Assembly: GCF_002127325.2 (NCBI RefSeq)
Contig: NC_035446.2
Span: 161,623,947-161,687,946 of the forward strand
DNA from: Helianthus annuus
Taxonomy: Eukaryota > Streptophyta > Magnoliopsida > Asterales > Asteraceae
Length of the DNA: 64,000 nucleotides
Reading direction: 5' to 3'
Part shown: positions 1-64,000 of the stretch, piece by piece
Layout of the letters: each line of letters begins with the position of its first letter
Position numbering within the stretch: position 1 is the stretch's first letter
Program-made: the position numbers and the translations under genes
Notes under the pieces: generated by a model
Told to the model about the DNA's origin: nothing
What the model saw: only the letters and a program-made list of their open reading frames with translations
Database searches by the model: none

Positions 1-246
<246 letters not shown>

Positions 247-989
247 TGTTATGGGCCATTTTTTGAACGTGTATCTTGACTAATATTCTGATTATGATCG
301 TTTATTTGTAATCAGGATACTGGACAGGGATATTGCTAACATCCTGGATGATATCCCGAGATGTTTTAAATTAATCACGTGCAGGTTAGAGGCTGGAACT
401 TGCTAACGGTCAATTGGACTTCTTCTCCTCAAGACTCGGACGTATCTGTTAAGGGAGAGACGTTGAACCCGAAAGACTGGGTCTACAACGTTCGGCTAAG
501 GAATATTCGTTGGATCCCGGTTTTAGAGGATAGTTAGTTGCTTTATCTTTACTATAAATAGATGAGGGCGGATCAGTTTAAGGCACATCATCTTTTACTA
601 ACACTCTCGTACAGTCTCACTCTCTAGTTCACAGCAATCACCACACTTGTATCCAAATCATATTGTAACACTTAGTTGATCCACACCACATCCTGCACTG
701 TATCCTGATATTTGAAGCAATAGAAGAACAAGGCAGCTGCGATTGTCAGCTCCCGAGGTTTTATGCCGGCGATCTAGATTGATCAAGGGCTTTCCTCGTA
801 CATCTCGTGTCATTTACTTTACTTTCCGCTCATTGTTTGATCATCGATACAGCTCGATATCCTGAGCCGTATCCTGAACACTGATTTTCTAAACAACTTA
901 ACAAGAACATTTTCATTACACTTTCTAGCACACTACCTCACTTAACTAATTTGATCACTAAATTGCTTAGGTAATTTTTGACCAAAACA
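247..989 (+). repeat. E0 5' LTR
   Basis: Starts TGTTATGGGCC and ends GACCAAAACA, sharing the terminal GACCAAAACA of the other Tat LTRs but diverged elsewhere. A TATA box (TATAAATA) lies at about 553-560. A primer site follows after a 3-nt spacer. The partner LTR is outside the window, so the left edge rests on the TG start and on the microsatellite ending there. Confidence 0.8.
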
Positions 990-992
990 ATT

Positions 993-1010
993 TGGCGCCC
1001 ACCGTGGGGC
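993..1010 (+). other. E0 primer binding site
   Basis: TGGCGCCCACCGTGGGGC, starting with the TGG that pairs with a tRNA CCA end, three bases after the LTR. The same 18-mer is beside the 5' LTRs of E1, E2, E3 and E4. I do not assign the tRNA from memory. Confidence 0.85.
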
Positions 1011-1060
1011 AAGTGGTGCTCTCTTTACTAAAAATTTTTGTCAAATCGCTAATCAGTTTT

Positions 1061-1778
1061 TGTTTTGGTCAAAAATCACACAAGGATAATGCAACCAAAC
1101 TCTAAGTAAACGGGGAATGATGCTTGGTTTGTTGAAAAAGTAAAGGATCACTTTAGTAAGAAATATGCAAGTGACACAAGGATTTATACGAGGAAAAAGC
1201 CCTTGATCAATGTATGATCTCCGGCATAAAAAACCTCGGGTGATGGCAACTACCGATCACCAAACTTCAATATAACAAAAAATGGTTACAACTTCGGATG
1301 ATAATGAGCTGAGTACAAGGATCACTATAGTATCGAGTGTCTAAGCGTGTGAGAAATGTGTTGTGTGTCTTCCGAATGGGGAAGAGTGTTATATATACAA
1401 GTGTGAGTGGCCTATTTTAGGTAAACAAACTAATAATCAGCTCATTTCCCCTTTAGAAATAAAAGCAAATCTAGCCTAAATTATCGCCCTTAAATCATGC
1501 CAAGTTTCCATATCCTTCACAACGTTCATCTCTGATTAAGCATATGCCAAAGTTGTAAAGACGCGTCCCTTGATTGTGATGCTAAGAGCGGATCCTGCTA
1601 GACATTCCTGCAAAATGACATTAAGTTCAATGAAAGCAACTGTTAGCATGAGGATCCTATGATGGTCCGTGATCCTGATCCTGGAACTCTGCTGAGGATC
1701 ACTATCTGCCAAAGAAACAAGGATCACTGGTTAGGATCACATGTAAGGATCATGTATTATAAAAATCCAGCCCTAACA
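1061..1778 (-). repeat. E1 3' LTR
   Basis: TGTTTTGGTC to AGCCCTAACA as read on the plus strand. It is followed immediately by the reversed polypurine tract (ATTGCCCCCAAAA), so it is the 3' LTR of a minus-oriented element. TATATATA near 1390-1400 is the likely promoter TATA of the LTR, read on the minus strand. Confidence 0.95.
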
Positions 1779-1791
1779 ATTGCCCCCAAAA
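1779..1791 (-). other. E1 polypurine tract
   Basis: In element sense TTTTGGGGGCAAT abuts the 3' LTR. The same tract is found beside the 3' LTRs of E2, E4, E5 and E6. It would prime plus-strand DNA synthesis. Confidence 0.85.
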
Positions 1792-1864
1792 TATAAGGAG
1801 TGATATTGTAAATAAATGAGTTATATTTTGCTTGATCTTATCTGTAACGACCTAATCGGATAAT

Positions 1865-1942
1865 TAGCCGTTAAAGTCAAACTAGCCGTTGCAATTCTTA
1901 CGTCACAGAAGTGACAGCCCTGCAGATCATCATTATAAATAG
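1865..1942 (+). promoter_or_regulatory. Promoter module of antisense gene, copy A
   Basis: Two direct copies of TAGCCGTT (1865-1872, 1883-1890), TTACGTCA (1898-1905) and TATAAATAG (1934-1942), 151 bp before the ATG at 2085. The order and rough spacing recur upstream of copies B, D and E; copy C has a close variant. CCGTT resembles MYB core sites and ACGTCA resembles bZIP sites; binding is inferred only. Confidence 0.7.
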
Positions 1943-2084
1943 GAGATAGAGATAGGATCAATTCGCATTTAAAATCAAAGAAACTCCCTTTATAATCTCG
2001 TCTGAAGATCAATCACGTATCTCTCTTCTTCCTTCTTCCCTCTCTTACTCTGTTTTTCTGCTTCTTTGTTTTTCTTCTGCAAAT

Positions 2085-3686
2085 ATGTTGCTCTGGAATT
2101 CTCCTCATAAGGATCCTGAGAAGAACAGTCCCTTGAAAGGTCAAGGGATCATCAAAGACTCTCCCACAGAGAGGTGCTGTTTCACTGATCCTCAGGTTGA
2201 TAGAATCCGTCACTGTTTTCCGGCGAACACCATCTTCAAGTCCTTCACTCCCACTGCTTTGAGTGACTTTATCTCTGATACTTGGGTGGCCTTTCCTGTT
2301 ACCCCGTTCTTGATAGGGTATTCATATCCTTTCCCACAGTTCACTCAATCCTTCTTCTCTCTCACCGGCATCTGCTATATCCAGGCTATGCCCATGATCT
2401 GGAGGGTATTGTATACCCTTGAGAGGATCATTGAACAAGAAGGGATTGACCTTAGTATGGCGGAGCTGGCTGAGATGTACGATCTTACCACTTTGGGACC
2501 CCATCGTTATCTATTTAAGCGAAAAGCTGGAGAGGATCATCCTGTCTTCAAGGTCACCAAGAACGACACGAATTGGAAGCGACGGTTCTTCTTTGTTAGG
2601 AGGGATACCATCCCTGATGGGAAGGATCTGCCCAAAGAGTGGGCTACTCATGGTAGGATAGAGGATCCTGGAAGGATCACCATAAGATTTGTTCCTTAGG
2701 ATGAGGATCACTAACATTTTCTTTTGTTTTTTGTTTATTGTGAAGCTATTTCCATCTCTCGTCTGAAGTTGACACCTGCTGCAAAAGAGAGACTTTTAGC
2801 CTTCAAGAAGCTTGATCCGGAGACAAGGACTTTCCAGGTTGCTACTCAAGATTCCCAAGAAGTATCCTCTGCCTCTGTCACGATGTCAAGTAAGTATCCT
2901 GATTAAAAAGTAGTTTCATGTAGGATTTTTTAAATTAGTTAGAATACTTATCTGATTTTGGTTGTGTAGGTGCTGAAAAATCTGCTAAATCTGCCTCCAA
3001 GTTTGGCATTGATGATCTTGCTAATGTCAAATCTGCGAGGAAGAAGACCCCTGCTGCCAGTCCAACCGCTTCAGCCCCTAAAGCACCTATTAGGGGTAAA
3101 GGAAAGAAGAGGAAGGCCTCTGAGGATCTTCAAGGATTTCCCCTGCTCCGCCAACAGTTTCTTGATTACGTTAACGAAGTAAGGATCACTGCTCCTGCTT
3201 GTATATCCTGCTTGTTTGAGGATCATCTGGTCCTGAACCTACCCTTTTCCCTTTTGGCAGAAACTCGCTGAAATAGAAATATATATTGGCCACGTTGAGG
3301 ATCAAGACCGCCAAATTGCCGACCTCCAACAGATGGGTGTGCTAAAGGATCTCAAGATTGCTGATCTTGAGAAGGAGCTCCGGGCCACCAAGGATAAAGC
3401 TGCCAGGATGCTGATCAATTTTGATTATGAGAAGCATGACATTACCCAGGATGCCAAGGTCTCTGCTGCGATAACCATGTATAAGATCCCGCTGCAGATG
3501 GCTGCGGAGGCTCAGGATCCTTCCTTCGACAAAGGCACATGGGACGTGGAAGGCTGGAAGGCGAGGCTGGCAGAGTTGGAGGATGATGAGGAGGCTGAGG
3601 AGATCCCAATGCTTGAGGGCGGTGATGTTGGCAAGGATCAGGGGGAAGCAAGTGGAGCTGGTGGTGATGGTGCAGCGAAGGTTTGA
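2085..3686 (+). CDS. Antisense accessory gene of Tat element, copy A (four exons)
   Basis: Exons 2085-2652, 2746-2889, 2970-3178 and 3261-3686. Every intron is GT-AG and phases agree (1, 1, 0), giving 448 residues. Exon 1 encodes a globular domain, which I recall as close to the Pfam family 'putative gypsy type transposon' (PF04195), with NDTNWKRRFFFVRR near its end. Exon 3 has a basic GKGKKRK stretch, a possible nuclear signal. Exon 4 begins with a long heptad-rich segment (ADLQQMGVLKDLKIADLEKE), likely a coiled coil, and ends acidic and glycine-rich. The acceptor of intron 1 is AAG rather than CAG. Extra antisense ORFs are known in Tat elements such as maize Grande; function is unknown. The gene is open although gag and pol of this element are dead. 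Confidence 0.78.
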
Positions 3687-3960
3687 GCTGCAGGATTGGG
3701 CAATGATGGAAATTTCTAGACATAGCCGGAGCCCAATTTTTTAAAATTTGGTAGTGGTTTTTTATGGTTGTGATGTTTTGAAACAATTTATGGTCTGTAA
3801 CTCAAACAATAGTTTTTAGGGTTAAGGATCCTGGATCCTTTGGACAATAGGTAGGATCGCAAATGGTGGAGGGATCCTCTGTTTGGGGGATGAAGCCTTT
3901 GTGATCCTGCCGCTCTTACTTTCCTGCACCTGCTATGACCGCATAAACAATGGACACCCT

Positions 3961-4014
3961 TTGCCAACCCATGTGGACGGGCCACGTTTTGCTGGTAGAA
4001 ACGTGGGTTGGCAA
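3961..4014. other. Conserved 54-nt hairpin, E1
   Basis: Perfect 11-bp terminal arms TTGCCAACCCA and TGGGTTGGCAA, with an inner ACGTTT/AAACGT pair around a 9-nt loop. The same structure is at 17809-17862, 35949-36002 and 63622-63675, always downstream of the antisense stop codon. It could be a 3'-end or RNA-stability element for either strand. Confidence 0.8.
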
Positions 4015-4446
4015 TTTTGACAACTTTTGAAAGGGTTTAAAATCCTTTGTTAATAAAATAACTCTAATCTTTCTGGCTTATCTCGTGTTGTTATCCTTTG
4101 CTTATCCTTTTATTTTCCAATTGTTAAGCAAATCATGTTCAATCATTTTAGGATATGATCCTGGATCAAATATCCTGTAATCGAAATATTTTCAAAAATA
4201 GTTTATGATCGAGGATCATAGGTTTAGTTGTCAAAGTGTAAGGGTTATTCAAAATAACAAGTATAATCAAAATAGTCAAGGATCATACCTGAGAATCCAA
4301 GTTAGGATCCCAATCTTTAATCAAGATAACCATAAGTGAAATTTTAACGGATAATAAGGATTAAGGATCCTTATTTGTTTAACTTCGAAAACCTGAAAAA
4401 TGGAACATAACTTGGGACTAAGCCAATGTAAAAGATAAATTAATAG

Positions 4447-4749
4447 CTGGGGACATGCCCAAAGGATAACTGGGGACAAGCCCAAAGGATCACTGGGGAC
4501 AAGCCCAAAGGATAACTGGGGACAAGCCCAAGGATCGTATGTAGACTGGAGTATGGCCCTTACTGGCGACTATCCAAACTTGGTACGTCTACCATTATAC
4601 GTAGGATCCTAGATATAGCCAGTACGATGAGGTTGTCAGCCCCTAAAGTGGGTACTGGTCCCAAAGACGTGAACTATACCAGGATCATCATGCGCTACAG
4701 GCGAAAACTGGGGACAAGCCCAAGGATAACTGGGGTTGAACCCAAGGAT
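4447..4749. repeat. GGGGACAAGCCC minisatellite, E1
   Basis: Units of about 22-23 bp, CTGGGGACAAGCCCAAAGGA plus a short tail, four in 4447-4535 and two in 4708-4749, separated by unique sequence. GGGG and CCC within each unit could form small stems. The same repeats are in E2 and E4 with different unit numbers. Confidence 0.85.
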
Positions 4750-4843
4750 CTGAGATGCTTCTGAAGACTATCGATAATATGCTGAGGATACCTGGACTAT
4801 TAGAACTCAAAGTCTCGTGAGAGAAGGATGAAGGATACGTGAT

Positions 4844-7947
<3,104 letters not shown>

Positions 7948-10538
7948 CTATTGTTCCCTTGGCTTCGAGGTTGGCTTCATGGATGAGGTATAACAATCCT
8001 TAGCCTCCTGCTGATCACTGTCGAATTTGATTATCCCCCATGGGCTAGGGAGTTTCACACATTGATGGTAGGTGGATGGGACTGCTTTCATATCATGTAT
8101 CCAGGGCCTGCCAAGGATAACATTGCAACAAGATAAACAGTCAATAACACAAAATTTTTGATAATTATGTAATCCTTCCACGTAGATTGGGAGTTTGATG
8201 TCCCCCAGAGTTTTCTTCGTTTCTCCACTGAATCCCACAAGCACGGAGGATCTTGGTGTGATGTCTGATTCTGGGATACCCATTTTCTTTAGAACATCAA
8301 GCTGGATAATGTTTACTGAGCTTCCTCCGTCGATAAGGATCCTGCGGACAAAATGGTTAGAAATAAAGAGAGTAATAACTAAGCTATCATGATGAGGATC
8401 CTGGATGTTAATGCGATCATCCTCATCAAACGTTATCGTTTTTCCTTCCGAGACACTTGATGTTCGAATAGGTCTTTCTCCATTATCCATTTTTGCTTCC
8501 TTTGCATGCCTTTTGGCTGCCGAGAAGGATGTACCACAAATATCTGATCCTCCGGAAATAAAGTTGATCACTTGTGCATTCGCCGGAGGGGCTGGAGCCT
8601 TTTCAGGGATCCTTTCAGGATCCTGAGTCCTTTGCTTTTTTCTTCCCAACAATTCTTTTAGATACCCCTTGCTTAACAGATATCCAATTTCTTTTCTTAA
8701 TGCTATGCATTCTTCAGTTAGATGCCCGAAATCCTCGTGGTATGCACACCACTTTGACTTGTCTTTAGTCCCGGATGGTTTGTCATTCTTTCTGGGCCAT
8801 CTGGCTTTTTCTCCTAGATTCTGCATTGCAAGGATTAGTTCATGATTGTCAACAGAAAAACAATATTCAGAAATCGGAGGATAATCCTCATCATCCTCTT
8901 CCTGGTCAACAGCATGCACGTTCTGGTTGTCATTTCTGTGGTAGGATTTGAACTTATTGTTCTTGAAAGAGGATCCTTGTTTTTCCTGTTTTGAGGATCC
9001 TACTTGCCTCTCCTGGATCCTTTTGTCATCCTCTAGCCGGATGAACCTGAGTGCCCGAGTTCTTACTTCATCTAGGTTCCTGCACGGTGTCATAACAAGA
9101 TCATCATAGAACAATGAATCCTTAAGCAGTCCCATTTTGAAGGCCTCAACAGTCGTGGCCATATCCAAGTTGGGAATGTCCAAGGATTCTTTACTGAATT
9201 TAGTTATATAATCCCTTAATGATTCATTATGACTTTGAGTTACCCTATATAAATCACTAGTTAATCTTTCAAATTTTCTACTACAAGAGAATTGATTATT
9301 GAACAAATTAACTAAATTAGCAAATGAAGTGATAGAGTAAGGGGGAAGACTTAGCAGCCATTTAAGAGCTGATCCAGTAAGGGTGGATCCAAATCCTTTA
9401 CATAGGCATGCTTCCTTTAATTTTCTGGGATTGGATTGATCTCCATCCTCTCCCTGTATTGTGCTATGTGCTCCTCAGGATCCGTTGTACCATCATACAG
9501 CTTCATAGTAGGGATATGGAACCTTTTGGGTACCTCTGCATCACAAATTGGTGGTGCAAAACGAGATACCTTATGGCTTCCATCTGCAATCTCCGGGATA
9601 GGCTTGACTAGCCCTGGAACACTTGAGATCATATCCTTCAGCTTCTGTAACTCCCTGGCCATAGCATGATTGATACCTGTATCCTGCACGAATCCATGGT
9701 TAGTGGTAAGATAATTATTTAAGGTGTTACCTCCCATCGGGTTCAAGTTAGGAACATTGGGTGTGAATCCATATTGCTGGGATTCTGGGATAATGGATGG
9801 ACCAGTGGAAGCAATGGTCTGCATTGGAATAAAATCTCCTTGATGGACATCTAGGCTTCCTGTTTGCAAATTCTTCAAGGATCCTGGTATCTGTAGGGAT
9901 TCTTGAATCTGGGATGATCCTGGGACGAAGGAGGATCCTTGAACCTGGGATGATCCTGGAACAAAGGAGGATCCTTGAACCTGGGATGATCCCGGAACGA
10001 AGGAGGATCCTTGAACCCGGGATGATCCTGGGACAAAGGAGGATCCTAAGCTCATGAAGGATCCCAAATGCTGGGCGTAGGATCCCGCCGGTTGGAAATA
10101 TGATCCTGATGCCTGAGTCATTGTTGCTGGGCTGAAATGCACTCCTCTTGATCCACCCATATATTGAATGTCTAGGACCTCTGATGGCTGAGAAGTAATC
10201 ATTGGAGTATCAAAATTCAAAGATTTGGGCATTAGTGGGGAATGATCCTCTGCCGTTTTCTTTTGCCTTTTGAGATCTCCGATTTCTCTGAGGATCCTGT
10301 CATTAGTTTCATCCTGCTGCTGCATACGATCCCTCATCTGCAAAATCAAAGTAAATATATCACTAGTACTGGGAACAGAAGAAGTTAGAGCAGAAGATGA
10401 TGGTTTAGAGGAGATAGAAGTTGGTCTCTTCTCAGCATTTTTCTGAGATCCAGCTGGTGGTGGAGGCAAAGGTGGAATGCCAGTAGATGAATTGACTGCC
10501 GACATCGCTGTGGATGTATTCTTCAATGATGAAGCCAT
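7948..10538 (-). pseudogene. gag-pro: E1 gag-protease, frameshifted
   Basis: Starts at the ATG at 10538 (MASSLKNTSTAMSAVNSS). In order: a serine/glycine-rich N-terminal region with four 12-residue repeats, the retrotransposon gag core (YDGTTDPEEHIAQYRERM onward), a CCHC-like finger variant (WCAYHEDFGHLTEEC), and an aspartic protease with ILIDGGSSVNII as its active-site loop. A single-base deletion near 9420, at MEINPIPEN, shifts the frame between the N-terminal part and the core. The ORF closes at UAG 7948-7950, the readthrough stop. Confidence 0.92.
9904..10047 (-). repeat. In-frame 36-bp repeat in E1 gag
   Basis: Four tandem units coding GSSFVPGSSQVQ with small changes. The repeat is rich in GGATCC. 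Unit numbers differ in E3 (four) and E4 (three), and E2 has a degenerate form, so the array expands and contracts without breaking the frame. Confidence 0.9.
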
Positions 10539-10594
10539 GTAACTCTTTGAAATGATTTCGAACAGAAAGTTTTCTTATGAATGAAGCACCAATT

Positions 10595-10612
10595 GCCCCA
10601 CGGTGGGCGCCA
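10595..10612 (-). other. E1 primer binding site
   Basis: Reverse complement of TGGCGCCCACCGTGGGGC, separated from the 5' LTR by three bases. Confidence 0.88.
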
Positions 10613-10615
10613 AAC

Positions 10616-11333
10616 TCTTTTGGTCAAAAATCACACAAGGATAATGCAACCAAACTCTAAGTAAACGGGGAATGATGCTTGGTTTGTTGAAAAAGTAAAG
10701 GATCACTTTAGTAAGAAATATGCAAGTGACACAAGGATTTATACGAGGAAAAAGCCCTTGATCAATGTATGATCTCCGGCATAAAAAACCTCGGGTGATG
10801 GCAACTACCGATCACCAAACTTCAATATAACAAAAAATGGTTACAACTTCGGATGATAATGAGCTGAGTACAAGGATCACTATAGTATCGAGTGTCTAAG
10901 CGTGTGAGAAATGTGTTGTGTGTCTTCCGAATGGGGAAGAGTGTTATATATACAAGTGTGAGTGGCCTATTTTAGGTAAACAAACTAATAATCAGCTCAT
11001 TTCCCCTTTAGAAATAAAAGTAAATCTAGCCTAAATTATCGCCCTTAAATCATGCCAAGTTTCCATATCCTTCACAACGTTCATCTCTGATTAAGCATAT
11101 GCCAAAGTTGTAAAGACGCGTCCCTTGATTGTGATGCTAAGAGCGGATCCTGCTAGACATTCCTGCAAAATGACATTAAGTTCAATGAAAGCAACTGTTA
11201 GCATGAGGATCCTATGATGGTCCGTGATCCTGATCCTGGAACTCTGCTGAGGATCACTATCTGCCAAAGAAACAAGGATCACTGGTTAGGATCACATGTA
11301 AGGATCATGTATTATAAAAATCCAGCCCCAACA
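10616..11333 (-). repeat. E1 5' LTR
   Basis: 718 bp. Differs from 1061-1778 at three positions I can see: the terminal TG is TC (10616-10617), one T/C change in the middle, and CCCCAACA for CCCTAACA at the outer end. The changed terminal dinucleotide would matter to integrase, so it probably arose after insertion. Confidence 0.95.
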
Positions 11334-11371
11334 GTTTTCTATTTTCAAAACTTTTTGCCACATTGTCCATA

Positions 11372-13634
11372 ATGGCCTCAAGATCAAACATGAGTTCCTC
11401 CACCGTGTCTGCTACTACTGGTCCAGTGCTTCCACCACCTCCTCCAAGAATGCAATCTTCTTCGCAACCTCAGGACATTATCCCTACCCGGACTGTTCAG
11501 GGATCTGCTCCGATTTTGGCTTCTAATGATGAAATTCTAACCTTATTTGGGAGTGTGCAGGAACAAATGAGGCAGCAACAGGAAACAAACCAGATGCTGT
11601 TGAGGGAGATACAACTCCTGAAGTCCGGCTCGAGCAGACCTGCTGAGGATATCGTCACTCCATTACAGCCCAGAGCTTTGAACTTTAGTTCAGCCGTGTA
11701 TACTGAGGATAATAGGGGGAATATTGTGCCCAGCCTTCCTCAGAATCCTACTCCTGACATACCCTCCTCGGTTAGGATGTCAACCGTGAGGAGCTCAGGA
11801 TATGCTTCGGGATATGGGCAGAATCCTCCGACTGGTAACGTATCTAATAATAATAATGCTATTGCCACTAACAGTGTTGGATCTTTGCAGGATACAACTG
11901 TAACGTCAGAATTATCCAGGGAGCTTCAGAAGCTAAAGGATATGATATCCAGTGTACCTGGGGTGGTGCAGCCAATTCCTGAAGTATCCCAGGATAGCCA
12001 CAGGATATCTCGGTTCGTACATCCTATATGTGATGCTGAAATCCCAAAAAGATTTCAGACTTCGAACATGAAGCTTTACGATGGAACTACGGATCCTGAA
12101 GAGCATATTGCCCAGTATAGGGAAAGGATGGAGATCAACCCTATCCCTCCGGATCTCAAGGAAGCTTGCCTGTGCAAGGGTTTCGGTTCTACTCTGACAG
12201 GATCAGCCTTAAAATGGCTGTTAAATGTTCCTCCGCATTCGATTACATCATTTGCCCACTTAGTGAATTTATTTAATAGTCAATTTTCTTGCAGTCGGAG
12301 TTTTGAAAAACTAACCAGTGATCTTTACAGGATAACTCAAGGACCTCAGGAATCCTTGAGGGATTATGTGAACAAATTCAGTCGAGAATCCTTGGATATC
12401 CCACATCTTGATGTTGCAACAGCTGTGCAAGCCTTTAAGATGGGGTTGCAAAAGGACTCTCAATTTTATCAGGATCTTGTAATGAATCCCTGCAGGAATC
12501 TCGACGAGGCTCGTAACAGGGCTCTGAGATATATTCGATTGGAGGATGACAAGAAAATGCAAGAAAGGATGAATGCATCCTCAACATACGAATCGACTAA
12601 CCGGAAATCGGAATCCTCATATAAGCCGTATCGCTCCAAGCCATATGGCAGAAATGATAACAAGAGAGTGAATGCTGTTGAAGACGAGGATCCTGAAGAA
12701 TATCCTGAATTATCTGAATATTGTTTTTCTGTTAATATACCTGAACTAATGTATGCTATGCAGGGTCTGGGAGATAAAGCCAGGTGGCCTCGGAAGAATC
12801 AACAAAAAGCTGATTGGAAGGATAAATCCAAATGGTGTGCCTTCCATGAGGATTTCGGACATGTTACGGAGGATTGCATTGCTTTGAGGAAGGAAATAAG
12901 CTATCTTCTGAGCAAGGGATATCTAAAAGATCTCTTGGGAAGAAAAAAGAATAAAGGATAGGATACTGAAAAGGATCCTGAACGAGCGGCCTCACCTCCC
13001 CCGGATGCCAAGATAATCAACTTTATTTCGGGAGGATCAGACATTTGTGGGACTTCGTATTCGGCGGCGAAGAGACATGCAAAAGAAGCTAAGGCTGAGA
13101 GGGGAGACAAACCTGTCAGGATGACTACCCTCACAACTGACAAAATGATCACGTTTGACGCTGATGACAGGGATACTGTCCAGGATCCTCACCATGATGC
13201 TCTGGTAATAACGTTATGTGGCTAACCATTTTGTACGCAGGATACTGGTTGATAATGGCAGTTCCGTCAACATAATCCAACTGGAGACTCTGAAGAAAAT
13301 GAATGTGTCTCTGATGGATATCACTTCGAAGTCTACTGTGCTCGTTGGTTTCAGTGGAGAAGCTAGGAACACAGTGGGAGAGATAAAGCTGCCCGTGTAT
13401 GTTGAAGGAGTCAACAAGATGCAACGTTTTTGTGTGATGGATTCTCTATCCTGCTATAACATTATCCTGGGAAGACCCTGGATTCACGATATGAAGGCCG
13501 TTCCATCAACATATCACCAATGCATCAAGATCCCTACCCCTTGGGGAGTTGTCAAAATCGATAGTGATCAACAAGAAGCGAAAGAATGTTACTCATCCTC
13601 AATGAAATCCTCGGCCAAACCGAGTCCAGCATAG
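11372..13634 (+). pseudogene. gag-pro: E0 gag-protease, two lesions
   Basis: Starts at ATG 11372 (MASRSNMSSSTVSA). The gag core (YDGTTDPEEHIAQYRERM, GSALKWLL) and finger (WCAFHEDFGHVTEDC) are clear. The protease loop is ILVDNGSSVNII at about 13250. A TAG at 12959-12961 ends the first open stretch shortly after the finger, and a frameshift near 13216 precedes the protease. The final TAG at 13632-13634 lies in the readthrough context. Only about half of the residues near the N-terminus resemble E1-E4, and the 12-residue repeats are missing, so this is a separate subfamily. Confidence 0.9.
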
Positions 13635-13640
13635 CAATTA
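13629..13640 (+). promoter_or_regulatory. Readthrough stop TAG-CAA-TTA, E0
   Basis: GCA TAG CAA TTA AAG in frame between protease and pol. The codon before the stop differs from E1, E2 and E4 (GCA for CAA), but the downstream hexamer is identical despite strong divergence around it. Confidence 0.75.
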
Positions 13641-14859
13641 AAGGTGCGGGCCCAGGATATCGGGGAGAATTCGGAGCAGGATGTGAAAAAAGTTATCCTG
13701 GACCAGGATAATCCTGATATCTCGGTGCTCGTAGGAACCAATATCCCTCAGGATATTGAAGAACAATTAACTAACTTTCTGAAATGCAGGATGTCAACAT
13801 TCGCATGGAAGCATGAGGATATGACAGGTATATCAAAAGACATTATTACTCACAAGCTTGGAATTGACAGGTCATATAAGCCTATACAACAAAAGAGAAG
13901 GAAATTCGCCCCTGAACGGAATGCAATTATCCAAGAGGAAGTTGAAAGATTATTGAAGTCTAGGATGATTAGAGAAGTCAAATTCCCTAGATGGCTAGCA
14001 AATGTGGTAGTGGTTCAAAAGAAGAATGGGAAGTGGAGAGTCTGCGTAGACTACACAGACCTGAACAAAGCTTGTCCAAAAGACCCATTCCCTCTGCCTC
14101 ATATAGACTCGATGGTGGATGCCACTGCTGGCCATGAAATGTTAACCTTCATGGATGCATCCTCAGGATTCCAGCAGATTCAAATGGAACCTTCAGACCA
14201 GGAGGATACTGCTTTCATGACACCAACAAGTATTTACTGTTATACTGCTATGCCTTTTGGTTTAAAAAATGCAGGTGCAACGTACCAGAGATTGGTGAAC
14301 ATGATGTTCAAAGACAAACTGGGGGACACCATGGAAGTATATATCGATGATATGGTGGTGAAATCTAAAAAGGTTGAGGATCACCTCCGGGATATCAAGG
14401 GAGCATTTGATATCCTGGATCAATACAACATGAAGCTGAATCCTGCTAAATGCCATTTCGGAGTCGGGGCAGGAAAGTTTCTTGGATACATGGTGACAAA
14501 AAGAGGGATAGAGGCAAGCCCGGAGCAGATTAAAGCTATCCTGAATATAAAGTCACCCTCAAATATGAAGGATGTTCAACGGTTAACAGGACGAGTGGCA
14601 GCCTTAAATAGATTTATTTCAAGATCCTCGGAAAAGTGTAAAGAATTCTATGATATCCTGAAAAAGAATAAAAAATTTGAATGGGGTGAGATGCATGAAG
14701 CAGCCCTGCAGGATTTGAAGCAGTATCTCTCAACCGCACCTCTATTGATGAAGCCTGAGGATGGTGAACCATTATCCCTGTATCTTGCAGTATCAGGGAA
14801 TGCAGTAAGTGCAGTACTAGTAAAAGACCACGAAGGTCAGCAGTATCCTGTTTATTATG
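13635..14859 (+). pseudogene. pol: E0 pol, first part (RT and start of RNase H)
   Basis: Open in one frame from the readthrough stop to the E2 insertion. RT motifs are present: FTDLNKACPKDPFPLPHID-like substrate loop, FMDASSGFQQIQ, YIDDMVVKSKK. The first RNase H begins LSLYLAVSGNAVSAVLVKD; its usual first catalytic aspartate is replaced by valine, as in the E2 copy. The frame stops at E2 and resumes at 25608. The part seen has no internal stop, so it was coding-competent until E2 landed. Confidence 0.92.
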
Positions 14860-15572
14860 TGTTTTGGTCAAAAATCACACAAGGATAATGTAACCAAACT
14901 TTATGTAAACGGGGTATGATGCTTGGTTAATTATAAAAGTAAAGGATCACTTCTATGAGGAATATGCAAAGACACAATGATTTATACGAGGAAAAAGCCC
15001 TTGATCAATGTATGATCTCCGGCATAAAAAACCTCGGGTGATGGCAACTACCGATCACCAACTTCAATATAAGAAAAATATAGTTACAACTTCGGATGAT
15101 AATGAGCTGAGTACAAGGATCACTATAGTTTTGAGTGTCTAAGCGTGTGAGAGTTGTGTTGTGTGTTCTTCCGAATGAGGAAGAGTGTTATATATACAAG
15201 TGTAGGGTGACCTATTTTAGGTAAAAAGACTAATAATCAGCTCATTACCCCTTTAGAAATAAAAGACAATCTAGCCTAAATTGCCGCCCTTAAATCAAGC
15301 TAAGTTTCCATATCCTTTGCGACGTCTATCTTTGATTAAGCTCGTGCTATAATTGTGAAGACGCGTCCCTTGATTATGATGCTAAGAGCGTATCCTGCCA
15401 GATGTTCCTGCAAAATAATGTTGTATTACACGAAGGTAACTATTAGCATGAGGATCCTTTCAATGGTCCATGATCCTGATCCTGAAGTCCTGCTGAGGAT
15501 CACTGTCTGCCAAAGAAACAAGGATCACTGGTACGTATAAGGATCACGTATGATAAAAATCCAGCCCTAACA
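14860..15572 (-). repeat. E2 3' LTR
   Basis: TGTTTTGGTC to AGCCCTAACA on the plus strand, followed directly by the reversed polypurine tract ATTGCCCCCAAAA at 15573-15585. Confidence 0.95.
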
Positions 15573-15658
15573 ATTGCCCCCAAAATATAAGGAGTTTATT
15601 GTAAATAAATGAGTTATATTTTGCTCTGATCTTATCTGCAACGAATGACTCGGATAAC

Positions 15659-15737
15659 TAGCCGTTAATATCGAACTAGCCGTTGCAACCCTTACGTCAT
15701 AGATGTGACAATCCCTGCAAATCATGATTATAAATAG
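15659..15737 (+). promoter_or_regulatory. Promoter module of antisense gene, copy B
   Basis: TAGCCGTT at 15659-15666 and 15677-15684, TTACGTCA at 15692-15699, TATAAATAG at 15729-15737; 167 bp from TATA to ATG. A pyrimidine-rich leader (15815-15890) follows. Confidence 0.7.
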
Positions 15738-15895
15738 GAGATAGGGTTAGGATCACTCTGCATTTAAATTCGAGATATCTTCCCTTTATAATCGCTACCG
15801 AAGATTGACCAGGTATTCTCTTCTTCTCTCTTTCCTTTCTTCCTTCTCTTGCTCTGTTTTTTCTGCTTTTACTCTGTTTCTGTTCCACCACGAGT

Positions 15896-17531
15896 ATGTT
15901 GCTTCGAAATTCTCCACATAAGGATTCCAAGAAGAGCAGTCCCCTAAAAAGCCAAGGGATCATCAAGGACTCTCCTACGGAGAGATGTTGCTTTACTGAT
16001 GCTCATGTAGACAGGATTCGTCATTGCTTTCCGGCGAATGCTGTTTTCAAATCCTTCACACCTGCTGCTTTGAGCGACTTTGTTTCAGACGTCTGGGTGG
16101 CCTTTCCTGCTACTCCGTTCACCATAGGGTATTCGTATCCTTTTCCAGCCTTCACCCAATCCTTCTTTTCTTTAACCGGCATATCTTATATCCAAGCTAT
16201 GCCGATGATCTGGAGGGTCCTGTATACCTTCGAGAGGATCATCGAGCAGAAGGGGATTGATTTGGGGATGGCAGAGTTGGCCGCACTTTATGATCTTACC
16301 ACGTTTGGATCCTGTCGATATCTGCTAAAACGAAAAGCTGGGGAGGATCACCCTGTCTTCAAGGTTACTAAGAATGACACAAACTGGAAGCGTCGCTTTT
16401 TCTTTGTTAGAAGGGATACCATCCCAGATGGGAAGGATCTGCCCAAGGAATGGGCCACTCATGGTAGGGTAGAGGATCCTGGAAGGATCACTATCAGACT
16501 TGTCTCATACGATGAGGATCACTAACGTCTTTTTTATTTTTTGTGCAGCTATATCCATTGCTTATCTTAAGTTAACCCCTGCTGCAAGAGAAAGAGTCTT
16601 AGCTTTTAAAAAGCTCAATCCTGAGGTCAGAAGTTTCCAAGTCATCGTCCAAGATTCACAAGAAGTATCCTCCGCATCTGCCACTATGTCAAGTAAGTAT
16701 CCTTATAAAAAAGTAGGTTATATGTAAGATTGTTTAATTAGTAAGGGGACTTATCTTGTTTTGATTGTGTAGGTGTTGGGAAGTCTGCCAAATCTGCCAA
16801 GTCTGCCTCCAAGTTTGGGATAGATGAACTTGCCAATGTCAAGTCTTCACGAAAGAAGGCTTCTGTTGCCAGTCCCTCTGCTTCGGCTCCTAAAGCACCT
16901 GTTAGAGGTAAGGGGAAGAAGAGGAAGACTTCTGAGGATCTCCAAGGATTTCCCCTAATCCGCCAACAGTTCCTTGACTATGTTAATGAGGTAAGGATCA
17001 TTGCCCCTGTTGGTTATCCTTCTCTAATGTCCTGCTTGTATATCCTGCCTGTATATCCTGCTTTTTTGAGGATCACATGATCCTGAACTTACCTTTTTTT
17101 CTCTTTTGCAGAAACTTGCCGAGATTGAGACCTACCTTGGCCATGTCGAGGATCAGGAGAGCCAAATCGCCGACCTCCAACAAATGGGCGTGTTAAAGGA
17201 TCTCAAGATAGCCGATCTTGAGAAGGAACTCCGGGCTACAAAGGATGAGGCTGCTCAAAGGCTAATTGATATGGATGGCGAGAAGCAGGAGATCATCCAG
17301 GATGCCAAGGTCTCTGCCGCAACTGCTATGTACAAGATTCAACTACAAATGGCTGCGGAGGCTCAGGATCCTGCCTTTGACAAGAGCTCATGGGACGTGG
17401 AGGGTTGGAAGGCAAGATTGGCAGAGCTGGAGGATGAGGACGAAGCAGAGGAGATCCCCATGCTAGAAGGTGGTGATGCTGAGAAGGATCAGGGTGGAGA
17501 AGCTGGTGGTGATGGAGCAGCAAAGGTGTGA
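15896..17531 (+). CDS. Antisense accessory gene of Tat element, copy B (four exons)
   Basis: Exons 15896-16463, 16549-16692, 16773-16990 and 17112-17531 give 1350 nt and 449 residues. Introns of 85, 80 and 121 nt are GT-AG; intron 1 ends in a pyrimidine run plus GCAG with a CTAAC branch-like site about 25 nt upstream, and intron 2 has the strong donor GTAAGT. Exon 1 (residues 1-189) is the globular PF04195-like domain; exon 3 carries GKGKKRK; exon 4 is a heptad-rich coil followed by an acidic tail. No membrane segment or secretion signal is seen, so a nuclear or cytosolic protein is likely. Failure to splice intron 1 would give a 209-residue product ending YDEDH. The gene runs opposite to gag-pol of E2. 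Confidence 0.82.
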
Positions 17532-17808
17532 GCTGCTGGATTGGGCGATGATGGATATTTCGAGACTAGGCCGGAGCCCAATTTTTTAGGATTGGTAGTG
17601 GTTTTTTGTGGTTGTTGATGGTTTGGGAACAATTTATGGTCTGTAATCTTTGAGCAATAGTTTTTAGGGTAAAGGATCCTGGATCCTTCGAACAATAGGT
17701 AGGATTACAAAAGGTGGAGGGATCCTCTGTTTGGGGGATGAAGCCTTTGTGATCCTGCCGCTTTTACTTTCCTGTACCTGCTAAGACCACATAGACAATG
17801 GACACCCT

Positions 17809-17862
17809 TTGCCAACCCATGTGGACGGGCCACGTTTTGCTGGTAGAAACGTGGGTTGGCAA
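17809..17862. other. Conserved 54-nt hairpin, E2
   Basis: Same 11-bp arms and inner ACGTTT/AAACGT pair as in E1; the arms are perfect here. Confidence 0.8.
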
Positions 17863-18311
17863 TTTTGACAACTTTTGAAGGGTTAATCCTTTCGTTAATA
17901 AATAAAATCTTAAACTTTTGTCGCTTATCTTGTTTATTATCCTTTTTATTTTCAATTGTTTTGACACATGTTTGTTTAAGTAAGAAAAGTTGAGCAAATT
18001 ATGTTTAGGAAATTTAGGATATGATCCTGGATCAAATATCCTATAATCAAAAATTTTCAAGGTAGTTTATTTTAAGGATCATAGGTTCAGTTGTCAAGGT
18101 CTAAAGGTTATTCAAATGAATAATGAAACTAAAAAATAGTTAAGGATCATACCTGAGGATCCAAGTTAGGATCCTAACCTTTAATCGGGATAACCATAAG
18201 TAAGACTTTAATGGATAATAAGGATTAAGGATCCTTAATTGTTTAATCTTCGAAAACCTGAAAAATGGAACATATCTTGGGACTAAGCCATTGTAAAAGA
18301 TAAATTAGTAG

Positions 18312-18728
18312 CTGGGGACATGCCCGAAGGATAACTGAGGATGATCCCGGAGGATCACTGGGGACAAGCCCAAAGGATAACTGGGGACAAGCCCAAAGGA
18401 TAACTGGGGACAAGCCCAAAGGATAACTGGGGACAAGCCCAAAGGATCGTATGTAAACTGGAGTATGGCCCTTACTGGCGACTATCCAAACTTAGTGACA
18501 TGAAAATGTCGAAACCTTAGCTAACGTGAAAACGTTAGAAACCTTAGGAACGGATGTATGGTACGTCTACCATTATACGGAGGATCCTGGGTATAGCCAG
18601 TACGATGAGGTTGTCAGCCCCGGAAGTGGGTACTGGTCCCAAAGACGTGAACTATATCAGGATCATCGTGCGCTGCTGGTGGAAACTGGGGATAATCCCA
18701 AGGATAACTGGGGACAAGCCCAAGGATC
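18312..18728. repeat. GGGGACAAGCCC minisatellite, E2
   Basis: About six units at 18312-18448, the first two degenerate, and two at 18686-18728. Unit number is higher than in E1, which shows array growth. Confidence 0.85.
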
Positions 18729-18956
18729 TGCGTTGCTTTTGAAGATTCTTGACGATATGCCGTAGATACCTGAACTATCATAACTCAAATGGTTCGTGAG
18801 AAGAGGATGAAGGATACAGGATCCTTATCCTTTGGTAAAAAGTAAGGAAATGTAATAGTTTTAGGATAAGCACATTACCAGAGTAAGGATCACTGATATC
18901 ATCGGGATCCTTCAAGGATACTTCAATATAAGGATCACATGCTTGAAGGATCATGT

Positions 18957-22262
<3,306 letters not shown>

Positions 22263-24813
22263 CTATTGCTCCCTTGGCTTCGAGGTTGGCTTCATGGATG
22301 AGGTATAACAATCCTTAGCCTCCTGCTGATCACTGTCGATCTTGATTATTCCCCATGGGCTAGGGAGCTTCACACATTGATGGTAGGTGGATGGGACTGC
22401 TTTCATATCATGTATCCAAGGCCTGCCAAGGATAACATTGCAACAAGACAAACAGTCAATAACGCAAAATTTCTGGTAATTATGTAATCCTTCCACGTAG
22501 ATTGGGAGTTTGATGTCCCCCAGAGTTTTCTTCGTTTCTCCACTGAATCCTACAAGCACGGAGGATCTTGGTGTGATGTCTGATTCTGGGATTCCCATCT
22601 TCTTCAGAACATCAAGCTGGATAATGTTCACTGAGCTTCCTCCATCGATAAGGATCATGCGGACAAAATGGTTAGAGATAAAGAGAGTGATAACTAAACT
22701 ATCATGATGAGGATCCTGAATGTTAATGCGATCATCCTCATCAAACGTTATCATCTTCCCTTCTGAGACACTTGATGTTCTAATAGGCCTTTCTCCATTA
22801 TCCATTTTTGACTCCTTTGCATGTCTTTTGGCCGCCGAGAAGGATGTACCACAGATGTCTGATCCTCCGGAAATAAAGTTGATCACTTGTGCATTTGCCG
22901 GAGGTGCTGGAGCCTTTTCAGGGATCCTTTCAGGATCCTGAGTCCTTTGCTTTTTTCTTCCCAACAATTCTTTCAGGTGCCCCTTGCTTAATAGATATCC
23001 AATCTCTTTTCTTAAAGCTATGCATTCTTCAGTCAGATGCCCGAAATCCTCATGGTATGCACACCATTTTGACTTGTCTTTAGTCCCGGATGGTTTATCA
23101 TTCTTCCTGGGCCACCTAGCTTTTTCACCTAGATTCTGCATTGCAAGGATCAGTTCATGATTATCAACGGAAAAACAATATTCTGAGATTGGAGGATAAT
23201 CTTCATCATCCTCTTCTTGGTCAACAGCATGCACATTCTGGTTCTCATTTCTATGGTAGGATTTGAATTTGTTGTTTTTGAGAGGATCCTTGCTTCTCCT
23301 GTTTTGAGGATCCTACTTGTCTCTCCTGGATCCTCTTGTCATCCTCTAGCCGGATGAACCTGAGTGCTCGAGTTCTTACTTCATCTAGATTCCTGCATGG
23401 TGTCATAACAAGATCATCATAGAATAATGAATCCTTAAGCAGTCCCATTTTGAAGGCTTCAACAGCCGTAGCCATATCCAAGTTGGGAATGTCCAAGGAT
23501 TCTTTACTAAATTTAGTTATATAATCCCTTAATGATTCATTATGATTTTGAGTTATCCTGTACAAATCACTAGTTAATCTTTCAAATTTTCTACTACAAG
23601 AGAATTGGTTATTGAATAAATTAACTAAATTAGCAAATGAAGTAATAGAGTAGGGGGGAAGACTTAGCAGCCACTTAAGAGCTGATCCAGTAAGAGTGGA
23701 TCCAAATCCTTTACATAGGCATGCTTCTTTCAGGTTTTCTGGGATAGGATTGATCTCCATCCTCTCCCTGTATTGTGCTATGTGCTCTTCTGGATCCGTT
23801 GTACCATCATACAGCTTCATAGTAGGGATATGGAACCTTTTGGGTACCTCTGCATCACAAATTGGTGGTGCAAAGCGAGATACCTTATGGCTTGCATCTG
23901 CAATCTCTGGGATAGGCTTGACTACCCCTGGAACGCTTGAGATCATATCTTTTAGTTTCTGCAATTCCCTGGCCATAGCATGATTGACACCTGTATCCTG
24001 CATGAATCCATGGTTAGTGGTAGGATAATTATTTAAAGTGTTACCTCCCATTGGGTTCAAGTTAGGGAATCCATATTGCTGGGATTCTGGAACAACGGAG
24101 GGACCAGTGGAAGCAATGGTCTGCATTGGAATGAAGTCCCCTTGATGGACATCTAGACTTCCTGTTTGCAAACTTTTTAGGGATCCTGGCACCTGGAAGG
24201 ATCCTGGTATCTGGAAGGATCCTGGTATCTGGGATGATCCTGAAACGAAGGAGGATCCTTGACCCTGGGATGATCCTGGAACAAAGTAGGATCCTTGAAA
24301 CTGCTGTGCACCCGGATAGGCTCCCGAATTCATGAAGGATCCCATATGCTGGGGATAGGATCCTGCCGGCTGAAAGTGTGAGCCAGATGCCTGAGTCATT
24401 GCTGTCGATCTGAGGTGCAATCCTCTTGATTCTCCCATAATTTGCACGTCTGGAATTCCCGATGGCTGAGAAGTAATCATTGGAGTATCAAAGCTCAAGG
24501 ATTTGGGCATCAGTGGGGAATGATCCTCTGCCGTTTTCTTTTGTCTCTTGAGATCTCCAATTTCCCTGAGGATCCTTTCATTAGTTTCATCCTGCCGCTG
24601 CATACGATCCTTCATCTGCAAAATCAAAGTAAATACATCACTAGTACTGGGAATATAAGAATTCATAGCAGAAGGAGATGGAGTTTTAGAATTAGTAGGA
24701 GTTTGTCTCTTCTCAGCATTCTTCTGGGATCCCGCCGGTGGTGGAGGCAGAATGTTCTGGGACGAGGTGACTGTAGACATTGCCGTGGACATGTTTTTCA
24801 ATGATGAAGCCAT
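22263..24813 (-). pseudogene. gag-pro: E2 gag-protease, one frameshift
   Basis: ATG at 24813 (MASSLKNMSTAMSTVTSS). It holds the Ser/Gly-rich N-terminus with degenerate repeats (GSFQIPGSFQVPG), the gag core over roughly residues 310-500, the finger WCAYHEDFGHLTEEC and the protease loop DGGSSVNII. A one-base deletion near 23280, after KQEKQGSS, closes the first frame at 23251 and separates gag core from finger and protease. Apart from this the gene is open, so a functional copy existed very recently, or the shift could be bypassed at low rate. Confidence 0.93.
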
Positions 24814-24869
24814 GTAATTCTATGAAATGATTTCGAACAAAAGGTTTTCTTATGAATGAAGCACCAATT

Positions 24870-24887
24870 GCCCCACGGTGGGCGCCA
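24870..24887 (-). other. E2 primer binding site
   Basis: Reverse complement of TGGCGCCCACCGTGGGGC, three bases from the 5' LTR. Confidence 0.88.
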
Positions 24888-24890
24888 AAC

Positions 24891-25602
24891 TGTTTTGGTC
24901 AAAAATCACACAAGGATAATGTAACCAAACTTTATGTAAACGGGGTATGATGCTTGGTTAATTATAAAAGTAAAGGATCACTTCTATGAGGAATATGCAA
25001 AGACACAATGATTTATACGAGGAAAAAGCCCTTGATCAATGTATGATCTCCGGCATAAAAAACCTCGGGTGATGGCAACTACCGATCACCAACTTCAATA
25101 TAAGAAAAATATAGTTACAACTTCGGATGATAATGAGCTGAGTACAAGGATCACTATAGTTTTGAGTGTCTAAGCGTGTGAGAGTTGTGTTGTGTGTTCT
25201 TCCGAATGAGGAAGAGTGTTATATATACAAGTGTAGGTGACCTATTTTAGGTAAAAAGACTAATAATCAGCTCATTACCCCTTTAGAAATAAAAGACAAT
25301 CTAGCCTAAATTGCCGCCCTTAAATCAAGCTAAGTTTCCATATCCTTTGCAACGTCTATCTTTGATTAAGCTCGTGCTATAATTGTGAAGACGCGTCCCT
25401 TGATTATGATGCTAAGAGCGTATCCTGCCAGATGTTCCTGCAAAATAATGTTGTATTACACGAAGGTAACTATTAGCATGAGGATCCTTTCAATGGTCCA
25501 TGATCCTGATCCTGAAGTCCTGCTGAGGATCACTGTTTGCCAAAGAAACAAGGATCACTGGTACGTATAAGGATCACGTATGATAAAAATCCAGCCCTAA
25601 CA
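24891..25602 (-). repeat. E2 5' LTR
   Basis: 712 bp with intact TG and CA ends; near-identical to 14860-15572. Confidence 0.96.
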
Positions 25603-25607
25603 TTATG

Positions 25608-26287
25608 TTAGCAAAAGTTTGTTAAATGCTGAAACTAGATATTCTCACCTAGAAAAGCTAATATTGGCTCTAGTAATGGCATCAACGAAGCTTAGACATT
25701 ATTTTGAAACACATAGGATTCATGTTAAAACTAATTATCCTGTTAAGAATGTGCTTAGGAAACCGGAGATGTCGGATAGAATGGCTAAGTGGTCGGTAAA
25801 ATTAAGTGCCTATGATTTAATATATGAACCTAGAAATGCAATAAAGTCTCAGGCCCTAGCAGACTTTGTGGCTGATTTCAGTAGTGATATTCAAAATGAA
25901 GTAGACCTAGAAGTACAACAACTAGGAGAAAACTTAGAATCATGGATATTATATACTGATGGGGCATCTAATGTAAGGGGTGTAGGTTTAGGTATACTAC
26001 TAAAATCGCCACAGGGGGACATAATACCCCAGGCTGTTAGATGTGAATTCCCTGCTACTAACAATGAGGCAGAATATGAAGCTTTAATTGCAGGATTAGA
26101 ATTGGCTAAGAATATGAATATCAAGAATTTGCAAGTATATGTTGATTCCTTGTTAATTACTAATCATTTTAATGGATCCTATGCAGTCAAGGGTGAGAAA
26201 TTAATTGAATACCTCAGTATTCTTAAAAAATTAGCAGGATATTTCGATATTTTTACACTTGAACAGGTACCAAGAGAGGATAACGCC
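25608..26287 (+). pseudogene. pol: E0 pol, second part (RNase H and archaeal-type RNase H)
   Basis: Resumes exactly where 14859 stopped, completing VYYVSKSLLNAETRYSHLEK. It contains the end of the degenerate RNase H and most of the archaeal-type RNase H (YTDGASNVRG, NNEAEYEALIAGLE, VYVDSLLITNHF). It is cut after VPREDNA by the LTR of E3, removing the last RNase H aspartate and the integrase from view. No internal stop is seen. Confidence 0.92.
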
Positions 26288-27005
26288 TGTTAGGGCTGGA
26301 TTTTTATGACCTATGATCCTTACTTGGTATCCTAACAAGTGATCCTTGTTTCTTTGGCAGATAGTGATCCTCAGAAGAGCTCCAGGATCAGGATCATGGA
26401 TCATCCTAAGGATCCTCATACTAACGATTGTTCTCTTTGGATTTAATGTTGTTTTGTAGGAATTACGAGCTGGACTTGGTCTTAGCAACGTAAACAAGGA
26501 ATCTGTCATGCTAATTTTGCACATGCATAATCAAAGATGGACGTTATGAAGAATATGGAAACTCAGCACAATTCAAGGGCAACTAATTAGGCTAAATTTA
26601 CTTCTATTTCTAAAGGGGTAACGAGCTAGTAGTTAGGTGATTTGCCTAAAATAGAACCACACACACTTGTATAAAAGGCACTCTTGAACATTCGGAAGAC
26701 ACAATACATTTCTCACATGCTTTAGCATACGATACTATAGTGATCCTTGTACCTAGCTCGTTACCATCCGAAGTTGTAACCATTATTTGTTATATTGAAG
26801 TTTGGTGATCGGTAGTTTCCATCACCCGAGGTTTTTTATGCCGGAGATCATTCATTGATCAAGGGCTTTTTCCTCGTATAAATCCTTGTGTCACTTGTGC
26901 ATTTTACATTTGAGTGATCCTTCACTTTGTTCATCATACCAAGCATCATTCCCCGTTTACATAAAGTTTGGGTGCATTATCTTTAAGTGATTTTTGACCA
27001 AAACA
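26288..27005 (+). repeat. E3 5' LTR
   Basis: 718 bp, TGTTAGGGCT to GACCAAAACA. TATAAAAGG near 26670 is the likely LTR TATA box. Closely related to the LTRs of E4. Confidence 0.9.
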
Positions 27006-27008
27006 GTT

Positions 27009-27026
27009 TGGCGCCCACCGTGGGGC
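27009..27026 (+). other. E3 primer binding site
   Basis: TGGCGCCCACCGTGGGGC, three bases after the LTR. Confidence 0.88.
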
Positions 27027-27083
27027 AATTGGTGCTTCATTCATAAGAAAATTTTTCTGTTGGTGATCATTCCGGAGTGTTAC

Positions 27084-28249
27084 ATGGCTTCATCGTTGAA
27101 GAATACCTCCACAGCGATGTCTGCAGTCAATTCATCTAATGGCATTCCACCTTTACCTCCACCACCGGCTGGATCTCAGAAAAATGCTGAAAAGAGACCA
27201 ACTCCTATCTTCTCTAAACCTTCATCTTCTGCTCTAACTTCTTCTGCTCCCAGTACTGGTGACATATTTACTTTGATTTTGCAGATGAGGGATCATATGC
27301 AGCAGCAGGATGAAATTAATGACAGGATCCTCAGAGAAATCAGAGATCTCAAAAAGCAAAAGAAAACGGCAGAGGATCATTCCCCACTGATGCCCAAATC
27401 TTTGAATTTTGATACTCCGATGATTACTTCTCAGCCATCAGAGGTCCCAGACATTCAACATATGGGTGGATCAAGAGGAGTGCATTTCGGCCCAACAATA
27501 GTGACTCAGGCATCAGGATCATATTTCCAACCGGCAAGATCCTATACTCAGCATATGGGATCCTTCATGAACTCAGGATCCTCCTTCGTTCCAAGGTTAT
27601 CCCAGGTTCAAGGATCCTCCTTCGTTCCAGGATCATCCTAGGTTCAAGGATCCTCCTTTGTTCCAGGATCATCCTAGGTTCAAGGATCCTTCTTTGTTCC
27701 AGGATCATCCCATGTTCAGGGATCCTTTCAGATACCAGGATCCTTGAAGAATTTGCAAACAGGAAGTCCAGATGTCCATCAAGGAGATTTTATTCCGATG
27801 CAGTCCATTGCTTCCACTGGTCCATCCATCATCCCAGAATCCCAGCAATATGGATTCACATCCAATGTTCCTAACTTGAACCCGATGGGAGGTAATACTT
27901 TTAATAATTCTCTTACCACTAACCATGGATTCATGCAGGATACAGGTATCAATCATGCTATGGCCAGAGAACTACAAAAACTGAAGGATATGATATCAAG
28001 TGTTCCAGGGATAGTCAAACCTATCCCGGAGATTGCAGATGGAAGCCATAAGGTATCTCGTTTTGCACCACCAATTTGTGATGCTGAGATACCCAAAAGA
28101 TTCCATATCCCTACTATGAAGCTGTATGATGGTACAACGGATCCTGAGGAACACATAGCACAATACAGGGAGAGGATGGAGATCAATCCTATTCTAGAAA
28201 GGTTAAAGGAAGCATGCCTGTGCAAGGGATTTGGATCCACTCTTACTGG
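27084..28249 (+). pseudogene. gag: E3 gag, 5' part, two nonsense codons
   Basis: ATG at 27084 (MASSLKNTSTAMSAVNSS). TAG stops at 27639-27641 and 27675-27677 lie at the same place in two successive repeat units, each a CAG-to-TAG change. Downstream sequence stays in frame to GFGSTLTG, where E4 is inserted. The frame resumes at 48778. Confidence 0.92.
27576..27719 (+). repeat. In-frame 36-bp repeat in E3 gag
   Basis: Four units starting GGATCCTCCTTYGTTCC, two of them carrying the TAG change. The identical stop in adjacent units may reflect unit duplication or conversion after one mutation. Confidence 0.88.
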
Positions 28250-28963
28250 TGTTAGGGCTGGATTTTTATGACCTATGATCCTTACATGTGATCCTAACAA
28301 GTGATCCTTACTTCTTTGGCAGATAGTGATCCTCAGAGGAGCTCCAGGATCAGGATCACGGACCATCCTAGGGATCCTCATACTAACGATTGTTCTCTTT
28401 GGATTTAATGTTATCTTGCAGGAATTTCGAGTAGGATCCGCTCTTAGCAACGTAAACAAGGAACCTGTCACGCTACTTTGGCATATGCATAATCAAAGAT
28501 GAACGTTATGGACAATATGGAAACTCAGCACAATTTAAGGGCGATAATTTAGGCTAAATTTACTTCTATTCTTGAAGGGGTAACGAGCTAATAGTTAGGT
28601 TATTTACCTAAAATACGACCACACACACTTGTATAAGTAGCACTCTTCCACATTCGGAAGACACAACACATTTCTCACACGCTTTAGCATACGTTACTAT
28701 AGTGATCCTTATACCTAGCTCGTTACCATCCGAAGTTGTAACCATTATTTGTTTTATTGAAGTTTGGTGATCGGTAGTTTTCATCACCCGAGGTTTTTTA
28801 TGTCGGAGATCATTGATCAAGGGCTTTTTCCTCGTATAAATCCTTGTGTCACTTGTGCATTTTACATTTAAGTGATCCTTCACTTTGTTCATCATACCAA
28901 GCATCATTCCCCGCTTACATAAAGTTTGGTTGCATTATCTTTAAGTGATTTTTGACCAAAACA
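28250..28963 (+). repeat. E4 5' LTR
   Basis: TGTTAGGGCT to GACCAAAACA, 714 bp. A TATA-like TATAAGTA is near 28631. Confidence 0.95.
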
Positions 28964-28966
28964 GTT

Positions 28967-28984
28967 TGGCGCCCACCGTGGGGC
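28967..28984 (+). other. E4 primer binding site
   Basis: TGGCGCCCACCGTGGGGC, three bases after the LTR. Confidence 0.88.
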
Positions 28985-29042
28985 CATTGGTGCTTCATTC
29001 ATAAGAAAGTTTTTCTGTTGGTGATCATTCCGGAAGTGTTGC

Positions 29043-31598
29043 ATGGCTTCATCGTTGAAGAATACTTCCACGGCGATGTCTGCAGTCAATTCATCTAATG
29101 GCATTCCACCTTTGCCTCCACCACCAGCTGGATCTCAGAAAAATGCTGAGAAGAGACCAACTCCTATCTTCTCTAAACCTTCATCTTCTGCTCTAACTTC
29201 TTCTGCTCCCAGTACTAGTGATATATTTACTTTGATTTTGCAGATGAGGGATCGTATGCAGCAGCAGGATGAAACTAATGACAGGATCCTCAGAGAAATC
29301 GGAGATCTCAAAAGACAAAAGAGAACGGCAGAGGATCATTCCCCACTGATGCCCAAATCTTTGAATTTTGATACTCCGATGATTACTTCACAGCTATCAG
29401 AGGCCCCAGACGTTCAACATATGGGTGGATTAAGAGGAGTGCATTTCGGCCCAGCAGCAATGACTCAGGCATCAGGATCATATTTCCAACCGGCAGGATC
29501 CTACACTCAGCATATGGGATCCTTCAAGAGCTTAGGATCCTCCTTTGTTCCAGGATCATCCCAGGTTCAAGGATCCTCCTTTGTTCCAGGATCATCCCAG
29601 GTTCAAGGATCCTCCTTTGTTCCAGGATCATCTCAGGTTCAGGGATCCCTTCAGATACCAGGATCCTTGAAGAATTTGCAAACAGGAAGTCCAGATGTCC
29701 ATCAAGGAGATTTTATTACGATGCAGACCATTGCTTCCACTGGTCCATCTATCATCCCATAATCCCAGCAATATGGATTCACATCCAATGTTCCTAACTT
29801 GAACCCGATGGGAGGTAACACTTTTAATAATTCTTATACCACTAACCATGGATTCATGCAGGATACAAGTATCAATCATGCTATGTCCAGAGAACTACAA
29901 AAACTGAAGAATATGATATCAAGTGTTCCAGGGGTAGTCAAACCTATCCCGGAGATTGCAGATGGAAGCCATAAGGTATCTCGTTTTGCACCACCAATTT
30001 GTGATGCTGAGATACCCAAAAGATTCCATATCCCTACTATGAAGCTGTATGATGGTACAACGGATCCTGAGGAACACATGGCACAATACAGGGAGAGGAT
30101 GGAGATCAATCCTATTCCAGAAAGGTTAAAGGAAGCATGCCTGTGCAAGGGATTTGGATCCACTCTTACTGGATCAGCTCTTAAATGGCTGCTAAGTCTT
30201 CCTCCTTACTCTATTACTTCGTTTGCTAATTTAGTTAACTTATTCAATAATCAATTTTCTTGTAGCAGAAAATTTGAACGATTGACTTGTGATTTATATA
30301 GGATAACTCAGGGTCATAATGAATCATTAAGGGATTATATAACCAAATTTAGTAAAGAATCCTTGGACATTCCTAACTTGGATGTGGCCACAGCTGTTGA
30401 GGCCTTCAAGATGGGATTGCTTAAGGATTCATTGTTCTATGATGATCTTGTTATGACACCATGCAGGAACCTAGACGAAGTAAGAACTCGGGCACTCAGG
30501 TTCATCCGGCTAGAGGATGACAAGGGGATCCAGGAGAGACAAGTAGGATCCTCAAAACAAGAAAAGCAAGGATCCACTTTCAAAAGCAACATATTCAAAT
30601 CCTATAACAGAACTGACAATCAGAATGTGCATGCTGTAGACCAAGAAGAGGATGATGAAGATTATCCTCCAATTTCTGAATATTGTTTTTCCGTTGATAA
30701 CCATGAACTAATCCTTGCAATGCAGAATCTAGGAGAAAAAGCCAGATGGCCTAGAAAAAATGACAAATCAGCCGGAACTAAAGACAAATCGAAGTGGTGT
30801 GCATACCACGAGGATTTCGGGCATTTAACTAAAGAATGCATCGCATTAAGAAAGGAAATTGGATATCTGCTAAGCAAGGGGCATTTAAAAGAGTTGTTGG
30901 GAAGAAAAAAGCAAAAGAATCAGGATCCTGAAAGGATCCCTGAAAAAGCTCCGGCCCCTCCAGCAAATGCACAAGTGATCAACTTTATTTCTGGAGGATC
31001 AGACATCTGTGGTACATCCTTCTCAGCAGCTAAAAGGCATGCAAAGGAAGCAAAAATGGATAACGGAGAAAGACCTATTCGAACATCAAGCGTCTCAGAA
31101 GGAAAAATCATAACCTTCGATGAGGATGATAGAATTAACATCCAGGATCCTCATCATGATAGTTTAGTTATTACTCTCTTTATTTCTAGCCACTTTGTCC
31201 ACAGGATCCTTATTGACGGAGGAAGTTCAGTAAACATTATCCAGCTTGATGTTCTGAAGAAGATGGGTATCCCTGAATCAGACATCACCCCAAGATCCTC
31301 CGTGCTTGTCGGATTTAGTGGAGAAACTAAGAAAACCCTGGGGGACATCAAACTCCCAATTTATGTTGAAGGATTACATAATTATCAAAAATTTTGTGTT
31401 ATTGACTGTTTGTCTTGTTGTAATGTTATCCTTGGCAGGCCCTGGATACATGATATGAAGGCAGTCCCATCCACCTACCATCAATGTGTGAAGCTCCCTA
31501 GCCCATGGGGAATAATCAAGATCGACAGTGATCAGCAGGAGGCTAAGGATTGTTACACCTCGTCAATGAAACCAGCCTCGAAGCCAAGGGAGCAATAG
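29043..31598 (+). pseudogene. gag-pro: E4 gag-protease, one nonsense codon
   Basis: From ATG 29043 to the readthrough TAG at 31596-31598, 851 codons in one frame, broken only by TAA at 29760-29762 (GAA to TAA in IIPESQQYG). It has the repeat region, the gag core (GSALKWLLSLPPYSITSF), the finger WCAYHEDFGHLTKEC and the protease loop ILIDGGSSVNIIQ. This copy shows best that gag and protease are one ORF. Confidence 0.94.
29535..29642 (+). repeat. In-frame 36-bp repeat in E4 gag
   Basis: Three exact-length units coding GSSFVPGSSQVQ, one fewer than in E1 and E3. Confidence 0.92.
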
Positions 31599-31604
31599 CA
31601 ATTA
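31593..31604 (+). promoter_or_regulatory. Readthrough stop CAA-TAG-CAA-TTA, E4
   Basis: GAG CAA TAG CAA TTA CAG TAT, in frame; pol continues with no ATG for some distance, which argues against separate initiation. Confidence 0.78.
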
Positions 31605-34600
31605 CAGTATCCTCCAAGGAATGTCTTGGAGGCGAGAGAACAGGATGTGGACGAAATCCTCTTGGATCCTAATGATCCTGAATCAAAAATCTATATCGGA
31701 TCAGGGATCCTTGGTAAAATGAAATTCCTCAAAAGAAGAAGATCTACCCTTGCATGGAAACATGAGGATATGACAGGTATATCTAAGGATATTATCACTC
31801 ACAAACTTGGCATTGACAGAACAATCAAACCAATCCATCAAAAAAGGAGGAAGTTTGCACCGGAAAGAAATGCCATTATCTAGGAAGAAGTAGAAAGATT
31901 ACTTTGAGCAGGTATGATCAGAGAGGTAAAATATCCAAAATGGCTAGCCAATGTGGTTGTTGTTCAAAAGAAAAACGGAAAGTGGAGGGTATGTGTCGAT
32001 TTCACTGACTTGAATAAGGCATGTCCCAAGGATCCTTTCCCATTACCCCACATTGACTCCATGGTGGATGCAACGGCGGGTCATGAACTGTTAACCTTTA
32101 TGGATGCATCATCTGGATTCCAACAAATTCAGATGGAGCCATCTGACCAGGAGGATATGGCTTTTATGACCCCAACCGGTTTATATTGTTATATTGCTAT
32201 GCCGTTTGGATTAAGGAATGCAGGTGCAACATATCAAAGACTGGTAAACATGATGTTCAAAGATCAGATTGGACAAACTATGGAAGTATACATAGACGAT
32301 ATGGTCGTAAAATCCAAGAAAGCTGAGGATCACCTAAGGGACTTGGAGGAAGCATTTGATATCCTTGATAATTATAACATGAAGCTTAATCCTTCAAAAT
32401 GTCACTTTAGTGTTAAAGCAGGTAAATTTCTAGGATATATGGTGACCCAGAGGGGCATTGAAGCAAGCCCGGAACAAATCAAAGCATTGGTGAATATCAA
32501 ATCCCCTGCCAACGCTAAGGATGTGCAAAGGCTAACAGGCAGGATAGCAGCTCTAAACAGATTCATATCCAAATCCTCAGAAAGGTGTAAGGAGTTCTAT
32601 GATATCCTAAGTAAGAACAAGAAATTTGAGTGGACTGAAAAGCATGAGAATGCTTTACAAGCCCTCAAAGAATACATGTCCTCGGCTCCAGCATTGATGA
32701 AACCAGAAAAAGGAGATGTGTTATCCTTATATCTGGCGGTATCCTCAAAAGCAGTAAGTGCAGTCCTTGTTAAGGATCATGAAGGTACACAATATCCTGT
32801 CTATTATGTAAGTAAGAGTTTACTTGATGCTGAATCCAGGTACTCACACCTTGAAAAACTTATTCTTGCATTGATTATGGCATCTACTAAGCTAAGACAT
32901 TATTTTGAAACCCATGTTATTGTTGTTAGAACTAATTTTCCGATCAAGAATGTCCTCAGGAAACCAGAAATGTCCGGAAGGATGGCTAAATGGGCAGTAA
33001 AGCTCAGTGCTCATGATATAAGATATGAGCCTAGAACAGCCATCAAATCTCAAGCATTAGTAGACTTTGTGGCTGATTTCAGTAGTGATCAACAAAAGGA
33101 AGCAGAATTGGAAGTCCAACAGCTGGATGAAACCAAGGATCCTTGGATACTACATACTGACGGATCCTCAAATGTTAAAGGCACGGGGCTTGGTATACTA
33201 CTAAAATCGCCACAGGGGGACATAATACCCCATTCCATAGCTTGTGAGTTCCAAGCCACTAATAATGAGGCTGAATATGAAGCCTTAATCGCTGGTTTAC
33301 AAATCGCTAAACATATGAGGATCAGGTATCTTGAGGTATACGTGGATTTATTGTTAATCATTGTTAATCACCAATCATTTTAATGGATCCTATGCTGTTA
33401 AAGGTGAAAAACTAACCAAATATTTAGAGATAGTCAAAGAATTGGCACTCTCCTTTGTTTCTTTCAGTTTGACACAGGTACCAAGGGAAGAAAATACAGA
33501 AGCTGATGCATTGGCCAATCTAGGATCATCTTTGAAGATTCCAGAGGATATAAGTATCCCCATCATCCATATCCTGGCTCCTGCTATTGAAAAACAGGTG
33601 GCCATGGAATAGAAGAGGATACTCCAATGATCCCTAGTGAGGATACTCAATCTTATTCAGGATCATGGATCTCACCAATCATGAGATACTTACAACACGG
33701 GGAGATTCCTATGGGAGAAAATCCTAGGGCTTTCAGGATTAAGGTATCTCAATTCACAATCTTGAATAATGTGCTATATAAGGGATCTCTTGCTGGACCA
33801 TATTTAAGATGTATCGAGGATCCTGAAGTTCAAGAAGTGTTAAAAGACTTCCATGAAGGAGATTGTGGAAACCACACTGGGGGCAGGGCATTGTTCTCAA
33901 GGATCTTAAGGACAGGATACTACTGGCCAACTATGAAAAGGGATGCTGTGGAGTATGCTAAGAAGTGTGATCCTTGTCAAAGACACAACAATATCCTTCA
34001 TCAGCCGGCTGAGTTTCTACATCCTATTCCATCCTCTTGGCCATTTATGAGATGGGGGATGGATATAGTTGGCAAGTTCCCTAAGGCACCTGGTGGAAAA
34101 GTATTCATGCTTGCCATGACTGACTACTTCTCCAAATAGATAGAGGCTGAAGCTTTTGCCCAAGTCAGAGAAAAGGAAGTTATATCCTTTATTAAGAGAA
34201 ATATCATAACTAGATTTGGCATTCCTTCTGAAATTGTGTGTGATAATGGTTCCCAATTTATTGGGAGCAGGACTACTAACTTTTGTGACAATTGGGGGAT
34301 CAAGATGATAACATCAACACCAGTCCACCCACAAGCCAATGGTCAAGCAGAATCATCCAACAAGATCATCATCAACAATCTAAAGAAGAAACTTGGATCC
34401 AAGAAAGGGAAATGGGCAGAGGAATTGCCTTACGTACTTTGGGCTGATAGGACAACTCCCAAGAATGCTACTGGTCAAACACCCTTCTCTTTAGTGTTTG
34501 GGGCAGAAGCAGTGATCCCAACAGAAATGGTGGTTTCAACTACTAGAACAAGTACTCGTGATCCTGAGCAGAATGCTGCAAACTTAGCTCAGGACCTGGA

Positions 34601-34898
34601 TACTATTGAGGAAATCAGGGATTTGACTAGGATAAGGATGGCAAGCTACCAAAAAAGAATGGCTGGTGCTTACAACAAAAATGTCAGGATAAGGAAATTC
34701 CAAGTTGGGGATATGGTATTGAGAAAAGCATTCCAAAATACCATCAATCCTGCTGATGGGAAATTGGCACCAAAGTGGGAAGGCCCTTACTTGATTGAAG
34801 CCGAAGCAGGAAAGGGGGCATATAGATTGCTAACCATGGAAGGAAATTTGTTACCGAGAGCCTGGAATGCTGTTCACTTAAAGAAATATTTCATGTGA
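31599..34898 (+). pseudogene. pol: E4 pol, multiply broken
   Basis: Same domain order as E2. Lesions: a 5-codon in-frame deletion near 31720, TAG at 31881-31883, TGA at 31905-31907, a perfect 10-bp tandem duplication (33351-33360 and 33361-33370) in the archaeal-type RNase H, a one-base deletion near 33610, and TGG-to-TAG at 34137-34139 in the integrase core. RT (YIDDMVVKSKK), the integrase triad motifs and the C-terminal PKWEGPYLIEAE module remain readable. The normal TGA at 34896-34898 is kept. Confidence 0.94.
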
Positions 34899-35131
34899 AG
34901 CAGGATCCTTCTGGCATGAGTGATCCTTACATTGGAAGTATCCTTCAAGGATCCCTGAAGCATCATTGATCCTTACTCTGGTAATGTCCTAAGCTCGAAC
35001 TCTTATTTACATATCTTCTTATTTAAGGATAAGGATCATGTATCCTTCATCCTTCTCTCACGAGATTTTGAGTTCTGATAAGTCCAGGTATCCTTAGCAT
35101 AATGTCAACAATCTTCAGAAGCAACTCAGAT

Positions 35132-35500
35132 CCTTGGGCTTGTCCCCAGTTATCCTTGGGCTTGTCCCCAGTTTTCGCCTGTAGCGCACGATGATCCTGG
35201 TATAGTTCACGTCTTTGGGACCAGTACTCGCTTTAGGGGCTGATAACCTCATCGTACTGGCTATACCTAGGATCCTACGTATAATGGTAGACGTACCATA
35301 CATCCGTTCATAAGGTTTCTAACGTTTTCACGTTAGCTAAGGTTTTGGCATTTTCATGTCACTAAGTTTGGATAGTCGCCAGTGAGGGCCATACTCCAGT
35401 TTACATACGATCTTTGGGCTTGTCCCCAGTTATCCTTCGGGCTTGTCCCCAGTGATCCTTTGGGCTTGTCCCCAGTTATCCTTTGGGCTTGTCCCCAGTT
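35132..35500. repeat. GGGGACAAGCCC minisatellite, E4
   Basis: Two units in 35132-35173 and four in 35412-35500, on the opposite strand to E1 and E2 because E4 is inverted relative to them. Confidence 0.85.
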
Positions 35501-35948
35501 ACTAACTTATCTTTTATATTGGCTTAGTCCCAAGTTATGTTCTACTTTTCAGGTTTTCAAAGTTAAACAATTAAGGATCCTTAATCCTTATTATCCATTA
35601 AGGTTTCACTTATGGTTATCCTGATTAAAGGTTATGATCCTAACTTGGATCCTCAGGTATGATCCTCAACTATTTTCAATTTCATTCATTAATTGTTTGA
35701 ATAACCCTTAGACTTTGACAACTGAACCTATGATCCTTAAAATAAACTACTTTGAAAATTTTCGATTATAGGATATTTGATCCAGGATCATATCCTAAAT
35801 TTCTTAAACATAATTTGCTTAACCTTTCTCACTCAGGCAAATATATATCAAAACAATTGGAAATTAAAAGGATAACAACACAAGATAAGCCAAAAAGATT
35901 AGAGTTATTTTATTAACAAAGGTTTAAAACCCTTCAAAGTTGTCAAAA

Positions 35949-36002
35949 TTGCCAACCCACGTTTCTGCCAGCAAAACGTGGCCCGTCCACATGGGTTGGC
36001 AA
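35949..36002. other. Conserved 54-nt hairpin, E4
   Basis: Arms TTGCCAACCCA and TGGGTTGGCAA intact; same total length as in E1 and E2. Confidence 0.8.
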
Positions 36003-36257
36003 AGGGTGTCCATTGTTTGTGCGGTCATAGCATGCAGGTAAATAAAAGGCGGCAGGATCACAATGGCTTCATCCCCCAAACAGAGGATCACTCCACCATT
36101 CGCAATCCTACCTATTGTCTGAAGGATCCTGGATCCTTAATCCTAAAACTATTGTTCAAAGTTACAGACCATAATTGTTTGAAAAAACATCAACAACCAC
36201 AAAAAAATTGGGCTCCGGCTATGTCTAGAAGTTTCCATCATTGCCCAATCCTGCAGC

Positions 36258-37851
36258 TCAATCCTTCGCTGCACCATCACCACCAGCTCCGCTTGCCTCC
36301 CCAGCATGATCCTTGCCAGCACCTTCAAGCATCGGTATCTCCTCAGCCTCCTCATCATCCTCCAACTCTGCCAGCCTCGCCTTCCAGCCCTCCACGTCCC
36401 ATGTGCTTTTGTCGAAGGCAGGATCCTGAGCCTCCGCAGCCATCTGCAACTGGATCTTATACATGGCTATCGCAGCAGAGACCTTGGCATCCTGGGTGAT
36501 ATCATGCTTCTCATAATCAAAGTTGATCAGCATTTTGGTAGCATCATCCTTGGTAGCCCGGAGCTCCTTCTCAAGATCAGCAATCTTGAGATCCTTCAGC
36601 ACACCCATTTGTTGGAGGTCAGCGATTTGGCGGTCTTGATCCTCAACGTGGCCAACATAAGTCTCTATTTCAGCAAATTTCTGCAAGGAAGATAAGACAC
36701 AAATATCAGAAACAATCCTTAAAACTATCAGGATACGCAAACAGGGGCAGTGATCCTTACCTCATTGAAGTAATCTAGAAACTGTTGGCGGAGCAGGGGC
36801 AGGCCTTGGAGATCCTCAGCATCAGAGGCCTTTCTCTTCTTGCCTCCTTTCCCTCTAGCAGGTGCTTTCGGGACGGAAGTACTTGGGCTAGCAGGATTCT
36901 TCTTTCTGGAGGATCTGACGTTGGTTAGATCATCGATGCCAAATTTTGAGGCGGACTTAGAGGATTTTCCAGCACCTACACAACCAAAATAAGATAAGTA
37001 TTCTAATTAAATTTGAAATCCTACATAGAATTACTTTTAAATAAGGATACTTACTTGACATTGTGGCAGAGGCAGAGGATACTTCCTGAGAATCTTGAGT
37101 GGCAACTTGGAAAGTTCTTGCTTCAGGATCAAGCTTCTTGAAGGCCAAAAGTCTCTCTTTTGCAGCAGGAGTCAACCTAAGACGAGAAATGGATATAGCT
37201 GCACAATAAAACAAGAAAATATCAGTGATCCTCATCCTTAGGAACAGGTTTTATGGTGATCCTTCCAGGATCCTCTATCCTACCATGAGTAGCCCACTCT
37301 TTGGGCAGATCCTTCCCATCAGGGATGGTATCTCTCCTAACAAAAAAGAACCGTCGCTTCCAGTTCGTGTCGTTCTTGGTAACTTTGAAGACAGGGTGAT
37401 CCTCCCCAGCTTTTCGCTTAAACAAATAGCGATGGGATCCGAAAGTGGTAAGATCATACATCTCAGCCAGCTCCGCCATACCAATGTCAATCCCCTCTTG
37501 TTCAATGATCCTCTCAAGGGTGTATAAGACCCTCCAGATCATGGGCATAGCCTGGATATAGCAGATGCCGGTAAGAGAGAAAAAGGATTGAGTGAACTGT
37601 GGGAAAGGATACGAATATCCTATCAAGATAGGAGTGACCGGGAAAGCTACCCAAGTATCAGAAATAAAATCACTCAAAGCAGTGGGGGTAAAAGACTTGA
37701 AGAGAGTGTTCGCCGGAAAGCATTGACGGATTCTGTCGATCTGAGGATCGGTAAAACAGCACCTCTCGGTGGGAGAATCTTTGATGATCCCTTGACCCTT
37801 CAAGGGGCTGTTCTTCTTAGGATCCTTATGCGGGGAGTTCCGGAGCAACAT
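36258..37851 (-). CDS. Antisense accessory gene of Tat element, copy C (four exons)
   Basis: Minus-strand exons 37851-37284, 37198-37055, 36975-36761 and 36680-36258; 1350 nt, 449 residues, no internal stop. Junctions fall at the same codons as in copies A and B, with GT-AG throughout (CATG|GTAGG, GCAG|CTATATCC, TCAA|GTAAGT, GAG|GTAAGG). Exon 1 is the PF04195-like domain with NDTNWKRRFFFVRR; exon 4 is the coil plus acidic tail. Retention of intron 1 would give a 209-residue protein ending PKDEDH. Orientation is again opposite to gag-pol of its element, so the arrangement is fixed and not a product of one rearrangement. The element around it has at least six lesions in pol. Confidence 0.82.
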
Positions 37852-37991
37852 CTTTTCAAGACGATGGAAAGAAAAAAGAAAAACAGAGCAAGCAAGATAG
37901 AAGGAGAAGGGGAATACCTGTTCAATCCTCTGATCGCGGTTATAAAGGGAAGAGTTCTCGAATTTAAATGCAAACGATCCTATCCCTATCT

Positions 37992-38078
37992 CTATTTATA
38001 ATGATGATTTGTGCAGGGCTGTCATCTCCATGACGTCAGATCGCAACGGATAGTTCGTTCTCAACGGCTATATATCCG
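37992..38078 (-). promoter_or_regulatory. Promoter module of antisense gene, copy C
   Basis: Minus strand: TATAAATAG (38000-37992), full palindrome TGACGTCA (38038-38031) and CCGTT sites in place of the TAGCCGTT pair. This variant has the strongest bZIP-type core of the five. Confidence 0.65.
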
Positions 38079-38144
38079 TTGAGTTAGTTATAGATAAGAT
38101 TCGGCAAAATATAACTCGTTAATATTACATAAATACTCCTTATA

Positions 38145-38157
38145 TTTTGGGGGCAAT
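38145..38157 (+). other. E4 polypurine tract
   Basis: TTTTGGGGGCAAT directly before the 3' LTR start TGTTAGGG. Confidence 0.85.
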
Positions 38158-38722
38158 TGTTAGGGCTGGATTTTTATGACCTATGATCCTTACATGTGAT
38201 CCTAACAAGTGATCCTTACTTCTTTGGCAGATAGTGATCCTCAGAGGAGCTCCAGGATCAGGATCATGGACCATCCTAGGGATCCTCATACTAACGATTG
38301 TTCTCTTTGGATTTAATGTTATCTTGCAGGAATTTCGTGTAGGATCCGCTCTTAGCAACGTAAACAAGGAACCTGTCACGCTACTTTGGCATATGCATAA
38401 TCAAAGATGGACGTTATGGACAATATGGAAACTCAGCACAATTTAAGGGCGATAATTTAGGCTAAATTTACTTCTATTCTTGAAGGGGTAACGAGCTAAT
38501 AGTTAGGTTATTTACCTAAAATACGACCACACACACTTGTATAAGTAGCACTCTTCCACATTCGGAAGACACAACACATTTCTCACACGCTTTAGCATAC
38601 GTTACTATAGTGATCCTTGTACCTAGCTCGTTACCATCCGAAGTTGTAACCATTATTTGTTTTATTGAAGTTTGGTGATCGGTAGTTTCCATCACCCGAG
38701 GTTTTTTATGCTGGAGATCATT

Positions 38723-41346
38723 TGTCACACCTGAGCAAAATCCGCAACAATCTTGAATCCTCGCTTCATTCTTTCGTGTTTACTTGTCAAATTTCGGGAC
38801 GAAATTTCTTTCAAGTTGGGGATGATGTGACAACCCGAACTCTCAAGGTTAGTGACGCCTTATCTCGTGATTTTTAATTTCTAACTTACCCCTCTCTAGT
38901 GCACTAAACTAGCATCACTCCATTAAGCTTGAATCTAAACCTAAACATTACATCTTGCTAAGTGTGAACCATTGTTATGTGTTAAACTTGATAGACACCA
39001 CATGTTTACGTAATTGGGTCGCCGCACATAAGCGATTCGGCCCAGGTTGCTTGTGTATATGCATTTGGGCCGTAAGTGTATTTTTGGTGTTTGGGCCGTT
39101 TATATATTGGTGTTACTTCTCGGCCCACCCCTTCTCTTTTAATCAATGTGGCCCAATACTAAATCCCTATGTATACGTACACATATGGGTTATGATGAAA
39201 CAATTCTTAGCAAATATTGCAAACCCTAAATTCATTGAAGACGTTGGCAGCCCCCACCCCCTTCGAAACATTGGTTCTCTTGGTCGAGCTTTTGGTTAGT
39301 TTGATCTCTCTCAGTCCTTAATTGTTATATGATTATAGTCCTAGATGATTAGGGTCATGTGGCACCATAATATGTGAAGTCATAAAACATGAAACTTGTT
39401 GTAGTTCTTGCCGATAACTTGTTGTAGTTCCTGCTGATTGCTACTGATTGTCGTGTTTATGTAAATTATTGACATGTGATAACAGGTTAACCTTGAACTA
39501 ATGGGTAAATAAATAAGATCGATACTTTACTCGAACATATGTGGGTAATGATCATCGGATGTGACTACAAAAATATATAATGATGGTGTGATGATGAAAA
39601 TTCTTTTGTGAATAAATGCAGCCAACTTGGAAAATTAACACTGCATGATGTCGGCCATTCAGTGGAAAGTGCAGCCATTTATTTTATATTTTGCATGTAT
39701 AATTGATAACTGACCTAGTGTGCTTGAATATGAAACCGATGTGGTTGGGTTTGAATGGCGGTTGTCTATTTCAACAACTAACTTGTCTTCTAATAAATTA
39801 TGAATTCCAATATCACTTTTATATGCACACTATAATGGTTGCACATGTATACAACTATGGATTGCTAAATGGCTGACAACATATGATAAGATTATACTCT
39901 AATTGGACCAATACAAAGTTAGTGGGGTAGGATAGGTTTAGGAATTTATATTAAAGTTTGTAATCAGTTATGGGTCAAGAATTGGGGGCCGCATACATCA
40001 GTGGATGTGGGCGGTTTGGACTATTCTTAGTGGCATTTCTTTATTTAATTGAGCTTATCATATGAAAATTTATGGGGCGGCCTGGGTGTTTGAGCCGAGT
40101 ACATCAATACTCAATAGGGTGGCTTATATGGTAGTTGGGTGGATAATTGTTGAATGGATAAATATATATATTATTGAAATTGATTAATGATATTAATCGT
40201 ATATAATAATGCCATACTCGAAATTGTTATATAGCGTTAAGGTTCAGTAAGTTATCGTTTTTTTTATATATATGGGTTGTCACGTATGGCGGGACCTGTA
40301 CCACTTTGGTATAGGATTTTGTAACCCCGGAGCGATTATTTAATAATATGAATTATTGTTGATGTATGCTTGTTCATGTGACTGAAACGTGAATTGTTAG
40401 TGGGCGTCAGTAGGATGGATGAACTTGTTAAGTATAGAATACGTATGACACGAATACACGTCATAACTAGGGTGATTATACGTGCCAAGCTTGCTTAATA
40501 TTTGTATGATAAAGGTGTGTGGTTTATGTGTGTAAGTAACTGATGGGTATTTAAACCATACTAGGATTGGATTGATAAAGCGGTGAACACATACCTTAAC
40601 CTTACCGAGCAAACCAAAGGTGAGTTCACTACATTCGAGCATGCGTCCCAGTGGTTGGGGACAGTCAGTGGGTATCCCATGGGGGGATGAGTCTTTGGGT
40701 AAAAACGGGTATATTGGTTAATATTCTCACCTATCATCTTTTGTAAGTCCCTCATCGGGTATTAGTTAGTAGCGCTACTTAGGTTTGGCACCCTCACCCC
40801 GTGCCTGTAGAGGACGGAGGTGAACTAATGACCCAGTCTGGCCCAGTACTAGATAGGAGTACGTGGGAAGGGCAGTCGTGTATTTCAGGAGCCGTCATTG
40901 TTCGGAAATGAGATATTAACAATATTACTTGCATTGGTTATTGAACGGTTTTTCACACAACGGGTAATAAACATTTTCTAAAACTGTGAACTCGCCAGCT
41001 TTGTCTGATACACGTGTTACATGCTCGCAGGTCGTTAGGTATCTTGGAATTGGGAAGCTTGCTATCTGGGAGTGCTGGAGTGGTCATGGATCGAGGCTCT
41101 TGGATTGAAATACATTTAATACATTGGTTTTAAGCGTTATTACGAAACAATTGTTAAACGACTTATTACATGCTTCCGCTACACAACTTTTGAGAATTAA
41201 TATTATGTTGACAACTTATTTTGGTAAAATAGTGTCAAGACTTATTTAAATATTAATCACATTGGTTCAATGTGATTGGTGGCTCGAACTCTGATGCGTG
41301 ACACGCCTCGCGGAGTTTCCGCAGGTGAAATTTTGGGGGTGTTACA
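38723..41346 (+). repeat. E7 5' LTR
   Basis: TGTCACACC to GGTGTTACA. A second LTR-like start, TGTGACAACCCG, lies inside at 38826, preceded by a copy of the element's own pre-LTR sequence. Several long open frames on either strand recur in both LTRs but have no recognisable domain. Confidence 0.94.
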
Positions 41347-41348
41347 GT

Positions 41349-41362
41349 TGGTATCAGAGCCA
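41349..41362 (+). other. E7 primer binding site (initiator Met tRNA type)
   Basis: TGGTATCAGAGCCA, two bases after the LTR; the classic complement of the 3' end of plant initiator methionine tRNA. Confidence 0.93.
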
Positions 41363-41859
41363 CTGGTTATAGTGAACTAGGTTTTAAAACGTTTTATAAA
41401 ACCAGACTATAACCGAACAACTTCGAAAATCGATCATGACACTCAGCTCCAGATTGCAAGGTTCGCTTCTCTCTCACCTTATACATTACTTGTTTAACAG
41501 TCACACACTCACAACGTATATGAACTGAAACAATTAGCACCATAGTGACTTGATAGCGTGACCCCACACATCGACTCATGCGAGTCATAGACCTGTGATA
41601 TCATCTGTTGTGTTGTTTGAACGGGGGAAACTTTGAGCGCGAGCTAAGAAGCACTGAGATAAGCATGCAAATTGCCTTATTATTATGGGTGCACACTTAA
41701 TAATAACGCGGGGTGCATGCAAGTCCCAGTGAGACTTATCGAGCGTGAGGAGGGTTCTGCCCTACTATGTGTGAACTTGGTAGTACGTAAATATCAGTAT
41801 GATACTTGACTCCCATCTCGTTTCGACTCCTAAATCGGTTTATTCCCAACTATAGAAAC

Positions 41860-42057
41860 ATGAGTGGATGAGGACACGGACGTGGCAACATCACCATGAC
41901 TCAGGCTGAGTTGACCGACCTAATCAACACCCGCGTGGCTGAGGCTTTAGCAGCCTATCAAGCTGGTACGGAATGTACCAAGCATCCTTACCCCCATATT
42001 GTGTACACGGCTTTTCACTTCTATTATTTGATTAATGTGACACACAACAGCCTATAG
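41860..42057 (+). pseudogene. gag: E7 gag N-terminal remnant
   Basis: ATG at 41860 gives MSG, a TGA as the fourth codon, then GHGRGNITMTQAELTDLI and NTRVAEALAAYQA, which matches the start of chromovirus-type gag proteins (a Gly/Arg-rich start followed by a helix with VAEALA). A second ATG at 41896 is in frame. Similarity ends after about 40 residues and the frame closes at 42055-42057. Confidence 0.75.
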
Positions 42058-45000
42058 GAGGCATAGCAGTGAGTGACTCTTACATGAACACAAACTTTTT
42101 GAAACACGAACTTTTCACTTCTCATCAAACATTTACGAACCTCGATGTTAACAAACATTGCCTGAACACTCATCAGAACGCCTAGCAAACTGTGTAGAAT
42201 GCTAGGTGCTTGTGCGAACGTCCCTGAGTTGGATGTGGTAGCGTCGAATGAATGGTTATTACCTTCCTCACTTATCTTCATTTGTTTGGACCCAACACAC
42301 TAACGCTCTAAACCTCGGAGTGCGATCACTTTTGCAACACTCTTGAAACACACTGGGAATAATTCGAATCGCTTGCTGGAATGATGGACAAAAGGATGAG
42401 TGTAGTATCCTACCGACTTCAGTATTCGGACGACCCCGATTACCAGCAACGAACACCAGCGAACTGACTTCAATCTAAGTTTTTAACACTGGACAGCGAC
42501 TCGTGGGGGTCAACTGTTACAAACCAATCTGGACTTTAGCAATGACAACAGATCTTAGTGTGGGATGTGTAAATTCCAACACAACGAGTAGTACCTTGGA
42601 ACTCGGCACGAAGTGTGAAGAGAGGGACATTGTGGTGAAAGAACGTGGCGTTCGGCTTCAAGCACTAACATTGGAGCAACAGTATTCGTGACACCCAGAT
42701 ACTTGTAATAGCAGCCTACTGTAAGGGAAATGAAGGTGCCTTCGGCATGCACTGGACGTTGGTAATTCAAAACGACCACAACCAAGGGAGCGATGACGGT
42801 ACGGGAGGAATCCGCGTGATTGTAACAATTACACCGGTAGTGGTGCTCACGGAAGGGAAGTTAGGATTGATGTGAGCAACGATAGGACAATAACAACATG
42901 GTGGGTTGGATGAGTAGAACATCGCTTCGCCCTAATTCTGTTTAACCCTGATGATTCGCAAAACCAAACATGTTATGGAACCGGCTGATGGCAAGTCACT
43001 GCGACCTCATATGTTAGTTGAGACACAAACTCGACCCTACGGGAGACAGGCATGCGACACCGGTCTCACTCCTACTATCCTGGGTGGTTACAAGATAGTA
43101 GTCAGTAATGGTTCATTAACTAGACAAATCACTCAGACGCACCCTGTGTGAAGAGATTTAGCGTCACTTTATGCATTGAAGTACCGGAGTGGTGAGAAGA
43201 TTTGCATCGTGTCGGTAATGACAGCCCAGAAAGCGTCTGTGAAGGTATGACCTCACTGTAGTAGCAACTAACTCTAATAATCAGACAAAGGGCGATAAGA
43301 ACGAGGATCTATCAATTGTCGTGACTAATCTCAATGTACAACTCGAAGAACTTTTAGACATATCACCACAACTATTAGTCAGAAACTCGTTGATCTCACG
43401 ACCAGAGGAAGCTCCGAATACTCGTACTCTTACTGTCTTGCATCAGGATGGGTGCAAGAGCAGTATAAGCCACTATGAGGACTGTTCGGCAAGGAGGTCG
43501 TCAGACCTAGTCTTCGCGTTGGAAAGCCCCAGATATATCCGGGAAGATGAGCCTTTTGGTGTGTGTACTGATTATCGGGAACTCATCAATGTGACAGTCA
43601 AGGGACCGTTTTCTATGACCGTGTATTGACGACCCATCGACTAGTTGTAAGGAACGAGCTTTATCAGATGAAAGTCCAGGGGGAAAAGATTATTAAAGCG
43701 ACACATCCGACGCAATTCAGCCATGCGACTTTGTACCCCATGACCTTTGGGGTGGTCATCCCACCCGCAGCTTTACGTATCATGTGAACCAACCATGTTA
43801 TTCGATAACTTTCCGAATCTTTCCCAAGAGAGAAGAACATCACAGACATTCTTGCATTTTATTAAAAGAACCCTGAGGGAGGAGCCATACCGCACGAGGT
43901 CTCGATCAATGTAACTTCTGGATTCGAGAGGTGTCTTTGGTGGGTCATATCATCAATGAAGCAAGGATGCACGTGGATCTCGCTAAGACCCGTTTTGGTT
44001 GGAAATTGATCGACACTGAAGAATTCCCCGAGGCTACAACGATTACCTGGTCCCGCTTGATGTTACCGCAGATGAATCGTAAGGATTCCGAAAACCACCA
44101 AAACTTAGACCTCTCTAGTACAACCAAGTGATGTGATTGCAAAAGACAGAACAGGAGGACGCCTTTCCAACTTTCGAATCTTAACCCTGCAAGACGCTGA
44201 GCATCGTTTTACCCGAGGGTGTGGGTAATACAGTGGTATATCATCATGTTTGAGTCGGAGTCCCAGATACACGCCGACGTAACACAAGAAAGTGACGACT
44301 TACGTAATGGAGTCACGAAGAAGAACAGCACGACACACAACCAGTGGTAGAAATCGTGGCCTTTGGATTCACTTGGAGGCATTACTTGGGCGGTACCGAA
44401 CGCGTTACTTAGACCGATCACAAGGGCCTCCCGTGTACCCTGGCCACGAAAGAAGCTTTATCAGTTGATGAGAACGCTGGATGGAACTTTTGGATGAATA
44501 CGACCGTGAGACCTGAACGTGCACGACCTTGCAGTTCACTATCCACTCTGACACACTTGACCAGACTCACCTTGTTCGAAGTGAAGACCTGTTGGAAGAG
44601 AATTCACAAGATGGGTTCATGCAAGGCATGAAGAAGCAACTATTGGTAAGGCAGACGCTATTCGCTATCTCATGGAACAAATGTGGATTCCACTATACAG
44701 CAACCATATGGAACTCATACTGAGCGAAGTACACCAACTCCGATGTTCCAGTAGTTTGGACTTGATAGCAGATGTTAGGATTCTAAGCCTCGTATGAATG
44801 ACCGGGCAGGAAAGCCCCATAGCACTACATATGAACGATGTTGGACATGTGCGAAGGTCAAGGTGGAACACCAGAAACCTACTTGTTGAGCAGTAACCAG
44901 AAACACCCATACGGAAACGAGAACAAACATCATGAATTTGTCATTGGTTTACTTAGAACTCAGAACGGAACCGATATCACCTAAGGACCGTTGATTGTCT

Positions 45001-45996
45001 CACGAAACCAGCACACTCTCTTACAATCAAGAAAACTAGCGGGTCTTCACAAGTTGTGGATGCTCTTCTGAGAGAGGTGGTCTCATGCACGAGGTGCCAA
45101 TCTGATTACTTCTGATTCTGGAGCTATACCTGATTTTTGACAGGCAATACACGGTACCCTCGGCTTACGTATAGGCATGGACATTTCGTATCACCGTGGG
45201 GCAAACGATCAGAGTAAACGAACCATCCTTGCACACGAGGACATGCTGTGAGCATGTGTAGGGTTAACTGTGGTAGAACTGGAAGGACACTTACCTTTGG
45301 GTGAGTTCTACAGCAGCAGTTACCGTATTAGTATGCATATAGCCTTGGTTGAGGCATCGCTTGGACAGTAACGCTAATCTCCTTGTTGAATTAAGGTGGG
45401 TGATAACCTAATCGCAAAACCAGGATTTGAGCTCAAAACTCTTGAACTCTGGGAAATTGTTTGATGGCAACGCGTAACTGTTAGGGAAACTGATAAGCAT
45501 AAGAAACTCTGGGAGTTCGTTGTGGACGAACGTGTCATAACCGAAAGTATCACCCTAGGAGGGTGCGGTACGCTATAGTAAACATGGTAATCTTAGCTTT
45601 CGACGCGTGGGAACATCCGAACTACTAGAATGAAACGGTGGCATGGCTCACAAACCCAGACTAATTGATGGAGTGGGATAACTGTTGGAATGGTATGTAC
45701 GCCATAGATGTAAGACCGTGTTGTCTGATGAAACCCTTATGATACCCTTGTCGGAGTCTGAAGTCATCAGAACAGTTGTATTTATCAGGGAACCTATCGA
45801 AAACACGGACTAAGGAGTCAAGGTTCGCTAGCATAAGTTGTGTGGATTTGTTAAACCCCAATACGTGGACTGGAGTTTACATAGGAATGTAAGAATCTGT
45901 TGAAACTTTAATATCCTCCATGGTTCAAGAGGTTGAACCAACCATGGTTATCACTGGTGAATTTCGGGACGAAATTCCTCTTCAAGTTGGGGATGA
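42058..45996 (+). pseudogene. pol: E7 pol region, highly degenerate
   Basis: Only short matches to Ty3/Gypsy pol remain, in several frames: an RT substrate-binding segment (FGVCTDYRELINVTVKGPFS, near 43558-43617), a following segment whose residues echo the RT palm (HATLYPMTFGVVIPPAALRI, near 43720-43780), and GHIINEARMHVDLAKT near 43940, like the FLGHVIS segment. No YIDD box and no integrase triad can be found. The 3' end (GEFRDEIPLQVGDDV at 45957-45999) resembles the end of Tekay elements. It cannot supply any enzyme. Confidence 0.75.
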
Positions 45997-48618
45997 TGTC
46001 ACACCTGAGCAAAATCCGCAACAATCTTGAATCCTCGCTTCATTCTTTCGTGTTTACTTGTCAAATTTCGGGACGAAATTTCTTTCAAGTTGGGGATGAT
46101 GTGACAACCCGAACTCTCAAGGTTAGTGACGCCTTATCTCGTGATTTTTAATTTCTAACTTACCCCTCTCTAGTGCACTAAACTAGCATCACTCCATTAA
46201 GCTTGAATCTAAACCTAAACGTTACATCTTGCTAAGTGTGAACCATTGTTATGTGTTAAACTTGATAGACACCACATGTTTACGTAATTGGGTCGCCGCA
46301 CATAAGCGATTCGGCCCAGGTTGCTTGTGTATATGCATTTGGGCCGTAAGTGTATTTTTGGTGTTTGGGCCGTTTATATATTGGTGTTACTTCTCGGCCC
46401 ACCCCTTCTCTTTTAATCAATGTGGCCCAATACTAAATCCCTATGTATACGTACACATATGGGTTATGATGAAACAATTCTTAGCAAATATTGCAAACCC
46501 TAAATTCATTGAAGACGTTGGCAGCCCCCACCCCCTTCGAAACATTGGTTCTCTTGGTCGAGCTTTTGGTTAGTTTGATCTCTCTCAGTCCTTAATTGTT
46601 ATATGATTATAGTCCTAGATGATTAGGGTCATGTGGCACCATAATATGTGAAGTCATAAAACATGAAACTTGTTGTAGTTCTTGCCGATAACTTGTTGTA
46701 GTTCCTGCTGATTGCTACTGATTGTCGTGTTTATGTAAATTATTGACATGTGATAACAGGTTAACCTTGAACTAATGGGTAAATAAATAAGATCGATACT
46801 TTACTCGAACATATGTGGGTAATGATCATCGGATGTGACTACAAAAATATATAATGATGGTGTGATGATGAAAATTCTTTTGTGAATAAATGCAGCCAAC
46901 TTGGAAAATTAACACTGCATGATGTCGGCCATTCAGTGGAAAGTGCAGCCATTTATTTTATATTTTGCATGTATAATTGATAACTGACCTAGTGTGCTTG
47001 AATATGAAACCGATGTGGTTGGGTTTGAATGGCGGTTGTCTATTTCAACAACTAACTTGTCTTCTAATAAATTATGAATTCCAATATCACTTTTATATGC
47101 ACACTATAATGGCTGCACATGTATACAACTATGGATTGCTAAATGGCTGACAACATATGATAAGATTATACTCTAATTGGACCAATACAAAGTTAGTGGG
47201 GTAGGATAGGTTTAGGAATTTATATTAAAGTTTGTAATCAGTTATGGGTCAAGAATTGGGGGCCGCATACATCAGTGGATGTGGGCGGTTTGGACTATTC
47301 TTAGTGGCATTTCTTTATTTAATTGAGCTTATCATATGAAAATTTATGGGGCGGCCTGGGTGTTTGAGCCGAGTACATCAATACTCAATAGGGTGGCTTA
47401 TATGGTAGTTGGGTGGATAATTGTTGAATGGATAAATATATATTATTGAAATTGATTAATGATATTAATCGTATATAATAATGCCATACTCGAAATTGTT
47501 ATATAGCGTTAAGGTTCAGTAAGTTATCGTTTTTTTTATATATATGGGTTGTCACGTATGGCGGGACCTGTACCACTTTGGTATAGGATTTTGTAACCCC
47601 GGAGCGATTATTTAATAATATGAATTATTGTTGATGTATGCTTGTTCATGTGACTGAAACGTGAATTGTTAGTGGGCGTCAGTAGGATGGATGAACTTGT
47701 TAAGTATAGAATACGTATGACACGAATACACGTCATAACTAGGGTGATTATACGTGCCAAGCTTGCTTAATATTTGTATGATAAAGGTGTGTGGTTTATG
47801 TGTGTAAGTAACTGATGGGTATTTAAACCATACTAGGATTGGATTGATAAAGCGGTGAACACATACCTTAACCTTACCGAGCAAACCAAAGGTGAGTTCA
47901 CTACATTCGAGCATGCGTCCCAGTGGTTGGGGACAGTCAGTGGGTATCCCATGGGGGGATGAGTCTTTGGGTAAAAACGGGTATATTGGTTAATATTCTC
48001 ACCTATCATCTTTTGTAAGTCCTTCATCGGGTATTAGTTAGTAGCGCTACTTAGGTTTGGCACCCTCACCCTGTGCCTGTAGAGGACGGAGGTGAACTAA
48101 TGACCCAGTCTGGCCCAGTACTAGATAGGAGTACGTGGGAAGGGCAGTCGTGTATTTCAGGAGCCGTCATTGTTCGGAAATGAGATATTAACAATATTAC
48201 TTGCATTGGTTATTGAACGGTTTTTCACACAACGGGTAATAAACATTTTCTAAAACTGTGAACTCGCCAGCTTTGTCTGATACACGTGTTACATGCTCGC
48301 AGGTCGTTAGGTATCTTGGAATTGGGAAGCTTGCTATCTGGGAGTGCTGGAGTGGTCATGGATCGAGGCTCTTGGATTGAAATACATTTAATACATTGGT
48401 TTTAAGCGTTATTACGAAACAATTGTTAAACGACTTATTACATGCTTCCGCTACACAACTTTTGAGAATTAATATTATGTTGACAACTTATTTTGGTAAA
48501 ATAGTGTCAAGACTTATTTAAATATTAATCACATTGGTTCAATGTGATTGGTGGCTCGAACTCTGATGCGTGACACGCCTCGCGGAGTTTCCGCAGGTGA
48601 AATTTTGGGGGTGTTACA
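45997..48618 (+). repeat. E7 3' LTR
   Basis: 2622 bp, near-identical to 38723-41346. AAGTTGGGGATGA just before it is the probable polypurine tract. Confidence 0.95.
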
Positions 48619-48777
48619 TCATTGATCAAGGGCTTTTTCCTCGTATAAATCCTTGTGTCACTTGTGCATTTTACATTTAAGTGATCCTTCACTTTGTTCA
48701 TCATACCAAGCATCATTCCCCGCTTACATAAAGTTTGGTTGCATTATCTTTAAGTGATTTTTGACCAAAACAACTGG

Positions 48778-49151
48778 ATCAGCTCTTAAATGGCTGCTAA
48801 GTCTTCCCCCTTACTCTATTACTTCGTTTGCTAATTTAGTTAACCTATTCAATAATCAATTTTCTTGTAGCAGAAAATTTGAACGATTGACTAGTGAATT
48901 ATATAGGATAACTCAGGGTCATAATGAATCATTAAGGGATTATATAACCAAATTTAGTAAAGAATCCTTGGACATTCCTAACTTGGATGTGGCCACAGCT
49001 GTTGAGGCCTTTAAAATGGGATTGCTTAAGGATTCATTGTTCTATGATGATCTTGTTATGACACCATGCAGGAACCTAGACGAAGTAAGAACTCGGGCAC
49101 TCAGGTTCATCCGGCTAGAGGATGACAAGAGGATCCAGGAGAGACAAGTAG
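48778..49151 (+). pseudogene. gag: E3 gag, resumed after E4
   Basis: Continues GFGSTLTG with SALKWLLSLPPYSITSF and runs through the gag core to ERQV, where E5 is inserted. It is open throughout. The left target sequence of E5 is probably AGTAG (49147-49151). Confidence 0.93.
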
Positions 49152-49870
49152 TGTTTTGGTCAAAAAATCACACAAGGATAATGCAACCAAACTCTATGTA
49201 AACGTGGAATGATGCTTGGTTTGATGAAAAAGTAAAGGATCACTTTAGTATGAAATATGCAAGTGACACAAGGATTTATACGAGGAAAAAGCCCTCGATC
49301 AATGAATGATCTCCGGCATAAAAAACCTCGGGTGATGGCAACTACCGATCACCAAACTTCAATATAACAAATAATGATTACAACTTCGGATGGTAACGAG
49401 CTGAGTACAAGGATCACTATAGTATTGTGTCTAAGCGTGTGAGGAATGTGTTGTGTGTCTTCCGCATGTGGAAGAGTGCTATATATACAAGTGTGAGTGG
49501 CCCTATTTTAGGTAAATAGACTAACTATCAGCTCATTACCCCTTTAGGAATAAAAGTAAATCTAGCCTAAATTATCGCCCTTAAATCATGCTAAGTTTCC
49601 ATATCCTCTACAACGTTCATCTCTGATTAAGCATATGCCAAAGTTGTAAAGACGAGTCCCTTGATTACGTTGCTAAGAGCGGATCCTGCTAGACATTCCT
49701 GCAAGATAACATTAAATCCAATGAAAACAACTGTTAGCATGAGGATCCCTATGATGGTCCGTGATCCTGATCCTGGAACTCTTCTGAGGATCACTATCTG
49801 CCAAAGAAATAAGGATCACTGGTTAGGATCACATGTAAGGATCATATGTCATAAAAATCCAGCCCTAACA
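49152..49870 (-). repeat. E5 3' LTR
   Basis: 719 bp, TGTTTTGGTC to AGCCCTAACA on the plus strand, followed by the reversed polypurine tract at 49871-49883. Confidence 0.92.
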
Positions 49871-49956
49871 ATTGCCCCCAAAATATAAGGAGTAATATTG
49901 TAAATAAATGAGTTATATTTTGCTTGATCTTATCCGCAACAAGTTAATCGAATAAC

Positions 49957-50034
49957 TAGCCGTTGAAGTCGGACTAGCCGTTGCAATTCTTACGTCACAG
50001 AAGTGACAGCCCTGCAGATCATCATTATAAATAG
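49957..50034 (+). promoter_or_regulatory. Promoter module of antisense gene, copy D
   Basis: TAGCCGTT at 49957-49964 and 49975-49982, TTACGTCA at 49990-49997, TATAAATAG at 50026-50034; 148 bp before the ATG. Confidence 0.7.
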
Positions 50035-50921
50035 GAGATAGAGATAGGATCAATTTGCATTTAAATTCAAGAGAAACTCCCTTTATAATCTCGTCCGAAG
50101 ATTGATCAGGTATTCTCCTCTTTTCTTCCTTCTCTTACTCTGTTTCTCTGTCTCTTTCCATTCTTCTGCAAATATGTTGCTCCGGAATTCCCCTCATAAG
50201 GATCCTGAGAAGAACAGTCTCTTGAAGGGTCAAGGGATCATCAAAGATTCTCCTGCCGAGAGGTGCTGCTTTACCGATCCTCAGGTTGACAAGATCCGTC
50301 ATTGTTTTCCGGCGAACACCATCTTCAAGTCTTTTACTTCTACCGCTTTGAATGATTTTATCTCTGATTCTTGGGTAGCCTTTCCTGTTACTCCGTTCTT
50401 GATAGGATATTCATATCCTTTCCCACAGTTCACTCAATCCTTCTTCTCTCTCACCGGCATCTGCTATATCCAGGCCATGCCAATGATCTGGAGGGTTTTA
50501 TATACCCTTGAAAGGATCATTGAACAAGAGGGGATTGACCTTGGTATGGCGAAGCTGGCTGAGATGTATGATCTTACCACTTTCGGACCCCATCGTTATC
50601 TATTTAAGCGAAAAGCTGGAGAGGATCATCCTGTCTTCAAGGTCACCAAGAACGACACCAACTGGAAGCGTCGGTTCTTTTTTTGTTAGGAGAGATACCA
50701 TCCCTGACGGGAAGGATCTGCCCAAAGAGTGGGCTACTCATGGTAGGATAGAGGATCCTGGAAGGATCACCATAAGATTTGTTCCTTAGGGTGAGGATCA
50801 CTAATATTTCCTTTGTTTATTGTGCAGCTATCTCCATCTCTCGTCTGAAGTTGACACCTGCTGCAAAAGAGAGACTTTTAGCCGTCAAGAAGCTTGATTC
50901 GGAGACAAGAACTTTCCAGGT

Positions 50922-53900
50922 TGTAAGACCCTAACACGTAATTAACAAAAGTCGCAGCGGAAGTTCATGCCATAAAATTTCTTTCATTATAAACCTTATG
51001 TCTTACTTGAAAGTTCACTTTTAAAATAACTCTTTTATATTGAATACATCAAACTGACTGAATTATAGAATAAATCATAACTTATGTATAACAAATTACA
51101 TCCTTAGACAACCCCGTACAATCCTTCATGTGACTCGGTCCTCGATCTTTATTCCTTGATGATCCTCCGTGACCCGTACAACCTGCACTCACCACATACA
51201 TTCATCACATTAGTACACAATACATAAACAAGATTCCATCTCGTACACTTCCTATTGCGTTATCATTCTATTTTTAAGCATTTCAACTGCGTATCCATAT
51301 TCTGGTGAGGCTTCAATAATGTACCTGCATTACTTATCATTCACAAGGCACACTATTAATAACATATTACCCAACGTATCTAAATCATGCACACATACAT
51401 TTTTATATGTATACATACACATCTACATACGCACTTACCTTCCTACATCTCTACATACATGCATATACTCATACATACCTTCATATATACCAATTACATA
51501 TCTACATACACACATACATTACTACGTCTCTACATACGTTCATATACACATACGTATCTTCATATATACATAAAATACACATCTACGTACATACATGCTT
51601 TACTATACCTCTACTTACTTGCATACACTCATACGTACCTTCATATATACTTAAATACACATCTACATATGTACATACACTAATATGTACATGTCCAAGA
51701 TCTTACATACCTCATATATATCCATACATGAATTACATGGTACTTAGACTTGAGTTTGCAACTTATAAGTGTCGAGGGAACACTCGAAATCATGTTTAAA
51801 AGGCTTGCCATAACCCACGGATAATATACCGAAGCCTACGATGCATATATAACATAAATAACTAATTTTCAGCTTTTTGGACATGGGAAGGGCGTCGGCG
51901 ACGGCCCTAGGGGGCGTCGGCGACGGCCCTTGCATTTGCCCGTAGCCCAAACCTCCGTAGACAGCAAGATAACCCGTCAGCAAAACTGACATTTCCAGAG
52001 GGCGTCGGCGACGGCCCATGTGGGCGTCGGCGACGGCCTCTCAAAAGTTGGTTTTTCCTGCTGTGTTGTTTCGTCGTTCGCGCGCACTAAAACTTGCATA
52101 ACTTTCAACCCGTTTATCCGTTTAACCTCCCGTTTCTTCCTACATGATTGTAAATTGGTTCCCTACCCTATGGACTCAAAATCCCACATCCGGGTTAAGG
52201 AAATTCTTAACTTATGCGCTATCGGCTTATTATTCATTCACGGTTTATTCGACCCGTTCATGTTTTCATCAATCAACACTTTCGTTTTAACATCAAGACT
52301 GCATTTTGACCTGTTACATCTACTTAACAGAAATCATTGGTTTCATACCACACATCCATATTGGTCCTCAATTAACTTACTTAACTAACTAGCACATAAC
52401 CTTACATAAACAACTAAGAAGCGATTACGGAAATCACTTACCTTTTTGCGTCCGTTCCCTTGCCTCCTTTTGACCCTTTTGCCTTTCTTGCTTGAGTCCA
52501 TTTTCACATGATCCTTATGCCTTCACATCACGCAATCACATTCTTGTTAGTATGCATGATTGTACACTTAATGATCATGTCGAATGCATGGTTCAAGTCT
52601 AACTTTCATTAGTCAAGTCTAACAAACATAAGACATATACCCAACATCACGTTTCTTCCAACTCGTATAATTCCTTACATAATTGCATATAACACACATT
52701 GTTAAACGCGCACCATATGACTTTATAGCATTGAAATTTGACAAGAGTCTAGCCATACTACTTATGCAAGGTTTGACTTCCAAAAGTCAACGACCCATCT
52801 TATGGACTTTCGACTTAACCTCATATATCCGTGTCATCATATTAAGCTATAACAATGGCATTATATACACTTCATATTCATGATGTAATATGCTTACAAC
52901 CACATGATCAATCCATTACATACACACACATACATATTATCAATACTACATATACTAAAGCTTTCGGGATCCCATACTAGACGACCTTATTTGGGGTACA
53001 TAACCAACATGATTTTACCATCCTTACTTGCTATACATTAACGCCAATTTCATTTTGTAACCTCAACTAAACCGTCGACTAAACACATAGTGTGTACCAT
53101 ACAATGTGAGTGAACAATGAAAGATACTAGTGCACATTTCTACCCAAACAAGACATCAATAAAACCTCCACGTGGATTCGATCTTACACATGTTCCTTGG
53201 GTAAGCTTAATAACAATTTAATCATTTACACATTGTATGTATGTTCATCCACTACTTGCATACATTTTCACATAATATCGTCGTTTAGTCATTTCATCAA
53301 ACACTTGGCGTGCGTACCACTATCTAAGCATAATGTACAACTATTTCATGCATCAATCTTCTACATTCATACATAGTTCATCAAATCCTTCTACTCACCT
53401 TCATGTAGTATTCACAATCAATCATCCAACATATCATTATCACATTTTATTCAATTCATCAAACCATAACTCGTTATACACCGATATTTCATCAATCTTT
53501 CAACAAGAATTGGACATAGATGGTGATTAAGTCATCATCATCACCATGACTAATGGGTTTTACTTCTAAACATCAAATTAACACAAACTATACATAACCT
53601 ATGTTCTACTTGATGATTCTAACCCTTATACATCATCAATTTCATACTAATTCACGGATTAAAACATAACCCACTTCATACATGATCACCAATCTTAGTT
53701 TTGAGACATACCTTATGATCCCCTTGTATTGGTGATCACTAATTCACGTTCGGTTGATAATTTGAGCTTCAATTCACCCTTCAATTTGATGAATATTGTT
53801 GAGTTAGGGTTTGGCTCCCTTGGGGAGCTCTGGAACGATCCAGAACACACACACACGAAAATGTGTGTGGTGTGTGTTGATACTTTCTATTAGTTAGTGA

Positions 53901-54085
53901 CCAAGTTTCATCCCATCCACTTTAACCCCTCAAGTTTACTTCCATCACATTTTTGGCACTACTTTTCTCCTTTAATAGTTTTTACCATGCACTTAACTAG
54001 GTTGAATAGCCTAGTTATTTATTTCGTAATATAACGCATAAGGACATATTTCAAATATATGACATTTGGATTTTGGGGCGTTACA
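50922..54085 (-). repeat. E8 3' LTR
   Basis: TGTAAGACCC to GGGCGTTACA on the plus strand. It contains a TACATA-rich low-complexity stretch (about 51390-51740) and four GC-rich dyads (51890-52039). Plus-strand open frames rich in H, T and Y come from the TACATA repeats. Confidence 0.95.
51890..52039. repeat. Four GGGCGTCGGCGACGGCC dyads in E8 3' LTR
   Basis: Copies start at 51890, 51912, 52000 and 52022, two pairs with 22-bp spacing set 88 bp apart. Each has CGTCG and CGACG arms around a single base. They form a CpG-rich island in an AT-rich LTR. Confidence 0.9.
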
Positions 54086-54105
54086 AGTCTACCCCCCTTA
54101 AAGGA
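54086..54105 (-). other. E8 polypurine tract
   Basis: In element sense AAGGGGGGTAGACT directly precedes the 3' LTR start TGTAACGCC. Confidence 0.8.
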
Positions 54106-56436
54106 GGTTTCGTCCCCGAAACCTTTCTTATTCTTACTAGACCCATTCTAGTCTTACTTTTAAATCAATCCATCCGAGAAGTTTTCTATAACACAAAAAC
54201 GCTTGTGACTCCTTTCTAACAGTCTATACTTTCCATACCATACCTTTACATAACATCCTCATTTCCTTGACCTGTTGATAATGGGTCAATATACATGCTT
54301 CTTCAACCTGTAGTCATACATACATTCATATGATCCGTTCATGTCGGATCTAATATCTTCATCTCATTTCTTAAAATTACATTCTCTACATACACTGTAT
54401 AATATTTAACTATTGTTTCGTTACCACAACAAAACTACTATTTCATAGTCACATATATACGCTTAATTCCAAAGTTAGCGTCATTCTACGTTTTCCTATA
54501 GTTATTTGTACTATACGTACCCTTACGTTACCTTCAACTCACCTCTGTTATCCTACATTACTATTCTTCTCAATTCAGGCATCACTTAAGTTGCCGAAGC
54601 AAGCGCATCATGCAGGTTCTTCTTAAGAGAGTTTAACCAATACCCGAAATCTTCGTTCAAAACTTATAAAATCTAATTCTTACTGACATAGTTCTCTTCA
54701 TATGTCAACTATAAGGGATCAAACATTCCATACTAAACCATACTCCTTCCACCATTCAATTTGCAGGGCGTTTTCAATTTACTAATTCATACTTACCTGT
54801 CATAAATTAAAACACTTTACTTACCTCGATTTCATTCCGTACTACAGCGATCCATAATTTAGATCTGTCCACATTCTTCGCGAGTGCTAGCCGTACAAGG
54901 CTAGATTTCATTCATCCATGTGATGTGCCTCCACTCGTACGCTTCATTCTACCACTTTGATTGGTTTCAGCACATCAAGGGTTCTAACATTTTCATCAAC
55001 AATTTAATGGTTAGTACATTTTATTTCTCACACGAAACTCTTTCATTCTAGTTACTTATTTCATCAACCTTCATAGTTTGAATTTTCAAGGCTAACCGAC
55101 ATTTCTTAATTATCGTATATGTATTGGGGTACACGTTCGTATTGCTTTCCATTCATGCTTACTTGCAAAAACATTCATTACGTTATTTAGGCATTCTTAA
55201 CAAAACTTATCCTTCTCGTTCATACTTAAATCATTGTCCGGGTCGTAGCCCGTCATCCATTACGATTCCTAAGGATTGATTACTAACGCATCTAACACAT
55301 AATATGTTCAAAACTTATTTCCTTCGTCAAAATTTAAGTTTGCGTGCCAAACATTATGCTCGCCTACAAGTATAAAACTTACAAATCAAAACATTAAATA
55401 TATTGAGTTTAAATAGCAGTTACCATTTAACCCGCATGACTCATTCGTCAACTTTTGCAGTTTGACTTTTCGAAGTCAAGTAGTTAATTCTTACTTATTT
55501 GATTCATACTTACTTACGAGTTCAACTTTTTCATCCTATGATTTGAATCCATCTAATGGATTCAAACATAGCATTCACACCTTTCATTCCTTACATATGT
55601 TGAATCCGTCTCACGGATTCAGACATATTATTTCTATATTTTATTTTCTTGAATCCGTTTCACGAATTCAAACATTCCTTTCATGCCTTTCATTCCTTGA
55701 ATCCGTCTCACGGATTCAAACAGGTCATTCATACTTCATTACTTCCATGCTTCGAATCCGTCTCGCGGATTCTAACATATCATTCATACTTTCCTTCCTT
55801 TCATGTTTCGAATCCGTCTCGCGGATTCTAACATATCATTCATGCTTCTCTTGTATATTTGGTACTTTCAAAATCCTGAAAGTCTTACTTTCCCCTTTTA
55901 TCCTCACGCCCACCTACTACCTAATTCTAACGGACACACCTGTAACGATTATCACGGGCTCACGATCGTCATATGTTTCTTGTGTACTGGCCAGGTACAC
56001 AATCCACATACTAGTTTCGTGTCTTCGTGTAATTGTCACCTTATGTCCGAAGAATTAGGTTTCGGCATGTGTAACATTTCCAAAACTTCATTACCGTTCT
56101 TATCATTATTTTTCATTCAAAATTCTCCTTTTATTGATAGGTTTTGCCATTACATGTACTTACATATATTAAATATATGTACCTGGGTCGATATGTCGTA
56201 TTACATACCTTGGTGCCGGTGCTAGACCGCATTCGCAGATCATTCTTTCCAAGCATCCATGCTTACCTTACACATAACATATTGTTAGTTATCTTCCAAT
56301 ACATACTTAAGCACATACATACCTTGGCTTCTACCCTTAGATCTTGATCGAGTCTTGGATTGTACGGGTTCCTTATCATAAGAGCACACAGGTTTGAGTT
56401 CAAGTATTTGTCTCCTCATACTTGATTTCCCTCAAA
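54106..56436 (-). other. E8 non-coding body
   Basis: AT-rich, with no gag, RT or integrase motif that I can find on either strand. The only structure is the array of hairpin units at 55545-55828. Plus-strand open frames there are by-products of that repeat. Confidence 0.75.
55545..55828. repeat. Six spaced hairpin units in E8 body
   Basis: 19-bp palindromic units of the type GAATCCGTCTCACGGATTC start at 55545, 55602, 55651, 55699, 55754 and 55810, about 48-57 bp apart. Stems are up to 7 bp around a 5-nt loop. Some changes keep pairing (TCTCA and TCTCG loops, intact arms), while units 1 and 3 have arm changes. Confidence 0.88.
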
Positions 56437-56452
56437 CCGGGCTCTGATACCA
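56437..56452 (-). other. E8 primer binding site (initiator Met tRNA type)
   Basis: Minus strand TGGTATCAGAGCCCGG, three bases from the 5' LTR. Confidence 0.92.
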
Positions 56453-56455
56453 ACT

Positions 56456-59400
56456 TGTAAGACCCTAACACGTAATTAACAAAAGTCGCAGCGGAAGTTC
56501 ATGCCATAAAATTTCTTTCATTATAAACCTTATGTCTTACTTTAAAGTTCACTTTTAAAATAACTCTTTTATATTGAATACATCAAACTGACTGAATTAT
56601 AGAATAAATCATAACTTATGTATAACAAATTACATCCTTAGACAACCCCGTACAATCCTTCATGTGACTCGGTCCTCGATCTTTATTCCTTGATGATCCT
56701 CCGTGACCCGTACAACCTGCACTCACCACATACATTCATCACATTAGTACACAATACATAAACAAGATTCCATCTCGTACACTTCCTATTGCGTTATCAT
56801 TCTATTTTTAAGCATTTCAACTGCGTATCCATATTCTGGTGAGGCTTCAATAATGTACCTGCATTACTTATCATTCACAAGGCACACTATTAATAACATA
56901 TTACCCAACGTATCTAAATCATGCACACATACATTTTTATATGTATACATACACATCTACATACGCACTTACCTTCCTACATCTCTACATACATGCATAT
57001 ACTCATACATACCTTCATATATACCAATTACATATCTACATACACACATACATTACTACATCTCTACATACGTTCATATACACATACGTATCTTCATATA
57101 TACATAAAATACACATCTACGTACATACATGCTTTACTATACCTCTACTTACTTGCATACACTCATACGTACCTTCATATATACTTAAATACACATCTAC
57201 ATATGTACATACACTAATATGTACATGTCCAAGATCTTACATACCTCATATATATCCATACATGAATTACATGGTACTTAGACTTGAGTTTGCAACTTAT
57301 AAGTGTCGAGGGAACACTCGAAATCATGTTTAAAAGGCTTGCCATAACCCACGGATAATATACCGAAGCCTACGATGCATATATAACATAAATAACTAAT
57401 TTTCAGCTTTTTGGACATGGGAAGGGCGTCGGCGACGGCCCTAGGGGGCGTCGGCGACGGCCCTTGCATTTGCCCGTAGCCCAAACCTCCGTAGACAGCA
57501 AGATAACCCGTCAGCAAAACTGACATTTCCAGAGGGCGTCGGCGACGGCCCATGTGGGCGTCGGCGACGGCCTCTCAAAAGTTGGTTTTTCCTGCTGTGT
57601 TGTTTCGTCGTTCGCGCGCACTAAAACTTGCATAACTTTCAACCCGTTTATCCGTTTAACCTCCCGTTTCTTCCTACATGCTTGTAAATTGGTTCCCTAC
57701 CCTATGGACTCAAAATCCCACATCCGGGTTAAGGAAATTCTTAACTTATGCGCTATCGGCTTATTATTCATTCACGGTTTATTCGACCCGTTCATGTTTT
57801 CATCAATCAACACTTTCGTTTTAACATCAAGACTGCATTTTGACCTGTTACATCTACTTAACAGAAATCATTGGTTTCATACCACACATCCATATTGGTC
57901 CTCAATTAACTTACTTAACTAACTAGCACATAACCTTACATAAACAACTAAGAAGCGATTACGGAAATCACTTACCTTTTTGCGTCCGTTCCCTTGCCTC
58001 CTTTTGACCCTTTTGCCTTTCTTGCTTGAGTCCATTTTCACATGATCCTTATGCCTTCACATCACGCAATCACATTCTTGTTAGTATGCATGATTGTACA
58101 CTTAATGATCATGTCGAATGCATGGTTCAAGTCTAACTTTCATTAGTCAAGTCTAACAAACATAAGACATATACCCAACATCACGTTTCTTCCAACTCAT
58201 ATAATTCCTTACATAATTGCATATAACACACATTGTTAAACACGCACCATATGACTTTATAGCATTGAAATTTGACAAGAGTCTAGCCATACTACTTATG
58301 CAAGGTTTGACTTCCAAAAGTCAAGGACCCATCTTATGGACTTTCGACTTAACCTCATATATCCGTGTCATCATATTAAGCTATAACAATGGCATTATAT
58401 ACACTTCATATTCATGATGTAATATGCTTACAACCACATGATCAATCCATTACATACACACACATACATATTATCAATACTACATATACTAAAGCTTTCG
58501 GGATCCCATACTAGACGACCATATTTGGGGTACATAACCAACATGATTTTACCATCCTTACTTGCTATACATTAACGCCAATTTCATTTCGTAACCTCAA
58601 CTAAACCGTCGACTAAACACATAGTGTGTACCATACAATGTGAGTGAACAATGAAAGATACTAGTGCACATTTCTACCCAAACAAGACATCAATAAAACC
58701 TCCACGTGGATTCGATCTTACACATGTTCCTTGGGTAAGCTTAATAACAATTTAATCATTTACACATTGTATGTATGTTCATCCACTACTTGCATACATT
58801 TTCACATAATATCGTCGTTTAGTCATTTCATCAAACACTTGGCGTGCGTACCACTATCTAAGCATAATGTACAACTATTTCATGCATCAATCTTCTACAT
58901 TCATACATAGTTCATCAAATCCTTCTACTCACCGTCATGTAGTATTCACAATCAATCATCCAACATATCATTATCACATTTTATTCAATTCATCAAACCA
59001 TAACTCGTTATACACCGATATTTCATCAATCTTTCAACAAGAATTGGACATAGATGGTGATTAAGTCATCATCATCACCATGACTAATGGGTTTTACTTC
59101 TAAACATCAAATTAACACAAACTATACATAACCTATGTTCTACTTGATGATTCTAACCCTTATACATCATCAATTTCATACTAATTCACGGATTAAAACA
59201 TAACCCACTTCATACATGATCACCAATCTTAGTTTTGAGACATACCTTATGATCCCCTTGTATTGGTGATCACTAATTCACGTTCGGTTGATAATTTGAG
59301 CTTCAATTCACCCTTCAATTTGATGAATATTGTTGAGTTAGGGTTTGGCTCCCTTGGGGAGCTCTGGAACGATCCAGAACACACACACACGAAAATGTGT

Positions 59401-59619
59401 GTGGTGTGTGTTGATACTTTCTATTAGTTAGTGACCAAGTTTCATCCCATCCACTTTAACCCCTCAAGTTTACTTCCATCACATTTTTGGCACTACTTTT
59501 CTCCTTTAATAGTTTTTACCATGCACTTAACTAGGTTGAATAGCCTAGTTATTTATTTCGTAATATAACGCATAAGGACATATTTCAAATATATGACATT
59601 TGGATTTTGGGGCGTTACA
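56456..59619 (-). repeat. E8 5' LTR
   Basis: 3164 bp, the same length as the 3' LTR. The GC dyads recur at 57424, 57446, 57534 and 57556. Confidence 0.95.
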
Positions 59620-60472
59620 CAGGTTGCTACTCAAGATTCCCAAGAAGTATCCTCTGCCTCTGTCACGATGTCAAGTAAGTATCCTTATTTAGAAAGTAAT
59701 TCTATGTAGGATTTTCAAGTTTAATTAGAAAACTTATCTTATTTTGGTTGTGTAGGTGCTGGAAAATCTTCCAAGTCTGCCTCAAAGTTTGGCATTGATG
59801 ATCTTGCTAATGTCAAATCTGCAAGGAAGAAGACTCCTGCTGCCAGCCCAACTGCTTCAGCCCCTAAAGCACCTATTAGGGGTAAAGGAAAGAAGAGAAA
59901 GGCCTCTGAGGATCTACAAGGCCTGCCCCTGCTTCGCCAACAGTTTCTGGACTACTTCAACGAGGTAAGGATCGCTGCCCCTGTTCGTTATCCTGACAAT
60001 TTTGAGGATCACTTGTTTCTGACGTTATGCCTTGTTTTCCTTGCAGAAATTTGCTGAAATAGAAACTTATGTTGGCCACGTCGAGGATCAAGATCGCCAA
60101 ATTGCTGACCTCCAACAGATGGGTGTGCTGAAGGATCTCAAGATTGCTGATCTTGAGAAGGAGCTCCGGGCCACCAAGGATAAAGCTGCCAGGATGCTGA
60201 TCAATTTTGATTATGAGAAGTATGACATTACCCACGATGCCAAGGTCTCTGCTGCGATAACCATGTATAAGATCCAGCTGCAGATGGCTGCGGAGGCTCA
60301 GGATCCTTCCTTCGACAAGAGCACATGGGACGTGGAGGGCTAGAAGGCGAGGCTGGCAGAGTTGGAGGATGATGAGGAGGCTGAGGAGATCCCAATGCTT
60401 GAAGGAGGTGATGCTGGCAAGGATCAGGGAGAAGCAAGTGGAGCTGGTGGTGATGTTGCAGCGAAGGTTTGA

Positions 60473-60693
60473 GCTGCAGGATTGGGCGATGATGGAAATT
60501 TCGAGACTTGGCCGGAGCCCAATTTTTTTTAAATTTGGTAGTGGTTTTTTGTGGTTGTGATGTTTTAAACAATGATGGTCTGTAACTTAAACAATAGTTT
60601 TTAGGATCAAGGATCCAGGATCCTTCAGACAATAGGTAGGATTGCAAATGGTGGAGGGATCCTCTGTTTGGGGGATGAAGCCTTTGTGATCCT
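60473..60693. other. E5 3' flank of antisense gene copy D
   Basis: Matches the start of the spacer seen in E1 and E2 and stops at GATCCT, where E6 is inserted. The left target sequence of E6 is probably ATCCT (60689-60693). No gene. Confidence 0.8.
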
Positions 60694-61409
60694 TGTTTTG
60701 GTTAAAAATCACACAAGGATAATGCAACCAAACTCTATGTAGACGGGGTATGATGCTTGGTTTATTGAAAAAGTAAAGGATCACTTCAGTATGAAATATG
60801 CAAAGACACAATGATTTATACGAGGAAAAAGCCCTTGATCAATGTATGATCTCCGGCATAAAAAACCTCGGGTGATGGCAACTACCGATCACCAAACTTC
60901 AATATAAGAAAAATGGTTACAACTTCGGATGATAATGAGCTGAGTACAAGGATCACTATAGTTTTGAGTGTCTAAGCGTGTGAGAATTGTGTTGTGTGTC
61001 TTCCGAATGGGGAAGAGTGTTATATATACAACTGTAGGTGGCCTATTTTAGGTAAAATGACTAATAATCAGCTCATTACCCCTTTAGAAATAAAAGTAAA
61101 TCTAGCCTAAATTATCGCCCTTAAATCATGCCAAGTTTCCATATCCTTCACAACGTTCATCTCTGATTAAGCATATGCCAAAGTTGTAAAGACGCGTCCC
61201 TTGATTGTGATGCTAAGAGCGGATCCTGCTAGACATTCCTGCAAAATGACATTAAGTTCAATGAAAGCAACTGTTAGCATGAGGATCCTATGATGGTCTG
61301 TGATCCTGATCCTGGAACTCTGCTGAGGATCACTATCTGCCAAAGAAATAAGGATCACTGGTTAGGATCACATGTAAGGATCATGTATTATAAAAATCCA
61401 GCCCTAACA
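60694..61409 (-). repeat. E6 3' LTR
   Basis: 716 bp, TGTTTTGGTT to AGCCCTAACA on the plus strand. The left half shares E2 variants (GACACAATGATTTATACG, TATAGTTTTGAG) and the right half shares E1 variants (GACATTAAGTTCAATGAAAG). Confidence 0.92.
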
Positions 61410-61495
61410 ATTGCCCCCAAAATATAAGGAATTTAATGTAAATTAACGAGTTGTATTTTGCTTTGACCCTATCTGTAACGGGCGACCCGGATAAC

Positions 61496-61573
61496 TAGCC
61501 GTTATAATCGGACTAGCCGTTGCAACCCTTACGTCATTGAAGTGACTACCCTGCAAATCATGATTATAAATAG
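61496..61573 (+). promoter_or_regulatory. Promoter module of antisense gene, copy E
   Basis: TAGCCGTT at 61496-61503 and 61514-61521, TTACGTCA at 61529-61536, TATAAATAG at 61565-61573; 157 bp before ATG 61722. Confidence 0.7.
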
Positions 61574-61721
61574 GAGATAGGGTTAGGATCAATCTGCATT
61601 TAAATTCAAGATATACTCCCTTTATAATCTCTACCGAAGATCGATCAGGTATTCTCTTCTCTTCTCTTTCTTCCTTCTCTTGCTCTGTTTTTCTGCTCCC
61701 TGTTTTTATTCTGCCATGAGT

Positions 61722-63348
61722 ATGTTGCTCCGAAATTCCCCTCACAAGGATCACAAGAAGAGCAGTCCCCTGAAAAGCCAAGGGATCATTAAAGACTCTC
61801 CTACTGAGAGGTGCTGCTTCACCGATGCTCATGTTGATAGGATCCGTCACTGTTTTCCGGCGGATGCTATCTTCAAGTCATTTACTTCCACCGCTTTAAG
61901 CGATTTTGTTTCCGACACCTGGGTGGCCTTTCCTGCAACTCCGTTTACCATAGGATATTCGTATCCTTTTCCAGCCTTCACCCAATCCTTCTTTTCCCTG
62001 ACCGGCATGTCTTATATCCAAGCCATGCCGATGATCTGGAGGGTTCTGTATACCTTCGAGAGGATCATCGAGCAGGAGGGGATTGACTTAGGGATGACAG
62101 AGCTGGCTGAGCTTTATGATCTTACCACGTTTGGTTCCTATCGATATTTGCTGAAACGGAAAGCTGGGGAGGATCACCCTGTTTTTAAGGTCACCAAAAA
62201 TGACACTAACTGGAAGCGAAGATTCTTCTTTGTTAGGAGGGATACCATTCCTAACGGGAAGGATCTGCCCAAGGAGTGGGCTACTCATGGTAGGATAGAG
62301 GATCCTGGAAGGATCATCATCAGACTTGTTTCTTATGATGAAGATCACTAATGTTTCCTTTGTCTTTTGTGTTTTTTCAGCTATATCCGTTGCTCATCTC
62401 AAGTTAACCCCTGCTGCAAGAGAAAGAGTTTTAGCTTTCAAAAAGCTTGATCCTGAGACCAGAAGTTTTCAAGTCACCATCCAGGATTCACAAGAAGTAT
62501 CCTCCGCATCTTCCACAATGTCAAGTAAGTATCCTTATCAAAAAGTAAGTTCCATGCAAGACTGTTAAATTAGTTTGGAAACTTATCTTGTTTTGATTGT
62601 GCAGGCGCTGGGAAATCTGCTAAGTCTGCCAAGTCTGCCTCCAAATTCGGGATTGATGATCTTGCCAATGTCAAGTCTTCAAGAAAGAAGACTTTTGTTG
62701 CCAGTCCCTCTGCTTCAGCCCCTAAAGCACCTGTTAGGGGTAAGGGAAAGAAGAGAAAGACTTCTGAGGATCTCCAAGGATTTCCCCTGCTCCGCCAGCA
62801 GTTTCTTGATTATGTTAATGAAGTAAGGATCATTGCTCATGTTGGCTATCCTTCTTGAGTATCCTGTCTGTGTATTCTGTTTCTTTGAGGATCACCTGGT
62901 CCTGATCTTACCTTTTTCCTTTTTGCAGAAACTTGCTGAAGTAGAGACCTACCTTGGCCATGTCGAGGATCAGGAAGGCCAAATCGCCGACCTTCAACAA
63001 ATGGGCGTGTTGAAGGATCTGAAGATAGCTGATCTTGAGAAGGAGCTCCGGGCTACTAAGGATGAGGCTGCTCAAATGCTGATCAACATGGATGGCGAAA
63101 AGCAGGAGATCACCCAGGATGCCAAGGTCTCTGCCGCGATTGCTATGTATAAGATACAACTGCAGATGGCTGCGGAGGCTCAGGATCCTGCCTTCGACAA
63201 GAGCTCATGGGATGTGGAGGGTTGGAAGGCAAGGTTGGCGGAATTGGAGGACGATGATGAAGCTGAGGATATCCCTATGCTTGAAGGTGGTGATGCTGGC
63301 AAGGATCAAGGTGGGGAAGCTAGTGGTGATGGAGCAGCAAAGGTTTGA
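61722..63348 (+). CDS. Antisense accessory gene of Tat element, copy E (four exons)
   Basis: Exons 61722-62289, 62381-62524, 62605-62822 and 62929-63348; 1350 nt, 449 residues, open. An in-frame ATG two codons earlier (61716, MSMLLRNS) could also be used; I chose 61722 because it matches the other copies. Introns are GT-AG and the first ends in TTTTTTCAG. Domain layout is as in copy B, to which it is closest (LKSQGIIKDSPTERCCF, YSYPFPAFTQSFFSL). Retained intron 1 would end YDEDH, as in copy B. Exon 4 has the coil (ADLEKELRATKDEAAQMLI) and an acidic, glycine-rich tail. Confidence 0.82.
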
Positions 63349-64000
63349 GCTGCTGGATTGGGCGATGATGGATATTTGTGACTAGGCCGGAGCCCAATTT
63401 TTTTAGGTTTGGAAGTGGTTTTTTGTGGTTGTGACGTTTCGAAACAATTTATGGTTTGTAACTTAAACAATAGTTTTTAGGGTTAAGGATCATGGATCCT
63501 TTGAACAATAGGTAGGATCGCAAGTGGTGGAGGGATCCTCTGTTTGGGGGATGAAGCCTTTGTGATCCTGCCGCCTTTAATTTCCTGCACCTGCTAAGAC
63601 CGCATAGACAATGGACACCCTTTGCCAACCCATGTGGACGGGCCACGTTTTGCTGGTAGAAATGTGGGTTGGCAATTTTGACAACTTTTAGAAAGGGTTT
63701 AAGATCTTTTTTTTTTAATAATATAACTTTAATTTTTCTGGCTTATTTCGTGTTGTTATCCTTTATTTATCCTCTTATTTTCCAGTTGTTTTTAGAAATA
63801 TATTTGTTAGAGTAACAAGAGTTTGAGCAAACCATGTTTAATAAATTTAGGATATGATCCCAGATCAGATATCCTGACACTGAAGATTTTTGAAGCAATC
63901 AATTTCAAGGATCATAGGTTTAGTTGTCAAAGTGTAAGGGTTGTTCAGTATAATCAGAATAGTCAAGGATCATACCTGAGGATCCAAGTTAGGATCCTAA
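63349..64000. other. E6 spacer (start)
   Basis: Non-coding 3' flank of copy E, with the hairpin at 63622-63675 and the same GATC-rich sequence as 4141-4380. The window ends before the minisatellite would appear. Confidence 0.75.
63622..63675. other. Conserved 54-nt hairpin, E6
   Basis: Outer arms intact; one inner base differs (AAATGT for AAACGT), so ACGTTT still pairs by G-U in the RNA of the plus strand. Confidence 0.75.

Follow-up and report, generated by a model that had tools for sequence, protein, structure and literature searches.

Among the described systems closest to the locus studied here are the TRP28 genes of Retand retrotransposons, and in the available text of one survey TRP28 (PF04195) occurs in all of 63 Retand clusters except Helianthus annuus 4 and 5 (Vicient 2025, PMC11963269). 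For gene23 of Grande in maize, the accessible part of a review describes an antisense promoter of its own and a nuclear product (PMC7264820). Spliced antisense genes exist in HTLV retroviruses (PMC10186651), VANC proteins demethylate their own element family, whose short words they bind (PMC5735166, PMC10398659), and Ogre elements retain a sense intron that is spliced from only part of their transcripts (PMC6317226); these papers too are cited from the portions available. No spliced or intron-bearing antisense gene of a plant Retand element is described in the literature searched, outside which lie the original papers on Grande gene23, Silene Retand and the extra ORFs of Tat elements. That such a gene is a less described form, as had been claimed from the sequence at the outset, is consistent with this for plant Retand, but the spliced antisense genes of HTLV are already known (PMC10186651).

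The window, which is the whole 64-kb stretch that was analysed, comes from Helianthus annuus (assembly GCF_002127325.2, contig NC_035446.2, 161,623,947-161,687,946, forward strand) and contains one LTR retrotransposon family in several copies, some of them nested. A TAA microsatellite of ~81 units occupies positions 1-246. Element B, with an LTR pair of 99.58% identity, has the characters of a young Retand-type element (Ty3/gypsy, Tat), the Retand label being taken from its size, its layout and the published sunflower clusters. A second RNase H between RNase H and integrase is a trait of Ogre and Retand elements in the part of the source available (PMC6317226), and the order of reverse transcriptase, RNase H, RVT_3 and integrase in pol of element B (RNase H 372-466, RVT_3 517-634, integrase zinc binding 735-790), together with Retrotrans_gag, fits this group. 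Element B has both this second RNase H and, in the stretch from pol to the 3' LTR, an antisense coding region. The LTR and internal sizes lie within the published Retand range, as far as the survey's available text gives it, and come close to those of the two clusters that have no TRP28: LTR plus internal length is 10,031 nt in element B against 10,030 and 10,032 in Helianthus annuus 4 and 5, the distance from pol to LTR is 3,384 against 3,327 and 3,343, and the LTR alone is 713 against 720 and 719 (PMC11963269). Two arrays with three or more repeats are a further trait to set beside those clusters. It would seem from these sizes, rather than from sequences, that element B resembles Helianthus annuus 4 and 5.

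The antisense gene occupies 15896-17531 on the plus strand of element B, running opposite to gag-pol in the stretch that separates pol from the 3' LTR, and is predicted to have four exons and 449 codons. Coordinates are collected in Table 1.

Table 1. Features of the 64-kb window, numbered from its first letter.
Feature	Position	Strand	Details
Element A	1061-11333		LTRs 99.72% identical; target duplication GTTTT
Copy A	2085..3686 (end computed from lengths)	+	448 aa, intact; in element A
Element B	14860..25602		TSD 5-nt TTATG
3' LTR of element B	14860..15572	-	713 nt
TATA-like TTTATAA, copy B	15785..15791	+	111 nt upstream of ATG
Exon 1, copy B	15896..16463	+	568 nt; N-terminal domain
Intron 1, copy B	16464..16548	+	GTAGGG...GTGCAG
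Exon 2, copy B	16549..16692	+	144 nt
Intron 2, copy B	16693..16772	+	GTAAGT...GTGTAG
Exon 3, copy B	16773..16990	+	218 nt; basic linker, KKRK NLS-like motif
Intron 3, copy B	16991..17111	+	GTAAGG...TTGCAG
Exon 4 incl. stop, copy B	17112..17531	+	420 nt; coiled coil, acidic tail
23-bp tandem array, 5.9 copies	18312..18447	.	between pol and antisense gene of B
pol of element B	18957..22235	-	Pfam: RT, RNase H, second RNase H (RVT_3), integrase
gag of element B	23251..24813	-	Pfam: Retrotrans_gag
5' LTR of element B	24891..25602	-	712 nt
Copy C	36258..37851 (end computed from lengths)	-	449 aa, intact
Copy D, first part	50174..50921	+	broken
Copy D, second part	59632..60472 (end computed)	+	downstream of 8.7-kb insertion
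Copy E	61722..63348	+	449 aa, intact

The gene is intact in four of the five copies (A, B, C and E), with uninterrupted products of 448, 449, 449 and 449 residues. Exons 1 and 2 of copies A, C and E are 568 and 144 nt long, as in B, and the length differences among the intact copies in exons 3 and 4 are all multiples of 3. All 15 introns, three in each of five copies, have GT-AG borders. Copy D has a one-base insertion in exon 1 (569 nt) and a 7-nt loss in exon 2 (137 nt); its exon 4 contains an in-frame stop, and the gene is interrupted by an insert of ~8.7 kb. The original prediction, of five copies sharing one four-exon model, was right as to the intron borders and for four of the copies, but copy D is broken; likewise its exon 1 lengths (568 nt, 569 in D) agree with ours, while the 144 nt that it gave for exon 2 holds for A, B, C and E and not for D. 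Its intron phases of 1, 1 and 0 and its spliced 449-residue gene antisense to gag-pol are reproduced by the exon model of copy B (CDS of 1350 nt, 449 aa plus stop). The introns are 63-66% AT and the exons 51-52%. TTTATAA is found in all five copies, 92-111 nt upstream of the ATG. In the young element A the pol frame has an internal stop and a non-triplet gap, and the antisense gene is nonetheless intact.

Whole-CDS dN/dS is 0.07-0.08 in all six pairs of the intact copies (dS 0.48-1.38), similar to that of pol between A and B (0.06); for single exons of intact pairs it is 0.32 at most, and for exon 1 it is 0.04-0.06. The remaining five frames of the same exonic DNA contain 5-42 stops; dN/dS exceeds 1.1 in four of these frames and is 0.13-0.15 in a reverse frame that has 14-16 stops. 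A chance antisense ORF is ruled out by these values and frame controls, and the copy comparisons show the gene to be under strong purifying selection. The existence of the gene and its four-exon model are, on the sequence, nearly certain.

Relatives were collected by three protein searches (the best 120 of 137 matches, the best 120 of 237, and 75 of 75), the matches sharing words with the query. All species-named relatives among the matches listed are from Helianthus (H. annuus, H. debilis, H. anomalus), a statement that leaves aside the nameless rows P0116, P0117, P0129 and P0131 and the species-incomplete P0132. Most of those listed form families of near-identical models on many chromosomes, and annotated sunflower models of 446-452 aa are recurrent among them. 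In the first search (120 proteins of 137 matches) alignment was gapless over junctions 1, 2 and 3 in 60, 69 and 97 proteins. Among 132 relatives listed, nearly all of them annotated Helianthus models, many partial and with annotation being no proof of splicing, 44 have all three junctions, and junctions 2 and 3 are matched by 116 and 94. Junction 1 is canonical in 58 of the 132, has a donor 33 nt further on in 18 and is read into intron 1 in 18 others; intron 3 is kept in 12 and intron 2 in one. Splicing may vary between copies, or these models may be wrong. In two Helianthus gene models, P0125 and P0132, parts of this protein are joined to a replication factor A-like protein and to a sugar-nucleotide dehydratase; these fusions are probably artefacts of annotation.

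The first 63 nt of intron 1 in copy B (16464-16526) hold three AGGATC sites and are conserved about as well as exon 1, and reading on unspliced into this intron would add ~20 codons in B, C and E. The conservation of this 5' half is explained in part by the 33-nt donor extension of the relatives; the copy alignment contains no GT at that point in the window copies. It had been argued that introns antisense to the genomic RNA escape removal from it, and this reasoning is sound: the introns would persist because the genomic RNA, being the other strand, presents CT-AC borders to the spliceosome. The accompanying claim that a sense intron is lost at the first retrotransposition does not always hold, as Ogre keeps a partly spliced one (PMC6317226, available part).

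The predicted protein would begin with an N-terminal domain, continue through a basic, NLS-like linker and a coiled coil for dimerisation, and end in an acidic tail. The KKRK columns of exon 3 are invariant in an alignment of 25 relatives. A coil and an acidic tail were both foreseen in the original prediction and both are found: AlphaFold2 places a helix at 294-392 in the relative P0001 (pLDDT 69-84 over residues 331-410), and residues 405-449 hold 16 D/E against 4 K/R. Two AlphaFold2 models, with mean pLDDT of 41.6 and 42.1, were too weak to give the fold of the N-terminal domain, so that DNA binding by the protein is suggested by analogy. The lone strong match of a sequence search against the PDB was traced to the fused dehydratase model P0132 in the alignment and discounted, and an Rfam scan of element B gave no match. 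A profile comparison with PF04195, put forward in the original prediction, was negative for copies B and C (Pfam, E up to 1). The 12 Pfam families listed for 10 relatives did not include PF04195, and neither did the 25 listed, out of 33, for 40 relatives (E up to 10). Of six published TRP28 positions set in register, B has four (equalled by 2.3-2.5% of shuffles) and C three (50-63%), although the published numbers may be alignment columns.

The gene shares with the TRP28 genes of Retand its place between pol and the 3' LTR, its antisense orientation and its Retand-type element, and differs in having four exons and no PF04195 match; the word 'intron' is absent from the available text of that paper (PMC11963269). 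To Grande gene23 it is similar as an antisense gene before the 3' LTR with its own promoter and a nuclear product, the last two being predicted for the sunflower gene (PMC7264820, available part). HBZ and the APH proteins of HTLV-1 to -4 are, in the part of the source at hand, similarly antisense, spliced, nuclear and located toward the 3' LTR, but are retroviral with a promoter within the 3' LTR, and HBZ is a bZIP protein; the likeness drawn here is one of gene layout (PMC10186651).

Two features went unmentioned in the original prediction, a word that recurs across the whole element and a mosaic history of the gene. The word has the consensus AGGATC(C/A)(T/C), and the window's other elements have hardly any of it. 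AGGATC, picked after inspection of the data, has a density of 10.6 sites per kb in the family against 0.33 in the rest of the window, the intervals having been set by hand after a per-kb profile and the rest including 13501-14859, in part a related pol remnant. Element B contains 144 GGATC/GATCC words where its base shuffles have 17, and element A contains 147 where they have 15; the 8.7-kb insertion has 16 against 9, and the region at 38.8-48.5 kb 4 against 15. Measured against a trinucleotide expectation in element B the excess is ~4-fold for AGGATC (114 against 28) and 2-fold for GGATC (144 against 72). Synonymous shuffles give 15.3 AGGATC sites in pol where 31 are found (z 4.9), 17.1 in gag (33 found) and 6.4 in the antisense gene (13 found, z 3.4 for its exons); in the middle ORF of the pol region the word is not clearly above such shuffles (10 against 7.2, z 1.1). 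The sites are dispersed over gag, pol, antisense exons, introns and LTR, with word-bearing arrays only in gag, where units bearing GGATCC are repeated in tandem. Among the longer forms of the word the palindrome AGGATCCT is the most frequent, followed by AGGATCAC and AGGATCAT, and both orientations occur in element B (82 GGATC and 62 GATCC on the plus strand). Because of this strand balance and the palindromic form, the word would seem to be recognised as double-stranded DNA. Two other elements, at 38800-48500 and 50922-59631, have over-represented words of their own (TACGTA; CGACGG and GGGCGT), weaker than AGGATC, with z of 8.8 and 10.3 against 16.

The word is also conserved beyond its surroundings. 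Counted over ordered copy pairs, which are hence not independent, exact conservation of AGGATC against other 6-mers is 104/116 against 1108/4289 in the introns, 110/132 against 6344/11321 from the LTR to the ATG and 52/63 against 962/2179 in the 3' flank. At codons identical in amino acid it is 110/115 against 4504/10109 in the antisense gene, 40/41 against 3924/5142 in pol and 14/15 against 1154/1670 in the middle ORF. The excess stays the same when the control words are limited to those lacking CpG (0.455, n=8652), or to those that have three G/C and lack both CpG and CHG (0.458, n=2384). At site level, 16 positions carry the word in any of the four intact CDS, nine of them in all four. AGGATC ranks fourth of 17 frequent non-coding words and fourth of 13 in the CDS, the higher words overlapping it. 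Judged by these comparisons, the conservation within the family is selection-like. No description of a GGATC word in sunflower or in retrotransposons was found in the literature searched on that point.

The arrangement recalls VANC of the Arabidopsis VANDAL elements, where a transposon accessory gene is similarly accompanied by a short, family-dense word, and AGGATC is dense in its family and conserved as DNA. VANDALs are DNA transposons, whereas the sunflower family is a retrotransposon; VANC sites are tandem repeats in non-coding DNA, whereas AGGATC is dispersed in coding and non-coding DNA alike; and VANC binding is demonstrated, whereas binding of AGGATC by the sunflower protein is proposed by analogy (PMC5735166, PMC10398659, in the parts available).

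The gene region does not share the history of its element. When A is compared with B, dS comes to 0.23 in pol, 0.31 in the middle ORF and 0.33 in gag, but to 1.26 in the antisense gene, and sequence identity, 91-97% along most of pol, drops to 76-83% in the gene. The LTR of copy E is nearer to A (96%, against 90% to B), while its gene is nearer to B (exon distances of 0.10-0.13, against 0.14-0.22 to A). The region at 15660-17660 in B and 1866-3812 in A has diverged much more than pol has, and for E the tree of the LTR disagrees with that of the gene: recombination has swapped the antisense gene region between lineages of the element.

Taken together, the locus is very probably an accessory gene, spliced, under selection and with a nuclear product, that belongs to a Helianthus LTR retrotransposon of Retand type. 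Transcription would be driven by a TATA-type promoter of the gene's own, lying just inward of the 3' LTR, and splicing of the antisense transcript would give a nuclear protein of 449 aa. This protein may act on the DNA of its own element, probably through the palindrome-like AGGATC words, such that the element stays expressible; bound to the word it might, on the model of VANC, counteract silencing. Binding at AGGATC is put forward tentatively. The fuller proposal, of a dimeric nuclear protein that recognises the dispersed word and thereby labels its family or shields it from silencing, as VANC does for a DNA transposon, with introns kept through antisense orientation, is similarly speculative. 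A tie between word and protein is absent from all results of the analysis, and a reading no less tentative is that the gene is real while AGGATC provides sites for a host DNA-binding factor and the protein acts otherwise, for instance in nuclear transport or as an HBZ-like regulator of LTR transcription; HTLV antisense proteins, products of spliced genes, act on LTR transcription through protein partners (PMC10186651, available part). Against a host factor, the word occurs throughout the element, in gag, pol, introns and LTR, more widely than an LTR promoter would require, and other elements in the window are without it in the same host (0.33 per kb).

It is improbable that the abundance of AGGATC reflects copying or homogenisation, by tandem duplication or gene conversion, in place of selection for binding. 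The tandem units in gag, the merely 2-fold trinucleotide-based excess of GGATC beside ~4-fold for AGGATC and the weaker over-represented words of the other two elements speak for such a process, but single sites in pol and the antisense exons exceed synonymous shuffles (z 4.9 and 3.4), and sites stay fixed while neighbouring synonymous or intronic positions change. Several coding introns would be expected of a nuclear gene, and capture of a host gene in reverse orientation, recent and merely carried along, would account for them; with the species-named relatives listed all from Helianthus, mostly in near-identical families on many chromosomes, and with purifying selection ongoing among element copies, this is very unlikely. 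Non-coding antisense transcripts of retroelements are known (PMC7264820, available part), yet a dN/dS of 0.07-0.08 and exon indels of intact copies in threes only make it scarcely credible that antisense transcription matters solely as RNA, in control by double-stranded RNA, with an incidental reading frame.

Surveys of such elements have sought uninterrupted frames of 250 codons (PMC6317226) or 600 bp (PMC11963269), according to their available text. Since the longest open exon frame of copy B is 209 codons, a gene of this kind would appear in them as short pieces. Our comparisons present it as a real, under-described variant of the known antisense accessory genes. The conserved coding introns count against an origin by capture of a spliced mRNA and favour acquisition at the DNA level or later intron gain. 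AGGATC offers a concrete target, and a direct question of binding would make the role of antisense genes in plant retrotransposons answerable.
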